Shown: piece after piece, positions 1 to 51,893 of the stretch
Layout: each line of letters opens with the position of its first letter
Position numbering within the stretch: the first letter of the stretch is position 1
Origin: Acrasis kona
Taxonomy: Eukaryota; Heterolobosea; Eutetramitea; Acrasida; Acrasidae
Direction of reading: 5' to 3'
DNA: 51,893 nucleotides
Assembly: GCA_026419775.2 (NCBI GenBank)
Contig: JAOPGA020000562.1
Coordinates: 1 to 51,893, forward strand
Position numbers and translations under genes: made by a program
Notes under the pieces: model-generated
The model's database searches: none
What the model was told of the DNA's origin: nothing
The model's input: only the letters and a program-made list of their open reading frames with translations

Positions 1-1
1 A

Positions 2-2456
2 AAAAATCTGAGAGAACTTATAAAATGTTTATGGAATACAAAAAATATACCTCAACGAACGTATAAGGAGACAAAACCGATTTTCTCGAGAGTAATATTT
101 ATGGTCATTGACGCGATGAGAGCAGATTTAATGTTCAACAGCGGAGGCATGCCATTCACACTTTCTCACACCTTCGAATCAAAGAACTCGTTTATCGGAC
201 ACGCACATCCACCAACCGTGACGCTACCGAGATTACGCTCCTTGATGTCAGGTTCGATGCCTGTGTTCTTGGATGTACTCAACAACCTAATACCCTCTGA
301 TTATGACGAATTACAATCCTCATCAACAAACGAGGACTCAATTCTTCATAAAATGAGAGACATGAATAAAACTGTTACTTTGTTTGGTGATGAAACCTGG
401 ATGAGGTTATACTCTAGTTTTGGTCCACGCTCATTCTCTTCCAACAGTGATCCAGTAACTTCTTTTTTTGTAACAGATACTGTTCAAGTTGACATTAATG
501 TTACCAGACATCTCGATGAAATTTCTCGTCAAGATTTTGGTTTTTTAGCTCTACATTACCTCGGACTTGACCACTTGGGCCACGTAGGTGCTGGTCAAGA
601 TATGATCAAAAATAAATTATTAGAAATGGATAATGTTGTCAAGACATTATGGGAATTTGTTGATAGTAATCAAGACACTGTAATTGTATTATGTAGCGAC
701 CATGGTATGACGGATAGTGGTAATCATGGTGGAGCAAGTAATGCGGAGACAAAGACTTTTATGACTTTTCTCAATCCTAAATTCTCTAAATTTTATTCTG
801 ATTTTGAACACTCTAATAGCGTAGAACAGGTTAACCAAATAGATCTTGTTCCCACTCTATCCACTCTGTTAGGAATTCCAATCCCTAGACACAATATTGG
901 TAAACTGATTGTTAATGCCTTTGAACCTTTTGGGCAAGATATTGTTATTCAGGGACTTTCGAAAAATTCCGATCAGCTCTTGAATGTTTATCTGTGTGGT
1001 ATGACTGAGAGTGATGTCCAATCTCTTTCTGATTCATATTTTGAACTTTACAAAATTGCTGTTAACTGCCATTATGACTACCAAAACGAAAAAAAGCAAT
1101 GTAGCAACTCAAACCAAGTCATTGAGCGCTACCAAGAATTTTTATCAGAACTAAGCAAGCACATGGTTCGTCAAACTACAGACTATAACTTGCAAGGCCT
1201 TTACATATCAGTCGCAGTCATTTTATTTTCTGCCATCATATTACTCTTCCTAACAATTCAAAAGATCGGTTTTGGCAATAATCACTTTATTCAATATTTG
1301 TTGTATGCATTACTTGTTCTGCACTTGCTTAGTTTAACAGGAAGCAGTTTAATAGAAGAAGAACATCAATTTTGGTTTTATTCATCAAATACAATTTGTT
1401 TGTTGTTAATGTTTTATCAATACACAACAGGTGGTAGCTACCTACCACTAATTGGTGTGGCACTAGCATCCAGAGCATTACGCTCATGGAATATTAGTGG
1501 TATAAAATGGAACGAAGTAATACAAGAGAGACAAAAAGCAGGATTGCCATTAGATTGGACCTGGCTTACAATAAGTGGCATTCTATCAGAAAATGAGCAT
1601 ATAGCTTTTATGATTGCTCGTCTAAGTGTTGCTTTGGTGTTTATAATTAGTATTCTAAATTTAAGACTTGTCAAAAACTATACTTCTTCACAACGCCTTG
1701 TGCATGCACTCTTATCTTTAACTTCTCTTATTGTGGTTGTTTTGTATAAATTTTATGGACCATCGCTCTGGTGGCCAATAAGTTCTATTCACATACTTTA
1801 TGGATTCCATCTCGCACAGTTGGTTCTTGTCTTGATTCCTAATGGCGAATCAACTTCATACAAACTGTGTAGGCTCATGTCCATATGTACCAGTATGTGG
1901 TTGTTATTAGAGAGAATTACAAACTTTGGTGCCATCAGTCTCATTGCGTTGCAATCTCACATTATTATCAAAACACATATCAATAGTGACAAGTCATTAA
2001 ATGAAACTGGTTGGTGGATCATATGCCACTTTTTTGGCATGTCGTCCTACTATGCAATGGGAAGATCTATATCAATTGCTGCAGTTGATTTCGGAGGTGC
2101 TTATCAAGGCTTACAAGATTATCAACCAAACCTATTGATTGTATTAATTTTCCTTCTGCAATATAATGCCTCAGATCTTATTCTTTTTGTCATCCGTAAT
2201 GATTTCTGTAAACACAATACACAATGACACACAAACAAACTGGGTTGTGCGTTATTTGTACGTGCTATTCGGTCTGCTTAGATCGCCCAGGGTGTTATTA
2301 GGAAGTGGAATGCTGTTAGCAATGAAGGACCATTTATTTATATGGAGTGTATTTTGTCCCAAGTTCTTGTATGAGCTGGTTGACACATCATTCTCTCTTT
2401 TCGTGTGCTCTGCTCTGGTTATTGGATCTATATTAATGTACACAAAAAGCAAATGA
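2..2456 (+). CDS. PIGG: GPI ethanolamine-phosphate transferase 2 (PIG-G/GPI7 type), 5' end missing
   Basis: The reading frame is open to the left edge, so the N-terminus lies outside the window. The visible part begins just before the alkaline-phosphatase-like catalytic domain: VIDAMRADL near base 104, a GDETW motif, HYLGLDHLGH and SDHGMTDSGNHGG, which carry the expected metal-binding Asp and His residues. A long multi-pass membrane region follows. The family adds an ethanolamine-phosphate side branch to the second mannose of GPI anchors in the ER. The main frame stops at 2227, but the conserved C-terminal block (DHLFIWSVFCPKFLYE) lies in another frame. A GT-AG intron at about 2196-2301 joins them in frame as FVIR-SGMLLA; it is long for this window, so the exact boundaries are uncertain. 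Stop at 2454-2456, eight bases from the stop of the convergent Rab gene. Confidence 0.85.
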
Positions 2457-2470
2457 ATAAACATTTATTG
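2455..2470. terminator. Overlapping convergent polyadenylation signals
   Basis: The + strand has AATAAA at 2457-2462, immediately after the PIG-G stop codon. The - strand has AATAAA at about 2464-2469, overlapping the Rab stop codon (read CAATAAATG). The two signals sit back to back in a near-palindromic 14-base element, so both transcripts must end inside or across each other's 3' end. Signal identity is inferred from the consensus. Confidence 0.5.
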
Positions 2471-3308
2471 ACAACATTTTTTATTATTCGGTAAAGGTGT
2501 CTCCTCTGTTTTCTTTTCATCATGAATTGTAACAATAGTGGTTCCCTTCTCCGCAGAAGGATTGATGAATGCAGAGTCGCGACGGTAAAAAGTTCTGGGA
2601 CTCGAATCACCCTTTGTAGGAACCCTGCCTTTCGAGGTGTTGTCAGTTATTCGACCCAATACTTCGATAAACGCTTGTTCGACATTTATGGAATCTTTAG
2701 CCGAAGCTTCTATGAATAAAAGTTTCTCCTGCTTTGCGAATTCGACACCTTCGCGTGTTTCTACTTCTCTGTTGGATGTCAAATCGCATTTGTTTCCAAC
2801 TAAAATTACAACTGCATCAACGTCCGCATACCTAAAAAAAGTTAGTTACTGTGGTGAATGCACTTACTTTCTGAACTCCGCTAACCATTCTCTTGCTGAT
2901 TCTAGACTGTGTCTGTTAGTAACATCGTATACTAGCACAGCTCCTTTTGCTCCTCTAAAATAGGATATGGCCAGACTTTTGAACCGCTCCTACAATATAA
3001 GTCAATTTGAAGAGAATTTTCGCATTACTTGTCCCGCTGTGTCCCACTACAAATTTATACAAAACTGAATGCACGAACATACGATTTGTGATTGACAGAT
3101 TTCCCCTGTTGGTAAAGTTATTGTCTTCGTTGTCATCTCCATGCCCAAAGTTGATTTATTATCAATATGGAATTCATCGCGAGCGAATCTGGTGAGAAGG
3201 TTACTCTAAGCTAATGACATTCTCCTCAATTAAATTACAAACCTTACCGACTCCACTTTCTCCAATCATGATGATCCGTACCATAATGTGAGGACTGCCC
3301 AGAGACAT
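2465..3308 (-). CDS. Rab11-like small GTPase, five exons
   Basis: Exons on the minus strand are 3243-3308, 3083-3205, 3029-3046, 2868-2989 and 2465-2831, joined by GT-AG introns of 36-39 bases to give 231 residues. All GTPase motifs are intact: P-loop GESGVGKS (residues 16-23), switch I STLGMEM, WDTAGQE, NKCD and ASAKD. The C-terminus ends in CCQ, a double cysteine expected to be geranylgeranylated for membrane attachment, followed by one extra residue. KSNLLTRFARDEF and the switch sequences look most like the Rab11/Rab2 group, which works in recycling and secretory traffic. The third exon is only 18 bases and encodes exactly WDTAGQ. An acidic/basic linker of about 60 residues precedes the prenylation site. 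The start at 3308 gives a short N-terminus before the P-loop, typical of Rabs. Confidence 0.9.
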
Positions 3309-3757
3309 CTTGGTTACAAAAAAATAGACAACTAAATATGAGCGAATTCGGTCAGATTTTCTGAAATGACCAATTTACTTATTAGACTCATCTTATGGTT
3401 GTGAGCATTACGTTCAGAACACGAGGCAACCCTCACGTTCAACTGCCAAAAATCATCCCAACTAGTCCGTTCCGAAGTTGGTTGGATTCGTTTTGGTTAC
3501 AGCATATCAAATTGCTTTATTAAATTGTTTTTTTGAGCCACCACTTTTCGCACTCAGATTCTTTCTTGATCTGGGACTTGACATAACGAGATACTGGGAG
3601 GTTCATGTTTGTGTTTTAACGACACATTATTCCAGTCGTTAGCAGTTGTCGTTAGTTCGCTGCATTCATCTTCGCTGACATTCATGTTTTTAGTAGCTTA
3701 TTATACACTCTGACACATTAATATTTGTTGTAACTTTACAAATATAACGGTTAGTTG
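3309..3757. promoter_or_regulatory. Divergent intergenic region between Rab and FHA genes
   Basis: About 450 bases separate the two divergent start codons, so promoters for both genes must lie here. The stretch is A+T-rich with no convincing open frame, RNA gene or repeat. No specific promoter element can be named. Confidence 0.35.
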
Positions 3758-4844
3758 ATGCTTTGTCTGAAACACGAAGGTGTTAATTACCAACTCTCAA
3801 ACAATAGGTTCTTAATTGGTAGGGAGCGTTTATGTGACTTGAATATTTATGTAAGAAAAAAGTTACGTATAGCTTGAACTTTATAGCATCCCAGCATTAG
3901 TCAAAGACATGCTGTTATCGAGCGTGCTAAAACATTGGATAGCGAGAACCCTCTATATATTATAAAGGATCTTGGAAGCACAAATAATACATTTTTAAAC
4001 GGTGCTCCTCTTCAACCCTGGACTTTGACGAAGATCAGTATTGGAGATCAAGTAAAATTCGGCTGTTGCGAAGATATTTTTGCGTTTGATGTATACAATC
4101 AGGAGGCATCAAAAGAGATGGAACATGAGTACTTGAAAAAATATAGCGAATTTATAGATGATGAAAACTCATCTTCCTGTTGTAGCGTTGCCGAACACCC
4201 TGAACAGTTGTATGATAGCAAATATCTTTCCATGCTGCAGTCAATAGATTCTCGCTTAAAATCTCTTGAAGATTCAATGAACGCAACTCAGCAGCCTACT
4301 ACAGATCTCAACACATTAAGCGACAGCAATACTCAAACAGATCCCATTTATATCGAAGCCGCAAAACCTGGAGTTTATGAATGTTCTGTAGTCAAATCGG
4401 AGATTGAATATGTTTCCGATAAAATGGAATCTCTAAAAGTATCTATAAAACACTTAGAACACCAGAATTCTCAGCTCTTAGGCAAGCTTGACGAAAAGCA
4501 CTTGAATCTAAAGTGCTTTATTGAAGAGGAGAAAAGGATTCAAAGGGAGTTTGAAACAGCGGCAGCTGATCGACGACATAGAGCCCTGAAACAAGAGCTA
4601 ACATTGCTGAGAAGTAGGGACATATCCAATGCAAAATATTCTAAATATGCAAGCTGTAAGAACCTATCTCTTGGTTAATATTATTCTAATTATTCTTATA
4701 GGGGACTTCCTCGTCGGTGAGCCAAAAAAAAATATTACATATGACATAAACGCAAATGACTCTGATGATGACTTGGAAACCATAGAACTAAAGTGGGACA
4801 TGCAAAAAATCTATTACCTAACGGGACTAAAGTCTTACGATTGA
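3758..4844 (+). CDS. FHA domain protein with C-terminal coiled coil
   Basis: Three exons, 3758-3850, 3887-4655 and 4702-4844, are joined by GT-AG introns of 36 and 46 bases, giving 334 residues. Removing the first intron rebuilds a full FHA domain at the N-terminus: LIGRE (about residues 19-23), then SISQRHAVIE and DLGSTNNTFLNG. These are the Gly-Arg, Ser-x-x-His and Ser-x-Asn positions that bind phosphothreonine in this fold. The middle is acidic and Ser-rich. The region around residues 200-280 has the heptad pattern of a coiled coil (KMESL, KHLEHQNSQLLGKLDEK, and a run ending in TLLRSRD). The C-terminal exon is acidic (DSDDDLE). The protein probably reads phosphorylated partners and dimerises. 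It is not assigned to a named family. The start was chosen because it supplies the first FHA strand. Confidence 0.8.
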
Positions 4845-4964
4845 AGAGTAGATGTAACAGCAATCATAATGATTTTTCTGCTACAAAAGTATTACACTCA
4901 CGACAAGTATATTAAATTAAAGCATTTCAAAAACTAAACAATCTCATTTATACAGTTGCAAATA

Positions 4965-5354
4965 TCACTTCCAATTTGTCCTTAGTACTGGAGTTGTATT
5001 AGCTCTCTCAAATTTTGGTCTGCCAGTAGGTGTGGAACTCTCCTCTCCTAATGAAGAGTTCAGTGCTGAATTAATAGAGCTGTTAGTAACGCCATTATTT
5101 TGACTTTGTACTCTAACAAATGGTAACATTTGCTGAAATCTGCTCATAAGTGAGGATGTTGAAGGCTTCTCTTTCTCAGTAGGCTGTGAACTTGGCAGTG
5201 ATATGGTGAATGGATCTGGAAAAACGTAATATTCCATTATTTGGTTCAACTCCTGAACATCATAAGCATTTAATGAAATACTTCCGCTGTACTGTCTCCT
5301 ACTCTCATCACTGGTATCCACATGCGCAACAGCGTCCCTCCTACCATTGTACAT
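4965..5354 (-). CDS. Hypothetical 129-residue protein
   Basis: A single open frame converges on the FHA gene with about 120 bases between stops. It starts MYNGRRDAVAH. The middle has YDVQELNQIMEYYVFPDPF, which looks like a short structured segment. The rest is rich in Ser, Thr, Pro and Asn and probably disordered, ending RTNWK. There is no signal peptide or membrane segment, and I do not recognise the family. The frame is kept because its composition resembles a real protein, it fills the space between two genes, and no competing frame exists. Confidence 0.5.
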   Translation of the reverse strand: MYNGRRDAVAHVDTSDESRRQYSGSISLNAYDVQELNQIMEYYVFPDPFTISLPSSQPTEKEKPSTSSLMSRFQQMLPFVRVQSQNNGVTNSSINSALNSSLGEESSTPTGRPKFERANTTPVLRTNWK

Positions 5355-5630
5355 CTATACAATCTGTTTGTAGCTACTAATAAAGTGAAATAAATTGTTC
5401 AAAACATCTTGCGGAGTGGATCCCTCCCCATCCGGCAGTCAACCAGTACTAAGCGGAGACCGAGAGTTAAATATGTCCGTTCAAATTATAACGAACACTG
5501 TTGTACAATAGTGTGTATCATGCTAAAAATTAATTGTAATTCCTAGCTAACGATCATATTGTATAAATACATGTCTCCATCTGTTGTAGAAGTATCGGTT
5601 GCAAGTTAACTTTTACAAAACAAAAGGAAT

Positions 5631-6571
5631 ATGGAGATGACATTACCTCGAACCGTTCCTTCTGGTAATGTAAGAAAGGGACGCGGAATTATTAGACAAT
5701 ATATAAAGAAGCTCAAAAGAACTCCAGCGAGAACAAGATATATTGCTGTCGGTATAGTTTCGGCAGTTATCCTACTATACTTGTTTGTTTTCCGCTCTAG
5801 CGATACTCCGAATACCGCAACAAAACTTGGAGTACCTTCAGATGCGCCAGTATCAAAAATAATAAGCTCCGAAGTCAAAGAAAACCAAAACGCTCTTTTG
5901 GCGGTTGCCGATGATAAGGATAATCACTTCGACCCATTCAAAAACGTTCAAATCATTTCGTGGGAACCAAGAGTTTTCGTCTACAAAAACTTTTTGTCAT
6001 CCTCCGAGTGCCAATACCTTATTGATTGTGGAAAGGATCACTTGAGCAGATCTCAAGTTGTTGGACAGGATAAATCTGAAGTTGTAGAGGCGAGGTCCTC
6101 TTTTGGAGCATCTCTAACAAGAGAACAAACAAGGGCTATCGACCAACGTATATCTGCAGTTACTCATTTCCCAATTGAAGTAAGATTACAACGATTCTAT
6201 AATTAACCACAAACCAGAATGGTGAACATTTATACTTGCTAAGATATGGATCAGACCAAGAGTACAAACCTCACTATGATTGGTTTGCAGATGATTTGGG
6301 TAAAGAATGGAAGGACATGTTGGAAAGGAGTGGTCAAAGGTATGCCACCATGATCATTTACTTGTCGGATGTTGAAGAAGGAGGAGAAACTACTTTCCCA
6401 AACATTAACAAGGCCATCAAACCAGAAAAAGGAGATGCCTTGCTGTTCTATGACATGAAGCCTACATGTGAAGTAGATCACCTCACCCTACACGGAGGAG
6501 AAAAAGTCAAGAAAGGTGAAAAATGGATTGTAACAAAATGGATACATCAAAAGAAGTACACTGATGCATAA
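5631..6571 (+). CDS. Prolyl 4-hydroxylase-like 2-oxoglutarate/Fe(II) dioxygenase, membrane-anchored
   Basis: Two exons, 5631-6179 and 6218-6571, join across a 38-base GT-AG intron to give 300 residues; the join reads FPIE-NGEHLYLLRYG, restoring the conserved core strand. Residues 37-54 form one hydrophobic membrane anchor after a basic N-terminus, suggesting a type II protein of the ER or Golgi. The catalytic domain has Fe ligands His202 and Asp204 (HYDWF) and His275, with Lys285 (GEKW) to bind 2-oxoglutarate. A VEEGGETTFP segment is typical of the alpha-subunit P4H family. Such enzymes hydroxylate proline in secreted proteins. A substrate candidate in this window is the Pro-rich secreted protein at 12305, but that link is only suggestive. 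The stop is 13 bases from the convergent MUS81 stop. Confidence 0.9.
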
Positions 6572-6584
6572 AATGATTTTATTG

Positions 6585-8498
6585 TTAATTGTAATTGTCT
6601 TTTGTGTACATTTCATAAAGGTTTTTACTTGTTTCGCTTCCGAAATCTTCTTTTGCGACTTCGAAGTTGTACTGTATGGGTAGAGCAGCAAGTGCCATCT
6701 CTCCATCCTTCTTGAACATGTCGGCAAGTTGATTTGGTGTTTTACACACTTGAAGAACGCTCTCAGCGTGTCTTGTTGAAATGTCGTCAACGTGACATAA
6801 CATCCTACCAAATACATTGTCTTTTGTGTGATAATAATTCTTACCCAGACTACAACTAAACTCTTCGAAACAGATCATGTCATCTTGCTCTGATGTGAAT
6901 GCATGTGACTCTAGACCATCCTGTTCTAACATTGAATGTATGATTTTTGTCATTTGTTCAAGTAGCTCTATGGTGGCGTCTACTGTTGGTGTCTGTCTGA
7001 CAAAGAATCCATCTGAACTGATGAGACGTATGACTGCTTGTTCCATGTTTTGTTTGGGAAGTCTTCCTTGTTGTAGAGAAGAGCTACCCTCTATAACGTA
7101 CATTACATTGCAAATGCCACTTTCTCTCATCCTGTACCTCTGTTCCTTGTACCTTCCATCTACGATACTTGCGGCCAAGTCACCAACTGCTTTTCTTTCA
7201 ATGATGAAATCTAGTACAATCTCTTCTTGTGTTTTAATGTTCCTAGCAACCCATAACATGTCACCGAGGCACAGCTGACACCGTCTTGTGGTTACTTTTT
7301 TGGATATTCTATCATAAATGTATTCAAATTGACGATTGGCCTTCTCTCTTTGGTCTATAAGCAGAACAAGTTCGTGTGTAGGGGAAAACAATTGATGTGG
7401 ATTTATCTTTGTTTTCTTTGGGCTCATACATTTGAAGGAATTGAAATCTAGATAATTTGTTGGTATGACTTCTTCTTCATTGTCATTGTCGTCATCTATT
7501 AATTCGACAACCTTCCTCTTTTTATTTACAACTTTTTGAACACTACAAAATGGATTAACCATGTCACATAAACCTTTATTGTCATTTGGCGCTGTGGAAT
7601 CAGATATCCACGCGTACATTACATTTTCATTGGATGAGTCTACACTTTGAAACAAATGTTGGATTAATTCTTTTTGTACATTTTCAACACAAACTAAAAA
7701 ATTCACCCCCTTATCATTTATTTCAACACCAGCCTCGTCCTTGTGAGATACTTTAGCCTTGTTAGAATCAACATAATGTACATTACACACACATTCATTG
7801 TTTGTTGGAGAAGTAACTTTATCATCTTGTTTTTCAATTTTATCAACCTTACAAGTATCAGTTTGTTGACACGTCATCTCATTAGCATACAAATCGAGTT
7901 TTTCTGCAACATGGATTCCATCCGATGTAAGTGCAAATCTTGGTGGTTTTGTTCTTTTATGATGAATAACCAGCCTCTTCTTTATTAAGGTGCCCTTCAT
8001 ACAACTCCATCCACTGTAGGCAAGTCTCCCACCAGATGCAGTCATTGGAATATCAGACAATGATGACGCTTGTGACACTAGTTCTGTTTTGGTCATTTTG
8101 CCCTTGTAATATCCCTTAGAGTTGTTCAGATTCCTATAAAGTGCAACAAGTAATGCCCAAGCGGCAGAGCGAAATTGAGGTTTGTATTCTCTATTGTTTG
8201 TTACTTTTTTTGGTGATCTCTCTATTGATGGCTTTTTGAGCACCCCACACTTTAGAAGGTAGTCATCAATTTTCTGTGCTAATACAGGTCCAACACCATC
8301 AAGACTTCGAGCCTCGCTTCCTGATCGTATTGGAAGTGGGTACCGTTCTGCCGCACGAAGTGCTTTCGCACAAACAATGCGCTGTTTTTCGCGCTTTTTG
8401 TCCTTTGCAGTCTGTTCTAGTTTTTTAAGGCACGCTACTATATGGGGATTTATTTTGATTCCTACATTATCGTCATTTGCTGGTTCTTCACTTTTCAT
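6585..8498 (-). CDS. MUS81: MUS81 structure-specific endonuclease subunit
   Basis: Intronless, 637 residues. In order: an N-terminal helix-hairpin-helix region (residues about 20-85, LDGVGPVLAQKI), a winged-helix domain (about 105-195, ending RFALTSDG), a disordered linker of about 170 residues, and the XPF-type nuclease domain from about residue 375. The nuclease has LLIDQRE, GDMLWVA and the signature DFIIERKAVGDLAASI with ERK at 434-436 and Asp440, so the active site is intact. The C-terminal part carries the helix-hairpin-helix partner-binding region. MUS81 pairs with an EME-type partner to cut branched DNA at stalled forks and recombination intermediates in the nucleus. The linker has a basic cluster (KKRK, about 327-330) next to VVELIDDD, which resembles a nuclear signal beside a SUMO-interacting motif. 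Confidence 0.93.
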   Translation of the reverse strand: MKSEEPANDDNVGIKINPHIVACLKKLEQTAKDKKREKQRIVCAKALRAAERYPLPIRSGSEARSLDGVGPVLAQKIDDYLLKCGVLKKPSIERSPKKVTNNREYKPQFRSAAWALLVALYRNLNNSKGYYKGKMTKTELVSQASSLSDIPMTASGGRLAYSGWSCMKGTLIKKRLVIHHKRTKPPRFALTSDGIHVAEKLDLYANEMTCQQTDTCKVDKIEKQDDKVTSPTNNECVCNVHYVDSNKAKVSHKDEAGVEINDKGVNFLVCVENVQKELIQHLFQSVDSSNENVMYAWISDSTAPNDNKGLCDMVNPFCSVQKVVNKKRKVVELIDDDNDNEEEVIPTNYLDFNSFKCMSPKKTKINPHQLFSPTHELVLLIDQREKANRQFEYIYDRISKKVTTRRCQLCLGDMLWVARNIKTQEEIVLDFIIERKAVGDLAASIVDGRYKEQRYRMRESGICNVMYVIEGSSSLQQGRLPKQNMEQAVIRLISSDGFFVRQTPTVDATIELLEQMTKIIHSMLEQDGLESHAFTSEQDDMICFEEFSCSLGKNYYHTKDNVFGRMLCHVDDISTRHAESVLQVCKTPNQLADMFKKDGEMALAALPIQYNFEVAKEDFGSETSKNLYEMYTKDNYN

Positions 8499-8657
8499 TG
8501 TTGTTTGTGTTCATAACTTCAAGTATAAAATTGTAAAAAATTCTACCTGGACCGCGATCATAATATTTTTACTAGGTTTGCAATGTAGGCCTTCGAGATG
8601 CTACCCGAGTATACGAAATAAGTCTCTCAAGCCACAGGGTCCGTTATACAGTTACCG

Positions 8658-9049
8658 ATGAGCCCATATGAAACACCATTCAGCACTATACCACAAAGCA
8701 CTGATCGAGGGACACCGATTAAAATAAATTTATATAATTGTTTAGATTTTATTGATCCATTTCAATTGATGACTAAATGTATTTTCATACTGACAATATA
8801 ATCTTCCCATGTGGTGAATCCTCCCATACAATGAATTCTACTATGAACCCTCGTATGATAAATAAATCACAACTTGATGTAATTTGTGAAGATGCAGCAC
8901 AATGTGACATTTGGGATACAATTTACAACAAGGGTCGTCGTTTACTTTCGCTGAACGTGTCTCATTCACTTTCATTTCAAGGTGCTTTACTTTCAATGGA
9001 TAGAGTATATGTACTCAGAATAGTGAACGTAAACAAAGTGCTTCGATAG
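8658..9049 (+). CDS. Possible small gene, structure unresolved
   Basis: Two overlapping open frames have protein-like composition. One starts at 8658 (MSPYETPFSTIPQ) and stops after 47 codons. The other runs 8777-9049 in a different frame, with in-frame Met codons at 8777 and 8831, and contains DVICEDAAQCDIWDTIYNKG and ends NVNKVLR. They could be exons of one gene, but I found no GT-AG pair that joins the frames. The second frame alone would give 90 or 73 residues. No family is recognised. The divergent MUS81 gene lies upstream and the eL39 gene downstream on the same strand. Confidence 0.3.
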
Positions 9050-9281
9050 CATTCAATAAACATTGTCCTGTACATTGAAAAGTATTAGCTCTTTTATAAA
9101 TGCTCATTTGTGATATACCGTAGTATGAATGCATAACGATGTCTTGTTGAAAATGTCTAATCTCGCATTCTTACATACCGTCTTATTTCTTCATATAAAG
9201 TTATTTTGTAACTAGGCAACCAATCCTGGATGAATTTCACAGACTCAACCGAAAACAAAATTTTGTGAAAGAAAATAAACA

Positions 9282-9480
9282 ATGGGTGCCAATAAGACAT
9301 TGTCCATCAAGCTTCGCTACGCCAAGAAGATTCGTCAAAACAGACCCATCCCTTATTGGATTCGTTTTAGAACAGACAACAAGATTAGGTAATTATTCGA
9401 TAAAGATTTAACATGCTAACCACCCATGTAGATACAACGCCAAGAGAAGACACTGGAGAAGAACCAAGCTCAAGTTCTAA
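9282..9480 (+). CDS. RPL39: 60S ribosomal protein eL39
   Basis: Exons 9282-9388 and 9432-9480 are joined by a 43-base GT-AG intron (phase 2, with a GCTAAC branch-point-like sequence) to give the 51-residue length typical of eL39. The protein has [10 protein letters not shown], then [16 protein letters not shown] across the splice. The family lines the exit tunnel of the large ribosomal subunit. The short exons hide this gene from a long-ORF scan. Strong basic composition and near-complete family motif matches make the call firm. Confidence 0.97.
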
Positions 9481-9849
9481 ATTCGAAGATTAATATTGAT
9501 GTTTATAATATTGATAAAGTATCACATCTTGAAAATTATTTTTCTGTTCAACAATTACTTTAAATTACGACAATGAGAACACACACGTGCTAACACTATT
9601 TAGCATCTTTTCCGCTTTATATATTTTATTTGACCACAGGCTTATAGTTACTGCAATCAACGGTAAAGTAAGTTCCGAACACTTCTACATTTTAAACCCA
9701 AACCCATTTTTGGTTGTTTCAACAAGTCACGTTGTTGTCACCATTAAAGCATCTACAATGTTTGCGGTAGCACTCTGAACACATTAAAATGCTGAGAAGA
9801 AGGCACATGACAAACATTAGGTTAAAAAAAGCACTAAGAATACATTTTA
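9481..9849. other. Intergenic, nothing recognised
   Basis: About 370 bases lie between the eL39 stop and the stop of the convergent deaminase gene. One 63-codon frame at 9587-9778 has no family signal and a composition like chance. No RNA gene or repeat was seen. Confidence 0.4.
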
Positions 9850-11787
9850 TTATTGTACAAATGTAATCGATGGACATCCATCCCCAGCGCAAAGCGGCTT
9901 GTCATCCACGAACAAGTTTAATTTTGAAACATTTGCTGAAGTCCATGAAATTGGTACGGGACACTGTATCTGACACGGAGACAACACTTTCCCAACGGTC
10001 TTGATGTTTTGGATATTATCTAAAGATTGATATTGGCATGTTATTGAACTACAAAACTTGATGGGAACCTCCACCGGAACAGAAACATCAACAAATGATG
10101 TCTGGTTCAACTTGAAGCATGACCTACTCGTGAACAAACCCTTGATAGAACTGCAATGTAAACTCTGCTTTTTCAACGTATCCACATCAGCGTTACATGC
10201 TTCTACTAAAGTATTTTTAATGAAACCATCCCAAGCAGTCAACGACACTCTCTTTGCATTATCCTTCATATCTTGGCTCATACTAGCGCACTCAATCGAG
10301 TTCATCATGAACATTTTCAAATCAGCAAGGTTAGTACCCCAGCTCATGTAAGAAGCATAGGTATCAAATGTCATGTTATTGTAGGTCATGAGTCCAGGAT
10401 CGTCGCTTGAAATAACTACTTTGAGTCCAGCAGCCATGTAGGTGACTGCAGGATGAGATCTCAGATCAGGTATGTAAGCAAGTATTTGGTTACTAATTGG
10501 ACATGTTTCCACGCACATTCCCTTCGCACGAATTTTCTCCATCAAAGCGGGATGTCTAATTAATGAAACAGCATGTCCCAACCGCTTGCTACTGAATAAA
10601 TAAGCGTCAAACAAATTGTATTCCGTTGCTTCGTCATATCCATGTGATAACAAGTTGGGTGCTTCTATATCTCCTGGTTGTTCAGTCTCTCCGGAATGGA
10701 AATAGTAATCAACTTGTTGACCTTGTAATGATGGATATAATTGGTTCAAGCTCTTTCCTGCATCTTCTTGTCCCACCAAGTCAAATCCATTCACAATATT
10801 TTTTAACTCTGGGTGGCCGCGTAGTTGTTTGAAGAGATCAATGGACTTTAGATAGGAACCAACAATACTAGATCGACCTGCGGCCATAATGTAGGAAATA
10901 CCAACAAATGTCGGATGAATTTTTTTATATTCGTCCGTTATGGACTTTAAATGTAAAAGCTCATTGACACCTCCTATTCTATTTCTTCCACATGAATCAT
11001 TGTTCGAATGGGTGTAATCAAAGTTGTAAATGTATCCTGGAAAATCTCTAAACTCTGCAAAGGACACGCCATCGCTAATCATATTCTCTATAGTGTTTCT
11101 TATTCTCATCTTGAACACTGGCTCGAAGCATGTGAGCCCAGCTCCCAGACCAAACTTGTAGTGGAAGATGTCCCACATTTGAGCAGCCTCGTATCCTTGA
11201 TATGGTAAATCTTCTGGACCAATTGTGACAAGTCGGTAGATTTCATCCGTGGTGTGGGTATTTCCGTGCTTCCACTTGCAGTTTGATGTTTTGGGTTTTC
11301 CTGTACAGTAAGCATGTGAGTTAGCATCTGTATCGCTTGGAAAGTAGGATGTGGAGACTGCAACTCCATCACAATATAATATGTACAAGTGGTTCCACAA
11401 GTAATCGTCACTTCTGATGTAATTTATAATGGCCCTGTAATCAAAAGCAGCACCTGCATGAAGATGTAAATGCCCACCTTTTGGCATCTTTCTCAGAACT
11501 TGGAACACCTTTGATTGTGGAATTTGATCCCTTACTTCGTAGTAATTGTGTGCAGATAGAAACTGGTATTTTTGTTTCGACGAGTACCTAGTGTCTACTT
11601 CGTTCTGTTTTAGAGTGTGTAGATAGTTGTTCACAACTTCCTCCTCTTTTGTTAGTTTTATGCTCGAAGAGAACCTCAAGGAAGCATCGTCTTGTAGTAG
11701 TTTTTCCCTAGCTAGATCATATGCACATCTGTTATCAGCCACAACGTGGTATATTGATAAGAACAACAGGAACAGGATGTTCATCAT
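9850..11787 (-). CDS. Secreted adenosine deaminase of the ADA2/ADGF (CECR1) family
   Basis: Intronless, 645 residues, starting with a clear signal peptide (about residues 1-17). It carries the family's metal and catalytic sites: HLHLH at 106-110, HSGET at 364-368, LGH at 403-405 and SSDDPG at 460-465. The N-terminal segment before the barrel corresponds to the dimerisation region that distinguishes ADA2-type enzymes from the shorter cytosolic ADA. The reaction expected is deamination of adenosine to inosine outside the cell or in an acidic compartment. A Cys-containing C-terminal extension of about 100 residues follows the barrel and is longer than I would expect; its role is unknown. The stop codon runs straight into TAATAAAA, serving as the polyadenylation signal. 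Confidence 0.93.
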   Translation of the reverse strand: MMNILFLLFLSIYHVVADNRCAYDLAREKLLQDDASLRFSSSIKLTKEEEVVNNYLHTLKQNEVDTRYSSKQKYQFLSAHNYYEVRDQIPQSKVFQVLRKMPKGGHLHLHAGAAFDYRAIINYIRSDDYLWNHLYILYCDGVAVSTSYFPSDTDANSHAYCTGKPKTSNCKWKHGNTHTTDEIYRLVTIGPEDLPYQGYEAAQMWDIFHYKFGLGAGLTCFEPVFKMRIRNTIENMISDGVSFAEFRDFPGYIYNFDYTHSNNDSCGRNRIGGVNELLHLKSITDEYKKIHPTFVGISYIMAAGRSSIVGSYLKSIDLFKQLRGHPELKNIVNGFDLVGQEDAGKSLNQLYPSLQGQQVDYYFHSGETEQPGDIEAPNLLSHGYDEATEYNLFDAYLFSSKRLGHAVSLIRHPALMEKIRAKGMCVETCPISNQILAYIPDLRSHPAVTYMAAGLKVVISSDDPGLMTYNNMTFDTYASYMSWGTNLADLKMFMMNSIECASMSQDMKDNAKRVSLTAWDGFIKNTLVEACNADVDTLKKQSLHCSSIKGLFTSRSCFKLNQTSFVDVSVPVEVPIKFCSSITCQYQSLDNIQNIKTVGKVLSPCQIQCPVPISWTSANVSKLNLFVDDKPLCAGDGCPSITFVQ

Positions 11788-12304
11788 TATTTTTCTTTTA
11801 TTCAGTCAAAAACAAAAACGGAAGTGATATATTCTGATATTACAATCAACTTCGGGAGTTCAATTGTGAGGAGCTTACCTGAAAAGTTCGCCGAACGTGC
11901 CCCGTTACTCCTTCATATAATCGAACGGGTGTACGTCAATGAAGATATATAATCAGTGTATAGAAGGGTAATATACCAATCGATAGTTGGGTGATTAAAA
12001 TTTTATGACTATACGTACTCTTTTTTGAACAGTTATCTGCAATTTTATGAAGTCCAACAATATTTAAAAATATTAACTAAGTAAACGATTTAATATATTC
12101 TACTTGGCACAATCATATGATTTTAGATCAGCGCCCTAACCAACAGTTTGTACTAGTTTCGATTCAGCCGAATAGTTTTCGAATCTGTATAAAAGAGTCA
12201 ATATTGTCTTTTAAGGTTAACGCAAAGGTTTTAAAAGTAATTGTCCATAAAAGGTGACATTGCTGAGTGCACAATAAAACAAAGAATTTTTCTTCTTCAC
12301 CAGT
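11788..12304. promoter_or_regulatory. Divergent intergenic region
   Basis: About 520 A+T-rich bases lie between divergent starts of the secreted deaminase and the giant secreted Asn/Pro-rich protein. No open frame, RNA gene or repeat is evident; TATA-like AT runs are too common here to single one out. Confidence 0.35.
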
Positions 12305-15300
12305 ATGAAGATAAAAAATATGATCAAGAGTTTCATCATTGCACTCTGCTTGATTGCTTTAATCTATGCACAGATTAGCGATCAATACGGTGAGAATAAC
12401 AGTAACCGTGATAACTCAAACATTGCATTTAGAGCAGAAAACGATGATGATCGCATGAATAGACCTAGTGGCAACTCTGGATCCAACAACAACAACAGAC
12501 CTAGTGGCAACAGTAATAGCAACAATAACAACAGACCATCAAGTTCAAACAACTCAGGGTCCAACAATAGACCATCCAACAATAACAACAACGGTGGTGG
12601 AAGTAGACCTGATTCGAACGATGATAGAGATCGACCAAACAACAACGGTGGAAGCAATAGTCGTCCTTCAAACAACAACAGTAACAACGATCGTCCTGGA
12701 TCTAGTGGAGGTAATAGCAGACCTAGTGATAACGACCGTCCTTCTTCTGGTGGTTCCAATAGACCTGATAACAACAATGGAAACAATCGTCCAAGTAATA
12801 ATGATGGATCCAATAGACCTAGTGGCAATAGCAATGATCGTCCAGGAAACAATAACTCGAACGACAACAGACCAAATAACAACAACAATAGCCAAGGTTC
12901 TTCAAGACCAAATAACAGCGGATCGAACAACAACAACAATGATGGTGCTGGATCTAATGGAGGTGGCAGTAGACCTGATAACAATAATGGTGGAAGTGGA
13001 TCCAATAGACCTAATGACTCCAACAGACCAGATAACAACAATAGACCACCTTCAAGCACTCAACGTCCTGGAAACAACAACAATGGAGGATCCAATAGAC
13101 CAGGTGATGATGATGACAATAACAGACCAGGCAACAACAATAGGCCGCCATCAAGTACCAACCGTCCAGGAGACAACAACAACAATGGTAATAATCGACC
13201 TGGAAATAACAACAATGATAATAGGCCAGGCAATAACGACGATAATGATAGGCCAGGCAGCAATAACAACAACAGACCACCATCAACAACAAGACCTCCT
13301 TCCAGTACTAACCGCCCTGGTAACAACAGCAACGATAACAGGCCAGGTGGTAGTGACAATGATAGACCGGGGAACAACAATAACGGTAATAATGGAAACA
13401 ACAACAACAACAACAACAACAGGCCACCTTCAAGCACTCAACGTCCTGGAAACAACAATAATGGAGGTAGCAGCAGACCTGATAACAATAATGGTGGAAA
13501 TGGATCCAATAGACCAGGTGATAATGATGATAATAATCGACCAGGTGGCAACAATAACAATAGGCCGCCATCAAGTACCAACCGTCCAGGAGGAAATGAC
13601 AATAATGGCAACAACGGTAATAGACCAGGTGATGATGATGACAATAGGCCAGGTAACAATGGTAACAACAGGCCACCATCATCTACAAGGCCACCTTCTA
13701 GTACTAATCGTCCAGGAGACGACAATGGAAATAACCGACCAGGAAACAATGACAATAATGGAGGATCGAACAGACCAGGTGACGATGATAATAGGCCAGG
13801 AAACAACAATAACAATGGTAACAACAGACCACCCTCAAACAACAATCCTTCCGGAGGAAACAATAACAACAACGGAAACAGACCAGGTGATGATGATAAT
13901 AGGCCAGGTAATAACGGTAACAACAGGCCACCATCAAGTACCAATAGACCAGGTGACAACAATAACAATGGTAACAACAGGCCACCATCGAGTACTAATC
14001 GCCCTGGAAATAATAATAACGGTAATAGACCAGGCGACGATGACAATGACAGACCAGGTAACAATAACGGCAACAACAGACCTCCGTCAAGTACGCCTCG
14101 TCCAGGTGGCAACAACAATAACGGTAACAGACCAGGAGACAATGATGACGACAACAGACCAGGTAACAACGGTAACAACAGACCGCCAAGTAGTACTAGA
14201 CCACCGTCAAGTACCAATAGACCAGGTGACAACAATAACAATGGCAACAACAGGCCACCATCAAGTACCAATAGACCAGGTGGCGACAACAATGATAGAC
14301 CAGACAGACCAGGAAACAACAACAACAATGGCAACAATGGTAATACAAGACCACCAAGCACAAGACCTCCATCTAGTACTCCACGTCCTAGTGGCAATAA
14401 TGGTAATACTAGACCACCATCAAATACACGACCACCCTCAAGCACTAGACCACCATCCAGTACTCCTCGCCCAGGTAACAATGATAACAATAATGGCAAC
14501 ACTAGGCCTCCAAGACCCACTAATCGTCCAGGCGGCGACGATGACGATAATAATACCAGACCTCCATCTAGTACTCCTCGTCCAGGTGGCAACAATGGAA
14601 ATACTAGACCACCAAGACCCACGAACCGTCCGGGAGATGATAACGGTGATGACAATAACACTAGACCACCATCTAGTACACCTCGTCCAGGTGGTAATAA
14701 CGAGAATACTAGACCTCCGAGACCCACGAACCGTCCAGGAGATAATGACGATAACACTAGACCTCCATCAAGTACACCTCGTCCAGGTGGCAACAATGGA
14801 AATACAAGACCACCGAGTACTACAAGGCCACCTAGACCCACCAACCGTCCAGGCGGCAATAATAACAACAATACTAGACCTCCTTCCACCACTAGACCAC
14901 CCTCTAGCACTCCTCGTCCAGGCGGCAATGATAACGAAAATACAAGACCACCAAGTACTACAAGGCCACCTAGACCTACTAACCGTCCTGGTGACAATGA
15001 TGATAATGATAATAATACTAGACCGCCAAGGCCCACTAACCGCCCTGGAGATGATAACGACGATAATAATAGCACAAGACCACCATCAAGCACTCCACGT
15101 CCTGGTAACGATAACAACAATGAAAACACTAGACCACCAAGGCCCACTAATCGACCAGGTAACAATAATACTAGACCCCCATCTAGTACAAGACCGCCAA
15201 GGCCTACTAACCGTCCAGGCGGCAATGACGATAACAACAATAACCCAAGGCCACCATCAAGTACTCCACGTCCCGGTGGCAACAACGAAAATACTAGACC

Positions 15301-18300
15301 TCCATCCAACACGAGACCACCATCTAGCACAAGACCTCCAAGGCCCACTAATCGACCAGGTGACAATGATAACAATACTAGACCACCATCAAGCACAAGG
15401 CCACCTAGACCTACAAACCGTCCAGGAGATAATGATGATAACAACAACAACACTCGACCACCTTCAAGCACCAGACCACCAAGACCAACAAATTCTCCAG
15501 GTAATACCAGACCACCAAGACCTACGAATCGACCAGGTGGTAATGATAACAATACAAGACCTCCATCCAATACTCGCCCACCTAGACCCACTAATAGCCC
15601 AGGTGACAATGGTGACAACAATAATACTAGACCTCCTTCCAACACAAGACCACCATCAAGTACTCCACGACCAGGTGGTAATACAAGACCACCATCTACT
15701 ACCAGACCACCAAGGCCTACCAATCGACCAGGTGGCAATAACAACAATACAAGACCTCCATCCAATACTCGCCCACCTTCGAACACAAGACCACCAAGTA
15801 ACACCAGACCTCCATCCAGTACTCCACGACCAGGTGGCAATAATGGAAACACAAGACCACCAAGGCCTACTAACGCTCCAGGTAACACAAGACCACCAAG
15901 ACCCACTAATCAACCGGGAGACAATGATGATAACGAAAATACCAATCCACCATCAAGTACTCCACGTCCAGGAGGTGACGGTGAAGACAATGATGATGGT
16001 AACAACACGGGCATTACTAGACCACCATCAAGTACTAACCCACCAGGTGACAATAATGACGACGATAACAATCCACCTTCCGACACTACGCCACCTACTC
16101 CCACAAACAGTCCAGGCGACAATGATGATAACGAAAATACCAATCCACCATCTAGCACTCCTCGTCCAGGTGGTAACAATGGAAACACAAGACCACCAAG
16201 GCCCACTAACGCTCCAGGTAACACAAGACCACCAAGACCCACTAACCGTCCAGGTGGTAACAACAATGGTAATACAAGACCTCCTTCCAACACTAGACCA
16301 CCAAGGCCCACTAACCAACCTGGCAACACCAGACCACCAAGACCAACAAATCGTCCAGGAGGTAACAACAACGGTAATACAAGACCACCTTCTACCAATC
16401 CTCCCTCAACTACAAATAGTCCAGGTATGGATAACAACCCTGGAGATGATAACAACAACAATGGTTCAGATAATGAAGGTAACAACAACGAAGGTACCAA
16501 CCCTCCATCAACTACGCAACCACCTGATATGAATAACGATAACAATAACAATGAAGGTGGTAACAATGATTACACCAATCCACCATCAAATACTCAACAA
16601 CCTGGAATGGATAACAATAACAATGACGGTAATGGATCGGATGACAACATGAACAGTCCTCCCGTAAATACCAATCCACCTAATGATAACGACAACAATA
16701 ACGAAGGAGGTAACAATGATGAAACAAATCCTCCTCAACCTACTAATCCACCAGTAAGTACCAACCAACCAGTTGATGATAATCAAAACACCAATCCACC
16801 TATGACTAATCCTCCATCACCAACTAATCCTGATGATAACAATGATAATGGCAATACAAATCCACCCTCGACGAGACCTCCAGTACCTACTAATCGCCCT
16901 GGTAGTAACAACGGAAACACTAGACCACCTAGACCAACCAATCGTCCAGGAGGTAACAATGGTAATACAAGACCACCTATTGGCACAAGACCACCAAGAC
17001 CAACTAATGCTCCAGGCGGTAATAATGGTAATACTAGACCACCAAGACCAACCAATCGCCCAGGTGATAACAACGGCAATACGAGACCACCAAGACCGAC
17101 AAATGCTCCAGGTAATACAAGGCCACCAAGACCTACCAATCCAGGCAACAATGGAGATACAAGACCTCCAAGACCAACTAATCAACCTGGCGATAACAAC
17201 AACGGCAATACCAGGCCACCAGTCATTACCAGACCGCCAAGACCAACAAGACCTACTAATCGTCCTGGCAATACAAGACCACCAAGGCCTACTAATGCTC
17301 CAGGTTACACTAGACCACCAAGACCTACCAATCCAGGAGGAAACAATGAAAATACGAGACCACCAAGACCAACTAATGCTCCAGGTGATAACAATAACAA
17401 TGGAGAAAATCAAACTACTTATCCTCCAGTTTCTGACGGCGGCGACTACACTAATGCACCAGGTACCCAACAACCAACAATCAATCCCACCAATCCACCA
17501 CTTCCCACACGTCCCAACCATCCTTATCCAAATCATCACCACAACAATGATGATCACTGGGGATTAGGCATTGGTGTAAACACTGGTTTGGGAGTGGGTA
17601 TTGGTATTGGTCAAAACACAAACACCTTTACATGTTCAAGCGGTACAGGTCTCTTTTATCGATTCGATAAGACCTCAAATATTGTTTCCATCATTGATTC
17701 TAGCGCAAGGTTAATTAATACTCACGTGCTACCGTTCCTTCCAAATTCTTGTCTTGTGTTGTATCAAACGTTGGCTGTTTCATGTGGCGTGAATAGTGCA
17801 ACGAATAGTGGTGTTTGTGCCACCATAAACTTGAGTAGTGGATTGGTCGTTCATTCCATTCTTGTTCCTCATGGTTCTAGAGTACATCACGTACACAGAA
17901 ACATCATCTATGTGGGTAGTTACAATGCTCACGAACAAACATGTTATTCTAGATACCACCTACACACGCTTAGACAAAAGAGAGGTCATGTGTGCATGAG
18001 TGGTAGGGCTAATATTGTTGGTGTGTTGAAATCTTCTAATACTTTGGTGGTGACTAGTCCAGCTATCACTGGATATCAGCTCATGGACGCTAACACTTTG
18101 TTACAAAGACCTAGCATAGTGGGAACTACTGGCGTTCCAGTTCGTATTGAAGGTGATATGATGATTAGTATGGAATCTAATCAACTAAGTCGCTTCGTTA
18201 TCTCAAAGGACTGGATGGTCACTTCCAAGAGTCATTTGACCATTGGAACTGCATCTGATATGAGATTGGATAGTAGAGGCGTTGGCGTTGGATCTGGTTG

Positions 18301-18631
18301 TATAGTTGGATCGCTCAATATGGATCCATGTAATCGTAATGTCTTGACGTTGATGAGAAGAGGAGTGACAGATAGCTTACAACTATTTAGAATTAATATG
18401 AATGACTTTACAATGATGAATGCTGATCCAATTACAGTGAATACATCTACTTTGGAGTTGAAGGAGGGACAAGAGTTTAATACGTTCATCTCTGGTAATA
18501 CCATCATGATTTCCAATTATGCTGGAAGAGTGACTGCTGTATGTTTAAGTAGTGGTAGCATCTACTCTAATGGAGTTTTAAGAGAAAGCCAAATCGCACC
18601 AGTCGCTGGAAGTTCAGTGTGTGGCTTTTAA
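12305..18631 (+). CDS. Giant secreted Asn/Pro/Gly/Asp-rich repeat protein with C-terminal domain
   Basis: One open frame of 2,108 residues. Residues 1-22 are a signal peptide (basic start, hydrophobic core ending at an Ala-Gln). Residues about 50-1750 are low complexity. The first third is Asn/Gly/Asp-rich with RPGNN and RPPSST units. The middle is dominated by TRPPRPTNRPG and TRPPSSTPRPGG units. A more acidic stretch with NPPSTT and NNEGG follows, then RPPRPTN units return. A Gly-rich hinge (GIGVNTGLGVGIG) leads to about 340 residues of ordinary composition with several cysteines and short beta-strand-like repeats, possibly a beta-propeller. The architecture resembles a cell-surface or cyst-wall mucin or extensin: dense Thr/Ser beside Pro suggests O-glycosylation, and Pro may be hydroxylated. 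No named family is recognised. A TAAATAAA stop/polyadenylation signal ends the gene. Confidence 0.85.
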   Translation: MKIKNMIKSFIIALCLIALIYAQISDQYGENNSNRDNSNIAFRAENDDDRMNRPSGNSGSNNNNRPSGNSNSNNNNRPSSSNNSGSNNRPSNNNNNGGGSRPDSNDDRDRPNNNGGSNSRPSNNNSNNDRPGSSGGNSRPSDNDRPSSGGSNRPDNNNGNNRPSNNDGSNRPSGNSNDRPGNNNSNDNRPNNNNNSQGSSRPNNSGSNNNNNDGAGSNGGGSRPDNNNGGSGSNRPNDSNRPDNNNRPPSSTQRPGNNNNGGSNRPGDDDDNNRPGNNNRPPSSTNRPGDNNNNGNNRPGNNNNDNRPGNNDDNDRPGSNNNNRPPSTTRPPSSTNRPGNNSNDNRPGGSDNDRPGNNNNGNNGNNNNNNNNRPPSSTQRPGNNNNGGSSRPDNNNGGNGSNRPGDNDDNNRPGGNNNNRPPSSTNRPGGNDNNGNNGNRPGDDDDNRPGNNGNNRPPSSTRPPSSTNRPGDDNGNNRPGNNDNNGGSNRPGDDDNRPGNNNNNGNNRPPSNNNPSGGNNNNNGNRPGDDDNRPGNNGNNRPPSSTNRPGDNNNNGNNRPPSSTNRPGNNNNGNRPGDDDNDRPGNNNGNNRPPSSTPRPGGNNNNGNRPGDNDDDNRPGNNGNNRPPSSTRPPSSTNRPGDNNNNGNNRPPSSTNRPGGDNNDRPDRPGNNNNNGNNGNTRPPSTRPPSSTPRPSGNNGNTRPPSNTRPPSSTRPPSSTPRPGNNDNNNGNTRPPRPTNRPGGDDDDNNTRPPSSTPRPGGNNGNTRPPRPTNRPGDDNGDDNNTRPPSSTPRPGGNNENTRPPRPTNRPGDNDDNTRPPSSTPRPGGNNGNTRPPSTTRPPRPTNRPGGNNNNNTRPPSTTRPPSSTPRPGGNDNENTRPPSTTRPPRPTNRPGDNDDNDNNTRPPRPTNRPGDDNDDNNSTRPPSSTPRPGNDNNNENTRPPRPTNRPGNNNTRPPSSTRPPRPTNRPGGNDDNNNNPRPPSSTPRPGGNNENTRPPSNTRPPSSTRPPRPTNRPGDNDNNTRPPSSTRPPRPTNRPGDNDDNNNNTRPPSSTRPPRPTNSPGNTRPPRPTNRPGGNDNNTRPPSNTRPPRPTNSPGDNGDNNNTRPPSNTRPPSSTPRPGGNTRPPSTTRPPRPTNRPGGNNNNTRPPSNTRPPSNTRPPSNTRPPSSTPRPGGNNGNTRPPRPTNAPGNTRPPRPTNQPGDNDDNENTNPPSSTPRPGGDGEDNDDGNNTGITRPPSSTNPPGDNNDDDNNPPSDTTPPTPTNSPGDNDDNENTNPPSSTPRPGGNNGNTRPPRPTNAPGNTRPPRPTNRPGGNNNGNTRPPSNTRPPRPTNQPGNTRPPRPTNRPGGNNNGNTRPPSTNPPSTTNSPGMDNNPGDDNNNNGSDNEGNNNEGTNPPSTTQPPDMNNDNNNNEGGNNDYTNPPSNTQQPGMDNNNNDGNGSDDNMNSPPVNTNPPNDNDNNNEGGNNDETNPPQPTNPPVSTNQPVDDNQNTNPPMTNPPSPTNPDDNNDNGNTNPPSTRPPVPTNRPGSNNGNTRPPRPTNRPGGNNGNTRPPIGTRPPRPTNAPGGNNGNTRPPRPTNRPGDNNGNTRPPRPTNAPGNTRPPRPTNPGNNGDTRPPRPTNQPGDNNNGNTRPPVITRPPRPTRPTNRPGNTRPPRPTNAPGYTRPPRPTNPGGNNENTRPPRPTNAPGDNNNNGENQTTYPPVSDGGDYTNAPGTQQPTINPTNPPLPTRPNHPYPNHHHNNDDHWGLGIGVNTGLGVGIGIGQNTNTFTCSSGTGLFYRFDKTSNIVSIIDSSARLINTHVLPFLPNSCLVLYQTLAVSCGVNSATNSGVCATINLSSGLVVHSILVPHGSRVHHVHRNIIYVGSYNAHEQTCYSRYHLHTLRQKRGHVCMSGRANIVGVLKSSNTLVVTSPAITGYQLMDANTLLQRPSIVGTTGVPVRIEGDMMISMESNQLSRFVISKDWMVTSKSHLTIGTASDMRLDSRGVGVGSGCIVGSLNMDPCNRNVLTLMRRGVTDSLQLFRINMNDFTMMNADPITVNTSTLELKEGQEFNTFISGNTIMISNYAGRVTAVCLSSGSIYSNGVLRESQIAPVAGSSVCGF
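12460..17550 (+). repeat. Degenerate tandem coding repeat (Asn/Pro/Gly units)
   Basis: About 5 kb of imperfect short repeats inside the giant secreted protein. Unit types change along the array: AAC/AAT-rich Asn runs with GGxxACAACAAC patterns at the 5' side, then units coding RPPSST, then RPPRPTN, then NPPST. The repeats use several synonymous codons, so units have diverged in DNA while keeping the protein. Because the repeats rarely form stop codons, other frames also stay open for more than 1,000 codons; these are not genes. Confidence 0.9.
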
Positions 18632-18803
18632 ATAAAATTCATTTGTTTCAATCGTATATTTTTTAATTTATCACACATTGCAAAGATTAATTATTATCCT
18701 GTCTGATGACAACCTGTTGCTTTTGTCCGTTCTGTGATGAACCTCTTTGAGTACCACAGCTACTTTCTTGTGTAATTAAGTTCTCGACATACCACACTTA
18801 TGC

Positions 18804-18810
18804 AAAAAAA
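18804..18810 (-). terminator. RNA polymerase III terminator of the tRNA gene
   Basis: On the minus strand, a run of seven T residues begins two bases after the tRNA discriminator base. This is the normal Pol III stop signal and supports a transcribed tRNA gene rather than a remnant. Confidence 0.75.
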
Positions 18811-18811
18811 C

Positions 18812-18895
18812 GGGGACAAGCGGGAATCGAACCCACAACCTTCCGCACCCAAAGCGGAAATCATACCAATGTCTTAAAAACTAGACCATTATCCC
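18812..18895 (-). tRNA. tRNA-Pro (anticodon UGG) with a 12-base D-loop insertion
   Basis: On the minus strand the acceptor arm GGGATAA pairs with TTGTCCC (one G-U), followed by discriminator C. The anticodon arm is TCCGC-TTTGGGT-GCGGA, giving anticodon UGG. The T-arm is GTGGG-TTCGATT-CCCGC. D-arm sequence (TGGTCTAGT, then GGTATGAT) matches ordinary eukaryotic tRNA-Pro, but 12 extra bases, TTTTAAGACATT (about 18869-18880), separate the two halves. Without them the tRNA would be 72 bases including the discriminator, the normal size. The insertion also splits the Pol III A box; the B box is intact. There is no intron at the usual position after base 37. The extra bases could be an ectopic intron or an enlarged D-loop. 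Confidence 0.88.
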
Positions 18896-18949
18896 TCTTG
18901 AAAATGAACCATTGTCTAATTCCAAAATATATTACCTTAATGTACCTAA

Positions 18950-20041
18950 TCATGGATTGCACTGCAATCTGAACAAGGCTTTATCTAATTTTTGAGAAGC
19001 ATTTTCTTTGATGTAGTAAATGTAACTCTCAGGATACTCACCACTCAAACTCCGATGTGTCTCTAGAAGCAAAAACTCATCTTGATCAAGTTCGAAAGTT
19101 TTTTCTACATCAAAGCATTTATTTCCTCCAGCCACTGCTTCACAATCTTTGGGCCAATTGTCTCCTCTGCCAATAATAGCCGATATTGAAGGATCGCTTT
19201 TAAATTTAATATCATTCTCTGATCTTGTCAATCTTTCAAGAATTCTGATATCAAGAAACAGTTTATCAACAATGTAGTTGATCTTTGCGAACGGCAGTGT
19301 CAATCCCTCTTCTGACTCTTGATCAGAATCTTGATCATCATTATCCTTTTCAGTTGATCCTTCTGACTGTTCATCAAAATCTTGTTCATCTTCATTTCGG
19401 GTGCTTTCAGTGTCTTCAAAAGTTTGTTCATGGATGATCAAAGATTCATTTCCATTTTGTGCGTAGAATAGCAGAACACCATCAGGAGGATATACTGACT
19501 GAGTAGATAAAATAGATTGAAACTCTGACATGTGTAGCTCAGCTACAAATATACCATAAGTCAACCCATTTATTTTATCTGCGGTTTCCTGAGAGTAAAT
19601 AGGTGCGCGCTGGGAACCCCCTACAAACGACTTGAGTTCTTTGTTTGACGGATCGTTTCCAAGGAAAGCTAAAACTGATAGTGACTCATCTAAATCTTCT
19701 GTCCATTCTTTCCCAAGCTGCTCATTGAATAATCTTTTACATTTTTTATAATCGTTTAATAACGGTACCAAGTTGTTCTTCAATATCCGATAAGGGTCTC
19801 TTTCCAAGTATTGTTTGCTTATGTTCAATTTTTAAAAAAACGAATACCTGTTGAAAATGCTTAACGTGTTGATTTTAACCAAGGTATTGAATGCTTTTTC
19901 GAATATTGCACTCCAACTCTTATTCACCAGTCTGATATTGTTAAACTGGTCGTATTGCAGATATTCAAATACAACGCATAGTATGTCATCGCTCAATGAA
20001 TTTGATGATTCATAATCGATCCTCCTACGCTTGTTGGACAT
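18950..20041 (-). CDS. F-box protein
   Basis: Two exons, 19848-20041 and 18950-19817, are joined by a 30-base GT-AG intron (phase 2) to give 353 residues. The N-terminal exon has an F-box: LSDDILCVVFEYLQYDQFNNIRLVNKSW, preceded by a basic NKRRR. The long second exon contains SGEYPESYIYYI near the C-terminus and an acidic stretch rich in Asp, Glu and Ser in the middle. It probably acts as a substrate adaptor of an SCF-type ubiquitin ligase; the target is unknown. I chose the Met at 20041 because it lies close before the F-box; an in-frame Met at 20122 would add 27 residues of hydrophobic character. Confidence 0.7.
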
Positions 20042-20332
20042 GCAATTTCCAATGACAACATTAAAAGTTGTTTTTCTCCAAATATGGGTGGGTTTTGTCG
20101 CAAAGAGAAAGATGTGCAACATCTCAATTGCATACTAACTAGAATCGAGTATTGGTACCCAAAATCTTTAGTTATATACTGACTCCTCATGCACTATTGT
20201 GGTGGTGTGTCAAGTTTCGATTGATTTTATATCACCAATGTGTAACATTACGAGAGTTCAAAGAGCTAAAATTAAATTTATTGAATGAACTGAGGTTTTG
20301 ACCACCAGGTCGATTTGTGTTGTTATCAAAAA

Positions 20333-20458
20333 CTAACCAATGCCAATTTTGGAACCAACGTTGTGAAATACTGTACATCCATCGCACAACATCAACCGAA
20401 GTCTTGCAATCTCACTCAATTCCAGCTCTAAATCTCCACTCATATATTCATCCGGCAT
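20333..20458 (-). CDS. Possible 41-residue protein
   Basis: A short frame starts MPDEYMSGDLELELSE and ends HNVGSKIGIG. Its composition (amphipathic acidic helix, then DGCTVFHNVG) looks protein-like, and an AATAAA on the same strand lies about 50 bases past the stop. It could be a complete micro-gene or the last exon of a larger one; I found no convincing upstream exon. No family recognised. Confidence 0.3.
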   Translation of the reverse strand: MPDEYMSGDLELELSEIARLRLMLCDGCTVFHNVGSKIGIG

Positions 20459-20804
20459 TTAAACCTCGCTTTCACTGTGCTATATAAATTCTTTTGCATC
20501 ATTTCCCAGTGTTGGAAATTTCACTTATAGACCCTTCATGCATGCTTCGAGTTAACTTATCAACATTTTGTTTTCATCCGTCAACCAGACTAAAAAATTG
20601 CGTTAAGGACTATTCATGATGGTTTAGAAGATCTCTACTGCTTGCTTGGTCTGTAAGTAAGGAGCCATTTTTTTTGGAATTTTCGATAAATTGTTTCGTA
20701 TGGAAGGTTTAAGCCAATTTGAAGTTTTGGTAAACCATTTTGCCGCTCTTTTACTTCAAGCAAGAACCATTTTTACAGCAAAATAAAGATAAGCGCCTTT
20801 TACC
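20459..20804 (+). promoter_or_regulatory. Upstream region of the dynein gene
   Basis: About 350 bases before the dynein start codon. A TATATAAA element lies at about 20481-20488, some 320 bases from the start, and could serve either direction. Nothing else was recognised. Confidence 0.3.
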
Positions 20805-23800
20805 ATGCCACCTGCACAACCGCTGGATGGAGGTAAGAACTTGGACGACAGACAAAACTGGGTTGAATCTCAGATTCGATCAGCGTTCAAGATTGTAGAT
20901 AAGGAGTTGAAGAAACTCACAGACTCAGACGACTATAGGTATGATCATTACTTTCAAGACTATTTGACTGTTTAATAGAAATGTTGTCAAAACCTTTATG
21001 GAGCAACCGGACCAGCGAACATTGTTTGTTTACTTCGGAAGTGGTGGACTAACATGCAGTCCTACTCCTCCCGCTACCTTCACCAAGAAGGGTCTATATT
21101 TTTTGAAGAATAAAAAGACAAAAGTTACTCCCGAGAACATTATAGAAACAGTTACGTTCGGAGATTTAACAAATCAACCATTGGAAAGTTTGAAACAAGT
21201 GTGCGATGAATTTTTCTTGCCACTGATAACACACGGCTCTAACGAAAATGTTGATAAAGAGGTCGTTAGCTCATTTGACAAATACCTTCAAACCATGTAT
21301 GTAACTATTGGACAAACAGAGGGTAAGACACTATTGCCCCTTCCAAGTGAGAGTACGGACCAGAGCGAAGAAGTAGATAAAGATACTGTTCATGCACTAG
21401 AAACCTCCGTTGTCACTTGGACAAATCAAATCAAAGACGTCCTAAAGAATGGACCCGACAAACTCTCTTCTCCAGGACAATATCCAGGTCCGTTGGATGA
21501 AATTGATTTCTGGGATAGCAAGTACAACAATTTGCAGTCAATCTCCAATCAACTAGGGAGTGAAAACGTTAGGAGAGTGGTCGAGATTTTGAAAAAGTCT
21601 CAAAGCACATACATTGATTCCTTCTTGAAAATGATTGAAGAGGTCACAAACAAGACAGAAGAAGCCAGGAGCAATCACACTGCATTGAAGCCACTGGCAC
21701 AATACTTCCGCCAAATCAAATATGACAGCACAGAAAGAGTAGAATTTTCACAACTCACAGACACGTTCAAGAAAATATTCTCCTTGATTTACATTGTGTG
21801 GATCAAATCGGCACACTACAACACACCAGAGCGCATCCTGGTTCTAGTAAGAGAAATTTGTAACGACCTCATCGAACACGCCTCAGGGTACATTGGAGGT
21901 AAAGAAATTTTCAACATGGAGCCACCGGAAAGTATAGACATTTTGGACAATGCATTAACCATTTGTGGTCATTTGAAGAAATACTATTTCCTCTATAAAC
22001 AACGCGTAGCCGAAGAGAAGCACAAGAATCAATGGAGGATACAACCCAATGCACTCTTCCATCGACTAGACATTTTCTTGGAAAGAAGTCGTGACATTTT
22101 GGAGTTGGTTCAATTGAGCGTCATGTTTACAAAATTAACCAGCATTCAGATAGGAGGTACGAAGGGTGCCATCCTCTCTGCTGAAATCCAAGAGATCAAC
22201 AAGACGTTCATGACCGACTATCAATACTTTAAAGAAATTGAATACGACGTGTTGAATGTGGAAGATAAGAGGTTCGACGAAACCTTTTATCAATTCAAGA
22301 GCCTAGTCAAGGAATTGGAACGTAAAGTGGCATCCATTCTTATCAGAGCCTTTGATGATTGCAGTACCATCGAATCATCATTCAAAGTGATTGAGAGCTT
22401 CGCACCGTTATTAACGCGCGATAGCATCCAACAAGAAGTCGAGAAGAAGCAAATTGACTTGTTGAGTCAATACAAGAGCGATTTGAAGAAGGTGCAATCG
22501 GAGTTCAACTCTTTAAAGAGTCAACCGCCCATGGGATCCAATTTACCACCTACTGCTGGTGCCTTGTTGTGGGTGAAGGGTCTTCTTGAGAGAATTTCGA
22601 CTCCCATTCAAAAATTCCAAGAAATTAATCAGAAACTACTACAGATGCCACAAGGAGCTCAAGTACTAACGCAATACAACAATACGGTACAAATGCTTCG
22701 TGAGTATCAACGACAACAATACCAAATGTGGGCTGTTGACGTAGGAAGCGTATCGCAAGAAAAACTTCATCAATTCCTACTCAAGAGAAAGGAGAATGGA
22801 TTGCTCATTGTTAATTTCGATCCAGCACTCGTTCGTTTGCTAAGAGAAGTGAACTACATGGAGAAATTGAACGAAAATAATAATCAAGACGAAATGTTGG
22901 TGATACCCGAAGAAGCACTCGCCATCTTCTCCAAAGCAGAAATGTACAGGACACAAACTGGTGGTTTGGAAATCATAGTTAGCACTTATAACAAAATCAT
23001 GGAGGGTCTTTTACCAGTCGAAAAGCCCTTGTTACAGCGTAAATTAGACGTCATTGATGCTCTACTACAGAGGGGCATTACAGAGTTGGATTGGATGAGT
23101 CAGAGCGTCGAAGAATTCATCAACTCTTCCATGACGCTCGTGAGCGAGAGTAACGCCACTTTAGAAACGCTCGATAAGAATGTAGATAGCATCGAGAACA
23201 TTTTGAAAAAGTGGGAGAGAAATCCATTATTCGAGCGCAAAGAACAACGCACGCTCACATTGAAGGAGTTCGATGGTCGTTACAGAGAATTAAAGAATTT
23301 GTGCGAGAGCATGATTCGTAAGGGAAGCGAAACCATTCACAAGAAAATGACCGAAAGTTTCCAATCGCTACATGGAGAGGTAGATAAGAGCAGCGAAGCG
23401 TGGCAAAAATACGTTTCTCATGTCCAAAGCATTGTTCAGAATGGAATTGCAAAATGTATTGCATTAAGCATTCAAGCACTACGCGATCAATTGGATGCAA
23501 ATTTCCTACACAAGAACGAATTGAATCCATTGATCGAAGTAAGCTTAAAGTTGGAAAATCAAAACGAATCAAAGTTCCAAGCTGCATTCAGTCCCAGAAT
23601 CGATTCCATCAAGTCATCAAAACCATCTGCCAATTCATCAACCTCCAATCAAAATGAATCATTGGTCAGCATCGTAAACAACTGGATCGATGATTTTTAT
23701 AGCATTGCCACCTTTGTGCCACGATTGGATGGCGAACAAGGTAGTTATATCGAAGATATGAAAAAGAGAAAAGAAATTAAAGATTTGGTAAAGAGCGTTA

Positions 23801-26800
23801 ATGATTTGATGCACAATAACTCTGATGTTTGCATTCAATATCGTAACCAATTCGTTGCATTCTCTTACTTGTGGGATAAGGACCGCACAAAAACATTTGA
23901 TGATTTCTTGGGTCTCAACAATAAAGCAGCGGACGATCCAAGCGTCATCATCAATACTCCGCTACTCTCTTTTGACGAGCAAATCGAGTATTATAAAAAA
24001 GTGGCCATACAAATTAACGAACTACCCAATAGCGATAACGTAGGTTGGTTAAAGGTTGATTCGCGTCCCATCAAGAATGAATTGATTCGTTTGTGCGATG
24101 CTTGGAAGAGCATGTACACTAGTTATCTTACCAATCAAGTCACCGCTACATTAAACGATACTTGGTCCTTCATGGAGAGCGTAGATAACGGAATAGCGGT
24201 CACCGTCGAACCAGGTGACGTTGATAGTTTGAAGAGAGTACTTGCCTTCATCAAGGACATGAGATTACGTCACGGAACCACTGTAGGAGGTGTTTCACAA
24301 ACCAATACAGAAGAAGGAGGCGCCGTCAATAACACAAATAACGCTCCAAACAAACTAAACAAATTCGAACAAATGCAAGATATCGTTCAATTGTTGGCCA
24401 AGCACGATGTACAACTAGCAGAGAACTTTCAAAAGAATTTGGATCATGGACCAGAAATGTGGAACGTATTATACGCCAAAACACTCACCAAGAGAGAAGA
24501 ACTATCTCCATTACAAGATGCTGAGGCCATGAAGATGAAAACACAAATGTTGAGTTTCCTAGACCACGTTCAATTGTTCAATCGTAATTTCAGCGACATG
24601 GATGCATTCCAGTGGAAATCAGGCGTCAAGAAGGCTTATGCAGCGCTCGATATTTGGCAAAAGAGATTATCCGATATGGAAAAGGAAGCCGTTCATTTCC
24701 GCTTATTACAACAATTGTTCGAATTATCTCCCATGGAATTCAAACAATTGAAAACATGTAGAGAAGAAATCATCATGTTAAAGACCCTATGGGACATGTC
24801 ATCTCACGTATTAGCGTTATTTGCCGATTGGATGAAAACGTCGTTCAAGAGAGTGGACGTCGATACGCTAGTCGAAGAAACAAAGTTATTAAAGAAGATT
24901 ATCGGAGCATTCAACGCCAATATGAAGGCATGGGATAGTTACACTGGATTATTCAATACGGTAAACAACATGTTGACTTCATTACCCTTGGTTCAAGATT
25001 TGAGAAGTCCAGCCATGAGAACTCGCCATTGGGACCAATTGTTGGAAGAAACGCACAAGAAGGGAACTGCTGATCCTGAGGACGATAGTTTCTCATTGGA
25101 GCAATTGTTGGCACTAGGTCTTCACAACTACGTTGATGTGGTGAGAGGAATTGTCGACAAGGCAAGTAAAGAATTAGGTATCGAAAGCAATTTATCAAAA
25201 ATTGAAAACACTTGGGAGAATCTAGTGTTTAGATTCAAAGACCATGATGAATTACAGTGCGTCATTTTAGATACCGTAGAAGATATCATTGAAGTGCTGG
25301 AAGATAATTTGGTCAAGTTACAAAATATGAGCAGCATGAGATACATTGAACACTTTATCGAGCGATTGACCAAATGGCAGAGCACATTGGCCACCGTAGA
25401 GAGCGTTACTTCGTTATGGATCGAAGTACAAAAGACATGGGCCAATCTATATCCCATTTTCGTATTATCGGAGGATATCCGTCAACAACTACCAGAAGAT
25501 TCTCGTAGATTCGAAGGTGCTGATAAACGATGGAGGGCCATGATGAACGTTGCAAAGAACGTTACCAAAGTAACAGAGGCATGTACCGAAGATACCATCA
25601 AGAATAAATTGGATACCAGCGAGGGCATGAACGAAATGTTAACGAGCATGATGGAGGATTTGGAAAAGTGTCAAAAGAGTTTGGCGGATTACTTGGAAAC
25701 AAAGAGAAGAGCATTCCCAAGATTCTACTTTGTTGCTCCAAAGGATCTGGTCGATATCTTATCAAAGGGTTCGTTCCCTAAACAAGTCATGAGACACATG
25801 AGCAAATTGGTAGAAGCCATCAATACCTTATCGTTCGAAGAGGACAGCAACGTGGCACTCAACATGATTTCACAAGAAGAGGAAGTCGTTGAATTCACAA
25901 ATGCTTACGAATGTAAAGGAGCAGTGGAGAATTGGTTGAATGGATTATTGGATACCATTCGCAACACTCTACAAACGATTCTAGTTGATGCACATACGGC
26001 ATATGTAGAACAAAGTAGAGATCAATGGTTGTTCTTGTTCCCTGCACAAATCGTAGTGAGCGCATCCAGAGTATGGTTCACCGCTGAAGTTAACGCTGCA
26101 TTCGAAAGACAAGAAGAAGGAAACAAGAATGCACTAAAGGATTACTTCAAGGTGTGTATCGACCAATTGGGTAAATTAACTCAATTGGTACAAGGTAAAT
26201 TGACATCAGGTGATCGTAAAAAGATTATCACTCTGATTACCGTCGATGTTCACAATCGTGATATCGTCGGTAAGCTCATGGAAGAAAAGGCAGAAAACGC
26301 CGCGGTGTTCACTTGGCAATCTCAATTGCGTTACATGCTAGATGAAACCAAAGGATGCACCATTCAAATTGCCGATGCAGAATTCACATACAATTACGAG
26401 TACGTAGGTAATTGTGGTTGCTTGGTCATCACACCGCTCACCGATCGTTGTTACATTACCTTGACTCAATCTCTTCGTTTGAACATGGGAGGCGCACCAG
26501 CAGGTCCAGCAGGAACTGGTAAAACAGAAACCACGAAAGATTTGGGAAGAGCATTAGGTACTGCAGTTTACGTGTTCAACTGTACCGAACAAATGGACTA
26601 CATGTCTTTGGGTAATATCTTCAAGGGATTGGCAATGACTGGTGCTTGGGGATGCTTCGATGAATTCAATCGTATTCGTATTGGAGTGTTGAGTGTCGTC
26701 GCTACTCAATTCAAATCTATTATCGATGCCATCAAAGCCAAAAAGGACGAATTCGAATTCCAACACGAAATCATCACTTTGAAACGTACTTGTGGTGTGT

Positions 26801-29800
26801 TTATTACGATGAATCCAGGTTACAAGGGTCGTACCGAACTACCAGAAAATCTTAAAGCTCTTTTCCGTCCTTGCGCCATGATCGTTCCTGATTTGATGAA
26901 CATTTGCGAAATCATGTTAGCTGCAGAAGGTTTCCAAGACGCAAAAGCATTAGCTAAGAAATTCGTGACCTTGTATCAACTCAATAGAGAATTGCTCAGT
27001 AAACAAGACCATTACGATTGGGGTCTACGTGCAATCAAATCAGTATTGGTCATCGCAGGTAGTTTAAAGAGAGCAGAAGACGTGAGCGAAGAAAAGATTT
27101 TGATGAGAGCTCTTCGCGACACTAATCTTGCAAAACTATCCAGAGATGACGTTGAAATCTTCAAACGTCTCATTAGCGATTTGTTCCCTCGATTAGAAAT
27201 ACAAACAAAGAAGGATCCAGATCTAGAGAAGGCTCTTAAACAAGCTACTCATGATTTGCACTTACAAACTGGTGAGAATGATATTTTCATCGATAAGGTA
27301 GTACAGTTCAAAGAATTATTGGACGTGCGTCACTCCGTGTTTGTGTTGGGACCTGCTGGTAGTGGAAAGAGTTGCGTATGGAAGGTCTTGTCACAGGCGT
27401 TCCAACTCATGGACAAGAAGACTCAATATCAAGTCATGGATCCAAAAGCAGTAACCAGCTTTGAGTTGTATGGTTACATGCATCCAGTGACACGTGACTG
27501 GAAGGATGGATTGTTGAGTAACTTTATGAGAGAATTCTCAAAGAGTGCTAACAAGAATCCAAAGTGGTTGATTCTTGATGGAGATATCGACGCAGAGTGG
27601 ATTGAATCCATGAACACGGTGATGGACGATAACAAGGTGTTGACCTTGGCAAGTAACGAACGTATTCCGCTCACTCCGACCATGAGAATGATTTTCGAAA
27701 TTTCACACTTGAAGAACGCAACGCCAGCTACGGTCAGTAGAGCCGGTATTCTGTTCTTGAACGAAACAGATATTGGATGGGGACCTTTCAAGGAGAGTTG
27801 GATCGAAACAAGAGAGGACGATCGCGAGAAGCAAACGCTAGAGCGCTTGTTCGAAAAGTACGCAGGTCCCATTCTAGAGTGGATCCGCGAAAAGAACATC
27901 AAGCACATTATACCAGTATCTGCAATCAATATGATTCAATCATTATGTTACATTTTGGAAGGATTATTGAACGCAGAAACATGTGCACCAGGTAGCGCAA
28001 ACGACATTTATGAACACTACTTTGTATTTGCATGCGTGTGGGCATTTGGTGGAGCATTACAACCTGAAGAAAGACAAGCTTTTAACACATTCTTCAAAAA
28101 GACGTTCACTACTGTTAAATTCCCAGAGAATAACCAATCGACTGTCAACTGGACCGTCTTTGATCACTACGTCATGCCAGAAGGCAACAAATTGGGTCAC
28201 TGGCAAGAACTCGTTCCACAATACGTTTATGAAAGCGAAGTGCCATTCGGTGAGATCGTGGTCAACACTGTAGATACAGTTCGTACCAGTTTCGTCATGA
28301 ACTTGTTGAGCAACAACAGAAAACCAGTTTTATTGGTTGGAACTGCAGGTACAGGAAAAACAACCATCGTCAAGGAAAAACTAAACAAGTTGGATGAGGA
28401 AACCATTTACATGACCATCAACTTTAACAGTAACACCGATTCATTATCTCTACAAGAAATTTTGGAACAAAAGTTAGAAAAGAAAGCAGGTACCCGTATG
28501 GGACCACCTGGTAGAAAGAGTTTGATTTACTTTATTGATGATTTGAACATGCCCAATCCAGATAAGTATGGAACGCAGAGCGCTATCGCCTTGTTGCGTC
28601 AACACATGGATTATGGATATTGGTTCGATCGTGCCAAGATGACATCGAGACCAGTCAGTAATGTACAATACTTGGCTGCCATGAATCCAAAAGCAGGTAG
28701 CTTCACAGTAGACGATCGTTTCCAGAGACACTTTACCACTTTATGCTGCAGTTATCCATCTCCTTCGGATTTGACCATCATCTACAGCAGCATCATCAAT
28801 GGTCACTTGTCAAACTTTGCAAAGAATATTAGAGAAATGGGAAATCGATTGGTGATGGCCACCATCGAATTGCATAGCAAAGTCAGTAAGGAATTCTTAC
28901 CTACTGCAGTAAAGTTCCATTATCAATTCAACCTTCGTGAGATTTCCAACATCTTCCAAGGATTGTGCTTATCATCACCTGGACTATACAAGGAACCAAT
29001 TGATTTGATCAAATTGTGGCTGCACGAGAGCTACAGAGTATTCGCCGATCGTATGATGGTAGAAGAAGATGTACAAAAATTCAACGGCATCATTGCTGCT
29101 GTTGGTAAGGCCAAATTTGAATTGGACCAAAACAATGCCGAAGTGTTAAACACTGCTCATCAATTACTGTTCACGAGCTTCCAGCAATCCACTGCACAAA
29201 ATGAACCCATTTATGGCTTGGTAGCTGATTTTGCGGAACTACGTACCTTGTTACAAAAGAAATTAGAAGAATACAATAACGACAATGCAGCCATGAATTT
29301 GGAGTTGTTCCAACAGGCCGTTCAACACGTTTGTCGCATCAGTAGAATTCTGTTCAATCCAAGAGGAAACGCTCTATTGGTTGGTGTCGGAGGTAGCGGT
29401 AAACAAAGTTTAGCTCGCTTAGCTAGTTTCATCAACAATTACGAAATTGCACAAATCACTGTGACGAGTAGCTACAGCATTGTTGACTTTAAGGCCTACC
29501 TCATCAATCTATACAAGAGAGCTGGTCTAAAGGGACAAGATTTTACGTTCATTCTCACTGATTCTCAAATCGTGGACGAAAAGATGTTGGTGTATGTCAA
29601 CGACATGTTATCTAGCGGATACATTCCAGAATTGTTCCCAGATGACGAAAAACAAAATGTAATCGGAAGTATCCAAAACGAAGTCAAGTCACAAGGAAAG
29701 GACACTAGCGCTGATGGCTGCTGGTCGTATTTCTTGGAAAAGGTCAGAAGCAAACTACACGTCGTATTATGTTTCAGTCCGGTAGGAGAACAATTCCGTA

Positions 29801-32800
29801 CTTGGTGTCGTAAATTCCCTGCAGTGATCAATTGTACAGTAATTGATTGGTTCCATGCATGGCCAAGCGAAGCATTGAATTTTACCGTAGCCACCCGCTT
29901 CTTGAACGGAACTGAATTGGGTGGAGAAGAAATGACGTTACAGATTGCAGAGCACATGGCGTTCGTACACGACACTGTCACACAGGCATGTGTAGAATAC
30001 AAACAAATAGAACGTCGTCACAATTACACCACACCCAAGAGTTTCCTAGAACTCATTTCCATTTACAAACTATTGCTCGGCAAGAAGAGAGAAGAACTTA
30101 ACGAAAAGATTGAGCGCTTAAACTCTGGATTGACCAAATTGAGAAGCAGTAGTGCCAAAGTAAAGGACTTGCAAATTACCTTAAAGGACGAACAAGTTAT
30201 CGTGGAGGAAAAGAAGATTGCAACGGAGGAGTTGGTAAAGAAGGTTGGTAAGGAAAGAAACATTGTAGAACAACAATCTGCAGTAGCAACCGAAGAAGAA
30301 CGAAAGACTAATCTTGCCGTACAAGATGTCGAGAATTTCAAAGCTGAATGTAGAAGAGATTTGGACGCAGCTGAGCCCATCGTGCAAGAAGCCATCAAGG
30401 CACTAGATACGCTCAAGAAATCAGACTTGCAAGAATTAAAGAGTTTCACGCAACCTTCGGAAGATGTTGCTCATGTATGTAACGCAGTGATCTACTTGAC
30501 TTCCACAAAGGGCATACCACGTAATCCAACATGGAACGATGCCAAGAAGATGATGGCCAATCCATCTCAATTCTTGGACGATCTAAAGACCTTTGATAAG
30601 GAGAACATTCCACAGGCCAATATCGACGCAGTGAAGCCCTTCTTGGACGTCAACAAGTATCCAAACTTTAACATGGATGCCATCGAGAGTAAATCTCACG
30701 CAGCAGCTGGTTTGTGCGGTTGGGTCATCAACATTTGTAAATTCGATGCCATCAACAAAACGGTCGAACCAAAGAGACAAAGTTTGAAATTGGCACAAGA
30801 GAAATTAGATGCATCCAAAGCAAGTCTCAAAAAGATTCAAGATAAGGTCAAGGAGCTCAAAAACAAATTGGATCAACTCATGGAAGAATACGAAAAGGCA
30901 AATTTGGAAAAATTAATGAACGAAGAAAGAGCCAAAAAGACTCAAGACAAGTTGAATCTTGCAGAGCGTCTGGTGAATGGATTGGCAGATGAGAACGTGC
31001 GTTGGGCCAATTCCATCGAAAGTCTAAAGATTAGAGATCAAACGCTAGTGGGAGATGTACTGCTGGCTGCTGCCTTCTTGAGTTACGTCGGTGCTTTCAC
31101 TAAACAATATCGCAAGGGAATGTTGGACGAGAAGTGGTTACCCGATTTAAAGATTAGAAAGATTCCTACTACGGAGGGCATCGATCCCCTATATGGCGTA
31201 TTGACGGAAGAAGCTCAAGTTGCACAATGGAACAACGAAGGATTACCTAGCGATCGCGTCAGTATCGAAAACGGAGCCATCGTCACCAACTGTTCAAGAT
31301 GGCCACTCATGATCGATCCTCAATTACAAGCAATCAAATGGATCAAGAATAGAGAATCAAAAAATAATTTACAAATTATTCAATTAAATCAAAAGAAGTA
31401 CCTAGACACAATCGAGAATGCCATTTACAATGGTTTTCCAGTCATTATCGAGAACATTGGAGAGAATATCGATTCGGTGCTCGATCCTCTTTTATCTCGT
31501 AGTTTTACAAAGAGAAATCGTACTACGTTTATTAAATTGGGAGAAAAGGAAGTGGAATACGACGAGCGATTTAAATTATACTTGCAAACAAAGTTGAGCA
31601 ATCCACATTACAGACCAGAAATCGTCGCACAGACTACTCTGTTGAATTTCATCGTTACTGATCAGGGATTAGAGGATCAATTGCTAGTCACCACCGTCAA
31701 TTAAAGAAAGACCAGATTTGGAGGTACTAAGAGCTAGTTATCTCAAGCAAATGAGACAATTCAAAATCGAACTCAAAGAATGCGAAGATAACTTGTTGTT
31801 CGAATTGAGTAATGCAAAGGGAGATATCCTTGAGAACAAGAAGCTAATCGAGAATCTAGAAATGACCAAAGCAAAGAGCAAACAAATTACGCTAAGCGTC
31901 GCTGAAATTGAAGAAAACAACAAGAAGATTGATGCCAGTCGTCAAGTTTATAGACCAGTCAGCGTTCGTGGAAGCATGTTGTACTTTTTGATCGATCAAC
32001 TCAGTAACTTGGATCACATGTACCAATACTCATTGGAAGCATTCATGGTCGTGTTTAACAAGGCATTGGATAAAGCAAAACCAGCAGATTCTGTCGATGA
32101 AAGAGTGGTGAATATCGAAGATAGCATCACCGAAACTCTATTTAGTTACGTGAGCAGAGGATTGTTCGAACGTCACAAATTAATCTTCAGTACCATGTTA
32201 TGTTTCGGAGTACTCAAGAAACAAAACGACATTGACGTGCAACAATTGGAATTCTTGTTGCGTGGACCCAAGTACTTTGGCGAAGAACGTCCAGAGACTG
32301 TAGCTGGTTGGTGCAGCGAAGCGAGTTGGGCAGCCGTCAAGGCACTTACCGAAATTGAAGGAACCACACCAGCGTTTAGTACATTACCAGCAGATATGGC
32401 TGGCTCGTGGCGTCGTTGGAAGGAATGGTGTGAGTTCGAAAAACCAGAAGAGAAACCATTACCGCTAGAGTGGAAGAATTTGGAGCCATTCCAAAAACTA
32501 CTCATCATTAGGTGCTTGAGACCCGATCGTTTGACGTGGAGCGTTACCAACTTTGTAGGTAGTAAGATTGGAACCAAATATGTAGTTCAGGCACCTATGG
32601 ATTTGGCAGCTAGTTATGTAGATGCTGGTCCAACCACGCCCATCTTCTTTATTCTATCACCTGGTGTTGATCCAGTCAAGAGCGTTGAGAGTTTGGGAGA
32701 GACATTAGGATTCACCGAAGCCGCCGGTAAATTGAAGAACGTGTCGCTCGGTCAAGGACAAGAACCCATCGCTGAGGAAGGACTAGAAATGGCGTTCCGT

Positions 32801-34627
32801 AATGGAGGTTGGGTCATTTTGAACAACTTGCACTTGACGCCAGAGTGGTTGATTACTCTGGAAAAGAAGTTGGATCACTACGCCGAAGTATTCGCTAGAC
32901 AACGCATGGCTGCTCAAAAGAAGAAGGAAGAGTTGGTTGCCGCTGCTGCACTCACCAACCAATCAGATAAGGAAGAAGGAGAATCACAAGAGGAATCATC
33001 TGCATCCGAAGATCAACTTCAACAAGAGCCCTCTGAACCAACACCAGCTGCAGCTGTAGTCGAACCAGTAGCAAACGATCAAGACGACGAAGACGATGAT
33101 CAAGACGATAAGGGTCATCCAGATTTCAGAGTCTTTTTATCAGCCGAACCATCTCCAAAGATTCCACTCGGTGTGCTACAGAGGAGCATCAAACTAACGA
33201 ACGAACCTCCAAGCGGTCTACGCGCCAATCTGTTACGTGCCTTTATGCAATTCAACGACACCGTATGGGAGAGCAGCACCAAACAAACTGAATTCAAGGG
33301 TATCTTATTCAGTTTATGTTTCTTCCATGCAGTTATTGTAGAACGTAAGAAATTCGGACCTCAGGGATGGAACAGAAACTATCCATTTAGTTTGGGAGAC
33401 TTGACAACATGTATTGCCGTGTTGAATAACTATTTGGAAGATCGTCCCAAAGTGCCATGGGAAGATTTACGTTATGTATTCGGTGAGATTATGTACGGAG
33501 GACACATTACTGATGATTGGGATCGTCGGTTATGTAGTACTTACTTTGCAGAGTACATTAGGGCAGAGGTGGTGGAGACTATACAACTATGTCCTGGATT
33601 CCAATCGCCACCCACTAATTTGACCTATCAGGGTTATTTGGAGTACATTGAGACTCAATTACCGAGCGAATCTCCAACTGCATTTGGTTTGCACCCTAAC
33701 GCTGAAATTGGTTTCCGTACTGCACAGGGAGAAAACTTGTTCCGCATGATCGTAGAGATGCAACCAAGAAGTGGAGGAGGTGGAGAGGGCATGAGTGCTA
33801 CGGAGAAGGTAGCGCAGGAGATTGCCAACATTATGGATCGATTGCCAGAGCAATACAACTTGGTAGATATTGTGGAGAAGTTGGATGCAGGTGACGAACG
33901 CACACCATTCCAAAACAGTTTCTATCAAGAGTGTGAATACATGAATCGATTGTTGGTGGAGATTGATCGTAGCTTGAGAGAATTGAAGAGTGGATTGGAT
34001 GGAGAGTTGACCATCAGCGATAAGATGCAGAACCTCATGGATGCCTTGTACTCTAACAAAGTACCAGAGACATGGACAGCAGTTGCTTATCCATCACTAA
34101 GACCTCTCGACATGTGGGTCACCAACTTGTTGGAGAGATGCGCACAGTTAACTGCTTGGACACAAGATTTGAATCAACCCAAAGTGGTGTGGCTGAGTGG
34201 TTTGTTCAACCCTCAAAGTTTCTTGACTGCTATCATGCAGAGCACTGCAAGAAAGATGCAGTGGCCGTTGGATAAAATGACATTGGTTGCTGAGGTCACC
34301 AAGAAGATGAGACCTGAAGAGATTGATGTAGGTGCACGTGAGGGAGCATACGTATCTGGTTTCTTCTTGGAGGGCGCCACTTGGGACGAGAAGAAGAATA
34401 GCTTGGTGGAAAGTAAATTGAAGGAGTTGTATCCAAAGATGCCAATCATCCACATCAAGGCTATGCAGGTGGAGAAGAGCGATCCAAAGAGCTTCTATGA
34501 TTGTCCGGTGTACAAGATTCAAGATCGTGGACCAGATTATGTCTTCTGTTGCAAACTCAAGACAAAGGATCCACCAAGCAAATGGATATTGGGTGGTGTG
34601 TCCATGCTGTTGGATGTTGTAGAGTAA
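20805..34627 (+). CDS. Axonemal outer-arm-type dynein heavy chain, with one +1 frame change
   Basis: Exon 1 (20805-20938) and exon 2 (from 20979) are joined by a 40-base intron, reading DDYR-NVVKTFMEQ. The protein would be about 4,593 residues, normal for an axonemal heavy chain. Family parts appear in order: N-terminal tail, linker, AAA1 P-loop GPAGTGKTET (near residue 1,890), AAA2 GPAGSGKS (about 2,170), AAA3 GTAGTGKTT (about 2,500), AAA4 GVGGSGKQS (about 2,850), the coiled-coil stalk with microtubule-binding domain (about 3,080-3,390), AAA5/AAA6 and the C-terminal domain. The N-terminus and P-loop set fit the outer-arm beta group (DNAH9/11/17-like). The frame breaks at 31702, where skipping one T gives the conserved KERPDLE. 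AAA6 carries an acidic insertion at about 32,920-33,115. It powers flagellar beating. The gene ends in TAAATAAA. Confidence 0.9.
31699..31705 (+). other. Frame change at a UAA codon in the dynein gene
   Basis: The first frame ends AAT TAA at 31699-31704. Moving forward one base (AAT, skip T, AAA GAA AGA CCA) continues with the conserved KERPDLE segment and stays open for 974 more codons. No GT-AG intron restores this frame: the only nearby candidates are 11-20 bases long and give the wrong frame. The cause is either a one-base insertion (sequencing or real) or +1 ribosomal frameshifting. Confidence 0.8.
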
Positions 34628-34721
34628 ATAAATTTTTAGTGTTTAAAAATGTTCTATCTAGATTTCATGTATTCATTTTGGAACAACATCAAACAAAATA
34701 CCATTATTAATAAAAACAAAT

Positions 34722-36047
34722 TTAATTTTTGAAAGCGCTAAGCATTTTTGATTTGCTCTTCGTGGCATAAGTAGATTTGATCGCGTTCGATCTTTGGTTG
34801 CTCTGTTCCGACCACTGCTTGTTAATAACCTTGTTACCGCGCGACTGATACGCTTGAATGCTTTCTGTGTTTTGAAGTACGTCATCCAACGCATCATTCA
34901 ATCCACAATAAAAGTCATCTTGTGCATAAGCAGAAGTCTTTAAAACTTTTTGTTGTTGTTGAACGACGCTTCTTAGGGCTTGCAGATCTCCTTGGTCAGC
35001 GAGAAGTCTTCCTTGTCGTAGAGCGTCGGCTTGACTAATCCTCATGCGTTGCTTGTCTACATCTTTATTTGGGACATCCATCTTTGCATCTTTTAATCTA
35101 CGGACAGTGGTTGTGATCGATTGCTCTCCATGTGTCTTTTCCACGACATTGTAATAAGCAATACTCAACTTGACGAGTTGCTGTGACTGGTTGTCCTCTC
35201 CAATTTCACCAACACCAACCTCAAAAACAATATCCTTTGTTTCACCAGCATACAAATCACCAATTATAATTTCGTTTTCGGAAGGCTTCTTGTAATCAGT
35301 GCGAACGGCTTTTAGTGTGCAACCGTCGATGGGATCAATTTTTAACTTTATGTTTTGAGCAGACACGCTGAGTAAACCACCCAAGCAATCAGAGAATGAT
35401 TGTGGAATTTCATCATTCTTTTGAATATAGTAATACAGACCAGTTCCAGCTTCTGCAACTGCCCTTAGCATATTTGCGTCGTGGTCGTTACCAAAACCAA
35501 AAGTGAAGACATTTACAGGCTTTTTCATGCTTTTCATGTGCACGTCCATACCAGCAACGACATTATCTGCTGCATTAATTCCAGAGTTTGCAAGCCCGTC
35601 CGTAAACAAAAGAACAGAACAAATGTCGTTAGGGGAAGTGCGATTACTACTAATCTGAAGACCTGTATAGAGAGCGTCACTTAAATTAGTACTTCCTCGG
35701 GCAGTAATTCCTTTTATAATATTCTTGGCCTCGACTTTATTGCTCTTTGTCATGTTGGTCAGTTGAAGCACCGTTTCAATTGCATGGTCAAAAATCACAA
35801 GAGATAATCTGTCAGATTCCATGAGCTGATCAACAACAAAAGACAGGGTTTCCCTTACAAGTGCTATTTTATCTCCTCCCATGCTTCCTGAACGGTCGAT
35901 GACGCAGGTGATGTCTATAGGAGCCCTATCGACTTCAACATCGGGGGCGGTTATGGTGGCAATAGCGTAGATATCTTTTGCAGCGTGGCTAATGTCTTCA
36001 AACTCTACTGCGGTGCTTAGTGATAGTTCCGAAAGGATTGGTGCCAT
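34722..36047 (-). CDS. von Willebrand factor A (VWA) domain protein
   Basis: Intronless, 441 residues. The VWA domain spans about residues 40-220 and has a complete metal-ion-dependent adhesion site: DRSGS at 51-55, a Thr within ARGSTNLSDAL, and FTDGLAN. A beta-rich region with IGDLYAGETKDIVFEVGVGE follows, then a helical C-terminus (QADALRQGRLLADQGDLQAL) ending in a basic Ser/Lys tail. There is no signal peptide or membrane segment, so it is probably cytosolic. The layout matches intracellular VWA proteins sometimes linked to ubiquitin ligases (WAV-3-like), though no RING or U-box is present. The function is unknown. It converges on the dynein gene with 94 bases between stops. Confidence 0.85.
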   Translation of the reverse strand: MAPILSELSLSTAVEFEDISHAAKDIYAIATITAPDVEVDRAPIDITCVIDRSGSMGGDKIALVRETLSFVVDQLMESDRLSLVIFDHAIETVLQLTNMTKSNKVEAKNIIKGITARGSTNLSDALYTGLQISSNRTSPNDICSVLLFTDGLANSGINAADNVVAGMDVHMKSMKKPVNVFTFGFGNDHDANMLRAVAEAGTGLYYYIQKNDEIPQSFSDCLGGLLSVSAQNIKLKIDPIDGCTLKAVRTDYKKPSENEIIIGDLYAGETKDIVFEVGVGEIGEDNQSQQLVKLSIAYYNVVEKTHGEQSITTTVRRLKDAKMDVPNKDVDKQRMRISQADALRQGRLLADQGDLQALRSVVQQQQKVLKTSAYAQDDFYCGLNDALDDVLQNTESIQAYQSRGNKVINKQWSEQSNQRSNAIKSTYATKSKSKMLSAFKN

Positions 36048-36353
36048 GATTGTTTTTGTATGTTTGGTTTCTTCGTTGAATTTTTTCTTTTATCTGGAAC
36101 ATGATTTCGAAGTTCCTCGAACTTCGTTATTGACTCAAGACATGATTTTGTTCTATTTCAATTTTGTAAAAAAAAATTTTATTGTAATATAGGATGAAGG
36201 TCTCAATCTCGTATGCAAGGAGGAACATCTGAACTATTTACACATCATCTCTCAAACGAATTGAGCTCGATCGATCATAAGCAGAGCTTTTGAGCTTTTC
36301 AAGATGTCATCTTGATGAAAATTGTATTAATTGTATTAATTTATTATATTACA

Positions 36354-37370
36354 TTAAGGAGTCGTCGCTCTTTCTCTTGTCAAATAAAATTCTTCGTTAA
36401 TAATGTGCTGTCTGCTTAGTTGATTGATGTCATCCTCGTCATATGCATCCCTCAAATCATGAACAAAGTTCTTTTAATTGATTTATAAACCTAGGCACAA
36501 AACATAAACACAACACCACCCAACAATATCAACAACCATTGTTGCATAGTCAATGTGGTTCAAGTTTGTTGACCTTTACAATCAACTTAGTCTTGAAAGC
36601 AAGACATCAAAAGACCTCAGTAAGAAATACAACTTTCATTAAGACTAATAAACCGCCGCAAAAGCCGACAAACGTCAAGAATTCATTTCTACACGTATTT
36701 AATACATTGTTAGTTGTTACGAAGATGAGATTACCGTAGTTTTGCAATTGTATGCTGCCTGTTGTTGTTCCATTTGGACTTTAATGTCCATTGCATCTGC
36801 GCGTTGGGGGATGTGGGATCTGATTGTCGGCTACTCTCTCAATCTGTGGGTTTTGAAGGAGAAACGGTTCTTACATCGTCTCGCACTTCGTTGTTCTTAT
36901 GCAAGTTTTTGTAATCTGTAGTTGACTAATACCTTTTTTCACGTTTTGATAGCCTCTTGTCTTTTGGCACTCCTTTTGCTTTTGGCATGTAGTACTGCGC
37001 CAGGTCAATCTGCAGCATGTCACAAAGTCCAGACATGGTAATATTTCCCTGCCTCTTGGTACCACTTTTGAAACCACTTCCTTGGGATTTGTTGTTTTCT
37101 TCCTCTGAAGTAGACAGTTTGATCTTGATCGGAATTTGATGTGTCTTTAACTTTTTATAAATTGCCCCTTTCTGTGTCTTTGCGACATCCCCAACTTTTT
37201 ATTTTACAAGACTTGTTCTTCATAAAACAGACAATTGAATTGAATTTGTTATAAGACTTGTTAAGTTGTTCTTGGAGGCGTAATCTAGAGCATCGGAAGA
37301 CACCAATCAACCTTGACTCGCCCTCGTCACTCTTAGAAGAGCAGTCTTTTTTTGATTCTTCTGCCCCTCT
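36354..37370 (-). CDS. Unresolved small exons of one or two intron-rich genes
   Basis: No long frame exists here, but several minus-strand segments have clear protein-like composition and potential splice sites. From 5' to 3': a frame with GAEESKKDCSSKSDEGESRL (about 37,150-37,370); a frame with MSGLCDMLQIDLAQYYMPKAKG (about 36,930-37,195); MDIKVQMEQQQAAYN at 36721-36791; a hydrophobic segment FLTFVGFCGGLLVLMKVVF (about 36,620-36,688); and a last exon 36354-36470 beginning NFVHDLRDAYDEDD and ending at TAA, followed by AATAAA. The 36,721/36,688 pair joins across a 32-base GT-AG intron. Other junctions are ambiguous. The 3' exons suggest a small membrane protein. No family assigned. From 37,370 to 37,687 I see nothing. 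Confidence 0.35.
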
Positions 37371-37687
37371 TCGATACTAGTATGGCCCGGAGAGTGGTGT
37401 AGATCCGATTCAAGGGTTAATAGTGGATATCTTAGAACAGTTCAACATTCAAAAACTATTAATACTCTCCCAAAATCAGCTACATTGTGCGTAATTACAA
37501 CACTTTTTTAATCAACTTCAGTAGGCTTCACAAATTTCGGAATAATGCGTTCTTCGGCATGAACACGTAAGCACAGAATTTCATGTTGTTGACACAAGCA
37601 GTTGCTACAGGAGTATTTTAGAATTAAGCATATCTATTCGCTGAAAGTACTAAAGAAACAAGACGATACACTGCTTTAATTAATCAT

Positions 37688-38716
37688 TTATTGGTACCTC
37701 TCCCTAAAGAATCTCTGGATGATTTGGAAAAAATCTTCTTCAAAATACAAGTCGCAACCACTCATCATGATTAGAACAGTTAGTAAAAGCCTAAGCCCCA
37801 AGCCTTGACTGGCATCACGATGGTTCAGAGACTCGCTTATTTTGTACAAGCAGTTACAGACTCTCTCGGTTGAAGAGTCGCTGTTATCATCTGAGGCAAA
37901 ATCCAAAATATGCTCCACTCCCTCATCATTAATGCTTAATATTATATTTTCATTTTGATTCATGTCTTGTTCAAAGTACGCTACATTTAATGAGTGTCTT
38001 GCACCGGTTGGATCATAGCAGAGTATTGTAAGATCATGTTTGGTACCAGGGCCATTCACGTTACAACGCGTAATGTAGAATGGTTGTTTTATGCTCATAA
38101 ACGTGTTGGATAGGCTGTCGAGGTCGAAAGAGGGAAAATGTGACGCGAGTTTGCTCATTGTAGTGAAGAAGTGAACTGTACAGGCAAGGGCTCCTGATTC
38201 AGTGAAGCTTTCTTGCGTCGTTAATTTTTCGAGTGGTATTGTTGTGTTGATTGTTGCAGTAACGTCCGTTAATTGTATTTGTTCTGTCCATTTGTTCCAA
38301 AAGTATAACCTCTGTAGGTACCGGTGATGACGAAAGTTTGTAGCATCCGTTGCTTTAAATATTTGTTCCTCCAAGTATGTCCATATATCGTTTTCCACAA
38401 GAGCATCCCTCCATTCTCTACATGTACACAGTACATTAACTATGGTATTGGGGTCATTTATGAAAGCCACCACATCATTCAGAATATAACATGGAAACTC
38501 TACTTGTGAAGTCATCGATTGCGCTTGAGGATGGTCCTCGATGTTCTCGATGTTTAGTTCTGGTATTAAGCTCTGAATGATGTCATTTATTTGTGAAGAC
38601 GCGTCCTCCAGTATACCTGAGCATTCGTCGATTTGTTTTTTGCCCAAAGCTTCCGTGTATTGCTGTAATATTTCGGGGAATTGAAATCGGATACCTGTGT
38701 GTGCATCTTTACTCAT
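37688..38716 (-). CDS. F-box-like protein
   Basis: Intronless, 342 residues. Around residues 75-115 the pattern ILNDVVAFINDPNTIVNVLCTCREWRDAL, then NDIW, fits a divergent F-box with the usual leucine spacing and terminal Trp. The N-terminal 60 residues are helical (FPEILQQYTEALGKKQIDECSG). The remainder has no recognised repeat such as LRR or WD40, but shows strand-like stretches (KHDLTILCYDPTGARHSLNVAY). It could be a second SCF adaptor in this window; it shows no obvious sequence kinship with the F-box protein at 18950. There is no signal peptide or membrane segment. Confidence 0.55.
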   Translation of the reverse strand: MSKDAHTGIRFQFPEILQQYTEALGKKQIDECSGILEDASSQINDIIQSLIPELNIENIEDHPQAQSMTSQVEFPCYILNDVVAFINDPNTIVNVLCTCREWRDALVENDIWTYLEEQIFKATDATNFRHHRYLQRLYFWNKWTEQIQLTDVTATINTTIPLEKLTTQESFTESGALACTVHFFTTMSKLASHFPSFDLDSLSNTFMSIKQPFYITRCNVNGPGTKHDLTILCYDPTGARHSLNVAYFEQDMNQNENIILSINDEGVEHILDFASDDNSDSSTERVCNCLYKISESLNHRDASQGLGLRLLLTVLIMMSGCDLYFEEDFFQIIQRFFRERYQ

Positions 38717-39051
38717 CGCACAGAATCTTCTGCACTCTGGATCTTATAATATTGTAACATCCGAATAAGTCAATTTTGGCATTTTTTATTCGGATATTAG
38801 ACACCAAACCCACCCGCCAATTGGAAAAAACCAGAACAGAAAAGGAAGAGAAATACGTGAGCATGGTTGGTAGTGTGAAGTGCGATATCAGAAGAAAATA
38901 ACATACTTTAGACAACCATACCAATACAATAAAAGAAGAAGTTAGGATAGCTCATTGCATTAAATGTTACACCTCCTGATTATTGGACTTTTAGCAAAGA
39001 CAATCGTTGAGAGTAAAAAAAGAAAAGTATACAAAAACAAAAATTTATTCA
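38717..39051. other. Intergenic, nothing recognised
   Basis: About 335 bases separate the CAP protein stop from the F-box-like start on the same strand. A 71-codon frame here overlaps the F-box-like start in another frame and looks like chance. No RNA gene seen. Confidence 0.4.
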
Positions 39052-39867
39052 TCAATAAGGTTTCTGCCCAACATAATTTCCGCCTGGTGAATAATCACAT
39101 AAAATTGTGTTTCCGTAACTTATATTGGAGCATTTTACTCTAGCACATCCAACCTTCAAACTCGACCTCCACACTATCTGCGTGTAATGTCCACATTGTT
39201 TATTACTCTGACATGAATTAGTTGTGTAATTGTAATAGAGTTTTTCTGATCCCCACGATGAAACGGCATCCACTCCAGATAAAACGGCACTAGATGTTGA
39301 TGCGAAAATGTTCTCCCCAACATATGTTTTATCAGCAAGATATCTGTTTGAGTTGTGAGCCATTAATGCACCTCCGGACACACACTGCTGGGCATATGAT
39401 ATTGCAAAGTCTTCCACTGCTGTACTCCACGACATCATTTCAGTTATACCGACAGCTGAACGTAATTTGTTGTGGGCGTCAACAATAGCCGCAATCTCAT
39501 CTGCTGAGAATTTGTTTGATGTTGATGGTGCTGCGGTAGGTGTTATTGAAGGAGAGACAATAGATGTTGGAGCTATTGTGGTTGGCGCTGCAGTAGTAGA
39601 AGGAGTTGCAGTAGTGGTAGGTGATCCGCTCGTTGTTGGTTTTGTGGTGGTGACCTTCGGAATAGTAGGAGTAGGTTTAATTGTAACAGGTGAGCTTGTT
39701 GAAGTCTCAGGTTTTAAGGTGGGTGTTGGAGTTGTGGTGATGGGCGTGCACCAGCATTGCATCTTTTCCGATGTACTACTTGTCGTTAAAATGTGAGTCG
39801 CTTGTTGTGCGGTTGCATTTGATATTATACTTAACGCTATTAGGGTAAAAATTACGAACCTTCTCAT
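39052..39867 (-). CDS. Secreted CAP/SCP (PR-1-like) domain protein
   Basis: Intronless, 271 residues: signal peptide (about 1-20), a Thr/Pro/Ser-rich linker of about 90 residues likely to be O-glycosylated, then a CAP domain. Family hallmarks are AIVDAHNKLRS, MSWSTAVEDFAISYAQQC, GENIFAS, CGHYTQIVW (the CAP1 signature) and LCDYSPGGNYVG, with cysteines spaced for disulfides. CAP proteins are secreted and various members bind sterols or lipids or have defence and protease-like roles; the role here is unknown. The His/Glu residues of the central cavity appear present (AHN, GEN, GHYTQ). The Thr/Pro linker recalls cell-surface mucins and gives spacing from the membrane or wall. The next gene upstream on the same strand is also secreted. 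Confidence 0.92.
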   Translation of the reverse strand: MRRFVIFTLIALSIISNATAQQATHILTTSSTSEKMQCWCTPITTTPTPTLKPETSTSSPVTIKPTPTIPKVTTTKPTTSGSPTTTATPSTTAAPTTIAPTSIVSPSITPTAAPSTSNKFSADEIAAIVDAHNKLRSAVGITEMMSWSTAVEDFAISYAQQCVSGGALMAHNSNRYLADKTYVGENIFASTSSAVLSGVDAVSSWGSEKLYYNYTTNSCQSNKQCGHYTQIVWRSSLKVGCARVKCSNISYGNTILCDYSPGGNYVGQKPY

Positions 39868-40077
39868 GTTTGTATCTTTTTACATCTTAAAGTGCGGTTA
39901 CTTGATCATTTATACAATGCTAACCGAATAACTGATCAGGTAAATTATTAAAAACACGCAGCAGTTAAAGATGTTATACCCAATATATATCTCATGATTC
40001 GGCTCATTAATTCGAAGCAAATAAAGCGACCGACTGTTACAAAAGCGATAAAAAAAAGGATAAAAGAAGAAAATTTA

Positions 40078-41646
40078 TTAAACAAGTCCTAACCACGCTA
40101 ATATCGCCTTGATGGTTAATAGGCCAGGTTGTTTGTCCCAGTAATCACAAACATCCTTTGTGGTATTGTATCTAGAAGTAATGTTCCAATAAAAGTTCAA
40201 ATCATTGTCCCTGTCGAGCGTGTATCTATCCCAATGCGGTACGCCATTTCCATTTGGATTGCCAGTCTTTGCAAAGTTGGTCCAGTAACTAACCATTGAG
40301 TCAGCCACGTACTGCTCCCCTTTAGTAGGACGATAGTTTTTGGGAGCAAAATCAGAGCGAATGGATGGGAACTCAAACATGAGTTCGATGATATGAGAAG
40401 ATTGCCAGCAAGGAGCAAAAGTCATATTTGCAGCAAAGTTATATAAAAATACATCAGCACCGTGCACTTCCAAAGAGTTTGCAGCGGCACGAGTTCCACA
40501 ATGGAAAATAAAATCAGAAGTGATGGCGATCAAGTTGCGCATGGCAGAGGAATACCTCTCCCTTGGATACAATCTCTTTATTGCTGGCGCATGCGTGCCA
40601 AATAATGCCAAGAGTAGACCCTGTAGGTGCAAATCGTTGAAATTTTCTTCTTTCAATCTCATGCACAAGAAGAGCGCGAACTCATCCTTGTTGTTTCCGA
40701 TGATAATGTTTTTATCTACTTTGAAGCTTCCAGTTTTGAGCGAATCTGAGATTGAGGTTTTGAAGGCCGCTCCGTCGATTACTGGGTACATTCCTATCGC
40801 GTACAGTTTATCGCTCATGGCTCCCTTGACTAGACTCAAAGCATCTTGTTGCAACAAACAATCAAAAGTTAAGCAACCCATTTTAGCACGTAGAGCTTTG
40901 GCGAAAACATTTGCTTGGAATTTGGACAAGCTCAACTCGGGATTAATGTTTCCACTTTGTATAATGGCTCTTTTGAACAATTTAGTATCGGTCAAGTCGG
41001 AGACTAGATGCATCAATATTGATTGACCTCCAGCACTCTGGCCGAAAATTGTGACTTGGCTTGGATCGCCTCCGAACGCTGCAATGTTTTGGTTTACATA
41101 TTTTAGAGCTTCAATTTGATCCAAGAAACCCCAGTTGCCTGTCGTGCCGAATTGTGTTTGAAGGAATGAGTCTCCAAAAAAGCCAAGAACACCCAATCTG
41201 TAATTGATGGTGACCACAACGACACCTGATGATGCTAGGAGAGAGCCGTCATATTGGTGACCAGCCCCACCCCAAAATGCGCCACCGTGCACGTAGAACA
41301 TTACAGGAAGGTTAGTTGCGTTCAATGGTGCGTAGATATTTAGGAACAAACAGTCTTCGCTCGTATCCTCTTCACGTATTTTAAATAGGTCAAAATATGG
41401 TTGTGTACAAGCAGAGCCTGGTTTGGTTGCATCTTTGATTTCTTCCCACACTCGTTGATTTGGAAGTGAGACCGTTGGTTTCCATCTGAGTGGTGACTCT
41501 GCAAATCTCACGCCAAGAAAAGCTCTTATGTTACTAAACTCTTCATGAATTTTACCTCCAAGCTTTCCTTGAACTGTCTCCACAACCAAGTTCTGGGCAT
41601 ACACTGCAATAGCAACAAGGTAGAGGGACACCAACAACTTCAACAT
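40078..41646 (-). CDS. Secreted type-B carboxylesterase
   Basis: Intronless, 522 residues with a signal peptide (about 1-18). It has the alpha/beta-hydrolase layout of the carboxylesterase/cholinesterase family: EDCLFLNIYAP, oxyanion-hole HGGAFWGG at 120-127, nucleophile Ser204 in GQSAGG, acid residue Glu322 within NNKDEF, and His418 in SSHIIEL. The triad is therefore complete. The nucleophile elbow has Gln where many members have Glu (GESAGG), a common variant. Length is close to the family norm, so the gene is full length. Expected activity is hydrolysis of carboxylic esters outside the cell or in a digestive vacuole; the substrate cannot be inferred. The stop is followed at once by TAATAAA. 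Confidence 0.93.
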   Translation of the reverse strand: MLKLLVSLYLVAIAVYAQNLVVETVQGKLGGKIHEEFSNIRAFLGVRFAESPLRWKPTVSLPNQRVWEEIKDATKPGSACTQPYFDLFKIREEDTSEDCLFLNIYAPLNATNLPVMFYVHGGAFWGGAGHQYDGSLLASSGVVVVTINYRLGVLGFFGDSFLQTQFGTTGNWGFLDQIEALKYVNQNIAAFGGDPSQVTIFGQSAGGQSILMHLVSDLTDTKLFKRAIIQSGNINPELSLSKFQANVFAKALRAKMGCLTFDCLLQQDALSLVKGAMSDKLYAIGMYPVIDGAAFKTSISDSLKTGSFKVDKNIIIGNNKDEFALFLCMRLKEENFNDLHLQGLLLALFGTHAPAIKRLYPRERYSSAMRNLIAITSDFIFHCGTRAAANSLEVHGADVFLYNFAANMTFAPCWQSSHIIELMFEFPSIRSDFAPKNYRPTKGEQYVADSMVSYWTNFAKTGNPNGNGVPHWDRYTLDRDNDLNFYWNITSRYNTTKDVCDYWDKQPGLLTIKAILAWLGLV

Positions 41647-41777
41647 TTTGACAAATTTCCTGTGTCACTCCTGCGGTGTTCCTTTTATCTTTAACAAAGC
41701 TCCGTTCCGGCAATCATTATTGTAATAGGTGGAAATAACCCGAACAAAACTTCTACACCGTCGTAGGAAGAATAGTT

Positions 41778-42702
41778 TTATTTATTTAGAGATAGATTAA
41801 TAAAGTTCCGTGCCATTGTCCTTCCTACCTGCATATCAGGTTCATTAGCATCTAAGAATACCGGTGTATCTATTCCGTATATCACCTTCACATCCTCAAG
41901 GCACTCATCTACAATCTCCTTATCATACTCTGGGTGGAATTGCACTCCATAAGCTCTCTTGCCAGGAATGTGGAAGGCTTGAGAATACCAATTATCACCA
42001 CCAATAATTGATTCACCCTCTTTGAGAACAAAACAATCAGAATGGTATGAACCAGAAACAAATTCACTCGGAACATCCCGAAGAATTTCATCCTGCTTCA
42101 AGGTTCTTAATCTTGTATAACCAAATTCGTCTAATTTGTTCTGCTTCTTCATTGTACTCATAACAGCATCACCGTAGTGTGCAGACACAATAGCCTGAGC
42201 ACCAAAACAGATTCCGAACATGGGAAAATCTATAGACAATAAGGATCTTATTAGTGGAAGTAGTGTTTTGTCAAGATATGGTTTTCTTCGGTCGAAAACA
42301 CAAGAGTCATCGCTTCCACTGATGACAAGACCGTGGTAGTGCTCTGTTATAAATTTGAAAATGTCAACAACAGGCACTTCTTTGGCGTGAGCGTCATTCT
42401 CTGACTTTAACTCAAACTTTAGCATCTCTGTTGAATTTTTTTTGATCTTTTTAAATTCATCAATCTGTTCATCGATAGACGTCAAATTCAGGGTAAATGG
42501 AGATGGCCAATGATTGTATACAATTGCGTATGTATCGCAGTCAACAGACTCATCCACATTTGCTTTCTCGAACATGTCTTGAATCAATTTGGCTTCTTGG
42601 AACTCAATTCGATCACTTACATCAAAGATGCATAGTTTTACTTTACTCTACAATTGTTATGATCACAACAACTTGTTAACTCACTTGTTTGGTTGATTCC
42701 AT
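41778..42702 (-). CDS. Class I glutamine amidotransferase-like protein
   Basis: Two exons: an 18-base first exon (42685-42702, MESTKQ) and 41778-42647, joined by a 37-base GT-AG intron, 295 residues in all. The added N-terminus supplies the first strand (KVKLCIFDVSD). Catalytic residues are present: Cys153 in GICFGAQ, His244 and Glu246 in QFHPEYDKE. HGLVISGSDDSC forms the usual loop before the nucleophile. The domain stands alone with no synthase partner, as in GMP-synthase-like GATase proteins and gamma-glutamyl peptidases such as those acting on glutathione conjugates. The reaction is therefore hydrolysis of a gamma-glutamyl amide; the substrate is unknown. No signal peptide, so cytosolic. 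Confidence 0.85.
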
Positions 42703-42913
42703 TTTTATAAATAAATTGAAATAGAAATAGATTGTGTTACAATTTAACGGACAATGTTGATATATAACATGAGGTGTATTGGCATACATACCTCGATCTC
42801 AGTGCTAATGTTACGTTGTTGTTATGTTATTTGACCAATCATTTTTTACATGAAGAATTTTCTAGAAAAACTTGAAGTTAAAAAATTGAATCCTCAAAAT
42901 TGAATTTTATACT

Positions 42914-44131
42914 ATGCTAAGTCAACCAATGGAAAGCACAGACGTCAAGTCCGCCACAGATTGTTACTTCTTCCTCACCACAGGATGCACTAAAGTACGC
43001 CATTATATTCAACCGCACGAATGAGGGCGAAATTTGGACGCCTTCAACAGGACCAGTGGAGAGATCAAGGCTTCATGGAGTTATTGGGACGGTTTATCAC
43101 GAAAAAGCCCTTTTCGACGACACTACTTTTTGAGCGGCACCACTTTTCGCCGGACTCTGTGGTATAACAGTAAGATACTAACACTTTATAGGGTGAAAGC
43201 TGTGAGTTCCGTCACAGTGAAGAAGCAAAAAAAAATCCTCGTGAATGCAAGTTTTGGCAAGCGGGGGAATGCACCAATAAAGAGTGCATTTTCCGTCATG
43301 GAACAAAGCAAGTAAAAGTAAGATCAACAAGTATTTTGAACTAGTTAACATTTCTTGAAGAGGGTACCTACTCCATGTTACTATTTTAGTATGGGTAAAT
43401 GTACTAGAGGTGCAACTTGTCCGTTCCTACACGCAACACCAGCCTCATCAAGTTTTTTAACTTCGGTTTTTGGTGATCAACAATCAATCCAACCTAGTTC
43501 AGACTCAGTTTTCGGTTCTATAGCTCAAAATCCTCAACCGACCAGTTCCACATTTTCACAACCCACTGTACCATTAAAAACTGACACTCCTCAAAAGAAG
43601 CCGTTAGATGCCATTTTCACAACCAACCACCAAATAAGCTCATCACCAGTGCAGACGACACCAACATCAATCATTCCTCCATCACCCCAAATTATCGTTA
43701 GGTTTGATGCGTTTGAAGACTTTGAATCATGCGACGATGAACAAGACGAACCAGTCAAAAAGGAAGAAGAGAAGGTAACGCCACCACCAGCAAATGCTCC
43801 AAAAAAAAGAAAGATAAACAGGAGTGTGCTTCGTGAATTAGAAACACAACCCGAAGATGTAACAACAGATAAAAGAAATACAATTACACATCAAACACAA
43901 ACCATAACACATCAAGTCAAAAAAGACGATGAACGAACAAACGAAAAAGTTAAAGATGTCACGAAGAGCTCTTCGACGAAACAACTCAAACCTGCTGTAG
44001 ATCCTTCCAAGAAAACAAAGAGGCCTCTTGAACCAACCAAAAAGACTAGTGTAGCGAAAAAAGTCAAGGTCCAATCCGAAAAGAGTATTGACGAAGAACT
44101 GGCCGCCCTTGAACAAGAACTTAACATGTAA
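42914..44131 (+). CDS. CCCH zinc-finger protein, ZC3H11A-like, three fingers
   Basis: Exons 42914-42994, 43192-43311 and 43361-44131 join across introns of 197 and 49 bases to give 323 residues. Three consecutive CCCH fingers occupy about residues 17-90, each split or bordered by an intron: CYFFLTTGCTKGESCEFRH (C-x7-C-x5-C-x3-H), CKFWQAGECTNKECIFRH (C-x7-C-x4-C-x3-H) and CYYFSMGKCTRGATCPFLH (C-x7-C-x5-C-x3-H). The first two closely match the tandem fingers of animal ZC3H11A, a nuclear mRNA-export factor linked to the TREX complex. The rest is disordered and charged, with KKRK and several Lys-rich runs, and a C-terminal helix (SIDEELAALEQEL). Likely a nuclear RNA-binding protein. The stop forms TAAATAAA. 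Confidence 0.85.
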
Positions 44132-44353
44132 ATAAAATGCACTCGCTAGTATAAATCGTTGTTTTTTTGTTTGTGTTTTGTTCTTCCATCAAGTAACGGG
44201 TTGACAGTGGCTGCCTGGACAACCAAAAAAGAGACCCCAAAGAATCAAATTTAAATTTTACTATACTTTTTCTTTTTCTAAATAGTTCGGTGTTGGGAGT
44301 TATCTGGTATGTGTATAAATCGGAGATGCTGACAGAGTACTTTTCAGTTTAAT

Positions 44354-44833
44354 TTAATTTTCATAATTACTGGAATTATTGTTTTGTGACTGCTTTTGGT
44401 GAGGATAGGCCAATCTGATACCAGACTGCGACAAAGATGTGAATTTGTTCTTTTCAACATCATTTACAACAGGTTTGTTATTTTTGATGTCATCAGATAG
44501 AAGTATTTCATCATAAAACCTTCTGTCTTCTTTTTGTGAAGACCTCTCTTCCCCAATATCTTCTTTAGATCGGCAGTAATCCCAATCTTCTGTATTTTCG
44601 TTAAATTTTAGTCCATCAGTAAACAAAAGCTGTTTATCTACAAGTCTTCCCATATCCCATGTCCCCTTTAACTGACTCCCATTAGGGAATACCAATACTC
44701 CCTCACCATGAAACATACCATCCTTCATTTCACCAGTATACTTAGACCCACTATCTCCAAATGTAAAACAACCGTATCCTTCCATCCTCTCATTTACAGT
44801 GTCTCCTACATAACTCGACTTCGTATACTCCAT
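44354..44833 (-). CDS. MORN5: MORN repeat-containing protein 5
   Basis: 159 residues from the Met at 44833, chosen because MEYTKSSYVG aligns with the start of the MORN5 family; an in-frame Met at 44881 would add 16 residues. MORN motifs include GYGCFTFGD, YTGEMKDGMFHGEG and FPNGSQLKGTW. Beyond them come TDGLKFNE, DWDYC and DRRFYDEIL, which are specific to MORN5 rather than general MORN proteins. The C-terminus is low complexity (Asn/Ser-rich) and replaces the longer conserved tail of animal members. MORN5 is associated with motile cilia and flagella, in keeping with the dynein gene nearby. Single exon. Confidence 0.88.
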   Translation of the reverse strand: MEYTKSSYVGDTVNERMEGYGCFTFGDSGSKYTGEMKDGMFHGEGVLVFPNGSQLKGTWDMGRLVDKQLLFTDGLKFNENTEDWDYCRSKEDIGEERSSQKEDRRFYDEILLSDDIKNNKPVVNDVEKNKFTSLSQSGIRLAYPHQKQSQNNNSSNYEN

Positions 44834-45055
44834 TTTGTAAATAACTTTAAATGGCGGGATCCACATCACACGTAAAAACACTGTAGAATTTAATTTGTCT
44901 TCATGTCGTATTGGACAATCAAGAACTCTTAATGAGTTAGAATCTATGGAAACAAATTATTTAGCAAAGTACGAGCGAGATAAGTATCAAATCAAATGTT
45001 TAAAAACTTGATGTTATTATTATTAAGCATACTTCTTTTGTTAACGTTACACACA

Positions 45056-46078
45056 TCACTCAAACACTTGCTTAATCTTTGGAACGAAATATGAATAAAA
45101 ATTGTCTTTGGAGCTTTTTGGAAGTCTTGGGGGACTGCGATCTTGAAGTGGGTGTGAACTTCTTCGATGGACCCACGATGGTTTAAATGTGTATATTATG
45201 TGACACGAATCATCACCTACAATGTTCCATGCTTCTGTTACCCTTATAAGCATATATTTGTTAACTGCGTAGTTATTATTGGAGAAATAATTCATGTACG
45301 GTAGAAATGATAACTGGTAGTTGTTGACTTTTTGATTGCGGTTCTCCTCTTCACCCAATTCTATTCCAAAACCCACCTGAATCAAATCTCCATTCACAAT
45401 TTTTATTGAAACCTCTTGTTCAGGCCAGTCGTTTATAAGGAACTGATGGAGTTCCTTGACAATTTCTTTCAATTGAGCCCTATTCGGCTTTAAAATATTG
45501 CACCCCGCTATAATAGAGCTGGATGGAGTTCCTGGTGGAACAAATGGAGCTACTTCAATGTTTCTTCTCGCGTGCTTCTTTGTGGGCGAGCCATTTTCTT
45601 GATACGGATAAAAGGATTCTGCGCTGACATGAGCTGGTGTTACATTTCTCGTTCGAAAAGGTTCTGTATCTAATTTGGTCCACAAATCATGAAGCCTCTT
45701 GGCGTCATCCGCAGGAGTTCTCTCCGGTATATATTCAAATTCCGAAAAGCAACCCTTTTTCTTTGTGGGTGATACCTTGTTCGATTTCAAAAATGGATAT
45801 AGTGATGTCGGCGAATTTGAAGGTTTCAATGTTTGTAGTTGTGGAGTGATCTTGGAGGGTATTTGAGAGAGAGTGGTGTAATTATTAGCTTGAAATGCTT
45901 GTTTAATCCTCTCCTCACTGCTAGTTATAGATTGTGGAGATTTCTGTCTGGTTGGAGATGGATAAAGGTTGGTGCCACCACGTGTAGGACTCTTCCGTTT
46001 CGTTCTATTGGGTGATGTGCTCTTGAATGAACACCTGCCTACATTTTCATCATCAGCTTGACGCAGTGAATGAATCAT
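45056..46078 (-). CDS. Unrecognised 340-residue protein
   Basis: Single open frame. The first 110 residues are basic and rich in Ser, Pro and Thr with repeated SPT motifs (SPNRTKRKSPTRGG, SPTRQKSP, SPTKK), possible proline-directed kinase sites. A middle segment (FEYIPERTPADDAKRLHDLW) and APFVPPGTPSSSIIAG look like short linear motifs. The C-terminal 130 residues have ordinary composition with strand and helix alternation (VSIKIVNGDLIQVGFGIELG; YMLIRVTEAWNIVGD) and may form a small folded domain. No signal peptide or membrane segment. It lies between MORN5 and the Hsp70-lid repeat gene, all on the minus strand. Could be cytoskeletal or flagellar from its basic SPT-rich tail, but this is only a guess. 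Confidence 0.6.
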   Translation of the reverse strand: MIHSLRQADDENVGRCSFKSTSPNRTKRKSPTRGGTNLYPSPTRQKSPQSITSSEERIKQAFQANNYTTLSQIPSKITPQLQTLKPSNSPTSLYPFLKSNKVSPTKKKGCFSEFEYIPERTPADDAKRLHDLWTKLDTEPFRTRNVTPAHVSAESFYPYQENGSPTKKHARRNIEVAPFVPPGTPSSSIIAGCNILKPNRAQLKEIVKELHQFLINDWPEQEVSIKIVNGDLIQVGFGIELGEEENRNQKVNNYQLSFLPYMNYFSNNNYAVNKYMLIRVTEAWNIVGDDSCHIIYTFKPSWVHRRSSHPLQDRSPPRLPKSSKDNFYSYFVPKIKQVFE

Positions 46079-46161
46079 GACCAGTGTTTACACAAGTATT
46101 GTAAAAGTCCACTTTACAGTTCCAAAAATAATATACAAAGCGACATTTTCATCAATTTCAT

Positions 46162-49100
46162 TTATTTTTGATATTCATATTGGAACAACTCGAGTGCCTT
46201 CTTGGTGCTGATTTGCTTAAAGTTTGGCATCCTGTTGAATTCGCTCTTCGTCATGTTGAACAACTTGACAAACTCTGCATCGCTCAAATACTGCTCTCTC
46301 TTTTGAGTGTCGATGCCTGGTGGATACTTGGCTCCATTCTTCAACTGTGCATATGAATAAGTGGTGGCGTTGGATGATGATGACTGTTGTGGTTGATCGT
46401 CGACGACGGCACCAAACTCAGCCTTGACCCTACCAGTGGTATCAATCAAACTGCTCAACTTGGCCTGAATCAATCCACCCTTGCTACCCTTGAGCGTTTG
46501 GAACAATTTCAAATCCTCCTCTTCTTGTTTGGTAGGGATGCTGTATTTGCTCTTGGCAGCCACTTTGAATTTTTTCTCTCCAGTGGATGGCTTTGGTGCT
46601 GCAGTGGAGGTGGCGACCTTTGCACCACGCTTGGCAGCTGCTTCCTTATCTCTCCTCTCTTGTTGTTGTAGATAAGATCCATACACAATGTCGGTGCTAC
46701 GATTTCCGCTAATACCCCAACGCGTCTGTTCGTTGAATCTGAATCCAACAAATGTCTTGTAGGGAACGACGAATTTGAAATTTTTGACCTTTGCCAAATT
46801 ATCTTCCAAACTCTTCTTCAAATCTCTGATTTGATTGGCGGTGGCATTTGGATTCGATGCCAACCAATCCAACACGCTCTGTGCGTAATCGTCCACTGCT
46901 TGTTGCTCCTTGTCGGTCATGGCCTTTCTGACGGCTTGGTTGTTGTTCAACACATCCAATACCTTCTTGGCATAGTCCAACAGATTGTTCCTCTCGTCCT
47001 TGCTCTCCAACACTGCGTTCACCGTATTCTCCAGTGCCTTCTTCTTTTCCTTGATTTGATTCAGTTTGGCATCAGGTGTCCTCTTGACCCAATCGATGGT
47101 CTCGTTGGCACGATTGTCGATCAATTTCTTATCATCCGCATTCAACAGGGATGCTAGTTGTGGATCGGTGCTGACCTTTTCTCTAATGTTGCTCGCGTAA
47201 TTGATCAGATCGCTCCTCTCCTTGCTACGATCCAACGATGGCTGCACTTGTGCCTGTACTTGACTCTTTTTATCGTCGTAATCCCTCTTGTTGACATCTG
47301 GGTGCGCCTTTAACCATTGCTTGGCGCCGTCCAATGCATCGCTCAATTTCTTGCTCTCCTGTGGATCCATTTCTGCTTTGCTCAACGATTGTTTGCTGTC
47401 GGATATGTACTTGTCCAGTGCTTGTTTGCTGTCTGCCTTTTGTACCAACGGCATCACGCTCTTGTCAAAATCTTGAATGCGATTCTGCAATTGATCTGCA
47501 TCTGCTTGTTTGTGTGATGGACCGTTGATCCAATCTTGTTGTTTCTGCACTTGATCGACGATTTGGTTGAATTGCTTGGGCGTCAATTGTTTGTGGAGTG
47601 CATCGTTCTTGTCATTGACGCGATCCACCAAGTGATTCACCTTGTCGTGTAATTCTTGATCACGTTGTGCCCTGTTGATCACGTGATCCACTTGGTTCTT
47701 TAATTGCGATAATTTATCGCGAGCATCATTTGCATCGGCACCCTTGTTGAATTGTTTGGCTTGTTCCAGTGCCTTGTTCACCTTGACTTGATCCATTGGA
47801 GAAATCCTGTTGGATAGTTGCTTTAATTTGTCGGCGGTTTGATCGATGTAATCATCGAGCGCTTGATGAGCGCGTGCCTTTTCCAAAATGTTACGCGATG
47901 CTGCTTCTAATGCATCCTTCTTTTGTTTCAAATCTTTGGTGGATTTGTTCTTGTTGCGATTCAAGTAATCGACGGTCTCGTCGATCATGTCCTGCAGAAT
48001 GTTCTTGTCTTGATGAGAAATGTGCTTGGCCAATCGATCGTTGCGTAGTGCATTGCGTAATTGGTTGCATTGAGATGTTAATTGATCTCGTTGATCGGCA
48101 CGATTGGCGATGGGATCAGTTTTTGATTTGCTGTGGCGCAATTGTTTATCCAATTCTCTCGCATCTGCATTGGGATTATCGTTCAACCAGTCCTTGATGT
48201 GACGTGCATGATCTGATAATAATCTACGCTCATCGCTGGTCAAATCGCTGCCGCCGCCGCTGCCTTCTTGACCCTTTTGTTGTAGAGAATCAGCCAGTTG
48301 CAGTAAATCCTTCTTCTTGAGCGATTGATCCATGATGGGTCTCACCTTGTTCTTGAGTTGATTCAATTGTTGATCCAATTGTTGTTTGTCTGCGCGTGGA
48401 TTGGCTCGTGACCACTTGTTGCTCTCCTCGCATGCGTTCTTGATTAGCGATTGATCGGATGGCGACAAGTGATGATCGTCGTTGTTGATGGATCGATTCG
48501 CGTTATCGATATAATCATGTAATGCATTCCTGGCATCCAATCTGGATAGAATGGGATCCACCGCCTTTTGTAATTCTGCATCTTGTTGAGCAATTTGGTC
48601 CATGGGCGTTTGTTTGCCAATGTTGTTCTTGACATAGTCGCGTGCCTTTTGAATGGCCTTGTTGATGGTTTCGCGTTCTTGTGGAGTGGTCACCTTTGAC
48701 GAATCGGATAGATTTACGTCACGATCCAATCGACGCTTCAACTGATCTGCTGCATTCTCCAACTTGTTTAATTTTTGACTCCTCTCCAGAATGGGCGCGA
48801 TGCGTTTATCGAGTGCGTTCATCTCTGCAATGGTGTCCTTGGATGGCAAGTGCTTCTTCAAGAATTCTTTGGATGGCTCCAATGCTTCCTTGATTTGCTT
48901 CTTTTCAGCATCGCTCAATCGCGTATCCACCGCCATCTTGTCCATGATGTCGTTCACTTTATTCTCTAATTCTCTTCTATTCTTGGCTGCTTCGTGTGAT
49001 GGTTGTACCTTGTTCTTTAATTGATTACGTTGTTGTTCCACTTGATCAGCGGTGGCTGCCTTGTTGTTTTGTAACCAATCCTTTGATTGTTTGCATGCCT

Positions 49101-51893
49101 CTTCAACAATCTTTGATTCTTGTGGCGAATAATAATCATTCAAATCCTTGTATTGATTCGCGTCGTTCAACAATTGTTCCACCTTGTTCACCTTGTCCAT
49201 GATGGGCTTGATGGATTGTTCCAGTTCATCACGACGTTGTTTGATTTGTTGTTTGTTGGCTGATGGATTGTTGCCGAGCCAATCCTTGACCGATTGTGCT
49301 GCCTTGTTGATTCGATCGGCCTCTTGTGCAGTGATCCGATCGTTGGCCAACAATCTCGGCACCAAATCCTTGCTCAGCGCCTCTGCCGTTTGGTTCAATG
49401 CATCGCGTGCCTCTCCATCGGAAATGATGGGCAGCGTCAATGCATTCAATTGATCCAGTTCGCCGGTGATTTGTTTTGCCTTTGAATTTGGATTCTTTTG
49501 TATCCATGATAGGGTCTCATCGACGGCATCATCCACCACCTTCTTTTCCTTTTGAGTCAATCTCTCCAATAATTGTGGATCGTTGCGCAATCGACTACGC
49601 AAATCATGAGCGCGTTGATCCAATTCTTGAATGGCCTTTGCATTGTGAACAAATTCTTTTGATTTGTTTTCCAATTCATGAATCTTGTCCAACACTTGTT
49701 GACTTGCTAACTGTAATTGCTCTGGCGGCGGTACGTGCTTGTAGGTTGGTAATTTGTTCATGAAGGCTTCGCCCTGATCCACCAACGATTGCAACACCTT
49801 TTTATCTTGATCATTCATTACGTCTTGCGACGATAATTCTTTGCGAATTTGTTCAATCTTTTGCGACAATTTCCTCTTGTTCTTTGCTAATTGTAGCAAT
49901 GGTTGGGTGTTATTGTCCAATTCCTTCTTGATTTGATCGCACGTGGACAAATCAGGATGAGATTGAATCTGATCGAGAGCACGTTGAGCAGCATCTCTAA
50001 TGTGCTCGCGTTCCTCTGGCGATAATTCGAACAAATCATCATCCTGATCATCCACTCTCTTTTTAATGTGATGAGCGTATCCATCCAATTGATTCCTCTC
50101 CAATGCACGATTGATGATTTTATCGATTTGATCTTGTAATTTTCTTCTTTGTGCTTCGATTTGATCGCTGGTGGCATCTGGATGGTCCTTCAACCATTGA
50201 TTGAATTCGTCCACTGCCGCCTTGATTTGATCCTTCTCTTGTGCATTCAAGTGCTTGTAGAGCGGATCGTCTGGGTGATTGTACATTTTATTGATCAAAT
50301 CATCAACGTATTGCTTGGCGTCTTGTCTAGCGTTGGCACTGGCCAATACTTGTTGAACGGCACGATCCAATTCGCGATTCTTCTTGTCCAAATCGGTCTT
50401 GTTCTTTTTGCAATAGGCCAATACTTGTTGTGCTTCGTCATCGATAATCTTCTTTTCCTTTGCAGTGCACTTGTTGGCCAATTTACCACCATTGATGGCA
50501 TCGCGTAGCGATTGGGCCTTGTTTTGTAATTCCAAGTGTTTGGAGTGATTGTTGAGCACGCCGTTCACCTTGTCTTGATATTCCTTGTCCTTGTCTCTGA
50601 CTTGTTTGCTTGTTGCCTTGTTGCCATTTGATTTTTGGAACCAATCCAATGTTTCTTGTGCAGCGTCGTTCAAAATCTTTTTTTCTTGTGGAGTCAACGT
50701 GCTGAGCGATGGATCCTTTTGTAGACGATCGCGCAATTCTTGTGCCCTCTGGTACAAATCTCTTCTTGATTGTGCATTGGCGATCAATGGATCCACAATC
50801 GCTCTCGATGCCTTGTTCAAATCATCCGTCTCTGATTTGGTTAGATTTGGCTTGTTGATCAATTCGTCAAGAATGTGATCGGATGCATCCTTGATTTGTT
50901 TCTTTTCCATATCGGTGAGCCACTTGCCTAGTGCCTGTGGATCGCGTGCATCCAAGTGATCCCTCAATTCTCTTGCAAAGTCATCCAATTTGGATTTGGC
51001 ATCGGCTCTGTCCACAATGTCGCCCGCAGTCTTGTTGAGCGATTTCAATTTATCTTGTACTTGTTGATGCGTCGCGTTCTTGTTCTTGTTGGTCCAATCC
51101 AGCGTCTCCAGGATGGCCTCGTCCACCAATCCACGCTCATCGGGTCTCATCTTGCTGATTAATTTCTTATCGGTCATGGAGCGATCTCTTAATTTGTTGA
51201 CTCGCTGGTCCAATTCATCCTTCGCTTGTGCCAATGATGTCAGCGGCGTCACGTTCTTCAAGAATTGATCATGACGATCGTTTAATTGTTGAGTGGTTGC
51301 GTCGGGATGATCCTGCAAGAATTGAGTGACCTTATCGGCTTGATCCAACAGCGCTTGTTTCTCTTCGGGCGATAAGTGTTTGGAGAGCGCATCGTTGGGA
51401 TCGTGCACTCGTTTCCTTAATTGATTGGCTGCCTTGGTCAGTTCGTCCCTCTTCTCTGCACGATCCACCACCGGCTGCACCGTCTTTTTCAATTTGTTTA
51501 ATTGTTCCTTGAGTTGATCCTCCGTGACGAGCGGATGATCCTTCAAGTGATCCAATGCGTTCTTGGTTGCTTCGTTGATGAGATCGACATCTTGGTCGTT
51601 CAACAAATCACAAAAATCATCATCTTCGTCGTCCATGCGCTTCTTGATTTGATGAGCGTATTGCTCCAATTGATTCCTCTCGCTCGCACGCGATAGGATG
51701 GGACGAATGCGTGCATCCAATTCTCTTCTCTTTAGATCCAATTCTTCTTGTGATGCATTGGGATTCTTGGCCAACCAATCCTCAAATTCACGAATGGCAT
51801 CCAATACTTGCTTGCGCTCAGCATCATTCAAATTGGCGAATTGATCGCTGAAGGGATCGGCAATCTCCTTGTACTCATCTAGTGCCTTTTGTA
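46162..51893 (-). CDS. Giant tandem Hsp70-lid-like repeat protein with C-terminal villin headpiece, 5' end missing
   Basis: The frame is open to the right edge, so the N-terminus lies outside; at least 1,909 residues are visible. About 23 tandem units of some 70-80 residues each follow the pattern RNxLxxYAxxI, Lx2EK, a helix ending in WL, a short NPNAT-like loop, then a helix ending in VxPIL. This order, including RNQLEQYA and DWLxxNPNA, closely resembles the helical lid of Hsp70 C-termini. There is no ATPase or beta-sandwich segment between units. After the last unit come a strand-like segment (PYKTFVGFRFNEQTRWG), a basic Ala/Lys linker, and a villin headpiece: YPPGID, YLSDAEFVKLFNMTKSEF, MPNFKQ and a terminal LF. 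The headpiece binds F-actin in its family. I infer a cytoplasmic, elongated, actin-linked scaffold. The pairing of these modules is unfamiliar to me. Confidence 0.85.
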   Translation of the reverse strand, partial: QKALDEYKEIADPFSDQFANLNDAERKQVLDAIREFEDWLAKNPNASQEELDLKRRELDARIRPILSRASERNQLEQYAHQIKKRMDDEDDDFCDLLNDQDVDLINEATKNALDHLKDHPLVTEDQLKEQLNKLKKTVQPVVDRAEKRDELTKAANQLRKRVHDPNDALSKHLSPEEKQALLDQADKVTQFLQDHPDATTQQLNDRHDQFLKNVTPLTSLAQAKDELDQRVNKLRDRSMTDKKLISKMRPDERGLVDEAILETLDWTNKNKNATHQQVQDKLKSLNKTAGDIVDRADAKSKLDDFARELRDHLDARDPQALGKWLTDMEKKQIKDASDHILDELINKPNLTKSETDDLNKASRAIVDPLIANAQSRRDLYQRAQELRDRLQKDPSLSTLTPQEKKILNDAAQETLDWFQKSNGNKATSKQVRDKDKEYQDKVNGVLNNHSKHLELQNKAQSLRDAINGGKLANKCTAKEKKIIDDEAQQVLAYCKKNKTDLDKKNRELDRAVQQVLASANARQDAKQYVDDLINKMYNHPDDPLYKHLNAQEKDQIKAAVDEFNQWLKDHPDATSDQIEAQRRKLQDQIDKIINRALERNQLDGYAHHIKKRVDDQDDDLFELSPEEREHIRDAAQRALDQIQSHPDLSTCDQIKKELDNNTQPLLQLAKNKRKLSQKIEQIRKELSSQDVMNDQDKKVLQSLVDQGEAFMNKLPTYKHVPPPEQLQLASQQVLDKIHELENKSKEFVHNAKAIQELDQRAHDLRSRLRNDPQLLERLTQKEKKVVDDAVDETLSWIQKNPNSKAKQITGELDQLNALTLPIISDGEARDALNQTAEALSKDLVPRLLANDRITAQEADRINKAAQSVKDWLGNNPSANKQQIKQRRDELEQSIKPIMDKVNKVEQLLNDANQYKDLNDYYSPQESKIVEEACKQSKDWLQNNKAATADQVEQQRNQLKNKVQPSHEAAKNRRELENKVNDIMDKMAVDTRLSDAEKKQIKEALEPSKEFLKKHLPSKDTIAEMNALDKRIAPILERSQKLNKLENAADQLKRRLDRDVNLSDSSKVTTPQERETINKAIQKARDYVKNNIGKQTPMDQIAQQDAELQKAVDPILSRLDARNALHDYIDNANRSINNDDHHLSPSDQSLIKNACEESNKWSRANPRADKQQLDQQLNQLKNKVRPIMDQSLKKKDLLQLADSLQQKGQEGSGGGSDLTSDERRLLSDHARHIKDWLNDNPNADARELDKQLRHSKSKTDPIANRADQRDQLTSQCNQLRNALRNDRLAKHISHQDKNILQDMIDETVDYLNRNKNKSTKDLKQKKDALEAASRNILEKARAHQALDDYIDQTADKLKQLSNRISPMDQVKVNKALEQAKQFNKGADANDARDKLSQLKNQVDHVINRAQRDQELHDKVNHLVDRVNDKNDALHKQLTPKQFNQIVDQVQKQQDWINGPSHKQADADQLQNRIQDFDKSVMPLVQKADSKQALDKYISDSKQSLSKAEMDPQESKKLSDALDGAKQWLKAHPDVNKRDYDDKKSQVQAQVQPSLDRSKERSDLINYASNIREKVSTDPQLASLLNADDKKLIDNRANETIDWVKRTPDAKLNQIKEKKKALENTVNAVLESKDERNNLLDYAKKVLDVLNNNQAVRKAMTDKEQQAVDDYAQSVLDWLASNPNATANQIRDLKKSLEDNLAKVKNFKFVVPYKTFVGFRFNEQTRWGISGNRSTDIVYGSYLQQQERRDKEAAAKRGAKVATSTAAPKPSTGEKKFKVAAKSKYSIPTKQEEEDLKLFQTLKGSKGGLIQAKLSSLIDTTGRVKAEFGAVVDDQPQQSSSSNATTYSYAQLKNGAKYPPGIDTQKREQYLSDAEFVKLFNMTKSEFNRMPNFKQISTKKALELFQYEYQK
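46165..46365 (-). other. Villin headpiece domain region
   Basis: The last 65 or so residues of the repeat protein. The conserved core is LSDAEFVKLFNMTKSEFNRM, followed by NFKQ, TKK and a terminal ELF, matching the three-helix headpiece. The YPPG-D segment just before it fits the N-terminal subdomain. The residue usually Trp in the PxWKQ motif is Phe here. Confidence 0.85.
46785..51893 (-). repeat. Tandem Hsp70-lid-like coding repeats, about 23 units
   Basis: Roughly 5.1 kb of about 220-base coding units. DNA identity between neighbours is low, so the array is old, but protein anchor residues recur at the same spacing. Some units are shorter or have lost the NPNAT loop (for example the unit with ADANDARDKLSQ). 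A pair of adjacent units near the 5' edge reappears about seven units later with much higher similarity, which indicates block duplication. Confidence 0.85.

Follow-up and report, generated by a model that had tools for sequence, protein, structure and literature searches.

A tandem array of 23 Hsp70-lid units between armadillo repeats and a villin headpiece in Acrasis kona

A gene of Acrasis kona encodes a protein in which part of the Hsp70 lid is repeated in a tandem array of 23 units. The gene model, assembled at the sequence level from two contigs, has 2596 residues and reads, in this order, armadillo head, acidic stretch, Glu/Arg-rich segment, 23 lid units, linker and villin headpiece. 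The 3′ part of the gene lies at the right edge of the window, by which we mean the whole 51,893-nucleotide stretch of DNA that was analysed, and the 5′ part on the adjoining contig C126. The lid, the armadillo repeats and the headpiece have all been described before; what appears to be new is a helical-bundle rod built from a lid source, and no description of the armadillo/lid-array/headpiece layout, or of lid amplification into a rod, was found in the open-licence literature. We consider it probable that the protein is a cytoskeletal linker rod, in which the lid array spaces the armadillo head from an actin-binding tail.

The lid array and its predicted fold

The array occupies positions 46789 to 51891 on the minus strand, as judged from a unit HMM, a profile match to PDB sequences and an AlphaFold model of units 2-4. 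The HMM was seeded with ten units of P0002, a co-linear orthologue of the window protein, and then iterated. It places 23 units back to back with starts 68-82 residues apart (median 75), giving an exact count where the original prediction had “about 23”, and unit 1 begins on C126, approximately 4 residues before the edge of the window is reached. The unit motifs described in that prediction hold as majority residues but not as invariant ones. Among 62 units of five proteins, column 4 is Leu in 89%, column 43 Trp in 63%, column 48 Pro in 61%, column 50 Ala in 66% and column 68 Pro in 66%, while Tyr at column 7 reaches only 47%, and alignment A2 of 29 units contains no invariant column. A higher-order block duplication within the array (units 2 and 9 are similar) was rejected, since in neither protein did any unit offset rise above the others (largest z 1.68).

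Units 2-4 (positions 51004 to 51678, minus strand) were modelled with AlphaFold and used in fold searches. The model has a pLDDT of 93.8 and shows the helix B-C-D fold in the units. Helices 53-92 and 129-169 run continuously between units, showing that in the predicted structure helix D of one unit is helix B of the next, the two forming one helix of about 40 residues as in a spectrin rod. The original prediction had proposed that three adjacent units be modelled and compared with the Hsp70 lid, and the model does superpose on lid structures, at 1.3 Å over 78 residues for 7n6g_6K and 1.4 Å over 81 residues for 3lof_A (target TM 0.84). Given the continuous helices, the long scaffold foreseen there is likely to be an elongated, rod-like array.

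In the rods of spectrin, dystrophin and alpha-actinin, three-helix bundles follow each other in tandem, with continuous helices running from one to the next. The array resembles them in these two features, and also in its position between a binding head and a predicted actin-binding end. We regard this as an analogy of design and not as membership; the period is 75 residues here against about 106 in the spectrin repeat and the unit profile finds Hsp70. Ebh, Embp and the FIVAR/DUF1542 proteins are likewise long rods of tandem three-helix bundles and gave weak Pfam and fold matches, but they are bacterial surface proteins and were not listed by the unit sequence profile.

We propose that the array serves as a spacer, either rigid or extensible and roughly 70 nm long by an estimate of about 3 nm per unit, that would set the distance between the two ends and perhaps yield under load. 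The armadillo head would bind a partner or cargo and the headpiece F-actin, the middle units thus providing length and the ends binding; no chaperone cycle would be expected. A related reading makes the protein a force buffer or molecular spring, whose lids would unfold singly under load and refold, limiting the tension on actin instead of fixing a length. Tandem, independent three-helix bundles with continuous linking helices match the spectrin-type arrangement, and 23 units would be a long reserve, but a fixed number of units in two species fits a ruler equally well, and we hold this reading to be rather unlikely. To the more encompassing proposal, that the Hsp70 lid was amplified in an armadillo-headpiece protein into a new mechanical element that is at once a ruler of length and a spring that unfolds, reaching from actin to armadillo-bound cargo, we give an even chance. 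If true, the protein would represent a new repeat-protein class, a load-bearing rod with a spectrin-independent origin.

Conserved ends and a drifting middle

P0002 comprises 2465 residues, lacks the first ~180 residues of our gene model and also carries 23 units. The two proteins are 82% identical over 311 armadillo residues and 64% identical over the 210 residues of linker and headpiece. For the unit columns, identity is 38% where the units are orthologous, compared with 24% between non-matching units, and 16 of the 23 units find their best match in the unit with the same index. Units 1, 22 and 23 reach 62, 54 and 72% identity, respectively, and the other twenty between 18 and 47%. No other part of the protein is as poorly conserved as the array. 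Conserved ends, an equal count of drifting middle units and continuous helices together form the pattern of a spacer rod, and because the ends are conserved and the lids only 38% identical, we favour a rod or ruler that links two functional ends over a chaperone with many clients. With 23 units in two species and units that are about 60% different, the pair also offers a clean test of selection on array length itself.

A multivalent chaperone scaffold, in which the lids would retain a protein-binding role and act along actin as holders of unfolded clients, of Hsp70s or of co-chaperones, would draw on the units being true relatives of the Hsp70 lid and on the avidity of many copies. The difference between 38% and 24% identity also speaks for it, as it means that the units are not fully interchangeable. 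The remaining parts of an Hsp70 were, however, not found. Pfam HSP70 was reported neither in the window protein nor in the upstream ORF, scanned without exon 2 (about 160 residues), for the ATPase or for a substrate-binding beta domain before the lids, which agrees with the original claim that the lid was multiplied alone. The proximal lid part was not found in the units, which contain the distal three helices only, and the EEVD motif is absent from the whole 2596-residue model. Together with the fast divergence of the array between species (38% identity, where the armadillo part has 82%), this makes the “many clients or co-chaperones” suggested originally improbable, and we return to the linker rod as the preferred reading.

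In place of the missing chaperone parts the upstream ORF contains armadillo-type families, with Pfam Arm at 125.2 bits (cut-off 20.6) and four stretches that each pass alone, while in the window part the headpiece is the sole Pfam family above cut-off. Exon 2 can be aligned to the armadillo region of P0003, a shorter relative, and the whole head is 40% identical to that region over 522 residues. Between head and unit 1 lie the acidic stretch and about 88 residues with 28% Glu and 18% Arg. The armadillo head was missing from the original prediction, as it is off the contig. Extending the locus, as proposed there, did reach the N-terminus on C126, whereas the attached Hsp70 ATPase also considered was rejected, armadillo repeats being found in that place.

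Relationship of the units to the Hsp70 lid

Each unit corresponds to the three distal helices of the lid, approximately residues 537-610 of human Hsp70. When a profile made from family units only was compared with all PDB sequences, 16 distinct Hsp70 sequences came out on top with E values from 5.5e-13 to 2e-8, the match spanning nearly the whole unit. The C-terminal lid subdomain (PDB 2lmg, 3lof and 2p32; BiP 5e84/5e86) is therefore the closest known system in unit sequence profile (5.5e-13) and in predicted fold, differing from the window protein in that the latter has 23 tandem lids, no ATPase or beta domain that could be found, no proximal lid and no EEVD. A phmmer comparison with BiP gave 2.6e-5. 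In the reverse direction, a profile of Hsp70 lids from the same genome scored 212 bits against the window protein, with 20 of the 23 units positive, and did not match the reversed sequence; the test is not fully independent, because the unit HMM served to set the lid borders and, of the five lids, three are near-identical. Six of eight Hsp70 loci (L001-L008) match the unit HMM in six-frame translation, L002 and L008 being without a match, and among six own-genome Hsp70s tested L002 gave no match and L004 a partial match only. In six-frame translations of the window and the examined loci, the only matches at E<=1 were family arrays and Hsp70 lids.

Spectrin, talin and other bundle families were rejected as the source of the units, since the unit profile ranks Hsp70 first and its 57 PDB matches at E up to 10 include neither spectrin nor talin. 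Neither is found among the 50 matches listed in either fold search, although such absence is not proof; vinculin appears there in two rows with E values of 2.1 and 2.8. The original prediction would have been given up for a clearly better spectrin or talin match or for units that did not superpose on the lid, and neither was seen. With sequence profiles in both directions and the predicted structure in agreement, we regard the homology of the units to the Hsp70 lid, as first claimed from sequence motifs, as confirmed at these two levels. That they are ordinary charged three-helix bundles, lid-like by chance and composition, is hardly credible when profiles agree in both directions across nearly the whole unit, none of 200 shuffles of the array gives a match at E<1, the reversed protein yields 0 units and spectrin and talin are missing from the PDB matches.

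The gene across two contigs

The 3′ part of the gene, exon 3, lies at positions 46162 to 51893 on the minus strand, with the stop codon at 46162-46164, and was defined from the open frame, the overlap with C126 and the gene model. The frame, 46162-51891, comprises 1909 stop-free codons and is open at the window edge. The right edge of the window coincides with the end of contig C264, so that the gene is cut off at this point. When the protein was used to search the same genome, it led to C126, whose first 725 bases equal the last 725 of the window with one mismatch. On C126 the 5′ part consists of exon 1 (C126:2872-2869), exon 2 (C126:2824-2345) and the beginning of exon 3 (from C126:2300), separated by two 44-base introns, which completes the 2596-residue gene model. 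Exon 1 has only four bases (ATGG) and was picked by eye as supplying an ATG and a good splice donor, and the first residue or two of the model are therefore uncertain.

The cut at the contig end and the join through an overlap with one mismatch leave some room for an assembly artefact, with head and array misjoined from separate genes or the repeats collapsed or expanded, but we give this almost no credence. P0002, on a contig from other sources, has a single frame that runs through armadillo repeats, 23 units and headpiece, C126 by itself links the armadillo repeats with the first three units, and a collapse of repeats is unlikely because the units of the window protein differ (mean identity 27%, maximum 47%).

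Linker and villin headpiece

The linker (46291 to 46788, minus strand) carries the motifs RWG...YGSYLQQ and KSKYS...EDLKLF and is conserved between the orthologues. It has no confident fold, with pLDDT mostly below 50, and the C-terminal model of units 22-23, linker and headpiece has a pLDDT of 60. Part of the linker is common to a paralogue on contig C213 (38% identity over 130 residues).

The villin headpiece subdomain (46183 to 46290, minus strand) was found by Pfam (VHP, PF02209) with 51.1 bits against a cut-off of 27 in one scan and 56.5 bits in another, so the C-terminal headpiece of the original prediction stands. It is followed by a six-residue extension past the usual terminal Phe (46165 to 46182, minus strand), present in all three long relatives. 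With villin, supervillin and dematin the protein shares a C-terminal VHP, here above the Pfam cut-off, but the present headpiece has the extension, and the cap Trp found in the solved headpieces compared is replaced by Phe in each of the three long relatives. No gelsolin repeats were reported by Pfam in the window protein or the upstream ORF. The residues described for F-actin binding are the cap W64, the charged crown K65/K71 and F76 (PMC2879411). Our alignment shows the Lys positions retained, as is the Leu-Phe pair. Binding of F-actin by the headpiece is plausible, the Phe at the cap and the extended C-terminus being the points that make it less certain. Four other headpieces in the genome have Trp (L013, L015 and L017) or Phe (L018) at the cap position.

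L018 (G000:C721) is a short charged headpiece protein with two RWG...GSFL motifs, by eye resembling the RWG...YGSYL of the linker. Two further headpiece matches, G000:C194:1764-1871 and G000:C237:172958-173065, have equal scores (59.1 bits) and frames of equal length (961), and represent either a duplicated gene or a redundant assembly.

Relatives with fewer units

By the unit HMM the window protein and P0002 have 23 units each, P0003 has 7, the C213 paralogue 3 and the P0004 fragment 6. P0003 contains armadillo repeats and its 7 units with no headpiece seen; as its frame nearly fills a 3549-base contig, a C-terminal end may have been lost. Among armadillo-repeat proteins the nearest are two from the same genome. 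The C213 protein (L014/L020) has armadillo repeats, 3 units and linker before a stop codon, and its contig yielded no headpiece. L013 (G000:C785) has armadillo repeats and a headpiece with a lid-free frame between them, and shares with the window protein both the armadillo head (25% identity over 390 residues) and the C-terminal segment (35% over 106). One family thus spans 0, 3, 7 and 23 units, and the L013 and C213 proteins are possible evolutionary intermediates. With a lid-free relative in the same genome, we suggest that a lid subdomain was inserted into an ancestral armadillo-headpiece protein and then amplified, since the long helix B of Hsp70 permits head-to-tail fusion. This suggests that a highly conserved chaperone can lose hold of a regulatory piece, which is then multiplied into a long repeat array, and that the lid array is a second route to a spectrin-type rod.

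One source labels P0002 “molecular chaperone DnaK (HSP70)” although Pfam found neither an Hsp70 ATPase nor a substrate-binding beta domain in it, which serves as a warning for annotation. No NCBIfam family was found for P0001, P0002 or P0003. Protein databases were queried with P0002 and P0003, with P0002 alone, and with P0003 itself and P0004; scoring covered the best 8000 (P0002/P0003) and 7999 (P0003/P0004) candidates by shared words, so others may have been missed. With a few short exact patterns, which miss distant relatives, none was confirmed in viral contigs (queries P0002 and P0003) or in prokaryote genomes (query A1).

Neighbouring frames

A 2108-residue frame at 12305-18631 on the plus strand of the window contains repeats rich in Asn, Pro, Thr and Gly. 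Long mirror frames are found on both strands there (822 residues at 13438-15906, minus), probably as a by-product of the repeats. At 20998-34627 on the plus strand, two long frames of 3568 and 969 residues adjoin each other, the split between them being probably a short intron near 31704-31718; by eye they resemble a dynein heavy chain, which would suggest a flagellate. Two frames adjoin the 5′ end of the gene on C126 (L019 3001-6213, minus, and 6452-7930, plus), and by eye these resemble a proton-translocating transhydrogenase and an N-terminally extended FtsZ, perhaps a mitochondrial one.
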